Shown here: positions 1 to 56,932 of the stretch, piece after piece
Layout of the letters: every line of letters begins with the position of its first letter
Position numbering within the stretch: the stretch's first letter is position 1
Source: a virus
DNA: 56,932 nucleotides
IMG/VR virus record: IMGVR_UViG_3300032294_002078
Span: 1 to 56,932 of that record
Direction: 5' to 3' (one strand)
The notes under the pieces: model-generated
Told to the model about the DNA's origin: nothing
Seen by the model: the letters and a program-made list of their open reading frames with translations, nothing else
Databases searched by the model: none
Made by a program: the position numbers and the translations under genes

Positions 1-1637
1 AAGCTAATTTAACATTTGATGGAACGACACTTACAGTTACTGGAAATATTGTAGCTCAAACTTTAAATGTACAAGAAGTTACTTCTTCTAGAGAATTTAT
101 AACTGGGTCCAGTGTTAATGGATCGCTATTAACAAATACGCATCAGTTTACCGGATCTGTATCAATTACAGGATCACTGAGAATACCTACGGCTACCGCT
201 AATCCGACTGGAACTACAGTTGGTCAAATATACTATAATACTACAGACAATAACATTTATAGATTTAACGGTTCTACATGGTTATCAGCTGCTGGTTCAA
301 GCGGTACTTCCGGTTCATCAGGAACTAGTGGTAGTTCAGGTAGCACTGGAACTTCTGGTTCATCAGGCACATCTGGATCTACGGGCACATCTGGATCTTC
401 TGGGTCTAGTGGTACATCCGGATCTTCTGGTACATCAGGTGCAAATGGAGCAAATGGTACTAGTGGTTCTAGTGGATCTAGCGGCACGTCTGGTGCAAAT
501 GGAGCAAATGGTACATCAGGATCAAGTGGAACTAGTGGTTCATCTGGCACATCTGGATCTAGCGGAACTTCTGGTAGCTCAGGTTCAACAGGAACTTCAG
601 GTAGTTCTGGATCATCAGGTACATCAGGATCAAGTGGCACGTCTGGCACAGGATTCAATACTATAACAAATCCAGTTGACAATAGAGTATTAACTTCTTT
701 AGGCACAACTAATACTGCAAATGCAGAAGCTAATCTAACTTTTGATGGAAGTTCTTTGATACTAACAGGATCTTTAACAAGTAGTAATGATATCAGAGTT
801 AGTGGTATAACTGTAGGTAGAGGCGGTGGTAATCAATCTCAAAATACTGCAATCGGTGCAGATGCTTTAAGACTTAACACAACTCAGATTTTTAATACAG
901 CAGTAGGTGCAAGCGCTCTAATATCTTCTTCTGGTGGTAGTGGTGGTAATACCGCTGTAGGTGCTGTTAGTATGAGGTTCACTACAGTAGGATCAAATAA
1001 TTCTGCATTTGGATATGGTTCATTATTTGATAATATAAGTGGAAATACTAATAGTGCATTTGGGTATAGTGCTTTAGGAGGTAATACTGACGGAACTTTT
1101 AATGTAGGAATTGGAGCATTTGCCGGTGATACTCTTTCTGATGGCGTTACTTTTAATACAACTTCTGATAATAGTGTATTCATTGGATATGCTGCATCTC
1201 CTTCACAAAGTAACGGTCAAAATGAAATTGTAATTGGTAGTAGTGCTATTGGTAATGGTTCAAATACAGTTACTTTAGGTAATACCAGTATTGTAAGAAC
1301 TGTGCTTAGAGGTAGCGTAGGTATAGGAGGAGTTGCTCAAATTAATGCTACTTCATCTATTACAACAACTGGAGCAGTAATAGTATCATCAATAAACACA
1401 GGATCTGCAACATCTGCATTCTATAATTATACTATAGCTTCTGGATCAAATGCAAGATCTGGTCAGATAATGTCTGTATGGAGTGGAACAACTATAAGAT
1501 ATACTGAGGTAACAACTACTGATATAGGAAATACAAACTCTGCTTTATTTGCAGTAGATATATCAGGAGCAAATGTACGACTTCAGTTTACATCATCAGG
1601 AGTTTGGAGAGTAAAAACTATTACTGATTTATTATAA
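1..1637 (+). CDS. Collagen-like phage tail fibre protein, 5' truncated by the window edge
   Basis: The frame is open from base 3 (bases 1-2 finish an earlier codon) to the stop at 1637, about 545 residues; the real start lies upstream. In order it has beta-rich fibre repeats (ANLTFDGTTLTVTG, NTHQFTGSVSITGSL), about 39 Gly-X-Y triplets made of GTS, GSS and GAN (bases 301-654), a second LTFDGSSL module, YadA-like beads of the form NTAxGxxAL (about 850-1280), and a globular C-terminus. This is the build of a trimeric receptor-binding fibre. No S74 chaperone domain is visible at its end. Three lectin-like genes follow directly, suggesting a shared adhesion apparatus. A fibre role is well supported; which fibre (long, short or head) is unknown. 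Confidence 0.82.
   Translation, partial: ANLTFDGTTLTVTGNIVAQTLNVQEVTSSREFITGSSVNGSLLTNTHQFTGSVSITGSLRIPTATANPTGTTVGQIYYNTTDNNIYRFNGSTWLSAAGSSGTSGSSGTSGSSGSTGTSGSSGTSGSTGTSGSSGSSGTSGSSGTSGANGANGTSGSSGSSGTSGANGANGTSGSSGTSGSSGTSGSSGTSGSSGSTGTSGSSGSSGTSGSSGTSGTGFNTITNPVDNRVLTSLGTTNTANAEANLTFDGSSLILTGSLTSSNDIRVSGITVGRGGGNQSQNTAIGADALRLNTTQIFNTAVGASALISSSGGSGGNTAVGAVSMRFTTVGSNNSAFGYGSLFDNISGNTNSAFGYSALGGNTDGTFNVGIGAFAGDTLSDGVTFNTTSDNSVFIGYAASPSQSNGQNEIVIGSSAIGNGSNTVTLGNTSIVRTVLRGSVGIGGVAQINATSSITTTGAVIVSSINTGSATSAFYNYTIASGSNARSGQIMSVWSGTTIRYTEVTTTDIGNTNSALFAVDISGANVRLQFTSSGVWRVKTITDLL
301..654 (+). repeat. Gly-X-Y (GTS/GSS/GAN) triplet repeat
   Basis: This is a nine-base-periodic run coding for collagen-like triplets with no proline. 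Ser, Thr and Gly codons are freely mixed (TCT, TCA, AGT, AGC; GGT, GGA, GGC), so the DNA is far less repetitive than the protein. The overlapping long ORFs in other frames here are shadows of this repeat. Confidence 0.9.
850..1280 (+). repeat. YadA-like bead repeats in fibre
   Basis: Irregular repeats of about 14-20 residues with the core NTAxG/NSAFG followed by xxAL or xSL. These resemble the left-handed beta-roll head repeats of trimeric autotransporter adhesins. Confidence 0.65.
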
Positions 1638-1648
1638 AATAAAGGCGT

Positions 1649-2314
1649 ATGTCATTTGGAAATGGACCAAATATGGTTACTAGTGGATTGGCAATATGTT
1701 TAGATGCTGCTGATAGAAATTCTTATCCTGGTAGTGGAACTACTTGGTTTGATTTAGGAGTTGGTCGTGATAATAGTATTTTAACTAATGGACCTATTTT
1801 TAATCCTGATAATGGAGGAAGTATTGTTTTTGATGGAGTTGATGATTTTGGGGCATCTACAGATTCAGTAAGCTTTCTTCTAACAGTATCTATGTGGGTT
1901 TATAAAACATCCACTGCACCTAATCAAGGGCTTAGTACTAGAAATAATACTATATGGGGAACAGCTCAAATTAGTGGTAGTTTTAGAGTATTTGTATCAA
2001 CAGTTGGCTCGTATACAGATACAGGATATATAATACCTTTAAATGAATGGACAAATATTGTTTATACTTATGCTGGTACTGCATTAAGTGGTTCTCAAAT
2101 TGTTTATGCAAATGGAACAAATGTATTTAGTAATTCAGCTGGGACTGGTTCTCTTTTTGGAGGAAGACTTCGTGGAAATCCTATTCTTGTAGGAGCTAAT
2201 GCTAATGGATATTGGGGAGGCAGAATAGCACAAGTTTACCTATATAACCGCCCCCTTTCAGAATCAGAAGTATTACAAAACTATAACGCACAAAAATCAC
2301 GCTTCGGCTTATAA
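1649..2314 (+). CDS. LamG/concanavalin-A-like lectin domain protein, copy 1
   Basis: A 221-residue single-domain protein. It starts with a GLAICLDAADRNSYPG segment, continues with NGPxFNxxNGGSIVFDGVDD, has a core LNEWTNIVYTY strand, and ends in YNAQKSRFGL. This pattern is typical of the LamG-like jelly-roll family (Laminin_G_3 type), which often binds sugars or proteins. It is the first of three adjacent paralogues and follows a fibre gene by 11 bases. I infer a virion-surface adhesin that contacts host or environmental glycans. There is no signal peptide. The start is the ATG after GGCGT. Confidence 0.75.
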   Translation: MSFGNGPNMVTSGLAICLDAADRNSYPGSGTTWFDLGVGRDNSILTNGPIFNPDNGGSIVFDGVDDFGASTDSVSFLLTVSMWVYKTSTAPNQGLSTRNNTIWGTAQISGSFRVFVSTVGSYTDTGYIIPLNEWTNIVYTYAGTALSGSQIVYANGTNVFSNSAGTGSLFGGRLRGNPILVGANANGYWGGRIAQVYLYNRPLSESEVLQNYNAQKSRFGL

Positions 2315-2316
2315 CT

Positions 2317-3030
2317 ATGGGAGTAGCAGGTGGACCAGATATAATTCAAAATGGATTAATATTATCGGTAGATGCTGCTGATAGAAATTCTTATTCTAGT
2401 AGTAGTACAGTTTGGACAGATTTATCAGGTAATAATAATAATAGTACTTTAATTAATGGCCCTACATTTAATTCTGCTAATGGAGGTAGTATTGTATTTG
2501 ATGGAATAGATGATCACACTACAGCATCAGATAGCACGAGTCTTAGACCAACATCTTTTAGTATTGATACTTGGATTAGAGCTACTTCTTTTGGTTCATT
2601 TAATACAGTAGTAGTAAAACCTTTTAATGGTCCTCCTTGGACTGCACCTTTTTTATCTTACATGGTAAGGATAGAAACTAATGGAACTGTATTAAGTTGT
2701 GGTACAAATACTGGAGGCACTTATAGAACATTATCTACAAGCTATACTTTTTTAACTAATACAATATACAATATAGTTTTTACCTTTAATAGTTCTACAG
2801 GAGCTGCTATATCTTATATAAATGGAAGTGTATTGTCATCTATAACCCACCCAGCAGGAGCTATATCTTATTCTACACCTCCAGTATTAATAGCAGCCGC
2901 TTATGGTGCAAGTCCTATTGGAGAACTTTTTGCGGGTAATATATATAATGTAAAAATATATAATACAGTATTAACAGCAGCAAATATTACTCAAAATTAC
3001 AACGCATTAAAATCAAGATTCAATCTATAA
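2317..3030 (+). CDS. LamG/concanavalin-A-like lectin domain protein, copy 2
   Basis: A 237-residue paralogue of its two neighbours. It shares the N-terminal DAADRNSY segment, the central NGPTFNSANGGSIVFDGIDD, and the C-terminal YNALKSRFNL. The middle (about residues 70-200) is strongly diverged from the other two copies, as expected if the exposed face sets binding specificity. It begins two bases after the previous stop, so translation is probably coupled. The exact ligand cannot be read from sequence. Confidence 0.75.
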   Translation: MGVAGGPDIIQNGLILSVDAADRNSYSSSSTVWTDLSGNNNNSTLINGPTFNSANGGSIVFDGIDDHTTASDSTSLRPTSFSIDTWIRATSFGSFNTVVVKPFNGPPWTAPFLSYMVRIETNGTVLSCGTNTGGTYRTLSTSYTFLTNTIYNIVFTFNSSTGAAISYINGSVLSSITHPAGAISYSTPPVLIAAAYGASPIGELFAGNIYNVKIYNTVLTAANITQNYNALKSRFNL

Positions 3031-3034
3031 AGTT

Positions 3035-3727
3035 ATGGCAACACAATTCGCATTTGGTAAAATAGTAACAGACGGATTAGTATTAGCATTAGATGCTGCT
3101 GATAAGAATTCCTATCCTGGTAGTGGAACTACTTGGGGAGATTTAGCTGGAAGTAATAATGGTACTTTAACTAATGGACCCACTTTTAATTCTGCCAATG
3201 GTGGAAGTATTGTGTTTGATGGTATAGATGACTTTGTATTAGGAGGATCAAATTTACCTATATCAGGCGATCCTTCATTTACTATTTCTTATTTTGCAAT
3301 ATGGAATGGTTCTGTTTTTTCAACTAACTATCCTTCGGGGGTAGGAAATAATTCTACAGGAAATACTAATCAAGGACTTAGTACTACTTGGAATGAAGGA
3401 AGAATAGCTTTAGATTTTTGGGTTAATAGATTTAGAGATAATACAGCACTAAATGTTCAAACTTGGTATAATGTAACGTTTACTAAAACACCAGGATTAA
3501 TAGGATCTACAACTAAATTATATGTAAATGGACAAGAAAGAGTTGGAACTGTAGAAGGTACAAATACAACTCCCAATATTACTATAAGTCCATATGTAGT
3601 AGGCAGGCTAGATGCTACTAGGTGGTTTAATGGAAGAATAGCAAACGTACAAATATACAACAGAGAACTTTCACTATCAGAAATTCTACAAAACTATAAC
3701 GCACAAAAATCACGATTTAATTTATAA
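3035..3727 (+). CDS. LamG/concanavalin-A-like lectin domain protein, copy 3
   Basis: A 230-residue third copy, closest to copy 1 at its N-terminus (the DNA for PGSGTTW is identical) and to copy 2 in the NGPTFNSANGGSIVFDGIDD block. That mosaic similarity suggests recombination among copies. It ends in YNAQKSRFNL. As in the family, a WYNVTFTK strand and a VNGQ turn lie near residues 145-170. It is probably a virion adhesin. Confidence 0.75.
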   Translation: MATQFAFGKIVTDGLVLALDAADKNSYPGSGTTWGDLAGSNNGTLTNGPTFNSANGGSIVFDGIDDFVLGGSNLPISGDPSFTISYFAIWNGSVFSTNYPSGVGNNSTGNTNQGLSTTWNEGRIALDFWVNRFRDNTALNVQTWYNVTFTKTPGLIGSTTKLYVNGQERVGTVEGTNTTPNITISPYVVGRLDATRWFNGRIANVQIYNRELSLSEILQNYNAQKSRFNL

Positions 3728-3730
3728 ACT

Positions 3731-4006
3731 ATGTCATACGAAAACAGAGAATTCATGATCTTTAACGTATCAGAATTACCACAAATCGACTTTACTCAAG
3801 TATTAGAAACATCTATTGATACAGTAAGAAAATCAGTAGATGAAACAAAAACATTTGTAAAATGGGAAGGACCAACAATTCCTTCATCAGTAGATTCATT
3901 AACTACTAAAGAAGGTCCATACAATTATAATGAAATCCTAACTATTTTAGCAACTCCTGAATGGAGTAATCCTAATCCTAATCCAAATCCAATTGTAATT
4001 CCTTAA
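3731..4006 (+). CDS. Hypothetical protein after the lectin cluster
   Basis: A 91-residue acidic protein that I do not recognise. It contains no Cys and no membrane segment, and it ends in an Asn-Pro repeat (NPNPNPNP) that may be a flexible tail. It starts three bases after the third LamG gene and appears to be last in that transcription unit, since a promoter-like box follows. Its position suggests a small virion or fibre-attachment protein, but that is inference only. Confidence 0.6.
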   Translation: MSYENREFMIFNVSELPQIDFTQVLETSIDTVRKSVDETKTFVKWEGPTIPSSVDSLTTKEGPYNYNEILTILATPEWSNPNPNPNPIVIP

Positions 4007-4015
4007 TATTTATTC
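4006..4015 (+). promoter_or_regulatory. Late-promoter-like box ATATTTATTC
   Basis: Lies 32 bases before the start of the collagen-like fibre at 4048. The leader between them can fold with CTGT and ACAG as a short stem. Confidence 0.5.
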
Positions 4016-4047
4016 ATAGCTGTCGGAAAGTGAAAACAGTATAAAAC

Positions 4048-6255
4048 ATGCCAAACGAATTTAAAGTCAAAAATGGCCTACTTGTTAGTGGGTCAGCTAA
4101 CATCAATGCTTCAGGATCTGAAGTTTTTTCAGTAGATGGAACATCAGGTCGCTTATTCCAAGTAGATGACTCACTTTCTGGTTCTTTATTTTCGGTTAAT
4201 ACAGCAGCGGGTCTTCCTTTAATCGAAGCTTTTTCTAACAATACAGTTCGTATTGGTCAATTTGGTCAAGTTCCTTTTAATATTTCTCAATCAAGAGTAG
4301 GTATAGGAAAATTATTAGATTTAAATTCTATTTTAGATATTTTTGGCACTGCTACTATAACAGGAAGTCTTATTGTTAGTAGTAGTGCTACTATGTTAGG
4401 TTCACTTTCAGCTCCAAATATTACAGGTTCATTATTTGGAACAGCATCATTTGCAGTATCTGCATCGTGGGCACCAAGCTCAGGCGGCGGAGGTGGAACA
4501 TCAGGTACTAGCGGTACATCAGGCACTTCTGGTTCTAGTGGAACTTCTGGTGCTAATGGAGCTAATGGAACTAGTGGTTCATCTGGCACATCAGGAGCTA
4601 ATGGAGCAAATGGTACTTCTGGCTCATCTGGCACTTCCGGATCTAGTGGAAGCTCAGGTACATCAGGGGCAAACGGAGCAAACGGCACTAGCGGTTCTTC
4701 AGGATCTAGTGGTACAAGCGGTGCTAATGGAGCAAATGGTACTAGTGGTTCTAGTGGAACGTCTGGTTCAAGTGGAACATCTGGTTCAACTACAATACTT
4801 ACTGTAGCTAATAATGGAACTATTCAAGGAACAGCTAATTTCTTGAATTTTACAACTAATATGACAGCTACTGTATCTAATAGTACTGCTTCTATTAGTT
4901 CAACTGGAGGCGGTGGTGGTGGAACACCTGGTGGTGCAAATACAACTGTTCAATTCAATGATGCAGGAGCATTTAGTGGGTCAGGTAACTTTACATTTAC
5001 TAAAGCAACTAATACAGTACAAATACAAGGTAGCGGATCTGTATTATTAAGAGTAACAGGAAGTAGAGGAGATCTATTAAGAGTATTAGATAGTGGATCA
5101 AACTCTCCTGTATTAGCTACTCTATCTTCTGGTAGTGTGAATGTATTCACATTTACTACTTCATCACTTTTAATTACAGGATCAATAAATGCAAGTATAG
5201 AAACAGACGCAGTACATTATGGAAGAATAGTTGTAACTCCTGCAACAAATCAAAATGACTATTCTCCAACAGGATGGAACGATGCAGATCCTGCAAAAGC
5301 AACTACAATTAATATAAATGCAGGTGCATCTATTAAAATAACAGGACTAGCCGGCGGTGTTGCTGGTAGATTGGCAATATTAAAAAATGCATCTACAGAT
5401 AGATTAATTATATTAGAAGACGAATCAGCATCTTCAACAGCAGCAAATAGATTTGATTTTAGAAATCCTATATTCTTACTTCCAAACGGTAGCGCTACTT
5501 TATTATATGATGGAATTGATTCTAGATGGCAACCTATAGCAACATCGGGTGGTATTGGTTTTGGTGCATTCTTTGATACTTATGATGATTTTATAGGTGC
5601 AACAGATGTATTTACTACTACGGCAACTGAAGTTGGTAGATTCGCAGGAATAGCTGCTGGTACAGCTGCTGGTGGAACTATTAGTAACTATTTAATTAAT
5701 ACAACAGAAAAACCTTTAGGAGTATATCGTATATCCACTGGAACTACTAATACAGGAAGAGCTATTTTAGGATCTGTTGATGGATCGTCTGTTATACCTG
5801 CTAATGGTCAAGCAGTGTTTTTATGTAGAATGGCAGTAGAAACTCTATCTGATGCTACTAATGAATATCAAATATTTGCAGGATTTCAAGATTCGGTAGG
5901 TACTACCAACGTTACAGATGGTGTTTATTGGACATACACTAGAACAGCAAGTACAGCATGGCAAGGAGCAACAGCAAATAACTCAACAAGAACTACTACT
6001 GGTGCAGCAGGACCTACTGTTGATACTAACTATATTTGGTTAGGAATATATGTAAACCCAACTTGGGCAAGAGCAACATATTTTTACTCAACAGATAGTA
6101 TTACATGGATTATAGCAGGTGAAATAACAACCAACCTACCTCCACAAACTAGAGCTACAGGTTTAGGAGTAACAATAAATAAAACAGCAGGTACAACTGC
6201 AAGAAGTGGATCAATAGATTTAATGGCTTATAGATATGACATTACAAGAGGATAA
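4048..6255 (+). CDS. Collagen-like tail fibre / virion structural protein
   Basis: 735 residues. The N-terminal part (about 1-145) has fibre strands and the recurring GSLFGTASFAVSASW module. Residues about 150-250 are Gly-X-Y triplets (GTS, GSS, GAN). A beta-rich shaft follows, and the C-terminal region from about residue 500 looks globular (TEVGRFAGIAAGTAAGG and following) and is probably the receptor-binding or capping domain. It lacks an S74 chaperone. The module is shared with the fibres at 13255, 16871 and 17431, showing a common origin. It has its own promoter-like box. Confidence 0.8.
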   Translation: MPNEFKVKNGLLVSGSANINASGSEVFSVDGTSGRLFQVDDSLSGSLFSVNTAAGLPLIEAFSNNTVRIGQFGQVPFNISQSRVGIGKLLDLNSILDIFGTATITGSLIVSSSATMLGSLSAPNITGSLFGTASFAVSASWAPSSGGGGGTSGTSGTSGTSGSSGTSGANGANGTSGSSGTSGANGANGTSGSSGTSGSSGSSGTSGANGANGTSGSSGSSGTSGANGANGTSGSSGTSGSSGTSGSTTILTVANNGTIQGTANFLNFTTNMTATVSNSTASISSTGGGGGGTPGGANTTVQFNDAGAFSGSGNFTFTKATNTVQIQGSGSVLLRVTGSRGDLLRVLDSGSNSPVLATLSSGSVNVFTFTTSSLLITGSINASIETDAVHYGRIVVTPATNQNDYSPTGWNDADPAKATTININAGASIKITGLAGGVAGRLAILKNASTDRLIILEDESASSTAANRFDFRNPIFLLPNGSATLLYDGIDSRWQPIATSGGIGFGAFFDTYDDFIGATDVFTTTATEVGRFAGIAAGTAAGGTISNYLINTTEKPLGVYRISTGTTNTGRAILGSVDGSSVIPANGQAVFLCRMAVETLSDATNEYQIFAGFQDSVGTTNVTDGVYWTYTRTASTAWQGATANNSTRTTTGAAGPTVDTNYIWLGIYVNPTWARATYFYSTDSITWIIAGEITTNLPPQTRATGLGVTINKTAGTTARSGSIDLMAYRYDITRG
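4498..4791 (+). repeat. Gly-X-Y (GTS/GSS/GAN) triplet repeat, second fibre
   Basis: About 33 collagen-like triplets, including GANGANGTSGSS blocks identical in protein to those at 301-654 but written with different codons. Confidence 0.9.
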
Positions 6256-6266
6256 AATAATTAATT

Positions 6267-6464
6267 ATGAATAGACTTTTAATAACAGGAACAGATATAG
6301 AATGGACAATTCAAAATATTGCTAACAGCTGGATGATAGAAGGATTATATAGCTCAGTTAAAGTAGTAAAAGAATCAACTACATATAAAGTAGTAAGTTT
6401 AGATGATTCAATTACATATTGTGAAATTCCAATTTATAATACAGTTATAAAATATAGTATTTAA
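6267..6464 (+). CDS. Hypothetical small protein between fibre genes
   Basis: A 65-residue protein with no recognised family. It has one Trp-rich N-terminal stretch (IEWTIQNIANSWMIEG) and beta-prone sequence after it. It sits 11 bases after a fibre gene and one base before the poly-glycine protein, so it is probably co-translated with them. It might be a fibre-joining or assembly factor, but nothing in the sequence shows this. Confidence 0.55.
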   Translation: MNRLLITGTDIEWTIQNIANSWMIEGLYSSVKVVKESTTYKVVSLDDSITYCEIPIYNTVIKYSI

Positions 6465-6465
6465 A

Positions 6466-7320
6466 ATGTCTCTTTTTACTATATTTGATGGATCTTTTAT
6501 ACAAGAAAGAGGTACTTTTGAAATAGGATCTGCTATAAGAATTCGTCCTAGTACATCATCTATTTTTACAACTACAGGAATAAACAACTTTACTGTACCT
6601 GCTGGAATTACTGAAATCTATACAGTTTTAGTAGGTGGAGGAGGTGGAGGCGCTGGTTCTGAAGGAGATAGAAACCAAGGTTATGGAGGTGGTGGCGGAG
6701 GCGCATTTGCTTACGGAACTATAACAACAACACCAGGACAAAATTTAATATTATTTGTAGGAGCGGGAGGTACCGCAGGTGCAAATGGTGGAGGAAATGG
6801 TGGAGCGGGCGGTGCTAGTTATGTCAGTTCATCTGCTGGTATATTAATTCAAGCAGGTGGTGGTGCTGGTGGATTAGAAAGAAGTACTACATCAGCAGCA
6901 GGAGGTATATCATCTGGTAGCTTTAGAACAGGTGGTGGAAATGGAGGAGCAGGTGGCGGTGCAACAGACAATAATCAAGGCGGTGGCGGTGGTGGCGCTG
7001 GTGGTTTTTCTGGTAATGGTGGTGCTGGAGGAGGTACTGGTGCTGGATCAAATGGTGCCGGCGGTGGTGGCGGAGGAGGAGGCTCTACAAACTCTGGACA
7101 AGGATATGGTGGTGGCGGAGTAGGCATTCCTACTGAAGGTACAAGTGGAACCGGAGGTGCTCAAAATGCTGTTGGTACAGGAGGATCGGGAGGCGCAAAT
7201 GGAACAAGCCCTGCTGGTGGATTATACGGTGGTGGAGGAGGTGCCTGTGATGATGATACCTCAGGTCCAGGTGGTGCAGGTGCTCAAGGTGTAATTTATA
7301 TTTTTTATTTTACAGGATAA
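6466..7320 (+). CDS. Glycine-rich fibre-tip/adhesin-like protein
   Basis: 284 residues. A short N-terminus is followed by TTGINNFTVPAGITEIYTVLVGG, a hallmark of glycine-rich phage fibre domains. Then come many poly-Gly runs (GGGGGAGS, GGGGGG, GGNGGAGGG) separated by short variable loops, ending in GAQGVIYIFYFTG. This layout resembles the poly-glycine sandwich of T-even gp38-type adhesins, where glycine helices hold variable recognition loops. I infer a receptor-binding tip working with a neighbouring fibre. The homology to gp38 is by architecture only. Confidence 0.7.
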   Translation: MSLFTIFDGSFIQERGTFEIGSAIRIRPSTSSIFTTTGINNFTVPAGITEIYTVLVGGGGGGAGSEGDRNQGYGGGGGGAFAYGTITTTPGQNLILFVGAGGTAGANGGGNGGAGGASYVSSSAGILIQAGGGAGGLERSTTSAAGGISSGSFRTGGGNGGAGGGATDNNQGGGGGGAGGFSGNGGAGGGTGAGSNGAGGGGGGGGSTNSGQGYGGGGVGIPTEGTSGTGGAQNAVGTGGSGGANGTSPAGGLYGGGGGACDDDTSGPGGAGAQGVIYIFYFTG

Positions 7321-7328
7321 AAATTTAC

Positions 7329-7338
7329 ATATTTATAA
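7329..7338 (+). promoter_or_regulatory. Late-promoter-like box ATATTTATAA
   Basis: Lies 17 bases before the glycosyltransferase at 7356. It would drive both glycosyltransferase genes. Confidence 0.55.
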
Positions 7339-7355
7339 TAACAGAATAATAAGTT

Positions 7356-10300
7356 ATGACAATATTTTTTATTGCTCCTCACCTATCTACAGGTGGAATG
7401 CCTCAATATCTTTATAAACAAATAGAGGCTTTATATAAAGAACACATAGTATATTGTTTAGAGTGGGATGATGTAACAGGAGGGAATCTTGTAGTTCAAA
7501 GAAATAGGATTAAGAACCTTTTAGGCAATAGACTTATAACTTTAGACCAAGATAAACACCATTTATTTAAGCTTATTGAAGAATTTAATCCAAGTGTAAT
7601 TCACCTTCAGGAAATACCTGAAATGTTTATGCCTATTGATGTAGCTGATAAATTCTATTCAATAAATAGAAAATATAAAATAATTGAAACATCTCACGAT
7701 TCTAGTTTTGACATAAGTAGAAAAATACACTTTCCAGATAAATTTATGATGGTAAGTCAATATCAAGTAGAGACTTATAAGCCATTAAATATTCCTATTG
7801 AACTAGTAGAATATCCTATAGAATATAAAACTAGAACTCATACTAGAGAGAAATTAATGAATAAATTAGGTTTAGATCCTAATAAAAAACATGTTATAAA
7901 TGTAGGATTATTTACTCCTAGAAAGAATCAAGCAGAAGTTATTGAATATGCTAGAACGCTTAAGGACTATCCTATTCAATTTCACTTTATAGGAAATCAA
8001 GCAGATAATTTTCAACATTATTGGCAACCTTTAATGAAAGATTTTCCTAGTAATTGTAAATGGTGGGGAGAAAGAAGTGATGTAGATACTTTTTTTGAAA
8101 TGGCTGACTTGTTTTTATTTACTTCTAGAGGTCATGCTACTGATAAAGAAACAATGCCTCTAGTAATTAGAGAAGCTATTAGTTGGAAAACACCGTCACT
8201 TATTTTTAATTTAGATGTTTATTTAGATTATTTTAATAAATTTAGTAATATAGACTATCTAGATTTTAATATTAAAGATGAAAATATAAAATTGATACTA
8301 AATAAATTAGGAATGGAAATAAATAAAGTAGACCAGGTTTTTGATATATCTGTAATCGCATCAGAAAATAAAATAAATATACAGTATAAAAAACATGAGC
8401 CTGTAATATATAAAGTATCAATAAAAGAAAAGTATTCTAATGCACCTTTATATTGGTTCAATGCAAATTTTGAAAATAGCTCTAGTTGGTGGGTAGTTCC
8501 AATTCCTACATCAGCATCTGATTTTAGTAAAGACTATGCTATAGGAACAATTTTAATAGAGTTTTATGACTTAAATAATAATTTAGTATTTTCAAAAGAT
8601 TTATTTATTAAAGATTCTGATCAAGATAAAATACATCTTAATTTAGATAATCCATTTGATTGTTTATTTAACAATTATAATGAGATGTTTTTAGAAAATA
8701 AATATGATTGTTATGAATTAGATACTTTAGATTTGGTTTTAGATATTGGTGCAAATAGCGGATTATTTTCGCTTTTATGCGCAAATAAAGGAGTTAAAAA
8801 GGTTTATGCATTTGAACCTAATAAAGAATCTTTAGTTAATTTAAATAGTGTAACAAAAAATTTAAGTGTAGAAATAGTAGAAAAAGCTGTTTATACTAAA
8901 GATGAAGATCTTAAATTTTATATAGATCCTACAAACACAACTATAGGAAGTCTATCAAAAGAACACCTAGAAATACACGCAACTTCATTAGAAGAAGTCA
9001 TAGTACCTGCAATATCTTTAAAAACATTTGTAAAACAAAATAATATTGATAAAATATCTTTAGTTAAAATAGATATAGAAGGAGCCGAATATGAAATTAT
9101 TGACGAATTAGAAGATGAAGTATTTAATATTATTGATGCATTTTTAATTGAATATCATGATAATAAAAATCAGAAAGTAAAAAAGTTAATAGATAAACTT
9201 GTTTCTAAAGGTTTTGATATAGATCAAATAAGAGACCAAAATTCTAAAAATAATCATAATATAAAAGATTCTTATGCTACAGCACCATTAGGAACAATTT
9301 ATGCTAAGAAGTCTATAGAAGAAAAATTACTTACTGTAGTTATTCCTACTTATAATCATGAAAAATATATAGAACAGTGTGTAGACAGCGTATTAAGACA
9401 AAAAACATTATTTAATTTTAATGTTTTAATATCTGATGATTGTTCTACAGACAGTACTTGGAAAATTCTTCAAAAATATAAAAATAATAAAAATGTTATT
9501 TTAAATAAAAATAAGATTAATCAAGGCGCTAGTTCTTTAATGGTATCAACATTACTTAAAAGAGTAAAATCTGAATACGTAACTATATTAGATGGAGATG
9601 ATTTTTATGTAGATGATTATAAACTACAAAAACAAATAGATTTTTTACAATCTAATTCAGAGTATTCTGTTTATAGTACTGGATATTTTCAAAAAGAAAC
9701 AGAAAATCCAGAAGAGGAATATACTAAATTTACTTGTTATGGTATAGAACCTGAGGTAGAGCTTTTAAATAATATAGAAGCTAATTATATGTCTTTTGGT
9801 TTTATGTTTAGAAATATTTTTAAACAAGAAAACTATTCTTTTCCTGAATGGTTTTTCCATGAAGATGTTTTTGATCCTTATTGGGCTTTACACTGCCTTT
9901 TGTTAGAAACAGGATCAGGAAGAAATGATAGATGGCCAGGAGGAGTTTATAGAATAACTCCAGGAGGAGCATACGGAGAAAAAGATTGGAATTGGAAAAT
10001 GGAAGTAGGAGCAAAACAATCTAAAATAATTAAAAATGCTTATAAAGATATAATAGATTTAAAAAATAAAATTAAACCTATTATAATAATTGATGCTTTT
10101 TTTCACGATAAAAAATGTTTTACTACATTTAAAAAAACCTTATCTAATTTAAAAAATACAAAGATTCCTATAATGTTAGTGACTAATAGTAAATTTAGTG
10201 AGTCATTAATAAATGAAGTTGATTACATATTATATGATAATAATAATAGACTATTTAAAAATGAATATGTAAGTGATGATACGGTATTTGTTTGGTATAA

Positions 10301-11132
10301 AGATAGCGACAAATATTTTTCTTTTTCTAATAATGTAACACAAAAACACGGATTATCTGTACTTTCTAACTTGCACCATTCAACTAATTTAGCAAAATCA
10401 TTAGGATTTACTCATTTTTTTAGAATTGAATATGATTCTGAAATAAAAAATATAAATAAGATAAAACATATAATGTATGAAACTAAAGATAAAAATGGTT
10501 ACATTTATGTAAATGAAGATAAGTATTTATCTTATCAATTATGGTATTTAAGCTTAGATTATTTTACTAAAATTATGCCTAGTATTAATAAAGAAGAAGA
10601 TTATATAAGTTCTAAATTAAAATTAGGAAGTAAAGAAAATGAATTTATTTTAGTAGAAGATTATTTATTGAGATTATTTAGGAATGATAAAGGATACAAA
10701 GATTTAATAGTTAATACACCGAGTCAAGTAAGAATAGACTTTCCAGATTCATCATGGAATACGATAACATCAGCAGCAGAATCTGATTTTATAGTAGATG
10801 GATTTGTATCTTCTGTTTATAAAGTAGCATATTCAAAAGAAGGGATAGAAGAACAGTATTGTCCTATAGATAACACTAAATTTGCTATCGTTACTTGGAA
10901 TTGCAGTTCTACTAATTATAATAAATCTAAAATTGTTATTAAAAGAAAGAATCAAATAGATGAAATATTAGATCATACAATTTCTGGAACCAATGGTCAT
11001 TCCTATAATATATTTGATTTGACAGATGAAAATATAGAAATAGAAATAATAATGAATGATCATAAATCTAAATTTTACGTAATAAATAAAAATAATATAG
11101 AATCACTACAAACTATTATAGCACTCAAATGA
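7356..11132 (+). CDS. Multidomain glycosyltransferase/methyltransferase (GT4-like + FkbM + GT2)
   Basis: 1258 residues. Residues about 1-330 look like a GT-B (GT4-type) transferase (IAPHLSTGGMPQYLYKQ; NVGLFTPRKNQAEVIEYA). A beta-rich segment follows (about 340-430). Residues about 450-650 match FkbM methyltransferases (DIGANSGLFSL for SAM binding; VKIDIEGAEYEII). From about 655 there is a GT2 domain (TVVIPTYNHEKYIEQCVDS; DGDD near 746). Near 906-1160 is a further GT-A-like region (IIIIDAFFHDKK), and a beta-sandwich-like end. It should build and methylate a glycan. It overlaps the next gene by four bases (ATGA). The gene is even more AT-rich than its neighbours, which may mean recent acquisition. 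Confidence 0.8.
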   Translation: MTIFFIAPHLSTGGMPQYLYKQIEALYKEHIVYCLEWDDVTGGNLVVQRNRIKNLLGNRLITLDQDKHHLFKLIEEFNPSVIHLQEIPEMFMPIDVADKFYSINRKYKIIETSHDSSFDISRKIHFPDKFMMVSQYQVETYKPLNIPIELVEYPIEYKTRTHTREKLMNKLGLDPNKKHVINVGLFTPRKNQAEVIEYARTLKDYPIQFHFIGNQADNFQHYWQPLMKDFPSNCKWWGERSDVDTFFEMADLFLFTSRGHATDKETMPLVIREAISWKTPSLIFNLDVYLDYFNKFSNIDYLDFNIKDENIKLILNKLGMEINKVDQVFDISVIASENKINIQYKKHEPVIYKVSIKEKYSNAPLYWFNANFENSSSWWVVPIPTSASDFSKDYAIGTILIEFYDLNNNLVFSKDLFIKDSDQDKIHLNLDNPFDCLFNNYNEMFLENKYDCYELDTLDLVLDIGANSGLFSLLCANKGVKKVYAFEPNKESLVNLNSVTKNLSVEIVEKAVYTKDEDLKFYIDPTNTTIGSLSKEHLEIHATSLEEVIVPAISLKTFVKQNNIDKISLVKIDIEGAEYEIIDELEDEVFNIIDAFLIEYHDNKNQKVKKLIDKLVSKGFDIDQIRDQNSKNNHNIKDSYATAPLGTIYAKKSIEEKLLTVVIPTYNHEKYIEQCVDSVLRQKTLFNFNVLISDDCSTDSTWKILQKYKNNKNVILNKNKINQGASSLMVSTLLKRVKSEYVTILDGDDFYVDDYKLQKQIDFLQSNSEYSVYSTGYFQKETENPEEEYTKFTCYGIEPEVELLNNIEANYMSFGFMFRNIFKQENYSFPEWFFHEDVFDPYWALHCLLLETGSGRNDRWPGGVYRITPGGAYGEKDWNWKMEVGAKQSKIIKNAYKDIIDLKNKIKPIIIIDAFFHDKKCFTTFKKTLSNLKNTKIPIMLVTNSKFSESLINEVDYILYDNNNRLFKNEYVSDDTVFVWYKDSDKYFSFSNNVTQKHGLSVLSNLHHSTNLAKSLGFTHFFRIEYDSEIKNINKIKHIMYETKDKNGYIYVNEDKYLSYQLWYLSLDYFTKIMPSINKEEDYISSKLKLGSKENEFILVEDYLLRLFRNDKGYKDLIVNTPSQVRIDFPDSSWNTITSAAESDFIVDGFVSSVYKVAYSKEGIEEQYCPIDNTKFAIVTWNCSSTNYNKSKIVIKRKNQIDEILDHTISGTNGHSYNIFDLTDENIEIEIIMNDHKSKFYVINKNNIESLQTIIALK

Positions 11133-13210
11133 AAATAGTTAATGTTACTCCAGGTTTAATTCCTATTCCACCTAATGGTTGGGGAGCAGTGGAAAAAATT
11201 ATATGGGAGATCCATAACTGCCTCCTAAAACTAGGCCATGATCCCAAGATTTCATATCTGGACGAGGTAAATGATTATGATGTAGTTCATATTCATGTGG
11301 CAAACCTAGCGAACCTGGCGCATGAGAGAGGTATTCCTTATTACTTTACTATGCATGATCACCACGCCTATCTTTATGGGAAAGATTCTAGTGCATATAA
11401 AGAAAATTTATTAGCTATAAAAAATGCGCAAAAAGCATTTGTACCGGCTAAATTCTTAGTAGATTACTTTGAAGGAATACCAGAATACTTTTCTCATGGT
11501 GTAAACACAGATTACTTTACTCCTACAGGAGTTAAAGAACATAAATTGTTATGCGTAGCAAATAATGGATTTATTCATGATCAATCTGAAGATAGAAAAG
11601 GATTTAATTATGCTATTGAAGCCGCTAAACAATTGAATCTTCCTATTACTATAGCAGGACCTAGTAATAACAAAAACTATTTTGAAAAGTTTCCTTCTGA
11701 CTACAATAAGCTCACTATTCTTTATGATTTAACTGAAGACGAATTAAGAGACTTATATAAAGAGCATAGTATATTTGTTCATGCATCTATATTAGAAGCA
11801 GGACATCCTAATTTAACTTTACTTGAAGCCATGGCATCAGGTCTTCCTGTAGTAGGGACTTATGAAGATAATAATGATCTAAAAGGCTTAATCAAAGTAA
11901 AAAGAAATACAAATCAAATAGTAGAAGCTATATCTAAATTAATAAACCCAATAAAGTATCTTAGATATTCTAAACTAGCTAAAACAACAGCATTAGAATT
12001 GTCGTGGATGAATAGAACAAAAGAGTTAGTAAAAAAATATTCTAATACTATGAAAGATCAACTTATACAAGGTTATGAAAATACAGAAATATTAGCAATA
12101 CCTTCAAAAGAATCTATTCCTCAATTTAATATCAATTTTATTCAAGGCGCTTTCTTTGAAATTGTTGGAGGAAAAAAATTAGATTATGAAGTATCTTTTA
12201 CAGATAATAAAACAAATGAAGTTTTACATTCAGGTAAAATATCCTCTAACTGTTGGATTAAAGCTAGTAAACAAAATTTTATTGATTGGAAAATAATAGC
12301 ATTAGATGGAATTCATGAATATGAATATAATTTAGACTTAAAAGATAAAAGAGTATATATTGCATTAGATTCTAAATCTTTAGGCGATACTTTAGCATGG
12401 TTTCCTTATATAGAAGAGTTTCAAAAAAAGTATAATTGTAAAATAATAACATCAACATTTTGGAATCACTTTTTTGAAAAAGAATATCCTAATTTTGAGT
12501 TTGTTAAACCTGGAGAAACTGTTAATAACCTTTATGCAATGTATACTATAGGATGGTTTTATAATGAAGATGGAACTATTGATTATAATAAGAATCCTAG
12601 AGATTTTAAACACATTCCACTTCAACAAACAGCATCTGATATTTTAGGTTTAGAGTATAAAGAACTAAGACCTAGACTATCTGTTGATAAAAACATAAAG
12701 AAAGAAAAACTAATTTCAATAGCGGTACATAGTACAGCGCAAGCTAAATACTGGAATAATAAAACAGGTTGGCAAAAGGTAGTTGATTATGTAAAAAGTC
12801 TTGGATATAGAGTTATTATGCTGTCAAAAGAAGAAGACGGTTATATGGGCAATGCTAATCCTAAAGGAATAGAATATCTTTATAATACCAGTATAGAAAA
12901 AACAATAGAAATACTACAAAAATCAGAAATGTTTATTGGTATTAGTAGTGGTCTTAGTTGGCTTAGTTGGGCACTAGGAACTAAAACATGCGTAGTATCT
13001 GGATTTTCTGATCCTATAACTGAATTTGAAGATGTAATTAGAATATATACAAAAAATGGATTCTGTAGAGGTTGTTTTAATACACATCAGTTAGATGCTG
13101 GGGATTGGAATTGGTGTCCAAAACATAAAGGAACACAAAGACAGTTTGAATGCAGCAAAACAATATCAGGAGAAGAAGTTATAAAAGCCATTGAAAAGCA
13201 TATTTCTTAG
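11129..13210 (+). CDS. Bifunctional glycosyltransferase: GT4 + autotransporter-heptosyltransferase-like domain
   Basis: 693 residues. Residues 1-310 form a GT4-type domain (PPNGWGAVEKIIWEI; EAGHPNLTLLEAMASGLPVVG). A beta-rich linker leads to residues about 405-693, which resemble the bacterial autotransporter O-heptosyltransferase family (TibC/BAHT): SLGDTLAWFPYIEEF, HSTAQAKYWN, SSGLSWLSWALGT, and four cysteines in FCRGCFNTHQ, NWCPKH and FECSKT near residues 645-677 that match the family's iron-finger. Known members attach heptose to Ser in beta-helix adhesins. Here the likely targets are the adjacent Ser/Thr-rich fibres, which is inference; host surface sugars are the alternative. Confidence 0.78.
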   Translation: MKIVNVTPGLIPIPPNGWGAVEKIIWEIHNCLLKLGHDPKISYLDEVNDYDVVHIHVANLANLAHERGIPYYFTMHDHHAYLYGKDSSAYKENLLAIKNAQKAFVPAKFLVDYFEGIPEYFSHGVNTDYFTPTGVKEHKLLCVANNGFIHDQSEDRKGFNYAIEAAKQLNLPITIAGPSNNKNYFEKFPSDYNKLTILYDLTEDELRDLYKEHSIFVHASILEAGHPNLTLLEAMASGLPVVGTYEDNNDLKGLIKVKRNTNQIVEAISKLINPIKYLRYSKLAKTTALELSWMNRTKELVKKYSNTMKDQLIQGYENTEILAIPSKESIPQFNINFIQGAFFEIVGGKKLDYEVSFTDNKTNEVLHSGKISSNCWIKASKQNFIDWKIIALDGIHEYEYNLDLKDKRVYIALDSKSLGDTLAWFPYIEEFQKKYNCKIITSTFWNHFFEKEYPNFEFVKPGETVNNLYAMYTIGWFYNEDGTIDYNKNPRDFKHIPLQQTASDILGLEYKELRPRLSVDKNIKKEKLISIAVHSTAQAKYWNNKTGWQKVVDYVKSLGYRVIMLSKEEDGYMGNANPKGIEYLYNTSIEKTIEILQKSEMFIGISSGLSWLSWALGTKTCVVSGFSDPITEFEDVIRIYTKNGFCRGCFNTHQLDAGDWNWCPKHKGTQRQFECSKTISGEEVIKAIEKHIS

Positions 13211-13254
13211 TATAATTTATAAATCCCAAATATGTATTAGAAAGATAGTCCGAG

Positions 13255-16200
13255 ATGGGATTTCGTATAGAAGCGCCTAAACAAGACGGTAACGCCAGGT
13301 TCAACACTCTTAAAGTTAATCTAAATGAAAATAATTTAGCTACTAGAGTAGTTGTTGTAGATGAAGAAGGCAAGTTCTACTATGGATCTGGCGGTGGAGG
13401 TGGCACTGGAGGAACTAATGGTACATCTGGAGCTAATGGATCATCTGGAACCTCAGGAACCGGTTTTAATACTATATCTAATCCACAACTAGGTAGAGTT
13501 TTATTATCAGATGGCTCTACAAATTCTGCTATAGCATCTACAAATTTAAATTTTTTAAATAATACGCTTCAAGTAACAGGAAGTTTAATAGCAGATAGTC
13601 TATTAATAAATTCTGATGTATTTGAGTTTACAGGATCATTAAGAGTTTTAGGTGGAATTACAGGTTCACTTCAAGGTACTTCTAGTTGGGCAATAAATGC
13701 TTTAACAGCATCGTCTGCTGATAGCTTTATTGTTAGATCAGACAAGTTTGAATTTACAGGTTCTTTAGAGGTATTAGGTGGAATTACGGGTTCTTTATTA
13801 GGAACTTCTAGTTACGCATTAACGGCTTCACACGCACTAAATGTTCAAGGCACCGCTAGTTGGGCATATAATGCTTTAACAGCATCATCCGCTGATGACT
13901 TTTATATAAGAGCAGACAAGTTTGAATTTACAGGCTCTCTTGAAGTATTAGGAGGTATTACTGGATCTTTACTAGGAACGGCTAGTTATGCGGTTACAGC
14001 TTCACATGCACTAAATGTAGTAGGTACTGCAAGTTGGGCGTATAACGCACTAACAGCGTCTTCCGCAGACGATTTCTACATCAGAGCTGATAAGTTTGAA
14101 TTTACAGGCTCTCTTGAAGTAGACGGGGGAATTACGGGATCTTTATTAGGAACAGCTTCTTATGCAATTACTGCTTCCCACGCACTAAATGTAGTTGGAA
14201 CAGCAAGTTGGGCATATAATGCTTTAACAGCATCATCTGCTGATGACTTTTTAGTTAGAGGTACTTTAACCGCACAAACTATTGTTGCTCAAGTAATTAC
14301 TTCTAGTACACAATATATAACTGGCTCAACTATATTCGGGTCTCAACTTTCTAATACCCATCAATTTACTGGCTCTGTTTATATAACTGGAAGTTTAACA
14401 ACTGATGATTTAACAGTTTTAGCAGACAATTTTGAATTTACAGGTTCACTTGAAGTACTAGGAGGCATTACTGGATCGTTATTAGGTACTTCTAGTTACG
14501 CAATAACTGCGTCACATGCATTAAACGTAGTAGGAACTGCTTCTTGGGCATATAATGCTTTAACAGCATCATCCGCTGATGACTTTTATATAAGAGCAGA
14601 CAAGTTTGAATTTACAGGCTCTCTTGAAGTTAATGGTGGAATTACTGGTTCACTATATGGAACTTCTAGTTGGGCAGTAAGCGCGTCTTGGTCACCAGGA
14701 TCAACCCAATCAGATACTGCATCTTATGTATCATCTTCTAATGTATATGGTCCTTATGGATTTGATAGTATACAAACAGCATCATTTGCTTTTACAGCAT
14801 CATCCGCCGATAGCTTTATTGTTAGATCTGACAAGTTTGAATTTACTGGTTCACTTGAAGTACTAGGATTTATAACAAGTAGTGGAGATCTTTTTATAAG
14901 AAGTACAACATCAGAACCCATAACAATAGGTAGAGGTTTTTATTCTGCTAGTAATGATAACAATATAGTTTTTGGACATGCTTCTTTAGTAAATGCTGTA
15001 AGCAGCTCAGATCGCAATATAGCTATAGGAGACTATGCATTAAATACACTAGTTTCCGGAATTGAAAACGTTGCTATAGGATATGGCGCTTTAAGATACG
15101 CAATAAATAATAGAAATACTGCTGTAGGTGCTTATGCTTTATTCTATACAACAGGATCTACAGGCTTTAGAAATAATGCATTTGGTGCTTATGCTCTAGC
15201 TTTCAACACTACTGGTGAAGTAAATAATGCATTTGGTTCTTATGCTCTATATAGAAATACTGTAGATGATTATAATGCTGCATTTGGTGATTTTGGTTTA
15301 TTTAATCTATCAACTGGATCTTCTAATGCAGCACTAGGACAAGCAGCAGGATATAATTTAAGGTCTGGAGAGGGTAATGTAATTATTGGTAGAGGAGCAG
15401 CTCCTAGTTTATTATCAGGTAGTAATAATACTATTATAGGTGCAATAACACCAAGTGCTGATATTAACACACCAGTCTTCGGCCTTTTAACTGGTAGTTA
15501 TAATACAATTATAGGATCAAATATAAAAGGACTATCTTCTATTCTTGACAATAATATTATTATTGCTGATGGTCAAGGTACTATAAGAGCATGGCATAAT
15601 GCAATAAGCTGGTCATTTTCAGGTTCAGTAGTTGCACCTCAAGGATTTACAGGTTCACTTCAAGGTACTTCTAGTTGGGCAATAAATGCTTTAACAGCAT
15701 CGTCTGCAGATAATTTTTATGTTAGATCAGACAAGTTTGAATTTACTGGTTCTTTAGAAGTGTTAGGTGGAATTACAGGATCTTTATATGGTACAGCAAG
15801 TTGGGCAGTAAGTGCATCATGGACACCTGCTTCAATACAATCTGATACAGCTTCTTTTGTAACTGCATCAAATGTATGGGGACCGTTTGGGTCTAATAGT
15901 ATAAGAAGCGCATCATATGCAGCAACAGCATCATCCGCTGATAGCTTTATTGTTAGATCAGACAAGTTTGAATTTACTGGTTCTTTAGAAGTGTTAGGTG
16001 GAATTACAGGATCTCTATTAGGTACAGCTAGTTTTGCTACAACCGCTTCATATGCTTTAAATGCAGGATCAACATTTCCTTTTTCAGGATCTGCTGTTAT
16101 AACAGGAAGTCTTTTAATTTCCGGTAGTGGATTGAGTACTCAGTTTATATCTAATGCAAATAATCCACTTTATATCTATACGTTTAATGATCCTAGTAAT

Positions 16201-16869
16201 TCTACTTATGGAAGACTGAGGTTTTACTATGATTCTATTCAGCATAGAATAACTAGTGAAGGCGCAGGCGGGGCTTCGAGAGATTTAGGATTAATGGGTG
16301 GAGGTGCAGGTGGACAGTTGTATTTAGGAACAGGTGGTACAAACAGATGGTATATTACAGGTACATTTAATGCTTTAGGATCAGGACATTTTTTACCAGT
16401 AGGAGATAATCTTTATAATATTGGAGATCCAACTGCTAGGGTTGCTAATTACTATGGGGTAGGAAGCTATATATCTAATTTATTAAATGTAACCGGATCT
16501 GCAAATATTTCAGGAAGTGTAATAATAACAGGATCTTTAAATCTTAACGGAACTGCTACAGTAACAACTTTAGTAGAAACGTCTACTAGAACATTAAAAG
16601 AAAATATACAAAATTATTCAATAGATTTAGAAAAATTTAAAAACTTAAATCCTGTTACATTTAATTGGAAAGATACTAAAAAAGAAGATATAGGTCTAAT
16701 AGCAGAAGAATTAGAAAATCTATTTCCTGAATTTGTATCTAAAGATGATACAGGAAATCCTATAGGTATACAGTATGGAAAACTAGGTATTATATTTATA
16801 AACGTAATAAAGGAGCAACAAAAAAGAATAGAATTATTAGAGAATCAAGTTAAACAATTAATTAAGTAA
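13255..16869 (+). CDS. Long modular tail fibre with C-terminal S74 intramolecular chaperone
   Basis: 1204 residues. It has a short N-terminal head (MGFRIEAPKQDG), a six-triplet collagen-like stretch, then nine DxFEFTGSLxVLGGITGSL modules. These alternate with GTASxAxTASHAL and SWAYNALTASSAD segments. YadA-like beads (VAIGYGALR, NTAVGAYAL, NNAFGAYAL) occupy about residues 560-760. The last ~100 residues are a peptidase S74 domain (STRTLKENIQNY; IGLIAEELENLFPEFVSK), with Ser and Lys five residues apart as in the known Ser-Lys dyad. S74 domains guide fibre trimerisation and then cut themselves off. It follows the glycosyltransferase genes by 44 bases. Confidence 0.88.
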   Translation: MGFRIEAPKQDGNARFNTLKVNLNENNLATRVVVVDEEGKFYYGSGGGGGTGGTNGTSGANGSSGTSGTGFNTISNPQLGRVLLSDGSTNSAIASTNLNFLNNTLQVTGSLIADSLLINSDVFEFTGSLRVLGGITGSLQGTSSWAINALTASSADSFIVRSDKFEFTGSLEVLGGITGSLLGTSSYALTASHALNVQGTASWAYNALTASSADDFYIRADKFEFTGSLEVLGGITGSLLGTASYAVTASHALNVVGTASWAYNALTASSADDFYIRADKFEFTGSLEVDGGITGSLLGTASYAITASHALNVVGTASWAYNALTASSADDFLVRGTLTAQTIVAQVITSSTQYITGSTIFGSQLSNTHQFTGSVYITGSLTTDDLTVLADNFEFTGSLEVLGGITGSLLGTSSYAITASHALNVVGTASWAYNALTASSADDFYIRADKFEFTGSLEVNGGITGSLYGTSSWAVSASWSPGSTQSDTASYVSSSNVYGPYGFDSIQTASFAFTASSADSFIVRSDKFEFTGSLEVLGFITSSGDLFIRSTTSEPITIGRGFYSASNDNNIVFGHASLVNAVSSSDRNIAIGDYALNTLVSGIENVAIGYGALRYAINNRNTAVGAYALFYTTGSTGFRNNAFGAYALAFNTTGEVNNAFGSYALYRNTVDDYNAAFGDFGLFNLSTGSSNAALGQAAGYNLRSGEGNVIIGRGAAPSLLSGSNNTIIGAITPSADINTPVFGLLTGSYNTIIGSNIKGLSSILDNNIIIADGQGTIRAWHNAISWSFSGSVVAPQGFTGSLQGTSSWAINALTASSADNFYVRSDKFEFTGSLEVLGGITGSLYGTASWAVSASWTPASIQSDTASFVTASNVWGPFGSNSIRSASYAATASSADSFIVRSDKFEFTGSLEVLGGITGSLLGTASFATTASYALNAGSTFPFSGSAVITGSLLISGSGLSTQFISNANNPLYIYTFNDPSNSTYGRLRFYYDSIQHRITSEGAGGASRDLGLMGGGAGGQLYLGTGGTNRWYITGTFNALGSGHFLPVGDNLYNIGDPTARVANYYGVGSYISNLLNVTGSANISGSVIITGSLNLNGTATVTTLVETSTRTLKENIQNYSIDLEKFKNLNPVTFNWKDTKKEDIGLIAEELENLFPEFVSKDDTGNPIGIQYGKLGIIFINVIKEQQKRIELLENQVKQLIK
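13600..16060 (+). repeat. 174/231-bp fibre modules
   Basis: The start of the DKFEFTGSLEV unit recurs at 13741, 13915, 14089, 14425, 14599, 14830, 15730 and 15961, after a first diverged unit near 13612. Spacings of 174 bases (58 codons) are exact for consecutive units. Two units are 231 bases long, with 19 extra codons (QSDTASYV-type insert). Most differences between units are synonymous third-base changes. Confidence 0.88.
14920..15540 (+). repeat. YadA-like bead repeats in long fibre
   Basis: About eight beads of the type N(T/N)A(V/F)GxYAL, each separated by 15-22 residues. They match the bead region of the truncated fibre at 850-1280. Confidence 0.65.
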
Positions 16870-16870
16870 A

Positions 16871-17386
16871 ATGGCTCAATTACAAAGTACATCTATTACA
16901 GGCTCTTTAACAGCTTCTTTATTAGAAGCAAATAGCTTGTTAATTAGCGCAGATGTATTTGAATTTACTGGTTCACTAAAAGTTTTAGGTAGTATAACCG
17001 GGTCTTTATTAGGCACATCTAGTTTTGCTTTAACTGCTTCTTACTTAGAAGGATCTAATATACAAGGAATTTCTGGATTTAGAATAGGAACCGGAAGTGT
17101 GTCTGCTAGTGTAAATGTAACTCCTCAAAATTTATTTTTAATTAATTCTGGATTTACACAATATTTTAATATATCTAGTTCAGGAGATACAGACATATAT
17201 AGTAATTTATTTATAGTTCGTAATTTTACAACAAAACAACCAGTTTTAACAGTTAGTCAGAGTATAATTCAGATAGCAACGCAGTCTTTTGATCCAACAG
17301 GAAATACTAAAGCTGGATCTATTTGGTTTACATCTGCGTCAATGTATGTAGGATTGGAAGAGTACACATACATTGAACCTAACTAA
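16871..17386 (+). CDS. Short fibre-module protein
   Basis: 171 residues. The N-terminal third repeats the fibre module (SADVFEFTGSLKVLGSITGSL, then GTSSFALTASYLEG). The remainder is beta-rich with a GSIWFTSASMYVGLEEY end and has no chaperone domain. It starts one base after the stop of the long fibre, so the two are probably translated together. It may be a fibre subunit or cap that shares an assembly surface with the long fibre. It is a paralogue by module rather than a fragment. Confidence 0.65.
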   Translation: MAQLQSTSITGSLTASLLEANSLLISADVFEFTGSLKVLGSITGSLLGTSSFALTASYLEGSNIQGISGFRIGTGSVSASVNVTPQNLFLINSGFTQYFNISSSGDTDIYSNLFIVRNFTTKQPVLTVSQSIIQIATQSFDPTGNTKAGSIWFTSASMYVGLEEYTYIEPN

Positions 17387-17402
17387 CTTATTTAGATAGA
17401 GT

Positions 17403-17412
17403 ATATTTATTA
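17403..17412 (+). promoter_or_regulatory. Late-promoter-like box ATATTTATTA
   Basis: Lies 18 bases before the start at 17431 in an otherwise gene-free 44-base gap. Confidence 0.55.
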
Positions 17413-17430
17413 ATAGATAAAAAAAATTAA

Positions 17431-18756
17431 ATGGCAACTTGGAAAAAAGTCATAACCTCTGGTAGTCAGGCAGAACTTGCAACATTAGGAGTAGATAGTT
17501 CGTTTATAGTAAATGCTGATGTATTTCAATTTACTGGTTCTATAAGACTGCAAGGAGGAATAACTGGATCTTCAACCGGTGTAACTTTATTAGGCACATC
17601 TAGTTTTGCAATTAGTGCATCATATTCCCCAGGATCAGATCAATCACAAACTGCTGTTAATTCTGTAATTACTGATACTACAACAGGAGCTGGCCCTTAT
17701 TATGTTACTTTTGTAGATGGTACAACAGGTAACAGAGGCATTAGAGTTGATAGTAATACATTAACATTTAATGCATCAACTAATACTTTAAGTGTTACTA
17801 ATATAACTAGTAGTTTATTTGGTACTTCTTCTTGGGCTCAAAATGCTTTAGTTGCTAGTGCATCTACAGTTACTGACACTACAACAGGTGTTGGTCCTTT
17901 TTATGTTACTTTTGTAGATGGCACAACAGGTAATAGACCATTAAGAGTTGATAGTGCAACTTTGACTTTTAATGCTACAGATAATTTATTAACTGTAACA
18001 GCTTCACGCGCTATAACTTCTTCAAATGCAAATACAGCATCTTTAGCTTTATCAGCAGCTCAAGTAGCAAATTCTTTAACTGCTGGGGCAGGTTTAACAG
18101 GAACAACATTTAATGGTTCTGCCGCATCAACTTTTGATGTAGGAGCAGGAGCTTTAATTACTGTATTAGCAGATGCTGTTCAAGTGTCTACGTCGTCTCT
18201 TACAACAAATCAAATTCCTAGATTAGGATCAAATACTTTAGCAGGATCTAATATATCAGATACTGGAACACAAGTACAAATTGCAGCAGGTGCATCTTCT
18301 GGTTTAAGTATAGCCGCAGGCGGTATAACAGTTACTGGAAATTCTACATTCAATAATAACTTAACGGTAACTGGCGACTTAACAGTTGCAGGTACGGCTA
18401 GTTTTCAAAATACACAAAACTTATTAATTGGAGATAGATTTGCAGCATTAGCTTCAGGATCTACTACATTAACAGAAGGTGGTATTATAATTGTTTCATC
18501 CACTGGTGCAGGAGGAATGTCTGGATCTGCTTTTTATTTAGAAGCAACAGATGCAGGTACATATGGAAGATTTGCTGTAGCGTTTAACGTTCATGCGTCC
18601 GCATCAGCAATTACCACTCCAGATGAATATGCAGTAACAGCAAAAATATCACCATCATCTAATCCATCGGCAGCTCCAACATGGGGTGGCGCTAATAATG
18701 GTTCTGGTAATATGTGGATTAAAAACGACACTGGAGATATATTTATATATGCATAA
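17431..18756 (+). CDS. Fibre-like virion structural protein
   Basis: 441 residues, starting MATWKKVITSGSQAELATL, an N-terminus shared with the fibre at 19318 (MPSWKKIITSG), so both probably dock on the same partner. It has a fibre module (FQFTGSIRLQGGITGS), two copies of a VTDTTTGxGPxYVTFVDGTTGNR repeat 201 bases apart, and a beta-rich shaft with TFNNNLTVTGDLTVAGTASF. The C-terminal domain ends in GNMWIKNDTGDIFIYA. It has no S74 domain. I infer a short fibre or baseplate-attached appendage. Confidence 0.72.
   Translation: MATWKKVITSGSQAELATLGVDSSFIVNADVFQFTGSIRLQGGITGSSTGVTLLGTSSFAISASYSPGSDQSQTAVNSVITDTTTGAGPYYVTFVDGTTGNRGIRVDSNTLTFNASTNTLSVTNITSSLFGTSSWAQNALVASASTVTDTTTGVGPFYVTFVDGTTGNRPLRVDSATLTFNATDNLLTVTASRAITSSNANTASLALSAAQVANSLTAGAGLTGTTFNGSAASTFDVGAGALITVLADAVQVSTSSLTTNQIPRLGSNTLAGSNISDTGTQVQIAAGASSGLSIAAGGITVTGNSTFNNNLTVTGDLTVAGTASFQNTQNLLIGDRFAALASGSTTLTEGGIIIVSSTGAGGMSGSAFYLEATDAGTYGRFAVAFNVHASASAITTPDEYAVTAKISPSSNPSAAPTWGGANNGSGNMWIKNDTGDIFIYA
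17672..18000 (+). repeat. Tandem DTTTGxGPxYVTFVDG repeat, period 201 bases
   Basis: Two copies, starting at about 17671 and 17872. The protein is nearly identical through the first 20 residues, with several synonymous base differences. Confidence 0.7.
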
Positions 18757-18772
18757 AATAATATAATTAGTT

Positions 18773-18985
18773 ATGGCATTTAATTTAAAACAAGTTATAG
18801 TTGCTGGAGAGCCTACTTCTTTAACAGATACAGGGAAGGCTATAAAACCAAGTGATTTATCTAAAGAAGAATTAGAATATCTACTAACACTTCTTAAGAA
18901 TGCAGATCTTAAAGGACATCAAATAGAGATGTTCTATTCAATGATAGTCAAATTACAAAACCAATATGTTTCAGTAAATAAATAG
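18773..18985 (+). CDS. Hypothetical small helical protein
   Basis: 70 residues, family not recognised. It has a short N-terminal segment (MAFNLKQVIVAGEP) and then two predicted helices (SKEELEYLLTLLKNADLKG; HQIEMFYSMIVKLQNQYV). It lies 16 bases after a fibre gene and 6 bases before another small helical protein. The AGTTATG start context is the one used throughout this genome. It could be a fibre-assembly chaperone, given its place among fibre genes, but that is a guess. Confidence 0.6.
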   Translation: MAFNLKQVIVAGEPTSLTDTGKAIKPSDLSKEELEYLLTLLKNADLKGHQIEMFYSMIVKLQNQYVSVNK

Positions 18986-18991
18986 TAAGTT

Positions 18992-19234
18992 ATGTTAGAT
19001 ATATTCTCTATTGATCTCACACAAAATGAGATTTTATTTGTTAGACAGGCGCTAGACCTGGTAACAGTTTCAGGAAAAGATGCAAAATTCCTTGCTAATC
19101 TTCAAATTAAAATAGAACAAGAGCTTTTAGATATAGAAGCCCAAAAAAGAAAAGAAGAAGAAAAAAAGCAAGTAGAACTACAACAAATTGTTCAACACGA
19201 GCAAACAAAGTCAGTGGGTAAAAAGAACTCCTGA
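18992..19234 (+). CDS. Hypothetical coiled-coil protein
   Basis: 80 residues. The N-terminal half resembles a small helical domain (LTQNEILFVRQALDLVTVSGKDAKFLANLQ). The C-terminal half is a charged Lys/Glu/Gln helix (AQKRKEEEKKQVELQQIVQ), likely a coiled coil. It follows the previous small gene by six bases, and both precede the largest fibre. A role as a fibre-assembly factor is possible. No catalytic motif is visible. Confidence 0.6.
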   Translation: MLDIFSIDLTQNEILFVRQALDLVTVSGKDAKFLANLQIKIEQELLDIEAQKRKEEEKKQVELQQIVQHEQTKSVGKKNS

Positions 19235-19243
19235 TATTTATAA
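19234..19243 (+). promoter_or_regulatory. Late-promoter-like box ATATTTATAA with a long leader
   Basis: The box overlaps the previous gene's stop codon. It is followed by an unusually long 74-base leader before the fibre at 19318. Confidence 0.45.
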
Positions 19244-19257
19244 TAGAATAATTTGTC

Positions 19258-19293
19258 GGCCCGAAAGGGAAGTAGGCTTAACATAGTGTTAAG
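19258..19293 (+). promoter_or_regulatory. Structured leader with two hairpins
   Basis: Two stems are visible: CCC-GAAA-GGG (19260-19269) and CTTAAC-ATAGT-GTTAAG (19277-19293). They lie between the promoter-like box and the ATG of the 1227-residue fibre. There is no T-run directly after them, so they do not look like a terminator. Translation control or mRNA stability is possible. Confidence 0.35.
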
Positions 19294-19317
19294 TTTCTAA
19301 CCACAAAATGTAGTTGA

Positions 19318-22300
19318 ATGCCATCTTGGAAAAAAATTATAACTTCTGGCTCATCAGATGCCAGTCTTGCAGCTTTATTTGTTAGTAATGCAGTAACCTC
19401 TAGTATATTTTCTGGTTCTAGATTTATAGGAGCATCGTTTACAGGCTCATTTACTGGGTCATTTACAGGTAGATTAACCGGTACAGCTAGTTTTGCATCT
19501 ACTGCTTCTTTTATTAATTCAGGAACTACAAATGCATTTGTTCAAGGAGGAAATTCTTTTGGCACTACAGCACTTATAGGTACAAACGACGCTCAAAATT
19601 TAGCATTAGAAAGTAATGGAACGGTTAGAGTAACCTTAGATAGCTCAGGAAATACTAATATAGCTACAGGATACCAATTTAGTTCAGCAGGAACTTTAAA
19701 CTGGGGAACTAGTGGATATAGTATTGGGCAATTAAGTTGGGATGCAGGAGGAGGCGCAAATAACTATGCCGCTGTATATTCTCAAGGAATTTATAATTTA
19801 AGAATAGGTACAACATCATATCCAATATCATTATTTATAACATCATCAAATGGTAATGTTGGTGTAAATACTAATGATCCACAACATAGACTTGATATTT
19901 TTACAAATAGTAAAACATCAATCACTGCACTTAATTCTGCTATAAATGTTGATTATCAAGGAATAAATGCAAATAGATATCAAACAATAGGATTTACTTG
20001 GAAAGGTTCTACAGGAACGGGACTTACTTATTGGGGATTAGGATTTAAAGGCACAAATTTTAGCTCAGCATTAGGAGATCTATTTTTATATACTGCAGGT
20101 ACTGAAAGAGTAACAGTGACTCAAACAGGAGATGTCGGTATAAGTAATACGTCTCCAAATCAAAGATTAGATGTTATTGGAAGGCTTAAGTTTAGATCTG
20201 ATGATTCTTCTACACCTGGTTATTGGCTTACTAATAATGCTGGTACAGAAGATGTATTCGTTGGACTTCAAAGTACTACGTCTACTTCTCCTTTTGGAGT
20301 TTATTCAGGTGGAAGTTGGAGACTAACTTTAACTAACGGAGGAGATTTTGGTATAGGTACTACAAGCCCTTCAGTAGCATTACACATAGCAAGAACAGCA
20401 GCGATTGGCCCCGCTATAAGATTACAAACAACAGATTCAACAACAAATGGTTCTATACAATGGACAAATAGTAGCAATAGTACATTAGCTTTAATTGGAT
20501 CTAATATTAATGTTTCAGATGGAAGTGGTAATTTAGAATTTATGGCTGGCGGTACTAGTACTAGAATGATGATTAGTTCTAGTGGAAATATTGGTATAGG
20601 TACCACGTCACCAGCATATAAATTAGATGTTTTTAATACAGGCCGAGATATAGCTAGATTTTATAATAATCAAACAGAGGCTGTTGTTAGAATTGGATCT
20701 ACCGCTAATAGTCAATGGTCTGATCTTTTATTACAATCAGATGGGGGCTCAGGTGAAATATTTAAAGCAGGATCTGCATATACTTCATATGGAGGAGCTC
20801 TTTCATTAAATATATGGAATAATAATGCTGGTATATACTTCTTTCCTAATGCAGCAACTGCAGCAACAATGGCTATTACTGGAAGTAATGTAGGTATAGG
20901 AACTACTTCTCCTATATATAAATTAGATATAGCAGGACAATCATTAAGTAGCACCGCAGGAACTCAAGAATTATTAGAAAGATTTAATGTAACAACTTCA
21001 AATAATGATTATTTAGAACTTACAAATACAAGAGTATCTACTGGAGGTACTTGGGAAACTGCAGGATTTAGAATTCAACAAAAAGTTGATTCTACTTGGA
21101 TGGGATACATTCAATTTAATGGAAATAATAATGGAGGTATTTCATTTGGTACAGGACTTAATGCAGGAGCGCCTCTTAATATACCAGAAGCACTTAGAAT
21201 AGTTAATGGCGGAAACATAGGAGTGCGTGTAACATCACCTAGTTCTTACTTAGATATTGGAGGAGCTCAAGATACAGCAGGTCAAATATCTTTACAACTA
21301 AGATCTGGTAATAGTGCAGCTAATTTTAGCAGTAATCAAATTACTTTTGGGTATAATAATACTGATACCTATAGACATACAATAAAAACAAGACATAATT
21401 CTGGGGCTGTTTCTGGTAATGCTATTGATTTTTATACTTGGAAACAAAGTACAGATAGTGCTGGCACAATAGGTACCCAGCATGTAATGTCTTTAGACGG
21501 AACTAATGTAGGAATAAATGTCACTACACCAACAGGTAGATTCCAAATAGATAGTAATAATACCCCTACTTTATCTGGAACATCACCAACAGGTGCTATA
21601 GTTATTAAATCTACAGCAACAACAGCATTAACATTTGGCGTGCATGAAAATAGTCCTTTTTATGGATGGCTACAAATGCGCCATGGTTCTGTTGCAGATA
21701 TTGCATATCCACTAGCGTTACAACCTTTAGGGGGAACTGTAGGTATAGGCCAAACTTCTCCATCATATACATTAGATGTAAATGGATCTATAGGAGGAAG
21801 TTCACTTTATATATCAAATACAAATGGTGTATATCTTAATGGAGATTCTGGTGGTTTAGTAGTAAATGGAACAGGGTATTTCTATTCTAATTCTGCAGGT
21901 GGATCTTATTTTCAAAATGTAGCTAGATTTAGAGGAGGCATATCTAATGATTTAGCAGCCTATTTAACTATAAATGGAGGTACGTCAAACCAAACGTATT
22001 TTGTTGGTAATGTAGGAATAGGAACTACAACTCCAGGTCAGGCACTAGATGTAAATGGTAGAATAAGATTAGGAAGTAATGCTCAAACAGAAATATACTC
22101 ATCAACAAATAGAGTTATGTTTAGAGCAGAAGATACAGACGGTGTTGCTCAATTTGCATCATATGGTCTATTTCTTCCCAATTCAGGTCAATCATACAAT
22201 CTATATCAGGCAGGATCTACTTTATTAGGATACACAGATTCTAGTGCTAAACTAGACATAGCTAGAGGAAGCAGCGGTGCTTCTATTTTTGTAAGAATAA

Positions 22301-23001
22301 ACTCAAATGGAGATTCTTGGCTTAATGGTGGTAGTGTAGGTATAGGAACTACAACGCCACAAAAACCTCTTGAAGTAATATCAAATGCTAATGATTTTGT
22401 ATCAATAGGCGTAAATGGACTAGCAGTCGGTCAATGGACCGGAATTCATTTTGGATATAGAGAAGCAAATAATTTATATAGAAAATCTGCTATAGTATTT
22501 GAAAGAACAGATTTAACTTCAAATGATGCTCAAGGTAAAATACATATATTAAATGGACCACAAGGAAGTAGTGGAAATGCTACGTTGTCTAATGCTAGAT
22601 TAACTATTGCAGAAAATGGTAATGTTGGTATATTAACAACAAGTCCTTCATACGCATTAGATGTATTAGGAACAATTCGTGCAACTGGAGATGTTATTGC
22701 ATATTCTGATGCTAGAGTAAAAGATAATGTAAAACCTATTGAAAATGCATTAGAAAAATTAACTTCTTTAAGAGGAGTTAGCTATACTAGAAAAGACACA
22801 GATGATAAATCAACTAAGATAGGAGTAATTGCACAAGAAGTACTTCCAATAATACCAGAAGTAGTATCTAAAGACCAAAATGGTAATTATAGTGTGGCAT
22901 ATGGTAATATGGTAGGACTATTAATTGAAGCGGTTAAAGAACAACAAAAACAAATAGACGAACTCAAATATTTATTAGAAAATAAGAAAAAGAAAAAATA
23001 A
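19318..23001 (+). CDS. Giant tail fibre with GIGTTSP repeats and C-terminal S74 chaperone
   Basis: 1227 residues. The N-terminus MPSWKKIITSG is shared with 17431, then FTGSFTGSFTGRLTGTASFA. The body carries 11 variants of the GNVGIGTTSPxYxLDV motif, each ending a long beta-rich unit. This is the common shaft motif of S74-type fibres. The C-terminus is a canonical peptidase S74 domain: YSDARVKDNVKPIENAL with the Ser-Lys pair in SDARVK, then IGVIAQEVLPIIPEVVSK and a terminal coiled coil (EAVKEQQKQIDELKYLLE). The domain trimerises the fibre and then cleaves itself. The stop overlaps the next start (TAATG). Confidence 0.9.
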   Translation: MPSWKKIITSGSSDASLAALFVSNAVTSSIFSGSRFIGASFTGSFTGSFTGRLTGTASFASTASFINSGTTNAFVQGGNSFGTTALIGTNDAQNLALESNGTVRVTLDSSGNTNIATGYQFSSAGTLNWGTSGYSIGQLSWDAGGGANNYAAVYSQGIYNLRIGTTSYPISLFITSSNGNVGVNTNDPQHRLDIFTNSKTSITALNSAINVDYQGINANRYQTIGFTWKGSTGTGLTYWGLGFKGTNFSSALGDLFLYTAGTERVTVTQTGDVGISNTSPNQRLDVIGRLKFRSDDSSTPGYWLTNNAGTEDVFVGLQSTTSTSPFGVYSGGSWRLTLTNGGDFGIGTTSPSVALHIARTAAIGPAIRLQTTDSTTNGSIQWTNSSNSTLALIGSNINVSDGSGNLEFMAGGTSTRMMISSSGNIGIGTTSPAYKLDVFNTGRDIARFYNNQTEAVVRIGSTANSQWSDLLLQSDGGSGEIFKAGSAYTSYGGALSLNIWNNNAGIYFFPNAATAATMAITGSNVGIGTTSPIYKLDIAGQSLSSTAGTQELLERFNVTTSNNDYLELTNTRVSTGGTWETAGFRIQQKVDSTWMGYIQFNGNNNGGISFGTGLNAGAPLNIPEALRIVNGGNIGVRVTSPSSYLDIGGAQDTAGQISLQLRSGNSAANFSSNQITFGYNNTDTYRHTIKTRHNSGAVSGNAIDFYTWKQSTDSAGTIGTQHVMSLDGTNVGINVTTPTGRFQIDSNNTPTLSGTSPTGAIVIKSTATTALTFGVHENSPFYGWLQMRHGSVADIAYPLALQPLGGTVGIGQTSPSYTLDVNGSIGGSSLYISNTNGVYLNGDSGGLVVNGTGYFYSNSAGGSYFQNVARFRGGISNDLAAYLTINGGTSNQTYFVGNVGIGTTTPGQALDVNGRIRLGSNAQTEIYSSTNRVMFRAEDTDGVAQFASYGLFLPNSGQSYNLYQAGSTLLGYTDSSAKLDIARGSSGASIFVRINSNGDSWLNGGSVGIGTTTPQKPLEVISNANDFVSIGVNGLAVGQWTGIHFGYREANNLYRKSAIVFERTDLTSNDAQGKIHILNGPQGSSGNATLSNARLTIAENGNVGILTTSPSYALDVLGTIRATGDVIAYSDARVKDNVKPIENALEKLTSLRGVSYTRKDTDDKSTKIGVIAQEVLPIIPEVVSKDQNGNYSVAYGNMVGLLIEAVKEQQKQIDELKYLLENKKKKK
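19850..22670 (+). repeat. Eleven GxVGIGTTSPxYxLDV fibre repeats
   Basis: Irregularly spaced copies, among them NVGVNTNDPQHRLDI, DVGISNTSPNQRLDV, NIGIGTTSPAYKLDV, NVGIGTTSPIYKLDI, SVGIGTTTPQKPLEV and NVGILTTSPSYALDV. They mark boundaries of homologous but strongly diverged shaft units. Confidence 0.85.
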
Positions 23002-23354
23002 TGGCAATTAATTACAATTGGAACTTTAATCCTTTAGAAGCTTATCCAACTGCATCTGGAGAAACAAATGTAGTATTCAATGTGCACTGGCAACTTTATG
23101 GATCAACAGGATCATACCAATCGTCAGTAATAGGAGTACAACCAGTTACTTACGAATCAGGTTCTGCATTTACTCCTTTTAATGAACTTACTTATGATAT
23201 AGTTTATAATTGGATGACTGCTTCAATGGGCACTGCTAGTATGCAAAATTATGAAGCAACTGTTGCTCAACAAATACAAAATCAAATTAATCCTCCTGTG
23301 TTAATAGAACAAGCTCCTTGGTTGCCAACAGGATCATTACCAAATACACCATAA
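23001..23354 (+). CDS. Hypothetical protein downstream of giant fibre
   Basis: 117 residues. It starts within the stop of the giant fibre (TAATG), so it is translationally coupled to it. It contains WNFNPLEAYPTASGETNVVFNVHWQLYG, a pattern seen in small phage virion proteins that follow fibre genes, and a C-terminal Pro-rich tail (APWLPTGSLPNTP). I do not know a defined function. It is probably structural or a fibre-assembly protein. Confidence 0.6.
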   Translation: MAINYNWNFNPLEAYPTASGETNVVFNVHWQLYGSTGSYQSSVIGVQPVTYESGSAFTPFNELTYDIVYNWMTASMGTASMQNYEATVAQQIQNQINPPVLIEQAPWLPTGSLPNTP

Positions 23355-23365
23355 TAATATTTTTT

Positions 23366-23875
23366 ATGCCAGCAAGATTTATAAACGTAAACAATTCAGG
23401 AAGAGCTAGATTTACAAATGTAAATAACTCAGGACGAGCAGTATTTGGAGAAGGTGGACCTCCCGCACCAACAACTACAACTACAACACTTCCTGTATAC
23501 AATTATGTCTATACTATTTCATTTTCGAGAGCTTCAGGTAATCTTCAAGCCAGTTTAACATTTAATAGTACTACAGATCCCAGTGGTGTATCAGGAGCTA
23601 CAGTATCAGCAGTAGCAACTCCATTAAGATTTTCAGCTGCTAACTGTTCAACACCTATTGGAGGAGCGCCCCAAACTACAACTACTATAAATTCAGGAGC
23701 ATCTGTTGGAGCTAATAACACTGCAGTTTCTGAAGCCATCGGATCAACACTATCCGTAAGATTGACATCACTTACATTTGGTGGAACTTCTATAACAAGT
23801 AATCCCCAAACCGTAGTTATAGGTGGACAAAACTATATAATTAATGGATACAATGCTTGTTCTGAGACTAATTAA
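23366..23875 (+). CDS. Virion protein with Thr-rich linker
   Basis: 169 residues from the ATG at 23366. An upstream in-frame ATG at 23318 would overlap the previous gene by 37 bases and lacks the usual T-rich start context, so I prefer 23366. The N-terminus has a doubled motif (RFINVNNSGRA, RFTNVNNSGRA), followed by GEGGPPAPTTTTTTLP, a mucin-like linker, and a beta-rich C-terminal domain. The doubled motif may bind a virion partner, with the linker displaying the outer domain. The Thr run is a possible O-glycosylation site. Confidence 0.62.
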   Translation: MPARFINVNNSGRARFTNVNNSGRAVFGEGGPPAPTTTTTTLPVYNYVYTISFSRASGNLQASLTFNSTTDPSGVSGATVSAVATPLRFSAANCSTPIGGAPQTTTTINSGASVGANNTAVSEAIGSTLSVRLTSLTFGGTSITSNPQTVVIGGQNYIINGYNACSETN

Positions 23876-23912
23876 TAGATGTAATCAATTTTTTGATATA
23901 TAAAAATACATT

Positions 23913-24707
23913 GTGGCATTACCAGCTAGTGGGATTATATCAATGAGTATGCTCATAACAGAGCTTCAAAATTCTGGTCGTACTAGTAATATAGAATTAT
24001 CTAAAATTGGTAGTTTATTAGGTAGCGATGCTAATACTGGTTCAGGATACGTTCCTGTTAATAGAAGCGCTCCCACAAAACCTACAGATGACGTAGTTCC
24101 ATCAGCAATATCAGAATGGTATAGTTATGATCATACAGCAAATCAAAATTGTCCGACAGGAGATATAGACACTCCTATTTTATTAGGTAGTTATTTATAT
24201 TATAGAGTAAATGTAACGGGGAGTTCTGGAGCCGTTTCCAGTATAACTATAAGTTCTCCTGATAATGTAACTCCTAATTTATCTACTATGAGGTTTCAAA
24301 TATATACCTCATATCCATTTACTAATACAGGCACATTAACTGGTTTTCCTGTGTTTGACGGAACTTTTACTAATACTAATTTTCAAACATATGATTATAC
24401 TTTATCTTCAACTTCACAAGTTTTATATTTAGTAATGTGGAAAGAAGGTAGTCAAGATCAAAATATATTAACGCCTATATATTTTATGACAACTCCATCA
24501 TGCGGAAATGTTGATAATATTAGAGCAGTAGTAACATCAAATAATGATCCTACATTAGCAGCAGCATCAGCAAATTCTTCTGCTTTATTAAATCCTAGAA
24601 CAAATGCACTAATTACTGGATTTAATTACGTTAGAGATGAAGGTGGTAGTATTTATAATATAAATTCAAGTACAGCTGTAGTAGGATCTCTATACACAAA
24701 TTGTTAA
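23913..24707 (+). CDS. Phage structural protein (MALPASG family), GTG start
   Basis: 264 residues, starting at GTG. The N-terminus, MALPASGIISMSMLITELQNSGRTS, is a recurring start in tailed-phage virion proteins, and it fixes GTG 23913 as the start. The middle is beta-rich (YLYYRVNVTGSSGAVSSITIS). The C-terminal part contains CGNVDNIRAVVTSNNDP and ends in Cys. It sits among fibre and linker proteins, so a virion-surface role is likely. No enzyme motif is visible. Confidence 0.62.
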   Translation: MALPASGIISMSMLITELQNSGRTSNIELSKIGSLLGSDANTGSGYVPVNRSAPTKPTDDVVPSAISEWYSYDHTANQNCPTGDIDTPILLGSYLYYRVNVTGSSGAVSSITISSPDNVTPNLSTMRFQIYTSYPFTNTGTLTGFPVFDGTFTNTNFQTYDYTLSSTSQVLYLVMWKEGSQDQNILTPIYFMTTPSCGNVDNIRAVVTSNNDPTLAAASANSSALLNPRTNALITGFNYVRDEGGSIYNINSSTAVVGSLYTNC

Positions 24708-24718
24708 AATAATGTTTT

Positions 24719-25018
24719 ATGGCTCCATACTTTAGATTTAATGTACCTTGTGCTATAACAACAACAACTACAACAACTACGACAACGGCACCTCCATGTT
24801 ATTGTTATACAATAATTGCAGAAAATGGAACTACAACAATATCTTATTCAAGATGTAATGATGGTGCTATAGTTAATTTAGAAGTTTTATCTGCTGAAAC
24901 AGCATACGTTTGTTCTAGAGATACTCCTGTTTATGTTAGTGGTGCAATACCTACAATATTTGCATGTTCATCTACTGTTGATTGTACAGAAAATATAAAT
25001 TGTAATGGATGTACTTAA
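24719..25018 (+). CDS. Cys-rich virion protein with poly-Thr linker
   Basis: 99 residues. A short N-terminus (MAPYFRFNVPCAI) is followed by ten consecutive Thr residues and APP, then a compact domain with nine further Cys (PCYCYTIIAENG, RCND, VCSRD, FACSSTVDCTENINCNGCT). The Cys could form disulfides or bind metal outside the cell. The same N-terminus/Thr-linker/domain plan occurs in the protein at 23366. Likely virion decoration; exact role unknown. Confidence 0.6.
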   Translation: MAPYFRFNVPCAITTTTTTTTTTAPPCYCYTIIAENGTTTISYSRCNDGAIVNLEVLSAETAYVCSRDTPVYVSGAIPTIFACSSTVDCTENINCNGCT

Positions 25019-25019
25019 T

Positions 25020-25029
25020 ATATTTATAA
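25020..25029 (+). promoter_or_regulatory. Late-promoter-like box ATATTTATAA
   Basis: Lies 15 bases before the 59-residue protein at 25045. Confidence 0.55.
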
Positions 25030-25044
25030 TAAAAAAAATAATTT

Positions 25045-25224
25045 ATGATTTACCAAGTACAAATGCAATTTATTCCTGGCAGTGATCAAATTTGGGTAGC
25101 TAGATTAAATCCAAATGATCCAATCTATGAATATCCTACTCAAGAAGAAGCGCAGTTAAAAGCTGATGAACTTAAATTAGCAGACCCTACTGATCGTCAG
25201 TATAGAGTAGCACAAATTGGATAA
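25045..25224 (+). CDS. Hypothetical 59-residue protein
   Basis: A short gene starting in the usual TTTATG context and ending at TAA 25222-25224. The protein begins MIYQVQMQFIPGSDQIWVAR, continues with a YEYPTQEEAQLKADELK stretch, and ends RQYRVAQIG. That looks like a small alpha/beta protein. It is flanked on both sides by promoter-like boxes at the same distance from a start codon, which supports it being a real, separately expressed gene. No function can be assigned. Confidence 0.65.
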   Translation: MIYQVQMQFIPGSDQIWVARLNPNDPIYEYPTQEEAQLKADELKLADPTDRQYRVAQIG

Positions 25225-25249
25225 AAATTTATTTTTCTCTTATTTTCGT

Positions 25250-25259
25250 ATATTTATAA
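25250..25259 (+). promoter_or_regulatory. Late-promoter-like box ATATTTATAA
   Basis: Lies 15 bases before the membrane protein at 25275, the same spacing as the box before 25045. Confidence 0.55.
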
Positions 25260-25274
25260 ATAAATAACTATTTT

Positions 25275-25544
25275 ATGTTACAGATTATTCTAGTTCTTGC
25301 AGTTGCTTGTGTTGCTGCATACTTTATTGCTACTTCTAGGAAAAGTAAAGTAGAAGAAATTAGCAAAGACACACCAGCCCCAAAAAATCCAACATTTGAT
25401 CCAGTAGTTCCTGCTCCAGCACCAGTAGAAGTAATTAAGCCAAAAGCTGAACCTATTGCTAGCGTGCAACAAGTAGAAGAATTAAAAGAAGCAAAAAAAG
25501 TAATAAAGAAAAAAGCTGCTCCTAAAAAGAAAACTACTAAATAA
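25275..25544 (+). CDS. Small membrane-anchored protein with Lys-rich tail
   Basis: 89 residues. Residues 2-20 (LQIILVLAVACVAAYFIAT) form one transmembrane helix, or an uncleaved signal anchor. A Pro-rich spacer follows (PAPKNPTFDPVVPAPAPVEV), then a strongly basic C-terminus (KKVIKKKAAPKKKTTK). The topology suggests an inner-membrane anchor with a cytoplasmic basic tail that could bind nucleic acid. A strong terminator follows. Holin or spanin roles are not supported by any specific motif. Confidence 0.6.
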   Translation: MLQIILVLAVACVAAYFIATSRKSKVEEISKDTPAPKNPTFDPVVPAPAPVEVIKPKAEPIASVQQVEELKEAKKVIKKKAAPKKKTTK

Positions 25545-25575
25545 ATTGACTTTGTTTTTTTAATATAAAAAAATA

Positions 25576-25605
25576 GGCTCTCTGTAATTAGAGGGCCATT
25601 TTATT
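25576..25605 (+). terminator. Rho-independent-type terminator
   Basis: Stem GGCTCTCT (25576-25583) pairs with AGAGGGCC (25590-25597), with one G-T wobble and a six-base loop, followed by ATTTTATTT. Confidence 0.7.
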
Positions 25606-25621
25606 TCTTACATTAGTTTAC

Positions 25622-25631
25622 ATATTTATTA
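25622..25631 (+). promoter_or_regulatory. Late-promoter-like box ATATTTATTA
   Basis: Lies 12 bases before the start at 25644 and directly downstream of the terminator at 25576. Confidence 0.55.
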
Positions 25632-25643
25632 TAAAATTACGTT

Positions 25644-25880
25644 ATGGCAAAGCTTACAGAAAACGAATTACAAAGGTTACATCAAGTTAGAAAAGACTCT
25701 TTAGAAATCGCGTCTGCTTTAGGAGAGTTACAATATCAAAAAACGGTTTTAGAGTTATTGATGGAAGATCAAAAACAAAAAATTAAAGATTTAAAAAAAT
25801 CTGAAGGTTTATTATTTGAAGAACTAAAAGACAAATACGGAAACATCAACATAAATATCGAAACTGGAGAATTCCAATAA
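25644..25880 (+). CDS. Small coiled-coil protein upstream of tail sheath
   Basis: 78 residues, almost all helical and charged (ENELQRLHQVRKDSLEIASALGELQYQKTVLELLMEDQKQKIKDLKK), ending in the short beta-prone NININIETGEF. It is flanked by promoter-like boxes and immediately precedes the sheath gene. The helical pattern fits a dimeric coiled coil. A sheath- or tail-assembly factor is possible. No family is recognised. Confidence 0.62.
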   Translation: MAKLTENELQRLHQVRKDSLEIASALGELQYQKTVLELLMEDQKQKIKDLKKSEGLLFEELKDKYGNININIETGEFQ

Positions 25881-25901
25881 AGTGTTTTGAATAAAGGATA
25901 G

Positions 25902-25911
25902 ATATTTATTA
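25902..25911 (+). promoter_or_regulatory. Late-promoter-like box ATATTTATTA
   Basis: Lies 19 bases before the tail sheath gene. High-level late expression is expected here. Confidence 0.6.
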
Positions 25912-25930
25912 CTAGATAAAAATAATATAA

Positions 25931-27712
25931 ATGGCCGAAACACTTATTAGCCCAGGAGTTTTCTTAAATGAAAACGATCTATCCCAAATAACACAAGGAC
26001 CTATTACTGCTGGAGCAGCACTTTTAGGCCCTACAGTAATTGGACCTGTAAACATTCCAACATTAGTAACTACCTATTCAGAATACAAAGCTATCTTCGG
26101 AGCAGCATTTGTTTCTGGTGGAACTAACTTTGAATATCTAACTTCAATTGCAGCGCTTAACTATTTTGAACAAGGTGGAGAATCTCTTCTTGTTACAAGA
26201 GTTGCTTCTGGTTCAAGCAGTACCGGAACTCTATCAGGATATGAACCAGCAACTGCATCTGTAGCTTCTATTGGAGCCGCAACTTCATTTGAATTAGAAA
26301 CGCTTTCTGTTGGTAATTTAATGAATAATTTAGGTGGAACTTCTGTAGATGGTTCTTTGCCATCAGGATCTTCTGCTAATATTCGTTGGGAAGTAACTGG
26401 AGTTGATACAGGTTCAGGTGTATTTAGTATCATTATCCGCCGTGGTGATGACTACAATAATAGTAAAACTATTCTTGAAACTTGGAATAATCTTTCATTA
26501 GATCCAAATCAAAATAACTATATTGCATATGTAATTGGTGATCAAACTCAAACAATCCGCCAAGATTCAACAAACGATTACTACTTACAAATAAGTGGAT
26601 CTTATCAAAATAAAAGTAGATATGTAAGAGTTAAATCTGTTAATCTTCCAACTCCTGGATATTTTGATCAAACTGGAACTCCTCAAAACCAATATACATC
26701 CTCGCTTCCTCGATTAGGATCTGGATCTGCTAATGGTGCTTTTAGTGGAGCATCAGGTGCTATATTCGGTTCATTTGGTAAAGAACCAGTGAATATGTTT
26801 GAAAGTATTCCGACTGTTCCTTCTATTATAACAACAGCAAATTCAAATATTCAAGGTGTACATCCAGCAAATTACGCAATAGCAATAAATCTTCTTGAAA
26901 ATCAAGATTCTTATAATGTAAATGTAGTATATGCACCAGGATTAAATAGTCAGAATGCAAAAACTACAGTAGATAGCATTTTAACTCTTGCTCAAGGTCG
27001 TGGTGATGCAATTGCAGTTATTGATATGGCTTCTTATGGTCAGCAATTAAACTCTGTTATTGGTCAAGCAAACTTATATGATAACTCATATGCTGCAACT
27101 TACTGGCCATGGGTACAAGTTAGAAGCCGTGAAACTGGTAAAATAAATTTTGTTCCTGCTTCTACATTAGTACCAGCAGTTTACGAATACAACGACAAAG
27201 TTGCTGCTGAATGGTTTGCACCTGCAGGTCTTAACAGAGGCGCTTTATCTACAGTACTTCAACCAGAAAGAAAATTAACAGTTAACGATAGGAACTTGCT
27301 TTATCAAGGTAAAGTTAACCCAATCGCTACATTCCCTGGAGTTGGTACAGTAATATATGGTCAAAAGACTCTTCAACAAAAACCATCTGCACTTGATCGT
27401 GTAAATGTAAGAAGATTGTTGATTGCTCTTAAAGATTACATTGGTCAAATTGGCGAAACAATTGTATTCGAACCAAATACTCAGGTAACAAGAAATAAAT
27501 TCTTAAATCAAGTTAATCCATACTTAGAATCAGTACAACAAAGACAAGGTCTTTATGCATTCCAAGTAGTAATGGATGAGACTAATAATACACCAGATGT
27601 AGTAGATCGTAACCAATTGGTTGGTACAATATACTTACAGCCTACAAAGACTGCGGAATTCATTCAACTTGACTTCAACATTCTTCCAACTGGCACAACG
27701 TTTGGTCAATAA
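25931..27712 (+). CDS. Tail sheath protein (T4 gp18-like)
   Basis: 593 residues. The start MAETLISPGVFLNENDLSQ and the segment GPVNIPTLVTTYSEYKAIFG are typical of contractile sheaths. The C-terminal domain has LNRGALSTVLQPERKLTVNDRNLLYQGKVNPIATFPG, VRRLLIALKDYIGQ and FEPNTQVTRNKFLNQV, the conserved sheath core that forms the interlocked mesh. The length is near that of T4 gp18. It uses CGT, ATC and AAC codons more than the fibre genes do, as expected for a highly expressed protein. It defines this phage as having a contractile tail. Confidence 0.95.
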   Translation: MAETLISPGVFLNENDLSQITQGPITAGAALLGPTVIGPVNIPTLVTTYSEYKAIFGAAFVSGGTNFEYLTSIAALNYFEQGGESLLVTRVASGSSSTGTLSGYEPATASVASIGAATSFELETLSVGNLMNNLGGTSVDGSLPSGSSANIRWEVTGVDTGSGVFSIIIRRGDDYNNSKTILETWNNLSLDPNQNNYIAYVIGDQTQTIRQDSTNDYYLQISGSYQNKSRYVRVKSVNLPTPGYFDQTGTPQNQYTSSLPRLGSGSANGAFSGASGAIFGSFGKEPVNMFESIPTVPSIITTANSNIQGVHPANYAIAINLLENQDSYNVNVVYAPGLNSQNAKTTVDSILTLAQGRGDAIAVIDMASYGQQLNSVIGQANLYDNSYAATYWPWVQVRSRETGKINFVPASTLVPAVYEYNDKVAAEWFAPAGLNRGALSTVLQPERKLTVNDRNLLYQGKVNPIATFPGVGTVIYGQKTLQQKPSALDRVNVRRLLIALKDYIGQIGETIVFEPNTQVTRNKFLNQVNPYLESVQQRQGLYAFQVVMDETNNTPDVVDRNQLVGTIYLQPTKTAEFIQLDFNILPTGTTFGQ

Positions 27713-27729
27713 AATAAAACAACCTTAAG

Positions 27730-28239
27730 ATGAACGATAATACAATTTTAAGAATTAAAGTACCTGCTCACTTATACGAGAGTGTAAAGAAGCAATTAAC
27801 ATTGACTGAAGCCAAAAAAGGTGGTAAAACCTATGGTGACTGGACAGTTGTGAAAGAAAAGAAAGCTCCTAAAGACGGAATGAAAAAAGTAGAAGAAATG
27901 AAACATGATAAAAAAGACAGATCTTTAGATGAATTAAAAAAAGCTAAAGATGCTCTTGATAAAAAAATTCAAGAGATGGAAACGTCTGATAAAAAAGCAA
28001 CCGTAGAAGAAGCTGTTAGTCCTGAAATAATGGATGCTATTGGTCAAATAGTAGATTTTGCAAAAGATAACGCAGGATTTCTTGCGGGTGTTGGAGGTAT
28101 TACTGGTATTGCAAAAATGATTGCTGATAAAATTAAACAAGATCCTGAAGCTAGAAAATCTCTCGATCAAAAAACAGGTGCTGGATCTACAGATACTAGT
28201 TTTTTTGAAGAGAAGAAAAAAGACGCAGAAGATAAATAA
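27730..28239 (+). CDS. Hypothetical Lys-rich protein with possible prohead-protease site
   Basis: 169 residues between sheath and tube. The N-terminus, about 27 residues ending in KKQLTLTEAKKGGK, contains LTE|A, which fits the T4 prohead protease rule (L/I)-x-E before G/A/S. The middle is highly charged (KKVEEMKHDKKDRSLDELKKAKDALDKKIQEME). The C-terminal part has a hydrophobic Gly-rich stretch (NAGFLAGVGGITGIAKMIADKI) and an acidic/basic tail. It could be an internal virion protein packaged through its N-terminal peptide. Family not recognised. Confidence 0.6.
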   Translation: MNDNTILRIKVPAHLYESVKKQLTLTEAKKGGKTYGDWTVVKEKKAPKDGMKKVEEMKHDKKDRSLDELKKAKDALDKKIQEMETSDKKATVEEAVSPEIMDAIGQIVDFAKDNAGFLAGVGGITGIAKMIADKIKQDPEARKSLDQKTGAGSTDTSFFEEKKKDAEDK

Positions 28240-28251
28240 ATTCGTTGTCGA

Positions 28252-28261
28252 ATATTTATAA
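28252..28261 (+). promoter_or_regulatory. Late-promoter-like box ATATTTATAA
   Basis: Lies 22 bases before the tail tube gene at 28284. Confidence 0.55.
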
Positions 28262-28283
28262 GTAGAATAAAACTTAACATACA

Positions 28284-28769
28284 ATGCCAGTATTGGATCC
28301 TAATGAAATAATGTTCACAGCGTTTGAACCGACAGTATCAAATAGATTTGTGATGTACATTGATGGTATTCCTTCTTACATGATTAAGAAGGCAGACGCA
28401 CCAGGTGTAACTTTAAATGAGATCAAACTCGACCATATCAACGTTTACCGTAAGATTAAAGGTAAAGCTGAATGGAGAGATATGAGCTTAGCACTCTATA
28501 ACCCAGTATCTCCTTCAGGACAACAAGCTGTAATGGAATGGGTACGTCTTCACCATGAATCAGTAACTGGTCGTGATGGTTATTCTGACTTCTATAAGAA
28601 AGATCTTAACTTGTCTATTTTAGGTCCAGTAGGCGATATTGTAAGTGAGTGGATTGTTAAAGGTGCTTTCATTAAAGAAGCTACTTTTGGAAACTATGAC
28701 TGGTCAACATCTGATCCAACTGAATTGACTATTTCAATAGGAATGGATTACTGTGTATTAAATTACTGA
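28284..28769 (+). CDS. Tail tube protein (T4 gp19-like)
   Basis: 161 residues, close to T4 gp19. Family features are FTAFEPTVSNRFVMYIDGIPSYMIKKADAPG, DHINVYRKIKGKAEWRDMSLALYNPVSPSG, and the end LGPVGDIVSEWIVKGAFIKEATFGNYDWS. It forms hexameric rings of the inner tube through which DNA passes. Like the sheath it shows optimised codons (CGT, AAC, TTC). It is followed by a strong terminator, and in this genome by an inserted homing endonuclease. Confidence 0.93.
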   Translation: MPVLDPNEIMFTAFEPTVSNRFVMYIDGIPSYMIKKADAPGVTLNEIKLDHINVYRKIKGKAEWRDMSLALYNPVSPSGQQAVMEWVRLHHESVTGRDGYSDFYKKDLNLSILGPVGDIVSEWIVKGAFIKEATFGNYDWSTSDPTELTISIGMDYCVLNY

Positions 28770-28791
28770 GTACTCAATTATCAATTTATTA

Positions 28792-28827
28792 AACCTCCCA
28801 ATATTTATTATAAAGGGAGGTTTTTTT
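28792..28827 (+). terminator. Terminator with a promoter-like box in its loop
   Basis: AACCTCCC (28792-28799) pairs perfectly with GGGAGGTT (28815-28822), followed by further T residues to 28827. The 15-base loop consists almost entirely of the ATATTTATTATAAA box. The T-run abuts the ATG of the endonuclease at 28828. Confidence 0.8.
28801..28810 (+). promoter_or_regulatory. Late-promoter-like box inside a terminator loop
   Basis: ATATTTATTA, 17 bases before the endonuclease ATG, the usual distance for this genome. Confidence 0.5.
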
Positions 28828-29475
28828 ATGCTCAAAAATTACTTTGCCATTATAAGAAAGGCAATATCAGAAGAAAGAATAAAAGGTCAAGACAAGTATT
28901 ACGAGAGTCACCACATCGTACCACTATCATTTGGTAAGAAAAGCAAGACTGTTTTATTAACTGCTGAAGAACACTATAAAGCTCACAAATACCTCGCAGA
29001 AGCATTTAAACAACATGCAGTATATGGAAAGAAAATGCTATGGGCATTTCACAGAATGACTTATAATAATGGCAGGAATATAACTGAACAAGAGTATGCT
29101 GAGGCAAGAGAACTGTTAATGGCTCTTTGGAAGAGAAAAAAGACAGAGTCTTTTAAACAGTCTATGAGTACTAAAATGAAAGGCAATAAAAATGGTGTTG
29201 GTAATAAAAAAAATTGGACTCCATCAGAAGAAACTAGAAAAAAGTACTCAGAATTAGCTATAAAAAGGCAAACTGGTAAAATCGGACAATTTGCAAATGC
29301 TAGTAAAGGATCTGTAATTTATGAATCAGAATCAGGACAAATAATAGAAGCAGGAAGTGCTTTACAATTAAGTAAAATATTAAAAGTAAATCCTAGTACT
29401 ATACAATTTAGATTAAAAGATAAGCATGGGATTATGCTAAAAGGTTATAGTGTAAGATACAAAGAGCTTTACTAG
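28828..29475 (+). CDS. HNH homing endonuclease (free-standing)
   Basis: 215 residues. An HNH-type motif occupies the N-terminal region (ESHHIVPLSFGKKSK near residues 26-40; LTAEEHYKAHKYLAEAF). A NUMOD3-like DNA-binding segment (KMKGNKNGVGNKKNWTPSEETRKKYSELA) and a NUMOD1/IENR1-like C-terminal helix-turn-helix (SALQLSKILKVNPSTIQFRLK) follow. This is the modular form of phage mobile endonucleases. It lies between tail genes that are usually adjacent, with its own terminator and promoter-like box. Its target is probably the cognate intergenic or flanking sequence in related phages. Confidence 0.85.
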   Translation: MLKNYFAIIRKAISEERIKGQDKYYESHHIVPLSFGKKSKTVLLTAEEHYKAHKYLAEAFKQHAVYGKKMLWAFHRMTYNNGRNITEQEYAEARELLMALWKRKKTESFKQSMSTKMKGNKNGVGNKKNWTPSEETRKKYSELAIKRQTGKIGQFANASKGSVIYESESGQIIEAGSALQLSKILKVNPSTIQFRLKDKHGIMLKGYSVRYKELY

Positions 29476-29488
29476 AGGCTTTTTTTAT
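29461..29488 (+). terminator. Weak terminator after the endonuclease gene
   Basis: AAAGAGCTTT pairs with GAGGCTTTTT around the loop ACTA (wobbles included), and the run of T continues to 29487. It overlaps the stop codon of the endonuclease. Confidence 0.4.
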
Positions 29489-29509
29489 TTTATAAAATTA
29501 ATTATTCTT

Positions 29510-29519
29510 ATATTTATAA
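29510..29519 (+). promoter_or_regulatory. Late-promoter-like box ATATTTATAA
   Basis: Lies 13 bases before the start at 29533. Confidence 0.55.
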
Positions 29520-29532
29520 ATAAATACGTTTT

Positions 29533-30300
29533 ATGTCTGAACAAAAGTTTACAGTACCAACAGAATTAATCGACCTACCTTCTAAAGGTCTTATCTATCC
29601 TAAAGAAAATACTCTATCATCTGGTCAAGTTGAAATGAAGTATATGACGGCTAAAGAGGAAGACATCCTTACAAACGTTAACCTGCTGCGCCAGGGCCTC
29701 GCCATTGAGAAGATGCTCAAAAGCCTAATAAAAGCACCAATTAATTATGAAGACATAACCTTAGGTGACAGGAATGGCTTATTGATCGCTGCTAGAATAT
29801 TAGCATACGGAAAAGATTATTCTTTTATGTATAAAAATCCTAATACAGGCGAAGAAGAAAAAGTAACTATTGATTTACAGAATCTTAAATATAAAGAATT
29901 AGATTGGACTTTGTTTAACAACAAAAACGAATTTGAATTCAAACTTCCTAAATCAGGAAATGTAATTACATTTAAAATATTAACTGTATCAGATGATAAA
30001 AAAATAGATGAAGAAATTAAAGGCGTAAAAAAGAATTTAGGTCTAGAAGCAGGAGCTGTTTCAACAAGACTTAAACATCAGATTGTAGCTATTAATGGAG
30101 ACTACTCAGTTAAAACAGTCAGAGACTTTATTGATCAAGGATATTTACTTTCAATGGATTCTATCGAACTCCGTAAATATATAGCATCTATTACCCCAGA
30201 TATATTAATGAATACTACAGTTATATTGTCAGATGGTAGTGAAGTAGATTTAGACTTACCAATGACGATAGATTTCTTTTTTCCCGGGAGCGGACTATAG
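29533..30300 (+). CDS. Baseplate hub/tail-assembly protein (T4 gp26-like family), probable frameshift donor
   Basis: 255 residues. The N-terminus (VPTELIDLPSKGLIYPKENTLSSGQVEMKYMTAKEEDILTNVNLL) matches the T4_baseplate family that includes T4 gp26. By position, between tube and tape measure, it takes the place of the tail-assembly chaperone of other tailed phages. It ends ...DFFFPGSGL. The last codons run through TTTTTTCCCGGG and a perfect six-base-pair hairpin that contains the stop codon in its loop. The +1 frame stays open into the next gene, so a longer frameshifted form is likely. A GC-rich patch lies near 29660-29725. Confidence 0.75.
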   Translation: MSEQKFTVPTELIDLPSKGLIYPKENTLSSGQVEMKYMTAKEEDILTNVNLLRQGLAIEKMLKSLIKAPINYEDITLGDRNGLLIAARILAYGKDYSFMYKNPNTGEEEKVTIDLQNLKYKELDWTLFNNKNEFEFKLPKSGNVITFKILTVSDDKKIDEEIKGVKKNLGLEAGAVSTRLKHQIVAINGDYSVKTVRDFIDQGYLLSMDSIELRKYIASITPDILMNTTVILSDGSEVDLDLPMTIDFFFPGSGL

Positions 30301-30306
30301 GTCCGC
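30277..30306 (+). other. Candidate programmed +1 (or -2) frameshift site
   Basis: The slippery run TTTTTTCCCGGG (30277-30288) is followed after one base by the hairpin GCGGAC-TATAG-GTCCGC (30290-30306). The zero frame stops at TAG 30298-30300. The +1 frame is open from 30272 through 30568, because its preceding stop, TAG, is at 30269-30271. CCC is a known +1 slippery codon, and a -2 slip on T6 gives the same downstream frame. Confidence 0.55.
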
Positions 30307-30310
30307 ATTC

Positions 30311-30568
30311 ATGACAGAGGTTTTTGAATTAACTTATCACGGTGGTGGGGGATTTACCTATTCTGAGGTTTGGAATATGGATATTCCTAAAAGACGCTTT
30401 AATCTTAAAAAGATATCAGAATATCTAGAAAAGATTGAACAGATGCGTGATCAAAGCCGTCAACAAGTTACTGAAAAAACTGATATGAGTAAGTTTAAAA
30501 TACCGGATGCTGTAAAAAATAAGTTAGATCAGCCTTCATTTGTTTCCAAAGTAAAAAACAAAAAGTAA
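30311..30568 (+). CDS. Probable tail-assembly chaperone extension (frameshift acceptor)
   Basis: 85 residues if it starts at ATG 30311, ten bases after the stop of the preceding gene. The sequence TYHGGGGFTYSEVWNMDIPKRRFNLKKISEYLEKIEQMRDQ has the short Tyr/Trp-rich, MxIPxRRF pattern found at the C-terminal part of tail-assembly chaperones just before tape measure genes. The frame extends upstream without a stop to 30272, so it can also be made as a fusion to the protein at 29533. Reinitiation at the ATG is the alternative. It should bind the tape measure during tail assembly. Confidence 0.65.
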   Translation: MTEVFELTYHGGGGFTYSEVWNMDIPKRRFNLKKISEYLEKIEQMRDQSRQQVTEKTDMSKFKIPDAVKNKLDQPSFVSKVKNKK

Positions 30569-30578
30569 ATATTTATTC
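30569..30578 (+). promoter_or_regulatory. Late-promoter-like box ATATTTATTC
   Basis: Lies 17 bases before the tape measure gene. Confidence 0.5.
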
Positions 30579-30595
30579 GTAGGTAATACTAATAA

Positions 30596-33361
30596 ATGGC
30601 AGATAACCAAAATACACCAGGCGGACAAACACCTAATCAAGGATCTAATCAATCTAGATCTACAGGAAAAGAACTTTTAGATAGTCTAAAAGAACAGCTC
30701 CGATTAGAAGGTGATTATAGAGATATATTAAGAGATTCTGTTAGAGAATTACAAAAAGCTATAAAACAGCATGATACTATTGCGGCTAAATTAGAATCCT
30801 ATAGTACTAGCACTATTAATATAAAACAAGTTCAACATGAGATAAATCAAAATCTCATAAAACAAAATATAAATAAAATAAAGCTTACAGAATCTGCTGC
30901 AAAATTAGGAGGTATAGAATCAGATCAAGTTAAAATAGCAAATCAATACCTAACAGAATTAGAAAAGAGGCAAGAATTAGAAGGAAATTATATTAATAAA
31001 AGACAAGAACTTATATCTTTTGAAAATAAATTTAAAGAAACAAAAAAACAAGAATATAATGCTTTAAATGATTATTATAATAAATTAGAAGACCAAAGAA
31101 AGTTAGAAGAATATATTGTTAGTTTATCTGAAAGAGGATTAGCAGATAATGATTTAGTTGTTGTAACTAAAAAAAGAGAATTAGATGCATTAAAAAATCA
31201 AATTTCTTTAAAACAACAATCTTTTTCAGCAGACCAACAAGCGTTTATTAATACTAAAAATATTTTTGATCAAGCAAAAGAAGCTGTAGATAAACAAGAA
31301 GAAAAAGTATCTACTATACAACAAGGATTAAATTTAGAACAAGCTGCATATATCCAAGCTAAAAAAACAAATGAGTTATATGATTCAAATAATGAGAAAT
31401 TAAAAGAACAAGAAGAATTTGAAAAAAGATCTCAAAAAAATGCAGGAGTTCTTGGAAAATTAGTTGGTGGTTTAGCTAATAAGTTTGGAATAGGTGAGCA
31501 AGTACAGCAGGATATGGTGGCTCAACAAAAACTTTTAGCCGCCCAATCAGATGCTTCTGGAAAAAAATCCGGTACTTTTTCTGATAAATTTAGTGTTGCA
31601 AAAACTGGTATTAAAAGTATAGGAAAAGGAATAGCTGATAATTTTAAAACTGACCCAGTATTTAAATTTGGCGCAGCTTTAGGAGTTGTAGGACTTGCGT
31701 ATAAAGGATTATCAGCAGGTTTTGATATGGTAGGAAATGCAGCAGCAAAAGCAGGTAACTTTATGGCAGGATTATCTGAAGATTCAGGTAATTTAGTAAG
31801 AGGCCTTACAAGTGGAATGTCTGATTTAGCAAGAAAAATACCTTTAGTAGGTGGACTTCTAGGAGGTTTAATAGATGGTTTTTCTGCTTTACTAGATTTA
31901 GTTCTTGGTGTAGATAATATGATTGTTAAAACTGGAAGACAATTAAATCTTTCAGCAGAAGGTGCAAGAAATCTATATAGAAATCTAGCAGCAGCATCAC
32001 AGGCATCAGGAGATATTTACATGACCGGTAAAAAATATCTTGAGTCTCAATTAGAATTAACACAACAATTAGGTATTACAAATATTCTTAATCAAGAAAT
32101 ATTAAGAACTAATATTAAATTAAAAGATTTTGCTGGTCTAGAAGCAGATACTCGAGCACGAATTGCAGAATCTGCTCAAATTACTGGTGCAGAAGCTGAA
32201 GATACAGTTAAATCTGTACTTGGTCAAGTTAAAGGATTAGAAAGAGCAACAGGTGTAAGTTTTCAATATCAACAAGTATTAAAAGAAGTATCAAGTCTTG
32301 GAGGTTATTTAGGACTTCAATTTGCAAAATATCCTGAAAAATTAACAAAAGCATTTCTTAGCACTAAAGCTTTAGGTTTAGAACTAAAGCAATTAGATGG
32401 GATGGCAAGTTCATTTTTAGATTTTGAATCATCTATATCAAAAGAATTTGAAGCTCAACTTTTAACAGGAAAAAATATTAATTTAAGTAAAGCTAGAGAA
32501 TTATTTTTAAATAATGATTTAGCAGGCGCCGCTGCTGAAATTGCAAAGCATACAGGAGACGCTGCAGGATATTCTAAAATGAATAGAATACAACAAGACT
32601 CTTTAGCTGAGGCAATGGGAATGAATAGAGATCAAATGGCAGATATGCTTAAACAACAAGAGCTATATTCTAAATTTGGTGTTAAGAATAGAGAAGATTT
32701 ATTAAAACAAGTAGATTTATTAAGAACATCTGGTAGAGAACAAGAGGCAATAAATAAAGCCGGTGGTGAAGCTGCATTTAATGATTTAGTTAGAGCATCT
32801 GCACAAGAAAAACTTGCATTAACTATAGAAAAAATAAAACAATCTATTGTAGAATTTGTTGAGCGTAGTGGAATCATTGAAAAAGTAGAAGCGTTTGTAG
32901 ATAAACTATCTAATCCTGAAACTATTAAAGGTATAATAGGAACTATAAGAGATACAATTTCAACTTTTATTAAAGTTGCTGGGGAAATGTTAGCTGATGT
33001 TATTGAAATTGGTGGAGAAATAGCTGATATGCTCACTCCATTTGGTAGTATTGACTATAGTGAAAAAGCTAAAATAACAGGAGATAAAATAAGAGCGGGA
33101 TCTATAGAAATGTCTGATAGAGTTAGTGGTCTTGGAAATTATGCTATAGCTTCAGTAGAAAATGCCGCAGCAAAAGATAAATTGAAAACAGAAACAGCCG
33201 CTACTAAAGCTGCTGATAATAGTATGAGTATGGCAAAACCCACAAAAGAAAATCTTAATGTTAATGTTTATCAAACTACATATGTTGTAGATCATAAAAA
33301 AGATACAGAAACTAGAATAGACATGGCCCCTAATCAAGATATTAAAACAGGAAGAAAATAA
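30596..33361 (+). CDS. Tape measure protein
   Basis: 921 residues. The start is a low-complexity Asn/Gln/Gly segment, then long charged coiled coils to about residue 290 (RELQKAIKQHDTIAAKLE; QEEFEKRSQKNAGVLGKLVGG). Hydrophobic Gly/Ala-rich segments follow at about 355-440 (KFGAALGVVGLAYKGLSAGF; IPLVGGLLGGLIDGFSALLDLVLGV), typical of the part that contacts the host inner membrane. A further helical half follows. The position between chaperone pair and baseplate genes agrees. It is longer than T4 gp29 (590 residues), so a longer tail is expected. Confidence 0.85.
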   Translation: MADNQNTPGGQTPNQGSNQSRSTGKELLDSLKEQLRLEGDYRDILRDSVRELQKAIKQHDTIAAKLESYSTSTINIKQVQHEINQNLIKQNINKIKLTESAAKLGGIESDQVKIANQYLTELEKRQELEGNYINKRQELISFENKFKETKKQEYNALNDYYNKLEDQRKLEEYIVSLSERGLADNDLVVVTKKRELDALKNQISLKQQSFSADQQAFINTKNIFDQAKEAVDKQEEKVSTIQQGLNLEQAAYIQAKKTNELYDSNNEKLKEQEEFEKRSQKNAGVLGKLVGGLANKFGIGEQVQQDMVAQQKLLAAQSDASGKKSGTFSDKFSVAKTGIKSIGKGIADNFKTDPVFKFGAALGVVGLAYKGLSAGFDMVGNAAAKAGNFMAGLSEDSGNLVRGLTSGMSDLARKIPLVGGLLGGLIDGFSALLDLVLGVDNMIVKTGRQLNLSAEGARNLYRNLAAASQASGDIYMTGKKYLESQLELTQQLGITNILNQEILRTNIKLKDFAGLEADTRARIAESAQITGAEAEDTVKSVLGQVKGLERATGVSFQYQQVLKEVSSLGGYLGLQFAKYPEKLTKAFLSTKALGLELKQLDGMASSFLDFESSISKEFEAQLLTGKNINLSKARELFLNNDLAGAAAEIAKHTGDAAGYSKMNRIQQDSLAEAMGMNRDQMADMLKQQELYSKFGVKNREDLLKQVDLLRTSGREQEAINKAGGEAAFNDLVRASAQEKLALTIEKIKQSIVEFVERSGIIEKVEAFVDKLSNPETIKGIIGTIRDTISTFIKVAGEMLADVIEIGGEIADMLTPFGSIDYSEKAKITGDKIRAGSIEMSDRVSGLGNYAIASVENAAAKDKLKTETAATKAADNSMSMAKPTKENLNVNVYQTTYVVDHKKDTETRIDMAPNQDIKTGRK

Positions 33362-33370
33362 AAAAATGAA

Positions 33371-35224
33371 ATGCCACTAATAGACTTAAAAACTAATCTA
33401 AAAACCCTAAGGTTTGGTAACGACCAACCAGGATATGGTTCTTCAGGTCTACCTTATATTCAAACGGCTATTCCTGATGTAATTAATGCAACAGGAACAT
33501 TTAAGCCTATTTTTAGACCTGGGTCTACTGGTAATTTAGATTTTCCTATTCGTGGTGGAGATATTAAATTTAATATAGGAACGCAAACATTTACTTTATC
33601 TAGTGAAATAGATAAAACAAGAATTAGAAAATTTTTTGAAGATGCTCCTAGAGGTAAAGCTTTTATAGAAAAACAAATCGGTCTACAATTATCTAATCCT
33701 AAAATAGAAACAGGAAATACATTGTATGGTTTTGGACAATCAGCAACTCTTCCTGGACTTTTAGAAAATACTAGAGTATATAATAAAGGATTAAATACAT
33801 TAGCACAAGTAGGAGCATCAGGAACAGGAGCGCATGCAATTAGACACGGTTTAATGCCTTTTAATCCTTTTCAAAAACATTACTATGATATAGTTAATGC
33901 TCAAAATGTAGATAATCAATCTATAAATAATAGGCTACTTATTTTAAATAATCTTAAAATGAGTAGTAATGTAGCACAAATAGCAAACGCAAATGAAATA
34001 GAAAATATAAATACAGTAAATACTTTAGGAATATCACTAAATAAAAACTTTATATACCAATATTGGGGAGGTCCTGGATCTACTTATGGTATAGGTGTAA
34101 CTACTGTAAAAAGAGTTGTTGATACTACTAGATTACGTTCATTTTCAACAATGAACTATGATCAATTAAAAGCTCAAAATTCTAACTTTGGTAATGCTAT
34201 ACCTAAAATACAAGACTTTAGAGATCAAACAGGTCTAGCTTTAGACGGATCTTATATTCCATGGGGAAATAATCAAATAAATAAAAGGTTTTATGTAGCA
34301 GCAGGATCTTATAAAGATAAAATGAATTCTAAATATCCTTTTGCTTTTAAAAATAATGTGGCTCCTTGGGAATTTAATTCAGAAGGTACTGATGATATAA
34401 TTAAATTTGTTTTTGAAGCTATTTCAAATGATGATCCTAATTATTCTACTGCAATATTTTTTAGAGCATTTTTAATTGCTGGTATAACTGATAATAATTC
34501 CGCTACATTAAATGGATTTAAATATATGGGTAGGGGTGAAAATTTCTATACATATCAAGGTTTTGATAGAACAGTAAGTTTTTCATTTAGAGTAGCTGCA
34601 GGTTCAAGAGATGAAATAAGACCTTTATATAATAAAGTAAATACTTTAATAAGTCAAGTATATCCAGATTATAGTCCTCAACAAGGAATAATGAGAGCTC
34701 CTGTAGTTAGACTTACAATAGGAGATTATTTTTATAGAGTTCCAGGATTTTTAGAAAGTGTCAATATTACTGTTGATAATAATTATCCTTGGGAAGTTAA
34801 TTTAGAAAAAAGTGAAATAGGAGATATAGCTCAATTACCTCAAATAATGGACGTAGCAGTATCTTTTAAACCTATTATGGATATACTTCCTAGAAGATCG
34901 TCTATAACTAGAAATACAGATCTTTCCGGAAGATTAGCAAGTGTTAATAATGATCAGGAATTATTCACTCAAAATAATACATCATTAATAGCTAATTCCC
35001 AAAACTTTATAGAACCATCTATAGTAGAAGATGCAAACGCATATGAAAATAATTTAGCAAAAAGAGAAAGACAGTTAGAAAGAGAAAATAGAATGAATGA
35101 AGCTTTTTCAAGAAATACTCCTAGTAGTGTTCCTTTAGATACAATAAATAGAGTTAGAAGAAATGTAGCAACTCAACAAGGAGACGCTACCATAAACTCT
35201 CAATTTCAATTTGATAATCCATAA
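33371..35224 (+). CDS. Tail/baseplate structural protein, possibly tube-initiator-like
   Basis: 617 residues starting MPLIDLKTNLKTLRFGNDQPG. The N-terminal region is Gly- and Pro-rich with a helical insert. The C-terminal region (about 380-510) carries FTYQGFDRTVSFSFRVAAGSRDEIRPLYNKVNTLISQVYPDY and LTIGDYFYRVPGFLESVNITVDNNYPWEV, which resembles tail-tube-fold proteins such as tube initiators (T4 gp48/gp54 role). A charged helix near 560-590 (ENNLAKRERQLERENRMNEAF) follows. It lies between tape measure and gp53-like genes, so it probably sits at the baseplate-tube junction. The assignment is by fold-like pattern only. Confidence 0.55.
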   Translation: MPLIDLKTNLKTLRFGNDQPGYGSSGLPYIQTAIPDVINATGTFKPIFRPGSTGNLDFPIRGGDIKFNIGTQTFTLSSEIDKTRIRKFFEDAPRGKAFIEKQIGLQLSNPKIETGNTLYGFGQSATLPGLLENTRVYNKGLNTLAQVGASGTGAHAIRHGLMPFNPFQKHYYDIVNAQNVDNQSINNRLLILNNLKMSSNVAQIANANEIENINTVNTLGISLNKNFIYQYWGGPGSTYGIGVTTVKRVVDTTRLRSFSTMNYDQLKAQNSNFGNAIPKIQDFRDQTGLALDGSYIPWGNNQINKRFYVAAGSYKDKMNSKYPFAFKNNVAPWEFNSEGTDDIIKFVFEAISNDDPNYSTAIFFRAFLIAGITDNNSATLNGFKYMGRGENFYTYQGFDRTVSFSFRVAAGSRDEIRPLYNKVNTLISQVYPDYSPQQGIMRAPVVRLTIGDYFYRVPGFLESVNITVDNNYPWEVNLEKSEIGDIAQLPQIMDVAVSFKPIMDILPRRSSITRNTDLSGRLASVNNDQELFTQNNTSLIANSQNFIEPSIVEDANAYENNLAKRERQLERENRMNEAFSRNTPSSVPLDTINRVRRNVATQQGDATINSQFQFDNP

Positions 35225-35226
35225 AA

Positions 35227-35532
35227 ATGAACTATAGATATCAAAATATACAAGTAACAAAAAACAATACAGGAGAAAGATATTATTCAAATAATATCTA
35301 TCCTGATATACCACTATCTAATAATGATAACTATATTATTACTGTATTAGGTGATAGATTAGATTTAATAGCATTTGATTTTTATGGAGATACAAGTCTT
35401 TGGTGGATTATAGCATCTGCAAATTCTCTACCGGGTGATTCTTTATATCTAGAACCAGGAAGCCAATTAAGAATTCCTATAGATATATCAGGTATAATAA
35501 ATGAATATAAACAAATAAACGCAATAAGATAG
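35227..35532 (+). CDS. Baseplate wedge gp53-like / LysM-like protein
   Basis: 101 residues. The core YIITVLGDRLDLIAFDFYGDTSLWWIIASANSLPGDSLYLEPGSQLRIP is a LysM-like fold signature, matching the T4 gp53 wedge family (GDRxDxIAxxxYGxxxLWWxIxxAN) rather than a cell-wall-binding LysM enzyme. It is separated by two bases on each side from larger baseplate genes. It should help join wedges around the central hub. Confidence 0.78.
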   Translation: MNYRYQNIQVTKNNTGERYYSNNIYPDIPLSNNDNYIITVLGDRLDLIAFDFYGDTSLWWIIASANSLPGDSLYLEPGSQLRIPIDISGIINEYKQINAIR

Positions 35533-35534
35533 TT

Positions 35535-38500
35535 ATGCCATTAGATAACAAAATATCTAACATTATTGGTACTAAATTACCTCAATGGGTATTAAATCAG
35601 TTAGAGACTAGAGCTAATAAAAATACTCAAGATTCTAGAGATAATGATAATATTTTATATTTAGCAAATAAAAGTGCTTGGGTAAGATTAGTTTCTTCTG
35701 TAAATCTTAATGATTATAGAGATATAAACTATTTTAAAAATATAGCAGGTGCTAATATAGAATCCCCAGTACAATTATTTGGTTCTTATATAGCAAACCC
35801 AAGTAGTCTTGCTAAACAGTATGTTTTATTTGGAGGAACATCAAAATATCTAAATAATAATTCTTATGGATTAAGATCTGGTTTAGATTATGATGGCGCT
35901 TATGGAATGTTAGGTAAAAGTGAAGTGCAACAATTCGGTTATAAGCCTATGCCAGGTATAACTAGAGTTACTATAGAAACACAAGGTAGGTTAGGTTCTA
36001 TAAGAGGCGCAATAATTAATTTTAAATGTTGGGATAAAAACCAATTAGACATAATTGATGCTCTTTATTTTAAATTAGGTTTTACCATGTTTCTTGAATG
36101 GGGACACACTTTTTATTATCCAAGTCCTCAAAATACTTATCAAAGAGATCCTAATAAAATAATTTCTACTGAATTATATAGTATAGATCCTTTTGAAGAA
36201 AATTTAAATAAAGAAGATATTCAAATTAGAATAGCTAAAAATTCAAGAGAAACAGAAGGTAATTATGATGCCATGTTAGGTATGTGTACAAATTTTAATT
36301 TTACATATACTCAAGATGGAGGATATGATTGTACATTAAGATTAATGGGTTTAGGTATATTAGGTGATGCTATCAAAATTAATAATGCAGGAACTTTACC
36401 TAACTTATTAGAAGAGGAAATTAAACAATTAAATAATACATTAATTGAAATTTCTAAAGCAAGTGCAGCTAGTCAAGTACCAACTGATACAAATCCATTC
36501 CCACCAGATCCTGCATCTAATGATATACTATCAAATTTAGTTTCAGATTTAGCTTTAGAAATACCAAATGTTTTCCCTCCTAAGTTATTTGCTACTTTAC
36601 CTGAAAGTTCTCTAAAAGCTATTGCATTTGCAAATAATAATGTAGATAGCGAAAGAGCAAAAAAACAATTGAGATCAGAATTTTCTAAAAATGGAAACAA
36701 TATAGTAGTTTTTCCTTATGATACTAATTTTAAAATAAGTGATAATAGTGAATATGAAACTTTAGACGCTAAAAAGTTTTATAGACTTGATTATGCAGTA
36801 GAAAGAAGTTCTAGATATTATATCAGCGGATTAAATCTTATTTTAGATAAAAACCAAACTTATTCAGGAATATCTTTAGATATATCTAAATTAAAAGAAA
36901 GATATTTTTTATCTAATCCAAATGATAGACCAGATACGACTTTCGGTTTTTTTCAAGACGTTTTTAATAAAGAAACTCCGATATTAAATAAAAATGCTGG
37001 TGGTGAGAGTATTTACGGAAAAGGAACTGGAGATGTAGTATTATATAGATATCAAATAAATTATAAAAATTCAAAAGCACTAGGTAAAGAATACTATATA
37101 AGAGTAAGAATACCTTGGATCGTATCAGATTCTAAAACTAGAAAAGATATAATAGAATTAATATTTAAAAATGATGTATTTCAAGATAGTAGATTATCTT
37201 TTAGAAAAGATTATTTTTCACAAACACAATCATGGCCTAATTTTAGCTATTCATTTAATTTAGTATTTAAATTAAAAGCAACAGATGCTAATAATCAAGA
37301 AACAGAAATAGATATTAATATTGATTTTAATGATAGTAGTTTATTTCAAGATATACAAACAGAAAATAATAATTTACTATTAACAGCATTTGGCAAAACT
37401 CTTAAAGATAGAGATCTAATAGCACAAAACGTTAATAATTTTACTAATTTAGAACAACAAAAAAATGAGCAAGAAACAGTAGCTACTCAAATACAGCAGG
37501 CTTTAAACTATCAGTCTACATTAGAAATAATGCTTAGAACAATACAACTACATGCATTAAATAAAGCAATAAACCAAACTGAAAAACCTGATTTAGAAAT
37601 AGGTAGAACTACATATGTTTTAAAAATATCTGATAAAAAAGATGCTAGAGGAGGTGAAACTTTTTTAAAGCAAATATTTTCAACAGGCATATTTTCACAA
37701 TTTATAGATGATTTAGTATATAAAGAAACTACAAAAATAAAAGATTCTATTTATACTACAGATAAAAAAATGGTGCCTATAGAAAGATTTAAAATTTATT
37801 CTAAATATGGATTTGCTACTAGTTTATTAGGAAATAAAGAAGATATAAGTGTTTTAGAACCGGTTAATTTTGAAGAATTATTAAAAGCATATGTAATACC
37901 ATATGAAATAAATCAAGAAATAATTAAAGGAACATCAACCAATCACCCAGTATATATTCCTTTAGGTTTAGTTTTAATGATATTAAATCATTCTTGTACT
38001 ATATATGATAGTAAACAAAATAAAGATTTTCAAACTCCTTTAGTTTATATAGATTTTAATCCTGAATTAAATTTTTGTCTTACTAATTCAAAACAGCTAA
38101 GCACAGATCCTTGGACTTGTTTAATTCCTTTTGAAGGTAGCTTTGAAGATTACAAACAATTATTTGACAAAGATATATTGATTAGTGGTAGTAATGCTAT
38201 ACAGGCAACAAGTGGAAGTAAAGAAACAACACCTTTATTTAATCCAGATACTCAAGATTATTTAAGTGCAACACTACCTAAATTAAAATTTGATGAATAT
38301 GTAAACTTAGAAAATGAAAAACAATCAGGAAATATCTATAGAGGAAAAATAATGAATGTTTTAATGAATATAGATTATTTAGTTGAACTAGCTCAACAAT
38401 ATAGTTATAAAGATGGAACTAATAGTGTATATTTAAAGACTTTTATAGAACAAATGCTTTCTGATATAAATAAGTCTTTAGGTAATTTTAATATGTTAAG

Positions 38501-39854
38501 ACTATCTTATAATGATTCTGCAAATACTTTTCAAATAGTTGATGATCAATTTGTTCCGTCTCTATCTACTGAAGAACAAATTACTCCTAAAAGCAATACT
38601 ACAGAAATACCACTACTAGGAAAGTTTTCTATAGCAAAATCTTTAGAAATAAAATCTGAAGTTAGTAGTAGATTATCCAATATGCTAGCAATTTCTGCTA
38701 ATTCAAATTATGAAAATAAAGCTACGTTATCTACTAATGGAGATTCTTTTGGTTTTATTAATACTTCATACAGTGATAGATATATAGTAAATAGAGGTGA
38801 AATAACAGGAAGTAATCAAAATAAAAAAAATAATGATTCATTAAAAATATCCGCAGCACAATTTAATAGTACTATATCAGATTTTTATAGTAAAATAAAT
38901 CCTTCTCAAACTAGTGTATCTCATGCAACAAATTACTATATAGAAAAAATGACTTTAGTAAAAAATGATGAATATGCAACTAGAGCCTCTTCTATGATAC
39001 CAATATCAGTTAATTTTAGTACAGATGGTATATCAGGTTTAGGAATGGGACAATCATTTACTATATCTGATCAACTACTTCCATATACATATACAACAAG
39101 AAAAATACCAAATGCTCCTGAAGATCATATAAATAATGTTGGTTTTGTTATGGTAGGATTAACTCATACTATAGAAAATAATCAATGGAATACAGCAGTT
39201 AGAGCAAATATGATTTATTTAAAAGATAAAACAGAATTTTCTGGAAGTGTTATTAAAACAAATTTTTCAACGGGCGTATTTGGAATAAATTCTAGTAGAG
39301 TTTCTCAAGACACATTATATCCAACAACATCAGGAACTTGTAATGATCCATATACAGATAAAAACTTAAATAAAGGATGGACAGGAAAAAAACAAGCTTT
39401 TCAAAGAACTGTTATAGATCCTAGTGTTGAAGGGCCTAAACTAAAGGCTATATATGGAGATGTTTTAACAAAAGCAATTTTGGCTACTATAAAAATAGAG
39501 CAGAATTTTAGAGGATTTAATTATAATTTTGGAGGATTCGATATTACATCTGGAGGTTGGGAATTTAATCCTCAATTACACAATGGATATGTAGTAGCTA
39601 AAGAAGGCGGTACTAATTTATGTAAAGCATTTGTATCTTTTATTAATTTTGAAAGTTTTATTGCCCAAATAGTTTCTAGTTTTAAAAGAAAAGGATTTGA
39701 GTCAGCTATAGATGCTAATTCATATGCAAAAATATGGTACGAAAAATGGAACGGTTTTGGAGTGAGAACAAAATATCCAGATAGACCGACTTCAGAAGTA
39801 GATGCTGAAGCATTAAGAGACGCAGCTAGTATTTGGAACTCTATAAACGTATAA
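35535..39854 (+). CDS. Baseplate hub protein with C-terminal putative glucosaminidase domain
   Basis: 1439 residues, the largest protein here. The N-terminal and middle parts are beta-rich with GMLGKSEVQQFGYKPMPGITRVTIETQGRLGSIRGAIINFKCW and LGFTMFLEWGHTFY, recalling hub proteins (gp27-like). The last ~160 residues (from about 1280) look like a FlgJ/glucosaminidase-type domain: ATIKIEQNFRGFNYNFGGFD, with Glu about 1322 as the possible catalytic acid, then AFVSFINFESFIAQIVSSF. That would be a hub-borne peptidoglycan hydrolase, comparable in role to the T4 gp5 lysozyme. The enzyme call is tentative. Confidence 0.65.
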   Translation: MPLDNKISNIIGTKLPQWVLNQLETRANKNTQDSRDNDNILYLANKSAWVRLVSSVNLNDYRDINYFKNIAGANIESPVQLFGSYIANPSSLAKQYVLFGGTSKYLNNNSYGLRSGLDYDGAYGMLGKSEVQQFGYKPMPGITRVTIETQGRLGSIRGAIINFKCWDKNQLDIIDALYFKLGFTMFLEWGHTFYYPSPQNTYQRDPNKIISTELYSIDPFEENLNKEDIQIRIAKNSRETEGNYDAMLGMCTNFNFTYTQDGGYDCTLRLMGLGILGDAIKINNAGTLPNLLEEEIKQLNNTLIEISKASAASQVPTDTNPFPPDPASNDILSNLVSDLALEIPNVFPPKLFATLPESSLKAIAFANNNVDSERAKKQLRSEFSKNGNNIVVFPYDTNFKISDNSEYETLDAKKFYRLDYAVERSSRYYISGLNLILDKNQTYSGISLDISKLKERYFLSNPNDRPDTTFGFFQDVFNKETPILNKNAGGESIYGKGTGDVVLYRYQINYKNSKALGKEYYIRVRIPWIVSDSKTRKDIIELIFKNDVFQDSRLSFRKDYFSQTQSWPNFSYSFNLVFKLKATDANNQETEIDINIDFNDSSLFQDIQTENNNLLLTAFGKTLKDRDLIAQNVNNFTNLEQQKNEQETVATQIQQALNYQSTLEIMLRTIQLHALNKAINQTEKPDLEIGRTTYVLKISDKKDARGGETFLKQIFSTGIFSQFIDDLVYKETTKIKDSIYTTDKKMVPIERFKIYSKYGFATSLLGNKEDISVLEPVNFEELLKAYVIPYEINQEIIKGTSTNHPVYIPLGLVLMILNHSCTIYDSKQNKDFQTPLVYIDFNPELNFCLTNSKQLSTDPWTCLIPFEGSFEDYKQLFDKDILISGSNAIQATSGSKETTPLFNPDTQDYLSATLPKLKFDEYVNLENEKQSGNIYRGKIMNVLMNIDYLVELAQQYSYKDGTNSVYLKTFIEQMLSDINKSLGNFNMLRLSYNDSANTFQIVDDQFVPSLSTEEQITPKSNTTEIPLLGKFSIAKSLEIKSEVSSRLSNMLAISANSNYENKATLSTNGDSFGFINTSYSDRYIVNRGEITGSNQNKKNNDSLKISAAQFNSTISDFYSKINPSQTSVSHATNYYIEKMTLVKNDEYATRASSMIPISVNFSTDGISGLGMGQSFTISDQLLPYTYTTRKIPNAPEDHINNVGFVMVGLTHTIENNQWNTAVRANMIYLKDKTEFSGSVIKTNFSTGVFGINSSRVSQDTLYPTTSGTCNDPYTDKNLNKGWTGKKQAFQRTVIDPSVEGPKLKAIYGDVLTKAILATIKIEQNFRGFNYNFGGFDITSGGWEFNPQLHNGYVVAKEGGTNLCKAFVSFINFESFIAQIVSSFKRKGFESAIDANSYAKIWYEKWNGFGVRTKYPDRPTSEVDAEALRDAASIWNSINV

Positions 39855-39855
39855 T

Positions 39856-40488
39856 ATGCCATTAAGATACTACCCATCATATGCGACTGTAAATAATCTT
39901 ACTACTAATGGAGCAGAATTTTTTTTAAATGGAGCTCCATATTCTGGTAAATACTATGAAACAATAGATGGTGAATTTTATTCTGGACCAAATCCTGAAA
40001 TCGGTCCTAGTCAAAAACTAACAAAATTAAATAGTTATGTTGGTATACCAGGATTAGATAATGTTAACTTATCTTTTAGAAGCCAAGAAGAATTAATTGC
40101 AAAAACTAATACGCAACCTACAAGAATTCAAGGTGCACCAAATTCATATTTTCCACAACCTACAGAAGAGGATTATATTAAAGGATATATTACTAGATAT
40201 TTTACAAAAAAAGAAAATGAAAAAGGTTATATAATTGAAATATCTAGAGATGAATATAATGATATAGTAAATGGTGAAACAGACTATGATATTAGATTAT
40301 ATCAAGTAACTACTATACTTTGGAAATTAACTGGACCTTTAAACAATACAAGAAAGTCACAATACAATATAATTCCAGGTATTATTGAAACAAATAAGAG
40401 GCTTACTGAGGCATCAAATAAAAACTTTTTAGGTATAGTAGAATTTATTGGTGGAGACTATATAAAATTTGCAAGACCTACTATGTAA
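39856..40488 (+). CDS. Baseplate-linked hypothetical protein
   Basis: 210 residues. The N-terminal segment LTTNGAEFFLNGAPYSGKYYETIDGEFYSGPNPEIG has a Gly/Tyr pattern often found in phage proteins next to baseplate genes. The C-terminal half contains IKGYITRYFTKKENEKGYIIEISRDEYNDI. The start is one base after the hub stop, so it is translationally coupled. It is probably the last gene of the baseplate operon, because the next gap has a palindrome. No catalytic motif is seen. Confidence 0.62.
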   Translation: MPLRYYPSYATVNNLTTNGAEFFLNGAPYSGKYYETIDGEFYSGPNPEIGPSQKLTKLNSYVGIPGLDNVNLSFRSQEELIAKTNTQPTRIQGAPNSYFPQPTEEDYIKGYITRYFTKKENEKGYIIEISRDEYNDIVNGETDYDIRLYQVTTILWKLTGPLNNTRKSQYNIIPGIIETNKRLTEASNKNFLGIVEFIGGDYIKFARPTM

Positions 40489-40500
40489 ATAGATTATTTT

Positions 40501-40522
40501 ATATACAAATAGTTTTTGTATA
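40501..40522 (+). promoter_or_regulatory. Palindromic hairpin between late and replication genes
   Basis: ATATACAAA and TTTGTATAT form an inverted repeat around a short centre. It lies between the last baseplate gene and the first replication gene. It could be a terminator, since T residues are present, or an operator for the early/late switch. Confidence 0.4.
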
Positions 40523-40542
40523 TTAGTAGTTAATAACAGGTT

Positions 40543-41838
40543 ATGTATTTCATTATTGAAGATAAAGAACAGTTGAGTCGTTTAGAAATGTCTGATCAGG
40601 CATTTATTCAAGTAGTTACTTCAAATGATTATTACCATCCAAAATTAGCTAGAGTAAGTTTAATTTATTATAATAATTCTAGTAAAGGATATGTTTTTGT
40701 AATTAACCACTGTGAAGGATTTAGTTTAGATCTTAAATTAGTTCAAGAGTTCTTACAAAAGCACAATAAGATTTATCTTCTCGATAAGAAAATGCATTCT
40801 TATTTTTTAGATCTACCTAATTCTATTGATGTACAATTTATCTGTTTAGATAAAAATAATGAATATAGTTCTTTTGAGTGTAACACACTAGTCCATAGAG
40901 ATTTTTATATCAAGCATCCTATTTTACCTACTATAAACGAAATCATTCCTATTTCTAAGCACTATGAAAAATGTGAATGCTTGTATCAAATGGTAAAAGA
41001 CTATTTTGAACTTGAAATGGATATTGAACTTCAAGACAAATTAGTTGATGCATATAAAACGGTTGAGCAAGCAGGAATAAAAGTTGATCTTAGCTGCCTA
41101 AATAAAAAGTATCAATTCCAACATAAAGAATATTCTCTTTTAGGAGATACAATTTATTCTTACTATAATCTTTATAATTTAACAGCTAGACCTACTAATT
41201 CTTTCAACAGTGTTAACTTTCTAGCCATACCTAAAGATAAAGACTTTAGAGAGTGTTTTGTACCTAAAAATGACTATTTGGTAGAATTTGACTTTGATGC
41301 ATATCATTTAAGATTAATATCTGGCCTTATAGGATTCGAGCCCCCTAAAGAGTCTATGCATAACTATCTGGGACGCGCGTATTTCAATACCACCGAGCTT
41401 ACAGATGAACAGTATAAAGAATCAAAGGCTATTACATTTAAACAGCTTTATGGTGGTATAGAACAACAATACCAACATATAGAATTCTTTAAGGCATTAG
41501 ATCAATTCATAGAACAAGAGTGGAAGAAATATAATGCTCACAAAGCTTTAATTTTGCCTACTGGCAGAATATTAAAGAAGCTACCAGGAATGAACAAATT
41601 AAAATTATTTAACTATATTGTCCAGAATTTAGAGACAAAAGAAAACATATATAAGATCTTAGAGGTAAACAAGCTTCTTAGTAAAAAGAAGACAAAATTG
41701 ATCTTAATTACCTATGATTCTTTCTTGTTTGATTTTTCTCAAGAAGATGGTAAACCTTTACTAAAAAAGATTAAACAAATCCTAGAAGGTAGCAATATGA
41801 TAGTCAAACATAAGTATGGAGTAAACTATGCTTTCTAA
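40543..41838 (+). CDS. Divergent family A DNA polymerase-like protein
   Basis: 431 residues. The C-terminal half has a recognisable palm/fingers: TARPTNSFNSVNFLAI, then motif A as EFDFDAYHLRLISGL, an O-helix-like KAITFKQLYGG, and motif C as LITYDSFLFDFS, where the usual H-D-E reads Y-D-S. The N-terminal ~150 residues may be a relic of the 3'-5' exonuclease fold, but no D-x-E triad is visible. A complete PolA lies at 49487. It may be an accessory or specialised polymerase, or inactive. A GC-rich patch lies at about 41325-41400. Confidence 0.7.
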   Translation: MYFIIEDKEQLSRLEMSDQAFIQVVTSNDYYHPKLARVSLIYYNNSSKGYVFVINHCEGFSLDLKLVQEFLQKHNKIYLLDKKMHSYFLDLPNSIDVQFICLDKNNEYSSFECNTLVHRDFYIKHPILPTINEIIPISKHYEKCECLYQMVKDYFELEMDIELQDKLVDAYKTVEQAGIKVDLSCLNKKYQFQHKEYSLLGDTIYSYYNLYNLTARPTNSFNSVNFLAIPKDKDFRECFVPKNDYLVEFDFDAYHLRLISGLIGFEPPKESMHNYLGRAYFNTTELTDEQYKESKAITFKQLYGGIEQQYQHIEFFKALDQFIEQEWKKYNAHKALILPTGRILKKLPGMNKLKLFNYIVQNLETKENIYKILEVNKLLSKKKTKLILITYDSFLFDFSQEDGKPLLKKIKQILEGSNMIVKHKYGVNYAF

Positions 41839-41848
41839 TATATTATCA

Positions 41849-41858
41849 ATATTTATTA
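41849..41858 (+). promoter_or_regulatory. Late-promoter-like box ATATTTATTA
   Basis: Lies 16 bases before the start at 41875, in the replication region. Confidence 0.5.
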
Positions 41859-41874
41859 ACAGTAAATTAAGGTT

Positions 41875-42303
41875 ATGAGAAATGAGGAATTTTTGGAAAT
41901 AACATCGGAATCAATTATGAATAAACTTTTTTGTACTTTCTCTCCAAAGGAGTCTTTAGAAGACACTTTAAGAGATATAAATAGAGAGTACACAATCCTA
42001 TATAAAAAAATCTTTGTTTTGGCTTCCCCAGACTCAGAAGAATATATGTGTACATATAATATTGAGATAGAAGGAGGGCAAACTAGAATTTTACCTAATA
42101 CAATTCTACTTCATAGAAAGAAAGAATCTAATACTTTATATACTATAAACGCCTTAAACACTTTGATTAAGACTTTAAATAATGGCGTTCTAGATTCTAC
42201 TTTTCCTATTAATTGGCCTGACTATAAGAACTCAATCTTGTTAACTCAAGGAGAAGATCTGAAAAGGCTTAATACTACTATCCATAAGATAGTTGCTATT
42301 TAA
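41875..42303 (+). CDS. Hypothetical protein upstream of SSB
   Basis: 142 residues, family not recognised. It is acidic at the N-terminus, with a predicted alpha/beta centre (YTILYKKIFVLASPDSEEYMCTYNIEIEGGQTRILPNTILLHRKKE) and helical C-terminal parts (TINALNTLIKTLNNG; LKRLNTTIHKIVAI). It starts in the AGGTTATG context after a promoter-like box. Small proteins at this place in T4-like genomes often help the replisome, but nothing in the sequence shows that here. Confidence 0.6.
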   Translation: MRNEEFLEITSESIMNKLFCTFSPKESLEDTLRDINREYTILYKKIFVLASPDSEEYMCTYNIEIEGGQTRILPNTILLHRKKESNTLYTINALNTLIKTLNNGVLDSTFPINWPDYKNSILLTQGEDLKRLNTTIHKIVAI

Positions 42304-42330
42304 CTAGAAAGATTAATTTTTCTATCTAGC
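42304..42330 (+). terminator. Possible hairpin terminator before SSB
   Basis: CTAGA and TCTAG pair with an inner AGA/TCT after one mismatch, followed by a pyrimidine-rich stretch. It is imperfect and AT-rich. Confidence 0.3.
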
Positions 42331-42365
42331 CTTTCTGTCTTACATTTATCGAAATTAGTTACATT

Positions 42366-43172
42366 ATGGATATATCAGTTATCAAATCAAGATTGTCGGC
42401 TCTACAAAATCCACGTGGAGGACAAAAGAAGGACCTAAGCCAAACTATTTGGAGGCCTGCCGTGGGTAAACACTCAGTACGTATTGTGCCTTCAGTGTTT
42501 AATAAACAAAATCCATTTAAAGAAGTCTACATGCATTATGGTATCAACAATCGTACCATGATTAGTTTGACTAACTTTAATGAAAAAGATCCAATCGTTG
42601 AATTTGCTCAAGGACTTCGCAAGTCAAGTGAACGCGATAATTGGCAACTAGCTAAAAAGCTTGAACCAAAAATGCGTGTATTTGCTCCTGTGATTGTTCG
42701 TGGTGAAGAAGACAAAGGCGTTCGTCTTTGGGAATTTGGTAAACAAGTTTATATGGATTTGCTTTCTATTGCAGAAGATGAGGATGTAGGAGATTATTCT
42801 GATCCAATTACTGGTCGTGACATTACAGTTGAAACTGCTGGTAAAGAAACAACAGGCTTGATGTATAATACATCTACTGTTAGGGTTAGAACAAAATCAA
42901 CTCCACTTTCTGAAGATGCAGATAAAGTAAAGCTTTGGCTTGAAACACAACCAGATCCTTTAGGTCAGTTCAAAAGATATTCTTATGATGAGATGAAAGA
43001 AGCACTTCTTAAACATCTTAATCCAGAAGAAGAATTGAAAGAACAAGCTGATGCCGTAGAAGCTAAACCTCAAGGTGATCTTCCATGGGAAAAGCCAGCG
43101 CAAGGTCAGTATACGTTAAATACTACTAAGCCAAGTGTAGATTCGGCAATTGATGATCTTTTCGATATCTAA
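42366..43172 (+). CDS. Single-stranded DNA-binding protein (T4 gp32-like)
   Basis: 268 residues. It has the gp32-like plan: a short basic N-terminus (SALQNPRGGQKKD), an OB-type core (IWRPAVGKHSVRIVPS; NPFKEVYMHYGI; LEPKMRVFAPVIVRGEEDKGVRLWEFGKQVY), a Lys/Glu linker and an acidic tail ending DSAIDDLFDI. The tail of gp32 recruits replication and recombination partners. Codons are enriched for CGT and TTC, fitting abundant expression. A strong UUCG-loop terminator follows, isolating it from uvsX. Confidence 0.88.
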   Translation: MDISVIKSRLSALQNPRGGQKKDLSQTIWRPAVGKHSVRIVPSVFNKQNPFKEVYMHYGINNRTMISLTNFNEKDPIVEFAQGLRKSSERDNWQLAKKLEPKMRVFAPVIVRGEEDKGVRLWEFGKQVYMDLLSIAEDEDVGDYSDPITGRDITVETAGKETTGLMYNTSTVRVRTKSTPLSEDADKVKLWLETQPDPLGQFKRYSYDEMKEALLKHLNPEEELKEQADAVEAKPQGDLPWEKPAQGQYTLNTTKPSVDSAIDDLFDI

Positions 43173-43178
43173 TCAAAT

Positions 43179-43202
43179 CCCCAACTTCGGTTGGGGTTTT
43201 TT
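43179..43202 (+). terminator. Strong rho-independent terminator with TTCG loop
   Basis: CCCCAAC (43179-43185), loop TTCG, GTTGGGG (43190-43196), then six T. It follows the SSB stop by six bases. Confidence 0.92.
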
Positions 43203-43217
43203 AACTAAAAGTTTTGT

Positions 43218-44279
43218 ATGGCAAAATCAGTTACAGGCGCTGTGTCTAGCGCAATCAAAGACATTTCAAGTTTAGAGAAATTTAAGAAAGGCAAAAACCT
43301 TTCAACTAGCGTAGTATTTAAAGAGCAAAGATGGATTCCACTTTCTCAAGCATTTCAAGAAACACTACAAATCCCAGGTATCCCAGTTGGTCATATTACT
43401 CTTTTAAGAGGACATTCTGATACAGGTAAAACTACAGCACTTCTTGAAGCAGCAGTTAGTGCACAAAAAATGGGTATTCTTCCTGTATTCATTATCACAG
43501 AGATGAAGTGGGATTGGAGTCATGCTAAAGAAATGGGATTCGAATATGAAGAAGTAGCAGATCCAAATACTGGTGAAGTTATTGATTATAAAGGTTTCTT
43601 CTTGTACATTGATCGTGAAAAGCTAGAGTCTATTGAAGATGTATCAGCATTTATTGCAGATATTCTTGATGAGCAAAAGAGAGGAACTTTGCCTCATGAC
43701 ATTTGTTTTTTCTGGGATTCTGTAGGATCTATCCCTTGTAGAATGAGTGTTGAAAAATCAACAAATAATAACGAGTGGAATGCAGGAGCAATGTCTCAAC
43801 AGTTTGGTAATTTTATTAATCAAAGAATTGTATTGTCTCGTAAAGCATCACAGCCTTATACAAATACACTTGTAGCAATTAATAAGGTTTGGGTAGCAAA
43901 GCCTGATTCACCAATGGGCCAACCTACACTTAATAACAAAGGTGGTAACACAATGTATTTTGACTCATCACTAGTAGTTACATTTGGTAACATTGCTAGA
44001 GCTGGTACAAATAAAATCAAAGCTACAAAGAATGGTAAAGAAGTAGAATTTGCTAAGAGAACTAGAATTAGCTGTGATAAAAATCACGTTACTGGAGTAA
44101 CAGCAGTTAACAAAGTTATCATGACAGTTCACGGATTCATCAAAGATGATAAAAAGGAGCTTGATGAGTACAAAAAGAAGTATTCTGATCAATGGACAAA
44201 AGTTCTTGGATCAAGTACATTTGATGTTGTAGAAGAAGAAACAGCGCTATCTCCTGACATTTTTGACACAGAAGATTAA
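43218..44279 (+). CDS. uvsX: RecA/UvsX-like recombinase
   Basis: 353 residues. Walker A is GHSDTGKTT near residues 65-73. A Walker-B-like DICFFWDSVGSIPC, a WVAKPDSPMGQPTLNNKGGNTMYFDSSLVVTF segment, and the RTRISCDKNHVTG strand follow the RecA/UvsX core. It catalyses strand exchange for recombination-dependent replication and repair together with the SSB. The stop overlaps the next start by one base (TAATG), so the 5' nuclease is co-expressed. Confidence 0.85.
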   Translation: MAKSVTGAVSSAIKDISSLEKFKKGKNLSTSVVFKEQRWIPLSQAFQETLQIPGIPVGHITLLRGHSDTGKTTALLEAAVSAQKMGILPVFIITEMKWDWSHAKEMGFEYEEVADPNTGEVIDYKGFFLYIDREKLESIEDVSAFIADILDEQKRGTLPHDICFFWDSVGSIPCRMSVEKSTNNNEWNAGAMSQQFGNFINQRIVLSRKASQPYTNTLVAINKVWVAKPDSPMGQPTLNNKGGNTMYFDSSLVVTFGNIARAGTNKIKATKNGKEVEFAKRTRISCDKNHVTGVTAVNKVIMTVHGFIKDDKKELDEYKKKYSDQWTKVLGSSTFDVVEEETALSPDIFDTED

Positions 44280-45289
44280 TGAATAAAGAATATCAAAAAA
44301 TATTCGACTCTCTCAAATCAGAGAAAGCCGAAGCATCACTCAATAGTAGAGTTCTACTTATTGATGGATTGAATACTTTTCTAAGAGCATTTACTGCAAT
44401 TGGTTGGGTTAATAAAGATCTATCTCATATAGGAGGTTTAACCGGTTTTTTACGTTCTTTAGGGTATGTAATTAAATTGGTTAGACCAACTAGAGTGATT
44501 GTTGTGTTTGATGGACAAGGATCATCTACTAATAAAAGATACATCTACCCAGAGTATAAAGCAAATAGAGGTCTTAATAGAGTTACTAATTGGGATTCAT
44601 TTGATTCACAACAAGACGAATCAGAAGCTATCACACATCAAATTGTTAGATTAATATATTATTTAAAAACACTTCCTATTGATCTTATATCTATAGATAA
44701 AATTGAAGCAGATGATGTAATAGGATATATAACAGGCAAATTAGATGGCGAAGTAACTATTATGTCTAGTGATAAAGACTATCTACAGTTAGTATCAGAT
44801 AAAATAACAATCTATTCTCCTACAAAAAAAAGATTCTATGATGAAGATCTTGTTTTAACAGAATTTGGAGTAACACCTAAAAACTTTTTAACACAAAAAA
44901 TACTATTAGGTGACTCAGGAGATAATGTTCCTGGAGTAAAAGGTTTAGGATCTAAGACAATGTTAAAACATTTTCCTGAACTAGGATCAGATAAACAAAT
45001 CACTCTAGATGATGTATTACAAAAATGTGAAGGTAAGCATAAAATACTAGAATCTATTAAGAACTATGAATTTCAACTTAGAATAAATAAAAAGTTGATG
45101 GACTTAAAAGATCCTAATATTCCTGAAGAAGCAATAGAAGAAATAAATAGTGTTTTACTAGATCCAAAAAAGATATATGATTCACAGGAATTCTTAAATT
45201 TGTATCATGAAGATCAATTAGGAAATTCAATACCTAATGTTCAATCATGGTTGTTTAATCATTTTCACGATCTACAAAAATATAAATAA
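44279..45289 (+). CDS. 5'-3' exonuclease / RNase H-like flap nuclease
   Basis: 336 residues. It has the FEN/Pol I 5'-nuclease motifs: RVLLIDGLNTFLRAF, VIVVFDGQGSSTNKRYIYPEYKANR, IEADDVIGYI, VTIMSSDKDYLQLV, and the helix-hairpin-helix region LLGDSGDNVPGVKGLGSKTMLKHF. The Asp and Glu clusters that bind two metal ions are all present. It removes RNA primers and flaps, as T4 RNase H does. It is separate from the polymerase, as in T4 rather than in bacterial Pol I. Confidence 0.88.
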   Translation: MNKEYQKIFDSLKSEKAEASLNSRVLLIDGLNTFLRAFTAIGWVNKDLSHIGGLTGFLRSLGYVIKLVRPTRVIVVFDGQGSSTNKRYIYPEYKANRGLNRVTNWDSFDSQQDESEAITHQIVRLIYYLKTLPIDLISIDKIEADDVIGYITGKLDGEVTIMSSDKDYLQLVSDKITIYSPTKKRFYDEDLVLTEFGVTPKNFLTQKILLGDSGDNVPGVKGLGSKTMLKHFPELGSDKQITLDDVLQKCEGKHKILESIKNYEFQLRINKKLMDLKDPNIPEEAIEEINSVLLDPKKIYDSQEFLNLYHEDQLGNSIPNVQSWLFNHFHDLQKYK

Positions 45290-45292
45290 GTT

Positions 45293-46678
45293 ATGTCGTC
45301 ATTAAATCAGTTACAGCAGTACGGTATTAGTTTTCAAATCAAGGTATTATCAAGTTTATTAAAGCATAAAGAGTTTCTACAAAATATACACGATATACTT
45401 GATACAGAAATGTTCGATAATCCAGCACACAAATGGATTGTTGGTGAGATATTAAGATACTACTACAAATATAATACAACTCCATCAACTGACGCTCTAC
45501 AAGTTGAAGTAAGAAAGATAGAAAATGAAGTATTAAAGATTAGTGTAGTAGAGCAATTAAAAGAAGCATTAAAGAGCTCTAATGAAGATAGAGATTATGT
45601 AGAGCAAGAGTTTAGTAGCTTCTGTAAAAATCAGCAAATTAAAAAAGCTATTTTAAGTTCAGTATCTTTACTTGAAAAAGGTCAATATGACGATATCAAG
45701 TATATGATTGATCAAGCATTAAAAGCAGGCCAAGAAAAATCTATCGGACACGAATACGAAAAAGATATTGAAACAAGATATCGTGAAGAAGAAAGAGCCC
45801 CAATGCCAACATTCTGGCCACACATTAACGAGTTGCTAATGGGAGGTTTAGGTGTAGGTGATCTAGGTATTATATTTGGTAATCCTGGTGGAGGTAAGTC
45901 ATGGATGCTTGTTAATATAGGAGCTGAAGCAGTAAAAAGAGGATATACTGTTTGTCACTATACATTAGAATTGTCTGAGTATTATGTAGGTAAGCGCTAT
46001 GACGCATTGTTTACAGGTATTGATGTACAGAGCGTACAAAAGAATAGACAAACTATTGAAGATACTGTTAGCAAGATTAAAGGTAAGCTTATCATTAAAG
46101 AATTTCCTATGGGAAAAGCTACTACGCATACAATTGAATCACATATTCAAAAATGCAGAGATCTAGGGTATCCTCCAGATTTAGTTATTATTGACTATGT
46201 TGACTTATTAAAAAGCAAAACTAAGTCAATAGATCCTAAAGATGCAATTGATGACGTATATACTGCTACAAAAGGTATGGCAAGAGAGCTTAAAGTACCT
46301 ATCTGGACCGTATCACAGGTCAATCGTGCTGGTGCTAAAGACGATGTAATTGAAGGAGATAAGGCAGCAGGATCCTACAATAAAATGATGATTGCAGACT
46401 TTGCCATGTCCCTATCTAGAAAAAGACAAGACAAAGTAAATGGAACAGGTCGTATCCATATTATGAAAAACCGATATGGTATGGATGGTATGACTTATGC
46501 AGCTAAAATCAGCACTAATAATGGGTATATAGAGATCAATCCAGATAGTATGGACGATGATGAATTAACATTCGAAACTTCTACTCCTACATCAGGATCC
46601 AATAAATCTTTTAACTCAGGTTTAGATAAAGATGAGAAGGCTTATTTAGCAGGTAAATTTTTTGAGCTAGGATTATAA
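45293..46678 (+). CDS. Replicative DNA helicase (DnaB/T4 gp41-like)
   Basis: 461 residues. The N-terminal helical domain (about 1-130) is followed by a RecA-like motor: Walker A GNPGGGKSW near 198-206, Walker B LVIIDYVDLL near 298, the TVSQVNRAG sensor segment, and the SYNKMMIADFAMSLSRK and GRIHIMKNRYG region near the end. It should unwind DNA at the fork as a hexamer. No primase gene is recognised in the window. It follows the 5' nuclease by three bases. Confidence 0.88.
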   Translation: MSSLNQLQQYGISFQIKVLSSLLKHKEFLQNIHDILDTEMFDNPAHKWIVGEILRYYYKYNTTPSTDALQVEVRKIENEVLKISVVEQLKEALKSSNEDRDYVEQEFSSFCKNQQIKKAILSSVSLLEKGQYDDIKYMIDQALKAGQEKSIGHEYEKDIETRYREEERAPMPTFWPHINELLMGGLGVGDLGIIFGNPGGGKSWMLVNIGAEAVKRGYTVCHYTLELSEYYVGKRYDALFTGIDVQSVQKNRQTIEDTVSKIKGKLIIKEFPMGKATTHTIESHIQKCRDLGYPPDLVIIDYVDLLKSKTKSIDPKDAIDDVYTATKGMARELKVPIWTVSQVNRAGAKDDVIEGDKAAGSYNKMMIADFAMSLSRKRQDKVNGTGRIHIMKNRYGMDGMTYAAKISTNNGYIEINPDSMDDDELTFETSTPTSGSNKSFNSGLDKDEKAYLAGKFFELGL

Positions 46679-46695
46679 ATTAACCCAAAAAGGTT

Positions 46696-46705
46696 ATATT
46701 TATTA
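46696..46705 (+). promoter_or_regulatory. Late-promoter-like box ATATTTATTA
   Basis: Lies 16 bases before the small gene at 46722. Confidence 0.5.
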
Positions 46706-46721
46706 AAGAAAATAGACTACT

Positions 46722-46943
46722 ATGAATTTTTTGATCGATTTATTTAGAAAAGCAATTAAAGGAGACAATTTCAGACCAACAGCATCTCCTGTTAAGTATA
46801 ATGACCAAATTGCGCAGCTTAACTCGGTTAACCCTAACCAAGCTAGCAAATTGAATACTAATACGATCAATAAAATTCAAAAGACTAAGCCTACCTTGAC
46901 TCAAAGTACTTCAGGCAATTCAGTACTTCCAGGAACTAAGTAA
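46722..46943 (+). CDS. Hypothetical small protein
   Basis: 73 residues. A hydrophobic/basic start (MNFLIDLFRKAIKGDNF) could be an amphipathic membrane-binding helix. The remainder is Asn/Thr/Ser/Gln-rich and probably disordered (QLNSVNPNQASKLNTNTINK). It has its own promoter-like box and lies between helicase and ribonucleotide reductase. No family is recognised. Confidence 0.55.
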   Translation: MNFLIDLFRKAIKGDNFRPTASPVKYNDQIAQLNSVNPNQASKLNTNTINKIQKTKPTLTQSTSGNSVLPGTK

Positions 46944-46981
46944 TTAGTTCAAAACACAACAGATCTTAAATTAATCAGGTT

Positions 46982-47014
46982 ATGACTAGACTAGAAGGAA
47001 AATAAATCTTCTAG
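46982..47014 (+). promoter_or_regulatory. Mini-ORF plus hairpin in leader of the reductase gene
   Basis: An ATG in the usual AGGTTATG context opens a seven-codon frame (MTRLEGK) ending at 47005. It overlaps a perfect seven-base-pair hairpin, CTAGAAG (46991-46997) with CTTCTAG (47008-47014). The rest of the 112-base gap to the reductase start is AT-rich with T-runs. It could be an attenuator-like leader; unproven. Confidence 0.35.
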
Positions 47015-47055
47015 AGGCTAAACTATTTTTTAAACTTTTATAAAACAAAACTAAA

Positions 47056-48906
47056 ATGGACATCACGCAGCAAATTCTATCAGAGATCACAGTATATAAT
47101 AAATACGCAAAGTATCTACCAGAATTTAAAAGACGTGAAACGTGGAATGAAATAGTTACAAGAAATAAGGAAATGCACCAACAAAAATTTCCTTCTTTAT
47201 TTAATGAAATCGAAGACGTTTATAAACTCGTATATGATAAAAAAATTCTTCCGTCAATGCGCTCAATGCAGTTTGCAGGTAAGCCCATTGAAATTAATAA
47301 TGCTCGTATATTTAACTGCTCTTTTGCTCCTATTGATGACTGGCGTGTATTCTCAGAAGTAATGTTCCTTCTTTTAGGAGGTTGCGGCGTAGGATATTCA
47401 GTTCAACATCACCATGTTGATCAACTTCCTGAAATTATTAAGCCAATTAAAGAAAAACGTTTCTTAGTTGGAGACTCTATTGAAGGTTGGGCTGATGCAA
47501 TTAAAATATTAATGAAATCATATCTTGTAGGTGGACCTAGACCTAAATTTGATTTTAGAGATGTTAGACCTAAAGGAGCAATGTTAATTACAGCAGGTGG
47601 TAAAGCTCCCGGTCCTGAACCTTTAAAGGAGTGTTTATTTCAAATACAAAAAATTCTTGATCGTAAAGAAACTGGCGATAAATTAAAGCCGATTGAATGT
47701 CATGATATTATTTGTTATATTGCAGATGCAGTATTATCTGGTGGTATTCGTCGTGCAGCATTGATTAGCCTATTCTCTTTTAATGATGAAGAAATGCTTA
47801 CATCTAAATTTGGTAATTGGTGGGAGCAAAATCCGCAAAGAGGAAGAGCTAATAACTCAGCAGTTATACTTCGTGATCGTATTCAAAAAGAGGAGTTCAT
47901 GGATCTTTGGAAAAAGATTGAATTATCTAATGCAGGTGAACCTGGATTCTTTTTAACTAATGATAAAGATTGGGGAACTAATCCATGTGCTGAAATTGCA
48001 CTTAGACCATTCCAATTCTGTAACTTGTGTGAAGTCAATGTATCTAATCTTGAATCTCAAGAAGATTTAAATGAAAGAGCTAAAGCTGCTGCATTTATTG
48101 GTACACTTCAAGCGTCATATACAGACTTTCACTATCTTCGTGATATTTGGAAAAGAACAACAGAAAAAGACGCATTAATTGGTGTTGGTATGACAGGTAT
48201 AGCATCAGGTGCAGTATTAAAATTGAATATGAAAGAAGCTGCTCAAATAGTAAAAGAAGAAAATGAAAGACTTGCAAAAGTTATTGGAGTTAATAAAGCA
48301 GCTAGATGTACAACAGTTAAACCTTCAGGAACAACATCAATGGTTCTCGGTACATCATCTGGTGTACACGCGTGGCATGATAATTTCTACATTCGTAGAA
48401 TGAGACTTGGTAAGAACGAAGCTCTTTATACATATCTTTCTATTTATCATCCTGAATTAGTAGAAGATGAATACTTTAAGCCACAATCACAAGCTGTAGT
48501 ATCTGTTCCACAAAAAGCACCTGAAGGAGCAATCACAAGGTCTGAATCAGCAGTTGATCTGCTTCATAGACTTGAAAAGTTACATAAAGAATGGATTAAG
48601 CCTGGACACAGAACAGGTCGTAATACTCATAACGTATCAGTAACAATTTCTCTTAAGCCAGAAGAGTGGCCGGAAGTTGGAGAATGGGCATGGGCAAATA
48701 GAAATAACTATACTGCTTTGTCTTGTCTACCTTATGACAATGGTTCTTATGTTCAAGCTCCTTTTGAAACTATTACTGAAGAAAAATTTAATGAGATTGT
48801 TGGTAAACTTCATGAGGTAGATCTTAGTAAAGTAATTGAAGTCGAAGATAATACTGATCAAAAAGGTGAATTAGCCTGCGCAGGAGGTGCTTGTGAAATC
48901 ATCTAA
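47056..48906 (+). CDS. nrdJ: Class II (adenosylcobalamin-dependent) ribonucleotide reductase, monomeric type
   Basis: 616 residues. It makes deoxynucleotides for phage DNA. Signs of the monomeric B12-dependent RTPR type are ILPSMRSMQFAG at the N-terminus, the active-site cysteine in ARIFNCSFAP (near 88), LLLGGCGVGYSVQ, the finger loop NPCAEIALR (near 308) with its Cys and Glu, VKPSGTTSMVLGTSSGVH, and the C-terminal redox pair in LACAGGACEII. No NrdB partner is present, as expected. It is shorter than the Lactobacillus enzyme (739). The host would have to supply B12. Its last codons overlap the next gene. Confidence 0.88.
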   Translation: MDITQQILSEITVYNKYAKYLPEFKRRETWNEIVTRNKEMHQQKFPSLFNEIEDVYKLVYDKKILPSMRSMQFAGKPIEINNARIFNCSFAPIDDWRVFSEVMFLLLGGCGVGYSVQHHHVDQLPEIIKPIKEKRFLVGDSIEGWADAIKILMKSYLVGGPRPKFDFRDVRPKGAMLITAGGKAPGPEPLKECLFQIQKILDRKETGDKLKPIECHDIICYIADAVLSGGIRRAALISLFSFNDEEMLTSKFGNWWEQNPQRGRANNSAVILRDRIQKEEFMDLWKKIELSNAGEPGFFLTNDKDWGTNPCAEIALRPFQFCNLCEVNVSNLESQEDLNERAKAAAFIGTLQASYTDFHYLRDIWKRTTEKDALIGVGMTGIASGAVLKLNMKEAAQIVKEENERLAKVIGVNKAARCTTVKPSGTTSMVLGTSSGVHAWHDNFYIRRMRLGKNEALYTYLSIYHPELVEDEYFKPQSQAVVSVPQKAPEGAITRSESAVDLLHRLEKLHKEWIKPGHRTGRNTHNVSVTISLKPEEWPEVGEWAWANRNNYTALSCLPYDNGSYVQAPFETITEEKFNEIVGKLHEVDLSKVIEVEDNTDQKGELACAGGACEII

Positions 48907-49099
48907 AGAATTTATAGAAGGAATTCATTATTATTTAGAAAATGGAAGGGTGGTTTTTACCACTCTTTTCCATTTACAGCGTGGATCATGTTGTGGTTCA
49001 AAGTGTAGGCATTGTCCTTATGATCCAGAGTATATAAAGGGCACTACAAAGAAAAAAGATAGAAATTCGGAAGAAAATTTTATATTTGATAAAACATAG
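48893..49099 (+). CDS. DUF5522-like CxxC protein, GTG start
   Basis: 68 residues from GTG 48893 (GTG 48887 is also in frame). I prefer 48893 because AGGAGG lies five bases upstream, inside the reductase gene, and the family usually begins with MK. The signature is FIEGIHYYLENGRVVFTTLFHLQRGSCCGSKCRHCPYDPEY, with CCGxxCxxCPY, a likely metal-binding motif. Such proteins are common in Bacteroidota and rare elsewhere, so this is a host clue. It overlaps nrdJ by 14 bases, so the two are coupled. Function unknown. Confidence 0.72.
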   Translation: MKSSKEFIEGIHYYLENGRVVFTTLFHLQRGSCCGSKCRHCPYDPEYIKGTTKKKDRNSEENFIFDKT

Positions 49100-49101
49100 A
49101 T

Positions 49102-49305
49102 ATGACGGTTACGATAACTTCAGAATACTTATATTTAACTGTTACTTTAATTTTAATGCTTATTCAAGTAATCCAGTGGAGAAAAGTGGCTAAACTTAAA
49201 AAAGAATTAGAAGATGTTTGGTCACAAATTGGTATATTAGCTATGTCTGCTGGAGGCATGTTAGATAAAATAAAAAAAGATCTAGATGGAAAACAAGACA
49301 AATGA
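49102..49305 (+). CDS. Single-pass membrane protein with coiled coil
   Basis: 67 residues. Residues about 8-24 (EYLYLTVTLILMLIQVIQW) form one transmembrane helix. The charged RKVAKLKKELEDVWSQIG segment and a helical tail follow. It overlaps the next gene by 20 bases. The topology (short outside, helical inside) does not match a known holin or spanin. No function assigned. Confidence 0.58.
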   Translation: MTVTITSEYLYLTVTLILMLIQVIQWRKVAKLKKELEDVWSQIGILAMSAGGMLDKIKKDLDGKQDK

Positions 49306-49480
49306 AGAATCAAAAGGCTTAGGTGATACTATTGCTAAAGTTACTCATGCTCTTAAATTAGACGTATTAGCAGAGAAAGTTGCTCACGCAATAGGAGAAG
49401 AAGACTGCGGATGCAATAGACGTAGAGAAAAGCTAAATGAATTGTTTCCTTATAAAAAGAAAGACGAAAACCAACAATAA
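49286..49480 (+). CDS. Hypothetical protein with CGC motif
   Basis: 64 residues, overlapping the previous gene by 20 bases in another frame. It has GLGDTIAKVTHALKLDVLAEKVAHAIGEEDCGCNRRREKLNELFPYKKK. The EDCGCxxRREKLNxLFPY pattern recurs in small phage proteins of unknown role, and the two Cys could bind a metal or form a disulfide. It is followed after six bases by the polymerase gene. Confidence 0.6.
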   Translation: MENKTNEESKGLGDTIAKVTHALKLDVLAEKVAHAIGEEDCGCNRRREKLNELFPYKKKDENQQ

Positions 49481-49486
49481 ATAGTT

Positions 49487-51790
49487 ATGAATAAAAGTTA
49501 TGTTACAGTTGATTCGATAGATAAACTTAAAGATCTTATCGAACATATAAAGTCGTGTGAAATAATTGCATTTGATACTGAGACCAATAGTCTTAATCCT
49601 CGTAAAGGTAAGATCATTGGTTTTTCTGTCTCTGGTGAAGTTGGTAAAGGATACTACATGCCAACTATGATATTTAAAGATGATGAACTTCAAGATGCTA
49701 TCATTGAAGGTAAATTAGCGCATGATCTTGCAAAGAAAACCATCTCTCTATTAGTTGGTAAAAAACTAATCATGCATAACGCATCATTTGACGTTAAATT
49801 CGTTAAGTGTTTTTATGATGTAGATTTATTATCAAGTCTTTATGTAGATACTATGCTTCTTGTTCATACAGTAAAAGAAGAAGGCGCAGGCTTCATGGGA
49901 GGTTCTGCATTTGGTCTTAAAGACATTGCTAAGATGATTCAAAAAGATATTGGTCTAGATGTAGAAAAAGCTGCAAATGAAGAGCAAGTTGCTCTTAAAG
50001 AATCAATAAAAAGAAATGGTGGTCAGATAACACGAGAGAACTATGAGATATGGAAAGCAGACCTTGAACTACTTTCAGAATATGCATCAGCAGATACTGA
50101 CTTAACTCTTAGAGTTTATAATCATTTTATCAAAACACTTAAAGATGAAAACCTTGAAAAGTTCTTCTTTGAAGATGAAGTAATGCCTCTTTACAAAGAG
50201 GTTACTATTCCTATGGAACAAGTTGGCATTAAACTTGACATGGAATTAATAAAATCTAGTCGTACTAAAATTACAGAAAAACTAAAAGAATATGCTGATT
50301 CAGTAACAAAAGAACTACTTAAGAATCCAGACGTTAGAGCATGGGTAGTATATAAAGCTCAAGATGCATATCCACCAAATAATAAAGGTACATTTGCTCA
50401 AGAGCTAGTTAAAGAAATGAAGTTTGATTTAGAACAATCTGCTAAAACAGGTAAGTATACTGTAACTAAGTCTGCATTAATGAGGCTTCCTGAATGTTCT
50501 GCTAAACACTTTTTACTTCATGGTGATGCTGCTGTATTAGATCGTGATGTTAGTATGAAGATTAGTATGAAGTTATGGAGAGAAGATAATGACGGCGCTT
50601 ATTTCAACATTCAGTCTAAAGATCAACTTGGTGAAATTGCTTTTGGTGTATTAGGTATTAAACCTTTGTCTACTACAAAAACAGGTAAACCTCAATTTGA
50701 TGACGATACTGTTCAATCAATAGCAGGCAAATATGAATGGGCAAAAAACTTACGCATCTATAATAGACTACTTAAGATTAAGAGTACTTACATGGATCGT
50801 TTCTTAGATGCTCAAGAAGATGGTAGATATTACTTCTATTATAAACAACACGGTACGGTATCAGGACGTTATGGTTCTGATGCTCAACAGCTTCCTAGAC
50901 CTAAAGAAGAAGGTGATGATGAACCAATTGTAATTGAATACAATAACTTGATTCGAGCATTCTTTATTCATGATGAAGGTAATATATTTGTAGATTGTGA
51001 CTATGAATCACTTGAGCCTCACACATTTGCTCACGTATCTGGTGATGAAGGATTAAAAGACATTTTTAGAAATAACTGGGACTTCTATTCTACTATTGCA
51101 ATCAAAACAGAAAAACTAGGTCAGTATTCACCAGATAAAAAAGCACCTAACTTTCTTCGTAAGCTCGAACCTAAGTTAAGAAATAAGGCAAAGGCTTATG
51201 CTTTAGGTATTCCTTACGGTATGGGAGCTTATGCACTTGGTATGACTCTTGGTATTCCTACTAAAGAAGCTAAAAAGCTTGTTGATGGTTACTTAAACGG
51301 GTTTCCTGAACTTAAGAATTGGATGGAAAGATCTAAAAAGCAAGCTAAGGAAAAAGGATATGTTAGTACTCAAGTTGGTCGTATTCGACATCTTCCTAAA
51401 GTAAAAGCAATCTACGATAAAATTGGTGATGACTTACTTGATTGGAATATCAAGAAAGAAATGGAAAGACAATATGGTGTAGATCAAATTAAGAATCTTA
51501 GTAGAGACTATATTAACGGACTAAATAACTCTTGTAACGTACAGATCCAAGGTCTTGCTGCATCAATAGTTAACCGTGCAGCATTAGCTATTAATAGAAA
51601 GTTCATAGAACTAGGTATACGCGGCTGGGTATGCGCTCAGATCCATGACCAGTTAGTTATTGAGGTAGAACACGCCAGATCAGAAGAAGCGGCCAGGATC
51701 GTCCAGGATTTGATGGAGAACACTACTAAACTTAGTATTGATTTAAAAGCACCTCCAGCATTAGCGCATAATCTTCGTGATGGCCACTAA
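49487..51790 (+). CDS. Family A DNA polymerase with 3'-5' proofreading domain
   Basis: 767 residues. The exonuclease domain is complete: FDTETNS (residues 29-35), NASFDVKF, and YASADTD. The polymerase domain has GTVSGRYGSDAQQLPRP, motif A FVDCDYESLEPHTFAH, the O-helix RNKAKAYALGIPYG, and motif C CAQIHDQLVIEVE. Motif C reads H-D-Q where H-D-E is usual. The O-helix residue matching E. coli Pol I Phe762 is Leu. There is no 5' nuclease domain; that activity lies at 44279. This is the likely replicative polymerase. Confidence 0.9.
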   Translation: MNKSYVTVDSIDKLKDLIEHIKSCEIIAFDTETNSLNPRKGKIIGFSVSGEVGKGYYMPTMIFKDDELQDAIIEGKLAHDLAKKTISLLVGKKLIMHNASFDVKFVKCFYDVDLLSSLYVDTMLLVHTVKEEGAGFMGGSAFGLKDIAKMIQKDIGLDVEKAANEEQVALKESIKRNGGQITRENYEIWKADLELLSEYASADTDLTLRVYNHFIKTLKDENLEKFFFEDEVMPLYKEVTIPMEQVGIKLDMELIKSSRTKITEKLKEYADSVTKELLKNPDVRAWVVYKAQDAYPPNNKGTFAQELVKEMKFDLEQSAKTGKYTVTKSALMRLPECSAKHFLLHGDAAVLDRDVSMKISMKLWREDNDGAYFNIQSKDQLGEIAFGVLGIKPLSTTKTGKPQFDDDTVQSIAGKYEWAKNLRIYNRLLKIKSTYMDRFLDAQEDGRYYFYYKQHGTVSGRYGSDAQQLPRPKEEGDDEPIVIEYNNLIRAFFIHDEGNIFVDCDYESLEPHTFAHVSGDEGLKDIFRNNWDFYSTIAIKTEKLGQYSPDKKAPNFLRKLEPKLRNKAKAYALGIPYGMGAYALGMTLGIPTKEAKKLVDGYLNGFPELKNWMERSKKQAKEKGYVSTQVGRIRHLPKVKAIYDKIGDDLLDWNIKKEMERQYGVDQIKNLSRDYINGLNNSCNVQIQGLAASIVNRAALAINRKFIELGIRGWVCAQIHDQLVIEVEHARSEEAARIVQDLMENTTKLSIDLKAPPALAHNLRDGH

Positions 51791-51800
51791 ATATTTATTA
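51791..51800 (+). promoter_or_regulatory. Late-promoter-like box ATATTTATTA, very close to the start codon
   Basis: Only two bases separate it from the ATG at 51803. If the box acts as elsewhere, the mRNA would be nearly leaderless, or the box has another role here. Confidence 0.4.
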
Positions 51801-51802
51801 GT

Positions 51803-52129
51803 ATGAAAAAGACACTTATAATTTTATTTTTAGTATCTTTATCAAGTTGTTTTATAACTGAACCAACAGGTTACATAGACTATAGACAAAGAAGAATGTA
51901 TGATTGGGATCCAATCTATGTAGTACCAGGTTATATAGATCCTTTCTTTTATAGAAGAGAGCCTCCAATTATAATTTATAGAGATAGACCTATTCCAGTT
52001 CCTAGACAACCTCAACAACCTAGGAGAAATGCCTTTGGACCAACGGCTCCACCATCTGCTCCAAGAAGTCCTAGAACTGCACCGATAAGAGAGTTTCCTA
52101 GAAAAAAGATAAGTGACTTTAAAGATTAA
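51803..52129 (+). CDS. Pro/Arg-rich lipoprotein
   Basis: 108 residues. The start MKKTLIILFLVSLSSC is a lipoprotein signal peptide with Cys16 as the lipidated residue. The mature part is rich in Tyr, Pro and Arg (YIDYRQRRMYDWDPIYVVPGYIDPFFYRREPP; PIPVPRQPQQPRRNAFGP). It should be exported and anchored in a membrane. The next gene is another lipoprotein. Possible roles are superinfection exclusion or envelope remodelling; neither is shown by sequence. Confidence 0.68.
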   Translation: MKKTLIILFLVSLSSCFITEPTGYIDYRQRRMYDWDPIYVVPGYIDPFFYRREPPIIIYRDRPIPVPRQPQQPRRNAFGPTAPPSAPRSPRTAPIREFPRKKISDFKD

Positions 52130-52151
52130 TTCATTTACTATTTTATATTTA
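52122..52151 (+). repeat. Duplicated promoter-region element, copy 1
   Basis: AAGATTAATT, two variable bases (CA), then TTTACTATTTTATATTT and A. It matches 53001-53030 at 27 of 30 positions. It overlaps the end of the lipoprotein gene and runs into the promoter-like box before the SPFH gene. Confidence 0.7.
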
Positions 52152-52154
52152 TAT
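52145..52154 (+). promoter_or_regulatory. Late-promoter-like box ATATTTATAT
   Basis: Lies 12 bases before the SPFH gene start at 52167. Confidence 0.5.
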
Positions 52155-52166
52155 AAAAATAAATTT

Positions 52167-52952
52167 ATGAAAACAAAATTATCTATTCTAGTATTAGTAC
52201 TAGTTATTATTTTTAGTAGTTGTACTGTTGTAAGACAAGGTGAAGTTGGTGTAAAAAGAACGATTGGTAAAATTCAACAGAAACCATTAATGGAAGGTGC
52301 TAGGATTTTTAACCCTTTTGTTACAACAATTATCAAACTTCCGACTAGAACCGTAAATATGGAGGTCAGATTACCTTTACCTTCAAAAGAGGGTTTGACA
52401 GTTCAATCTGAAATATCAATATTGTATAGATTAGATGGACAATCTGCACCAAGTGTAATTGAAAAATTAGGAACTAATTATGAACAAGTTGTAATTATTC
52501 CAGTATTCCGTTCTGCTGCTGCTGACATATCGTCTCAATATTTTGCAAAGGATATGCATACGGGACAAAGAGCCGTGATAGAAAGAGACATTAAGAAGTT
52601 AATGGAATCTCAATTAAAAGATAGAGGGTTCACTATTGAATCAGTTCTATTAAAGAGTATCGTTTTACCAACTGGCTTGGCTAAAGCAATTGAAGAAAAA
52701 TTAGAGGCTGAGCAAGATGCACAAAGAATGGAGTTCACACTTAATAAAGAAAGACAGGAAGCAACAAGAAGAATTATTGAAGCAGAAGGCATCAGAAATT
52801 CACAAAAGATTATTTCCGAAGGTTTGACACCAATGTTGTTACAATTCAAGAGTATTGAAGCATGGTTGAAACTTTCAACATCGCCTAATTCAAAGGTTAT
52901 TATAACAAGCGGTAACCAACCATTTGTAATTAATCCCGAATCACAAAGATAA
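52167..52952 (+). CDS. SPFH/prohibitin-family lipoprotein
   Basis: 261 residues from ATG 52167, which follows a promoter-like box; the in-frame ATG at 52113 overlaps the previous gene. The start MKTKLSILVLVLVIIFSSC has a lipobox with Cys19. The SPFH domain follows: VVRQGEVGVKRTIGKIQ, EGARIFNPFVTTIIKLPTRTVNMEVRLPLPSKEGLTVQSEISILYRL, and a helical LAKAIEEKLEAEQDAQRMEFTLNKERQEATRRIIEAEGI. Prohibitins form membrane-anchored ring scaffolds that regulate proteases or organise lipids. A phage version could protect or remodel the host membrane. Confidence 0.82.
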   Translation: MKTKLSILVLVLVIIFSSCTVVRQGEVGVKRTIGKIQQKPLMEGARIFNPFVTTIIKLPTRTVNMEVRLPLPSKEGLTVQSEISILYRLDGQSAPSVIEKLGTNYEQVVIIPVFRSAAADISSQYFAKDMHTGQRAVIERDIKKLMESQLKDRGFTIESVLLKSIVLPTGLAKAIEEKLEAEQDAQRMEFTLNKERQEATRRIIEAEGIRNSQKIISEGLTPMLLQFKSIEAWLKLSTSPNSKVIITSGNQPFVINPESQR

Positions 52953-52964
52953 AATAATAAATTT

Positions 52965-52990
52965 AAACCGGCTAAATGCCGGTTTTTTTA
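52965..52990 (+). terminator. Rho-independent terminator
   Basis: AAACCGGC (52965-52972), loop TAAAT, GCCGGTTT (52978-52985), with the T-run continuing. It ends the SPFH transcript. Confidence 0.9.
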
Positions 52991-53000
52991 TCTTACTTAA

Positions 53001-53030
53001 AAGATTAATTTTTTTACTATTTTATATTTG
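53001..53030 (+). repeat. Duplicated promoter-region element, copy 2
   Basis: AAGATTAATT, TT, TTTACTATTTTATATTT and G. It includes TATATTTG (53023-53030), an exact match to the Bacteroidota -7 consensus TAnnTTTG. Confidence 0.7.
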
Positions 53031-53033
53031 TAT

Positions 53034-53043
53034 ATATTTATAA
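53034..53043 (+). promoter_or_regulatory. Late-promoter-like box ATATTTATAA upstream of hsp20
   Basis: Lies 81 bases before the Hsp20 start. The first ATG after it (53047) opens only a three-codon frame (MAL, stop). Confidence 0.45.
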
Positions 53044-53053
53044 TAAATGGCAC

Positions 53054-53065
53054 TGTAGGTAGGCC
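53054..53065 (+). repeat. Inverted repeat arm A flanking hsp20
   Basis: TGTAGGTAGGCC, an exact 12-base reverse complement of 53570-53581. Confidence 0.85.
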
Positions 53066-53124
53066 AAGGTTATAAAATAAACAATCATTAACCGTTTACC
53101 GTAAGGGAACACAAAACAAAAAAC

Positions 53125-53556
53125 ATGGGAACATTTAGACCATTTGAGCTCGACCCATTTGATTTATTATGGCGAGACTTATTCGAAAACAATTCACGAT
53201 TCTCTGCAATTACGCAGAAAGTAACACATCCAGTAGACATTTACGAAACACCTAATGGCATTAAATTTGAAGTAGCTGCTGTAGGTCTTGATTCAAAAGA
53301 TATCGATATTCAAATCGATAATGATCAACTTCGTATTAAGTATGAAAAGCCCCAAACAGAAATTGAAGAGGCAGTCATTTATAAAGGTATCAAGCGTTCT
53401 AGCTTTGATTTAACTTGGAAAATTAGTACTAAGTTTGATCTTTCTAAACTAGAAGCACAATTAGACAAAGGCCTTCTTACTCTAGATATTCCAATTGCTG
53501 AAGGTAAAGCAGTAAGAAAGATTGAGATTACAACTCCAAAAAAACAACTAAAATAA
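53125..53556 (+). CDS. Small heat-shock protein (Hsp20/alpha-crystallin family)
   Basis: 143 residues. The alpha-crystallin domain is clear: PVDIYETPNGIKFEVAAVGLDSKDIDIQIDNDQLRIKYEKP, then RSSFDLTWKISTKFDLSKLEAQLDKGLLTLDIPI. The N-terminal arm is short. The C-terminal tail after the domain is Lys-rich and holds no clear I-x-I motif. It binds unfolding proteins without ATP. It opens a chaperone cassette with GroES and GroEL, has a long structured leader, and is flanked by an inverted repeat. Confidence 0.9.
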   Translation: MGTFRPFELDPFDLLWRDLFENNSRFSAITQKVTHPVDIYETPNGIKFEVAAVGLDSKDIDIQIDNDQLRIKYEKPQTEIEEAVIYKGIKRSSFDLTWKISTKFDLSKLEAQLDKGLLTLDIPIAEGKAVRKIEITTPKKQLK

Positions 53557-53569
53557 GTTATAAATAAAA

Positions 53570-53581
53570 GGCCTACCTACA
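53570..53581 (+). repeat. Inverted repeat arm B flanking hsp20
   Basis: GGCCTACCTACA, located between the hsp20 stop and the next start codon. Confidence 0.85.
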
Positions 53582-53588
53582 ACCAGTT

Positions 53589-53783
53589 ATGTTTCAATTA
53601 CACAGAAATTTCATTAACATTAATGGAGACTTGTTTGAGATCAAAAGAACTCTAAAAGAAGAGTTTATGCAAGGTAAAAATCTTGATGATTTTAAAACAT
53701 GGTTTGGAGTAGACGTTGTCTTTAAAAAAGATGCCTTACTCTATTTTTGTATTAAAATAGATGAATTAGAAATATTAAATTAG
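53589..53783 (+). CDS. Hypothetical small protein in chaperone cassette
   Basis: 64 residues, family not recognised. It is mixed alpha/beta with many charged residues (NINGDLFEIKRTLKEEFMQGKNLDDFKTWFGVDVVFKKDALLYFCIKIDELEIL). It starts in the CAGTTATG context and ends four bases before GroES. Its place suggests expression with the chaperones. Confidence 0.6.
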   Translation: MFQLHRNFININGDLFEIKRTLKEEFMQGKNLDDFKTWFGVDVVFKKDALLYFCIKIDELEILN

Positions 53784-53787
53784 CAAT

Positions 53788-54078
53788 ATGAATAAAATAA
53801 CCCCACTAAATGGCTATATAGTATTAAAGCCAATCGAAAGCGAAGAAGAAACATTTGGTAACATTATTATTCCAGATCTTGGTAAAGAAAGACCTGAGAT
53901 GGGAACAGTAGTAGCAACATCCAATGTTTATAATTACAACACAGACAAACTAGTTATGTCAACTCTTGAAGAAGGAGAAGTAGTATTAATCCCTAAACTC
54001 GGTTCTCAAAGAATCGTATTTGAAGGACAAGACTATTTCATTTGTAAAGAATCAGATATTTTAGGTGTTATTGAATAA
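53788..54078 (+). CDS. groES: GroES-like co-chaperonin
   Basis: 96 residues, the normal GroES length. Family features are ITPLNGYIVLKPIESEEETFGNIIIPDLGKERPEMGTVVATS, with a shortened mobile loop (EEETFGNIIIP), then EGEVVLIPKLGSQRIVFEGQDYFICKESDILGVIE. It caps the chaperonin chamber. T4 gp31 does this for the host GroEL. Here the phage also carries its own GroEL 13 bases downstream. Confidence 0.88.
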   Translation: MNKITPLNGYIVLKPIESEEETFGNIIIPDLGKERPEMGTVVATSNVYNYNTDKLVMSTLEEGEVVLIPKLGSQRIVFEGQDYFICKESDILGVIE

Positions 54079-54091
54079 AATAAAAAAGACT

Positions 54092-55723
54092 ATGAGTACA
54101 ACAAAAAACGTTTTTGGAACAGAGCTTAAAGAAAAGTTACTTTCCGGTATAGAAAAGCTAAACCAATCAGTATCATCAACATTAGGTCCTGGTGGTCGCA
54201 CAGTATTAATTCGTGAACAAAATGGTGAAGTTAAAGTTACAAAAGATGGTGTAACAGTAGCTAAAGCATTTCACAAGCTTGAAGATGACATTGAAGATCT
54301 TGGCGCACAACTTGTTAAGCAAGTTAGTATTAAATCTGCAAATGAAGCAGGCGATGGTACAACAACATCTACACTTCTTGCTACTGAAATGATTAAGCAA
54401 GGTCTTAAAGAAATTCGTCAAGGCGTTAATGCTGTTGAGATTAAGAATGAGATTGATAACATTGTTAATGAAGTAGTAAAGGAGATTAAAGAATTAGCAA
54501 CAGAAATCTCTTCAGAAGAGCAAATTAAACAAGTTGCAACTATTTCAGGTAATAACGATCCTGAAGTTGGTAACTTAATTGCTGAAGCACTTGATAAAGT
54601 AGGTCGCGAAGGTGTAGTAACTATTGAAGAATCTAAAACTGGTGAAACTACATTAGAGATTGTTGAAGGTATGCAATTTGATCGTGGTTACAAATCACCT
54701 TACTTTGTAACTAATAATGTAACAATGCAATCTGTGCTTGATAATCCATATATTCTTTTATATGATGGACGTATTTCAACTGCACAAGAGTTATTACAAG
54801 TATTAACTAAAGCAAATTCAGAGAATAGACCTTTGTTGATTATTGCTGAAGATATTGGTGATGAAGCTCTTGCTACATTGATTGTAAATAAAATGCGTGG
54901 TATTGTACAAGTTTGTGCAGTTAAAGCACCAGACTTTGGTGAGCGTAAAACATTAATCTTAGAAGATATTGCTATCTTAACAGGTGGACAAGTTATTTCT
55001 AAAGATAAAGGTTTGAAGCTTGATAAATTGTCTACACAACAACTTGCTCAATATCTTGGTACAACAAGACTTGTAACTGTATCTAAAGAAGAGACTACTA
55101 TCATTGATGGTAAAGGTAATGAGAGAGCAATTGAAGTTAGAGCAGAAGAAATAAAAGAGCAAATTGAAAAAGCTACATCATTCTATGAGAAAGAAAAGTT
55201 GCAAGAAAGACTTGGTAAGTTGATTGGTGGTGTTGCAATTATTTCTGTAGGTGGTAATAGTGATATTGAGATTAGAGAAAAGAAAGATCGTGTAGAAGAC
55301 GCATTATTTGCAACTAAAGCAGCTCTTGCTGACGGTATCGTACCTGGTGGTGGTGCAACACTTTATAGAGTAGCACTTAACCATAGAGCAGAAAGCAATA
55401 GCAATGTAGCAATCGCTAGAGATATTGTTCGCAATGCTTTACAAGCACCATTTATTAAGATTTTATCTAATGCCGGTGTAGAAGATTGGTGGAATTATAT
55501 CCCAAGTGAATTAGTTAATAACAAAATTTATGATGCAAAGAATCATAAAATGGTTGATGCATTTGAATCAGGCATCATTGATCCAGCTAAAGTTGTTATT
55601 ACCGCACTTAAGAATGCAACATCAGTAGCCGGAACTATTTTAACAACTGAGTCTGTTGTATTTGAAAAGAAAGAAAAGAATGACAAGTCAGATCCTATGA
55701 TGGACATGACTATGGGAATGTAA
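54092..55723 (+). CDS. groEL: GroEL-like chaperonin
   Basis: 543 residues from ATG 54092. A GTG at 54065 is in frame, but the [19 protein letters not shown] start fits the family. It retains the ATPase motifs ([33 protein letters not shown] near residue 87, [27 protein letters not shown]) and a Met/Gly-rich tail ([10 protein letters not shown]). It should form an ATP-driven folding ring with the adjacent GroES, probably for phage structural proteins. Its CGT- and GGT-rich codon use suggests high expression. A terminator follows. Confidence 0.93.
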
Positions 55724-55730
55724 AAGAAAG

Positions 55731-55754
55731 CCCCTACTTCGGTAGGGGTTTTTT
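55731..55754 (+). terminator. Strong rho-independent terminator with TTCG loop
   Basis: CCCCTAC (55731-55737), TTCG, GTAGGGG (55742-55748), then six T. A promoter-like box starts two bases later. Confidence 0.92.
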
Positions 55755-55755
55755 A

Positions 55756-55765
55756 ATATTTATTA
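55756..55765 (+). promoter_or_regulatory. Late-promoter-like box ATATTTATTA
   Basis: Lies directly after the groEL terminator and 20 bases before the start at 55786. Confidence 0.55.
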
Positions 55766-55785
55766 GTATAAAATAAATAAAACGA

Positions 55786-56088
55786 ATGAAATCACAACTA
55801 AACGAAGTACAAAAGTTACAGAAGATAGCCGGTATATTAAAAGAAGGTGATTTCCCTTCAGTAGGAGAAATTATTGATGTAGCTGATATAGATTACGATA
55901 TGATGAGCTACTTTTCTAGAACAAATAAAAAGCTAGTAGTCACATTGAAAAATGGTGATAAAGTAGAAAGTACTGTTGGTCCATTGAATAATGATCTTAT
56001 TTTTCATGGTAAATTCCCAGAAAATATCAAAGATAGAGATTACACCATACAAAAAAAAGCTTTTGATAATATAGAAATTGTAGGATAA
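55786..56088 (+). CDS. Hypothetical protein with KLQKIAGILKEG N-terminus
   Basis: 100 residues. The N-terminal helix MKSQLNEVQKLQKIAGILKEGDFP ends in LKE|G, a possible T4-type prohead protease site. The rest is a compact alpha/beta region (VADIDYDMMSYFSRTNKKLVVTLKNGDKVEST). It is a single-gene unit between two terminators. It may be an internal head protein delivered by a cleavable peptide. Otherwise unknown. Confidence 0.6.
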   Translation: MKSQLNEVQKLQKIAGILKEGDFPSVGEIIDVADIDYDMMSYFSRTNKKLVVTLKNGDKVESTVGPLNNDLIFHGKFPENIKDRDYTIQKKAFDNIEIVG

Positions 56089-56097
56089 AATAAATGA

Positions 56098-56126
56098 AAA
56101 GGCCCTTAATTACGAGGGCTTTTTTA
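56098..56126 (+). terminator. Rho-independent-type terminator
   Basis: GCCCT (56102-56106) pairs with AGGGC (56115-56119), flanked by A-run and T-run that can extend the stem around one bulged G. Confidence 0.7.
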
Positions 56127-56192
56127 TATTACTTGTAAATTAAATTTCCTAAATATCTAGAAATTAGTTATTTTTATAGAAAATAAATAGTT

Positions 56193-56932
56193 ATGAAAGC
56201 AGCAGTAGTAGGTATGCTCAATAATGTAGGTAGCTCTACTTCCCATCATGGTGGAGGGTATTATCACGTTATGATGAGTATATTAAAATCAGAGCATCCA
56301 GGAGATTTAGACGTTAATCCTGAACCTTCAACATGGAATGAATATGAAAGACTATATATTCTAGAAGGAGTTAACTATCAAGAGAACGTATTTAATTTTA
56401 TTGGAGGACCACAACCTGAGCATAGAGCCAAATTAGAAGCTATGGCTAATTACAAAGGTCTAGCTATTGCAGTTAATGTTCCTATTGATCTTAATGTGTT
56501 CAATAAAAGATTTAATATTGATCATCAGTTTACTGCAATCAACTGTATTGACTTTGCTAGACTACATGCAAATAATACAAAGAAGTTAGTAAGAGGTGAT
56601 TCTCATTCGCTTAGTGCATGGAGACCTGGTTTTGGTCTTGATAGAACAGATGGTAAAACTTTGTTTGGATTCTTAAAAGATGCTGACTCTTTAATTGAAG
56701 AGTGGAATCAAAAATATGACGAGGTAGTTCTTTACTTTGGTAATATTGATATTCGTTTTCACTTAATGAGGCAAGATAATCCTGCTGAAGCAGTAGGAGA
56801 TCTTATTAGACGTTATGTAGAGTTTGCTAAAAAACTAAATAATGCAACTCTAGTTAATTTGTTACCAGTTGAGCATGAAAGTCGTAAATTACCTGGTACA
56901 GGTTTATATCTAAAACAAGCTTATTTTGGCAC
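56193..56932 (+). CDS. Unknown protein with possible SGNH-like motifs, 3' truncated by the window edge
   Basis: The frame is open from ATG 56193 (AGTTATG context) to the window end: 246 residues, no stop. It starts MKAAVVGMLNNVGSSTSHHGGG. VRGDSHSLSAWRPGFGLDR holds a GDS element, and EVVLYFGNIDIRFHLMRQD could be the GxND-like block of SGNH hydrolases, though the order of residues is not canonical. A C-terminal catalytic block may lie beyond the window. If correct, it would remove acyl groups from glycans or lipids. Treat as tentative. Confidence 0.55.
   Translation, partial: MKAAVVGMLNNVGSSTSHHGGGYYHVMMSILKSEHPGDLDVNPEPSTWNEYERLYILEGVNYQENVFNFIGGPQPEHRAKLEAMANYKGLAIAVNVPIDLNVFNKRFNIDHQFTAINCIDFARLHANNTKKLVRGDSHSLSAWRPGFGLDRTDGKTLFGFLKDADSLIEEWNQKYDEVVLYFGNIDIRFHLMRQDNPAEAVGDLIRRYVEFAKKLNNATLVNLLPVEHESRKLPGTGLYLKQAYFG

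Follow-up and report, generated by a model that had tools for sequence, protein, structure and literature searches.

A TibC-type glycosyltransferase encoded beside viral collagen-like tail fibres suggests O-glycosylation of Gly-Thr/Ser-Ser arrays

Why would a water-dwelling phage keep two very large sugar-transferring enzymes among its tail-fibre genes, and what would they modify? The question is raised by the window analysed here, the 56,932-nt virus record IMGVR_UViG_3300032294_002078 of IMG/VR (positions 1 to 56,932). As a sequence-only reading of this DNA had described, two large enzymes lie between two blocks of fibre genes, and both open reading frames (7356–11132 and 11129–13210, + strand) are intact, with a 4-bp overlap. 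Directly 5' of this island lies a gene for a glycine-rich tail protein (6466–7320, + strand; PF21722; phrog_4474, E = 1.5e-24). A promoter scan gave signals that were not above those of shuffled sequences, and terminator predictions were little above them. We favour reading the island as a system that glycosylates the phage's own fibres.

Enzyme 1 (1258 aa, 7356–11132) carries the three activities first assigned to it, each above the Pfam cut-offs: a GT4 domain (residues 164–297, 7845–8246; PF00534, E = 1.6e-14), an FkbM methyltransferase domain (residues 463–620, 8742–9215; PF05050, E = 1.1e-17; TIGR01444, 95.6 bits) and a GT2 domain (residues 660–823, 9333–9824; PF00535, E = 1.4e-27). The C-terminal region (residues 881–1258, 9996–11129) was modelled with a pLDDT of 72 and probably forms a fourth domain of GT-A-like fold plus a beta-sandwich; the model gave weak Foldseek matches to nucleotide-sugar transferases, and homologues of the region were found in further TibC-positive phage loci. 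A homologue of the GT4 domain with 43% identity adjoins a TibC gene in the huge phage LR756501.

Enzyme 2 (693 aa, 11129–13210) is a fusion of a GT4 half (residues 1–315, 11129–12073; PF13692, E = 9.3e-12; phrog_33732) with a TibC/BAHT-type O-heptosyltransferase domain (residues 329–690, 12113–13198). The latter scored 291.6 bits against TIGR04414 (hepto_Aah_TibC), for which the curated cut-off is 200, and matched TibC of the PDB at E 1e-58. The catalytic residues D110, T226, K230 and W305 of TibC are kept as D420, T536, K540 and W611, and all four cysteines of the iron finger are present (C646, C649, C663 and C675), which bears out the four-Cys TibC/BAHT-like domain that had been read from the letters; all eight residues are invariant across an alignment of 84 phage rows from 83 loci, two rows being the window itself. 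Structure prediction against TibC had been proposed as a check. In the AlphaFold2 model, built from an input that left out rows from annotated records, Foldseek ranked TibC (4rb4/4rap) first in the PDB, with a TM score of 0.84 by target length over 371–373 columns, and the model has the TibC protomer fold, including the beta-barrel and the catalytic domain. The TibC homology thus stands, and the domain begins at about residue 329 rather than at 405 as previously placed, so the beta-barrel domain is included. By its sequence, enzyme 2 is a genuine TibC-family protein O-glycosyltransferase. Two features of TibC are altered: the thumb residues Phe265/Val266 are not conserved, and Arg286, which contacts adenine, is replaced by Thr592. 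At the Arg286 position, Arg occurs in 41 of the 84 phage rows and in 81 of 94 bacterial rows, and a methanotroph group has Ile, Val or Met.

The neighbouring fibres offer two kinds of candidate acceptor. Two tail fibres assigned to PHROG tail fibre families are collagen-like, at 3–1637 (open at the window start; PF01391, 60.4 bits) and at 4048–6255 (43.8 bits), both on the + strand and both above the Pfam gathering cut-off of 27.2. Each contains a (Gly-[Ser/Thr]-[Ser/Thr])n array, which we propose as the acceptor: 40 triplets at 294–653, in which 71 of 80 X/Y residues are Ser or Thr, and 34 triplets at 4486–4791 (50 of 68). On the other side of the island lie S74-chaperone fibres at 13255–16869 (+ strand; PF13884) and 19318–23001. 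The former has beta-rich repeats, a Ser/Thr content of 22.8% and a short Gly-X-Y tract of 9 triplets (about 13384–13464). Some of the fibres had been thought to copy adhesin repeats; of the NCBIfam adhesin-repeat models, only collagen-like ones matched the window fibres. What can be seen of this likeness is YadA-like head motifs (NTAVGA.AL), readable by eye in 3–1637 and 13255–16869 and without profile support.

The distribution of TibC across phages points to the arrays. Among 47 TibC-positive phage records, PF01391 was above cut-off in 38 and absent above cut-off in nine, and TIGR04415, the strand-loop-strand repeat known as the BAHT target, was found in none. When viral contigs of 20 kb or more were compared, TibC was encoded by 15 of 50 array-bearing contigs vs 1 of 45 Gly-Pro-X controls (Fisher 2e-4). 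The controls had the higher GC content, and contigs related to one another do not count as fully independent observations. GT2 showed little such bias (13/50 vs 7/45); these counts were made with Pfam, as home-made GT4, FkbM and GT2 HMMs proved insensitive (zero matches for GT2). The 35 array-bearing contigs in which TibC was not seen may be fragments, or their arrays may need none. Among 49 contigs with window-related core genes, TibC was present in all three array-bearing ones (two independent phages) vs 4 of the 46 others. In 14 long genomes the median distance from TibC to the nearest array was 5.8 kb (combined p 0.006). At many TibC-positive loci no array was seen in the surrounding 10 kb, although other parts of the record often contain collagen repeats. 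A relative is carried by cyanophage Mel-JY01, a Microcystis phage in which FkbM and TibC are encoded by a single gene and an ORF at 2–3052 of PP395634 contains a Gly-[ST]-Ser array. Phages almost never encode ADP-heptose genes: searches for this synthesis gave only weak or rare matches, with gmhA above cut-off in one huge phage. A cytidylyltransferase-like gene of Mel-JY01 was set aside as an HldE-like candidate, its PF01467 match lying only at the cut-off.

Bacterial chromosomes gave the same association. In the tree, the window enzyme falls in a branch separate from the classical TibC clade. With a strict array criterion ((G[STA][STA])6+ on the fetched stretch around TibC), arrays were present at 13 of 16 cellular loci outside the classical clade and at 0 of 59 classical ones (Fisher 4e-12); after deduplication the bacterial counts were 12/14 vs 0/21 (p 1e-7). 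The array lay within 1 kb of TibC at 12 of the 13 array-bearing loci, and several of the array proteins read as exported proteins or lipoproteins. AIDA-type autotransporters with TIGR04415 adjoined 4 of 6 sampled classical loci. The non-classical branch is associated with arrays in two independent settings, phages and bacterial chromosomes. Because the same branch adjoins array proteins in bacteria, the arrays in 3–1637 and 4048–6255 are the better-supported substrate. These associations suggest that the non-classical TibC branch O-glycosylates Gly-Thr/Ser-Ser arrays.

We consider it probable that the island is a virion-glycosylation cassette acting on the fibre arrays. The TibC-type domain would put the first sugar on Ser/Thr of the proline-poor arrays, and homology suggests that this sugar is a heptose taken from ADP-heptose of the host; the fused and adjacent GT4 and GT2 domains would extend the glycan and FkbM would methylate it. 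The likely benefit would be a stiff, hydrated and stabilised Pro-free rod with a variable sugar coat. Such a glycan, methylated as the sequence-only reading had supposed, might also help escape from grazers or tune receptor binding. We infer the arrays as acceptor, the extension of the first sugar by the other domains and the physical role; the identity of that sugar as heptose is the least certain part of this explanation. On balance we also lean towards a wider proposal, that the non-classical branch, a large one, is a general protein-glycosylation system for Gly-[Thr/Ser]-Ser arrays, common to aquatic phages (on tail fibres) and bacteria (on small exported proteins and lipoproteins encoded next to the enzyme), the sugar perhaps replacing proline as rod stabiliser.

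Adjacency alone is no proof of fibre glycosylation, since generic glycosyltransferases beside fibres are known in pelagimyophages; the authors of that work proposed that such enzymes, encoded in a fibre-containing hypervariable region, alter the host surface (PMC7029224). That the present island modifies LPS or O-antigen and so excludes other phages would suit its GT4 and GT2 domains and its weak LPS heptosyltransferase matches (RfaC and RfaQ). We regard this as unlikely, as TIGR04414 scores more than 250 bits above those models, characterised TibC acts on protein (PMC4358343), and TibC shows an association with arrays that GT2 does not clearly share. DNA is a far more improbable target: DNA glucosyltransferases are common among phage glycosyltransferases (a point discussed in PMC12619734), and T4-like modification of the phage genome could be imagined here, but members of the TibC family modify protein, the island sits among fibre genes, and base-hypermodification genes were not recognised in the scanned part of the window.

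The remaining alternatives concern the acceptor and the donor. Classical TibC transfers heptose to Ser residues of beta-helical autotransporters, and the beta-rich fibre at 13255–16869 is adjacent and rich in Ser/Thr, so that it and similar fibres might be the target, as the sequence-only reading had supposed. We find this improbable: TIGR04415 is missing from the 47 phage records, and autotransporters were seen beside the classical branch, whereas Gly-[ST]-Ser arrays accompany the bacterial members of the present one. What survives of that reading is a TibC-family enzyme beside fibres that the phage probably glycosylates; its beta-rich, adhesin-like target would give way to the arrays. A switch of donor with the arrays still as acceptor is a possibility to be taken seriously, though we doubt it somewhat. 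Since Arg286 is replaced both in the window (Thr592) and in the methanotroph group (by Ile, Val or Met), the donor may differ from ADP-heptose. The relative in Mel-JY01 is also suggestive, as many cyanobacteria make an LPS often described as heptose-free. The R286A mutant of TibC lost activity or had it lowered; against this, the Arg286-adenine contact is described as weak (PMC4358343), and the equivalents of D110, T226, K230 and W305 are all kept.

If glycosylation of the arrays is correct, a substrate would be assigned to a whole O-glycosyltransferase branch that databases name after autotransporters, and some puzzling glycosyltransferase islands beside phage fibres would be explained. Prokaryotes and their viruses would then make collagen-like rods that lack Pro and owe their stability to sugar, and host-range and imaging work on phages should treat such fibres as glycoproteins. 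The idea is open to direct testing in Mel-JY01, which is available as an isolate, and in methanotrophs in culture.

No earlier report of such fibre glycosylation was found in the literature searched, in agreement with the first impression that phages offer no known precedent. The window enzyme shares fold, family score, catalytic Asp/Thr/Lys/Trp and four-Cys iron finger with TibC/AAH; it differs in its fusion to GT4, its tree branch, the replaced Arg286 and unkept Phe265/Val266, and it has no autotransporter or TIGR04415 repeat partner (0/47 phage records). We know of no TIGR04414 enzymes in the collagen glycosylation of BclA (Bacillus exosporium), mimivirus or Riftia. O-glycosylated Gly-X-Y repeats are what these systems, including the mimivirus collagens (PMC8968730), would have in common with the phage arrays. 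In mycobacteriophages, glycans on structural proteins have been reported, where they sit at the C-terminal ends of capsid and tail-tube subunits (Freeman 2023, cited in PMC12619734); a TibC-type enzyme and a collagen-like array go unmentioned there. In Riftia cuticle collagen, glycosylated Thr is reported to replace hydroxyproline as stabiliser (Mann 1996, as cited in PMC6953826), and this stabilisation of a Pro-poor animal collagen is a precedent for a sugar-stabilised Pro-free rod. Proline makes up about 19–31% of X positions in bacterial collagen-like proteins, whereas the arrays of TibC-positive phage loci are nearly Pro-free, Pro accounting for about 0.5% of the X and Y residues taken together.

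The overlapping ORFs at 7356-11132 and 11129-13210 (4 bp shared) encode proteins of 1258 and 693 residues, here proteins 1 and 2. Protein 1 carries GT4, FkbM and GT2 domains, each above the Pfam cut-off; Pfam gave no match for its last 378 residues, whose moderate model (pLDDT 72) bears a weak predicted likeness to GT-A nucleotide-sugar transferases. Protein 2 is a fusion of GT4 with TIGR04414, the TibC/AAH-type heptosyltransferase family (291.6 bits; cut-off 200), and its sequence match to TibC in the PDB spans 336 residues. Using the residues named in PMC4358343, we mapped TibC D110 (catalytic base), T226, K230 and W305 to D420, T536, K540 and W611, and the iron-finger cysteines to C646, C649, C663 and C675; all eight positions were unchanged in 84 of 84 phage rows. 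The four-cysteine TibC-like domain proposed in the sequence-only reading was thus confirmed, and the structure prediction it had called for agreed, the AlphaFold2 model (pLDDT 87.6) having TibC as its top PDB match (32% identity; TM 0.84, normalised to target length). In contrast to TibC, the window enzyme has Thr592 in place of the adenine-contacting Arg286 and Ser606, as in AAH, in place of the stereoselectivity residue Pro300, and it does not conserve the thumb residues Phe265/Val266.

On one side the island has a collagen-like fibre block (3-6255) and a glycine-rich tail protein (6466-7320), on the other S74-chaperone fibres (13255-16869 and 19318-23001). The window itself is a linear 56.9 kb viral fragment, a T4-like myovirus by gene content (tail sheath, T4 baseplate protein, gp32, UvsX-like recombinase, DnaB, DNA polymerase, ribonucleotide reductase and GroEL, the last a chaperonin at 54065-55723; phrog_5725, E 1e-148). 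Gene starts across 4048-16871 are without a clear Shine-Dalgarno motif and have A-rich bases ahead of the ATG, and related contigs occur in Flavobacteriales and Winogradskyella MAGs, which together hint at a Bacteroidota host.

The same reading had taken beta-rich, adhesin-like fibres as the target, and this was not supported: TIGR04415, the repeat targeted by classical enzymes, was found in 0 of 47 TibC-positive phage records by a search that recovers it in E. coli. In the window the fibres instead contain collagen-like Gly-X-Y arrays at 294-653 and 4486-4791, with Ser/Thr at 71/80 and 50/68 of X/Y positions; across TibC-positive phage loci, Ser makes up 52%, Thr 30%, Asn 10% and Pro 0.5% of these positions. 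We compared contigs of at least 20 kb selected, blind to TibC, by DNA patterns for (G[ST][ST])7, which miss AGY serine codons, or for control (GPX)6. Among the matches listed, which are fragments partly related to one another, TibC occurred in 15/50 array contigs versus 1/45 Gly-Pro-X contigs (Fisher 2e-4). GT2 occurred in 13/50 versus 7/45 of the same listed matches, so general glycosyltransferase richness does not account for the association. Because the control set was higher in GC (0.50 versus 0.41), a second comparison used 49 window-related contigs, with kinship by tail sheath or DnaB: TibC was present in 7 and arrays in 3, all three of which carried TibC, although these represent two independent phages (deduplicated p 0.013). 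In 14 long genomes TibC and its nearest array were a median 5.8 kb apart (combined p 0.006); two clearly departed from this pattern, at 51 and 64 kb.

A GTDB scan extended the comparison to bacteria; it supplied 80 loci, the best of 495 relatives, and all bacterial counts are drawn from these. In the tree, whose bootstrap support is not fully settled, the clade of TibC, Lentisphaeria and Selenomonadales excluded the phage enzymes together with a minority of those from bacteria (Methylobacter, other Methylococcaceae and other gammaproteobacteria). A strict (G[STA][STA])6+ array was present on the fetched stretch at 13/16 cellular loci outside that clade, 12 of them with the array 4-917 bp away from TibC and one with it 5 kb away, versus 0/59 loci inside the clade, with stretches of comparable length (14.3 versus 12.4 kb). 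After deduplication at 85% identity the counts were 12/14 non-classical versus 0/21 classical loci (p 1e-7). Four of six large proteins sampled near classical genes were AIDA-like with TIGR04415 repeats; enzyme branch therefore predicts repeat type. Read by eye, several bacterial array proteins have an N-terminal signal peptide, and in others a lipobox Cys precedes the (GTS)n or (GSS)n stretch. Small proteins with such arrays adjoin non-classical TibC genes at bacterial loci L558, L559, L562, L564, L567, L569, L571-L573, L590, L597 and L612, apparently forming an unnamed gene pair.

The best-supported reading, which we regard as probable, is that the TibC-type domain would place the first sugar on Ser/Thr of the array, after which the fused and adjacent domains would extend and methylate the glycan. 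Glycosylation may benefit such arrays, by analogy with Riftia cuticle collagen, where the stabiliser is reported, as cited in PMC6953826, to be glycosylated Thr and not hydroxyproline (Mann 1996), and with BclA, where it is thought to aid a hydration network (PMC8968730). By homology the default donor would be host ADP-heptose, whose synthesis genes are rare in phages; this assignment is uncertain and is weakened by the replacement of Arg286. We found no earlier report of such a system in the open-access papers searched, which is not proof of novelty.

One scan of IMG/VR yielded 95 stretches coding for a relative, of which 78 loci were retained. Matches in the phage collection were the huge phages LR756501/LR756503 (full length, 43%) and LR756504, and Microcystis phage Mel-JY01; LR756501 also has a homologue of protein 1's GT4 close to its TibC-type gene. 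In gene maps the TibC-type gene sits in variable islands with other glycosyltransferases, methyltransferases and a DegT aminotransferase, frequently flanked by fibre genes on one side and by tail-sheath or terminase genes on the other. At 6470-8511 of phage locus L072, two adjacent ORFs each encode a TibC-type domain, and comparable pairs are seen in Selenomonad-type bacterial loci as well as in array-bearing contigs G062 and G067. In the window, the collagen-like fibre is adjoined by three tandem concanavalin-A-like lectin (Laminin_G_3) proteins, encoded at 1649-3727, and similar proteins lie near TibC in loci L009 and L064. Mel-JY01 (PP395634) has a largely unannotated, Ser/Thr-rich plus-strand ORF of 202 Gly-X-Y triplets at 2-3052, and what is annotated as a minus-strand CDS (739-2298) seems to be a shadow frame of this repeat.

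Follow-up and report, generated by a model that had tools for sequence, protein, structure and literature searches.

A likely programmed +1 frameshift in a T4 gp26-type tail gene, with site and reading frame conserved among related phages

The main finding of this work is that a gp26-type gene in the window (the whole stretch of 56,932 nucleotides of viral DNA that was analysed) very probably yields both a short and a long tail assembly chaperone (TAC-N and TAC-NC), the long one through a +1 frameshift at a CCC codon. Comparison of related genomes gives strong support to programmed frameshifting; a frameshift is very likely, its +1 direction is likely, and the chaperone function is well supported by family and context. 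In the proposed mechanism, most ribosomes would stop at the TAG at 30298 and release a gp26-type chaperone of 255 aa, and a minority would shift one base forward at UUU UUU CCC GGG to give a protein of 344 aa reading ...FFFP-GADYRSAFMTEVFELTYHGGGGF... across the junction. The likeliest slip would be that of the peptidyl-tRNA on CCC, re-pairing to CCG while a slow codon waits in the A site, this codon being the rare GGG here or a stop in some relatives, and in this lineage a hairpin just downstream would aid the +1 slip. A slip of tRNA-Phe from UUU to UUC would produce an identical peptide, and sequence alone does not tell it from the slip on CCC. By analogy with the gpG/gpGT pair of lambda, coating of the tape measure protein would fall to the short form and recruitment of tail tube subunits to the extra domain of the long one. 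We infer the exact slip codon, the efficiency, the stimulation by the hairpin and the chaperone function from these comparisons.

Tail assembly chaperone frameshifts are usually of the -1 type. A conserved +1 shift in the T4 gp26 family would mean that the direction can switch with the two-product outcome being kept. A review of 2016 describes G-T frameshifting as conserved among the long-tailed phages, with T4 as the exception, and precedents for +1 shifts are the CCC_UGA sites of Listeria phages and the archaeal virus HSTV-2 (PMC5009743). Frameshifted tail-helper genes are therefore known, and it is the forward-shifting form in a T4 gp26-type gene that looks new.

The junction, the protein family and its genomic context

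The gp26-type gene, the proposed TAC-N, occupies positions 29533..30300 of the plus strand, on which the shift site, hairpin, stop, extension, ATG, tail tube gene and tape measure gene described below also lie, and its 3' end reads TTC TTT TTT CCC GGG AGC GGA CTA TAG. Within it, the shift site TTT TTT CCC GGG (TTTTTTCCCGGG, 30277..30288) occurs once in the window, compared with 0.01 copies expected by shuffling. Its proline codon CCC (30283..30285) is the proposed slip point or, should tRNA-Phe slip on UUU-C instead, the slow codon in the A site, and the GGG that follows represents only 8 of the 331 glycine codons in sampled window genes. The zero-frame stop TAG (30298..30300) lies within the hairpin loop. 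A TAG at 30269-30271 interrupts the +1 frame, which is then free of stops from 30272 until the one that ends at 30568; the extension read in it (30287..30568, 93 aa, from GADYR to KNKK) is the proposed C-terminal (T) domain of TAC-NC. This frame also holds an ATG (30311..30313) that annotation tools would call as the start of a separate gene of 85 aa. The slippery run, the hairpin with the stop in its loop and the +1 frame open back to 30272 are all present as an earlier note on this DNA had described them. The GC content of the window is 32%.

The 255-aa protein matched PF12322 (T4_baseplate; E 7.7e-11, 42.5 bits against a curated cut-off of 24.5), which in the Pfam result is the family holding both T4 gp26 and gp51, and phrog_150 (E 8.8e-15). 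For structure prediction the two halves of the chaperone were modelled separately, the short protein apart from the extension. The AlphaFold2 model of the 255-aa protein reached a pLDDT of 89 and matched gp26-family proteins of T4-like phages in a viral structure library, among them that of Bacillus phage SP-15 (E 1e-16). Against the PDB, the fold search with this model yielded nothing significant; YqbN (3klu), a prophage protein which we take to belong to a chaperone family, obtained a fold probability of 0.13 and does not count as evidence. Pfam and PHROGs searches with the extension returned no family, and PDB sequence searches returned no match.

The order of the genes is sheath, tube, TAC and tape measure. 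The tail tube protein (gp19 type, 28284..28769; phrog_4542 tail tube, E 3e-20) shares 60% identity with the tube protein annotated in Microcystis phage Mel-JY01. The 921-aa protein encoded at 30596..33361 is assigned as the tape measure because it resembles the one annotated in Flavobacterium phage immuto (26% identity over 357 aa, E 1e-25). The gp26-type gene is thus located downstream of the tail tube and upstream of the tape measure, as are the G/GT-type chaperones with programmed frameshift, and this order, the family and the domain architecture favour the tail-chaperone reading that the earlier note had put forward.

An alternative in which the frameshift is real and the product is a component of the baseplate hub is unlikely, although it is the one that best survives. 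The databases name PF12322 a baseplate protein and phrog_150 a baseplate hub, and some genetic studies put T4 gp26 in the hub (PMC3004832); however, that review treats both gp26 and gp51 as hub assembly chaperones and reports that gp51 is absent from the final particle (PMC3004832). Both the short/long architecture and a location ahead of the tape measure gene follow the pattern of tail assembly chaperones, and the tail assembly chaperones of T4-like phages were identified by Vladimirov, Gautam and Davidson in 2022, as cited in PMC10885494 and PMC12846349. As cited there, some T4-like phages have one short and one long chaperone gene (PMC10885494) and poly-T sites are noted in T4-like TAC-N genes (PMC12846349). 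Together with the Pfam result for PF12322, these citations indicate that the T4 chaperone pair is gp26/gp51. By these citations the chaperone identity of the family was therefore already known, and with the -1 version seen in cyanophage-type genomes a gp26-type chaperone now has precedents, a point on which the earlier note needs correction. The literature searched, in which the 2022 study was represented through the papers citing it, contained no description of a +1 version in the gp26 family.

Between the tail tube and the gp26-type gene there is a free-standing homing endonuclease ORF (28828-29475; phrog_655, E 8.9e-24), which has the sole strong Shine-Dalgarno-like sequence (GGGAGG) upstream of a start among the 14 starts listed; since the other listed starts are unlike it in this respect, a recent acquisition of this ORF is suggested. 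Bacteroidota ribosomes depend little on Shine-Dalgarno signals. The host of this uncultivated phage is probably a Bacteroidota bacterium, since the metagenome-assembled genomes in which relatives were found carry the labels Flavobacteriales, Winogradskyella and Sphingobacteriales. A near-identity search of phage records gave no match.

Comparative evidence for the proposed fusion

Related loci were sampled in two sets, eighty through the gp26 protein and eighty through the extension alone, with some contigs in both. In 122 distinct junctions (window included) the extension and the end of the gp26 gene overlap, with the extension in the +1 frame; 51 of these junctions have no ATG from -30 to +45 nt around the zero-frame stop, and 26 have no ATG, GTG or TTG near it. 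The homologue alignment that the earlier note had proposed thus bore out its frameshift reading, since the relatives keep the slippery site and the open +1 frame, many of them without a second ATG. The hairpin is common among them but not universal. Loss of the slippery run in homologues, or +1-frame stops before the second ATG, had been named as contrary findings by the same note, whose reading survives this test.

The distance between the proline codon and the zero-frame stop varies from 0 to 15 nt between relatives, therefore what is conserved is the +1 frame and not the end of the first protein. In 31 aligned close relatives TTTCCC is invariant and the interval from CCC to the ATG contains no indel. 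Over the eight codons between site and ATG, the +1 frame gave a pN/pS of 0.28, as compared with 1.35 for frame 0 and 1.76 for frame -1, and third-position diversity was concentrated in the +1 frame with a permutation p of 2e-5, a value that is only indicative because the compared sequences share kinship. The invariant Arg and the near-invariant Tyr of the extension both precede its first ATG. These comparisons show that the extension is under selection as coding sequence of the +1 frame and is contiguous with the gp26 gene, with both site and frame conserved.

The same data bear on whether two separate genes could explain the locus, in which case ribosomes that have stopped at 30298 would re-initiate at the ATG at 30311 and translate the 85-aa ORF by itself, without making a fusion protein. 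This ATG, 13 nt past the stop, is retained in close relatives, and lineages hit by an endonuclease do carry the extension as a separate ORF. A simple two-gene operon was nevertheless rejected, on the junctions that have no ATG nearby and on the +1 selection and the most conserved residues (Y and R) situated before the ATG. In addition, the sequence preceding the ATG differs from that of other window starts, with 9 A/T in the 20 nt upstream as compared with 15 to 20 at 13 other starts. We therefore regard separate translation as the sole explanation as improbable, even if some independent initiation at 30311 may occur, given the conservation of the ATG in close relatives.

Proposed slip codon, direction and hairpin

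Of 43 distinct close genes, 42 use CCC for the proline of the site, whereas CCC makes up only 3 of the 343 other proline codons in these genes. Judged by this bias and by its recurrence together with the frame in the 122 junctions, the site is not a product of chance. The codon after CCC is GGG in 36 of the 43 close genes and a stop in 5, and TAG or TAA follows CCC directly in L012, L017, L024, L039 and L042. The latter resemble the CCC_UGA sites of the Listeria phages PSA, A118 and A500 and of E. coli pheL, in which the shift codon is also a CCC that is rare in the genome and precedes a slow codon or stop (PMC5009743). Those shifts, however, take place in capsid or tail-tube genes or in a leader peptide, whereas the one proposed here belongs to a putative chaperone gene in which CCC is mostly followed by GGG. 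A more distant group has TTT TTT TGG CCT GAC as its common motif, which is not a textbook +1 signal. The CCC GGG, CCC TAG, CCC TAA, CCC AGT and CCT GAC variants would constitute a natural system for the study of +1 frameshifting in Bacteroidota.

The earlier note had left the direction as +1 or -2. If tRNA-Phe slipped back two bases on the T run, the downstream frame would be identical and the product would carry one extra Phe; the T run is common, and a -2 shift has a precedent in the tail genes of phage Mu (PMC5009743). The run is interrupted, however, in L013, L040 and L051 (TTC TTC TTT CCC) and in L055 (TTT TTC TTT CCC), variants that would force tRNA-Phe to pair with TCT, and the elements that are conserved are the CCC itself and the slow codon next to it. 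The -2 alternative is disfavoured by these four relatives and seems slightly more improbable still than the two-gene one; the +1 shift, which suits the site variants better, is favoured. A sequencing or assembly indel splitting a single continuous gene, to which homopolymer runs are prone, is ruled out because many independent assemblies and isolates, which together provide more than 120 distinct junctions, agree in the frame relation while their stops differ in type and position.

The hairpin GCGGAC-TATAG-GTCCGC (30290..30306) has a perfect 6-bp stem and begins one base after the shift site. The local RNA around it has a predicted energy of -14.3 kcal/mol (z -3.7 against shuffles). Twelve doubly compensated cells were counted, a value reached by none of 500 shuffles, and the covariation score was 0.229, as compared with at most 0.058 in slid controls; the changes from GCG/TCC to GCC/TCG are synonymous in the +1 frame. 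The perfect hairpin of the earlier note is present and covaries, but it is not universal, since the full stem is absent from about seven relatives (L013, L028, L036, L041, L044, L052 and L056) that retain the site and the frame. For this reason we consider the hairpin a likely stimulator and not a requirement, that is, a lineage-specific aid.

Related systems and lineages without the proposed fusion

The +1 extension also occurs in the isolated phages immuto, Mel-JY01, GXN1, SP-15 and LIS04 and in the 484-kb genome LR756508, most of them without an ATG near the site, and its annotation there is either absent, a split protein or a separate hypothetical protein. A conserved domain would thus have been missed or shortened in deposited genomes, as in immuto, SP-15 and LIS04. 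Other genomes with gp26 genes of the same family, syn9 (L111), HTVC008M (L112), phiM12 (L114), Atu_ph07 (L104:4784) and LR756511 (L087/L116), have the T domain in the -1 frame at T_TTT_TT[T/C], in contrast to the +1 frame at TTT CCC of the window; in syn9, HTVC008M and phiM12 the overlapping T-domain ORF begins at a conserved Phe-Phe. Re-initiation may occur in phiM12, Atu_ph07 and LR756511, since an ATG overlaps or closely follows the stop. In Salmonella phage Vi01 (L113, around 2263) a T-domain-like ORF was also seen in the -1 frame, the gp26-type gene there ending in GAAATTTTCATTTAA without a standard slippery heptamer.

Campylobacter phage CP220 and T4 have two PF12322 genes each. PF12322 is common to the T4 pair, gp26 (short) and gp51 (long), and to the window gene; T4 has two separate genes and no frameshift, whereas the window has a single gene with a proposed +1 shift. 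The extra C-terminal domain of gp51 is homologous to the T domains of cyanophage type and, through them, perhaps to the window extension. In hhalign comparisons, the window extension matched the T domains of jumbo phages (P 93%, E 4e-7), the pooled +1/jumbo set matched the cyanophage-type T domains (P 93%), and these matched the C-terminus of T4 gp51 (P 96%, E 3e-9). The direct comparison of the window extension with gp51 was not significant (P 0.9%), the link being made only through intermediates, and the pooled +1/jumbo set reached P 21% against the gp51 C-terminal domain, above 100 of 100 shuffles. The likeness to lambda gpG/gpGT, a short chaperone and a long form made by frameshifting that act together with the tape measure protein (PMC5009743), is one of logic, with no sequence similarity claimed, and lambda shifts by -1 whereas the window would shift by +1. 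Whether a single orthologous chaperone gene of the T4 superfamily has arrived at its short and long products by several routes (in Bacteroidota phages a +1 shift at a Phe-Pro site, in cyanophage-type genomes a -1 shift at the same Phe-Phe, paralogues in T4 and a separate T-domain gene after a homing endonuclease has invaded the frameshift site) is in our opinion an evenly balanced question.

Some lineages seem to manage without the fusion, since a few (L053, L143, L145, L148 and L150) carry the extension as a separate ORF, mostly with its own ATG. The codon is CCA and the overlapping +1 arrangement is lost in L053, L143, L148 and L150; L145 retains CCC without this arrangement, and L138 and L149 have CCA with it. 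An endonuclease-like ORF lies exactly between the zero-frame stop and the extension in L053 (4766-5365, with a NUMOD1 motif, E 9.5e-6) and in L143 (about 890 to 1530). In both, the extension is equipped with a separate ATG and a repeated FPGPEYR leader, while TTCTTCCCAGGA, which is synonymous with the slippery version, now stands at the original site. An Rfam search of the L053 insertion found no intron. On our interpretation L150, L138, L145, L147, L148 and L149 look like remnants of such insertions. If the gene has indeed taken several routes, endonuclease insertion at the frameshift site would offer a natural path by which a recoded fusion became split genes. The near relatives L147 and L148 differ in CCC-C versus CCA and in the frame relation of the extension, a difference that possibly reflects a recent loss of frameshifting.
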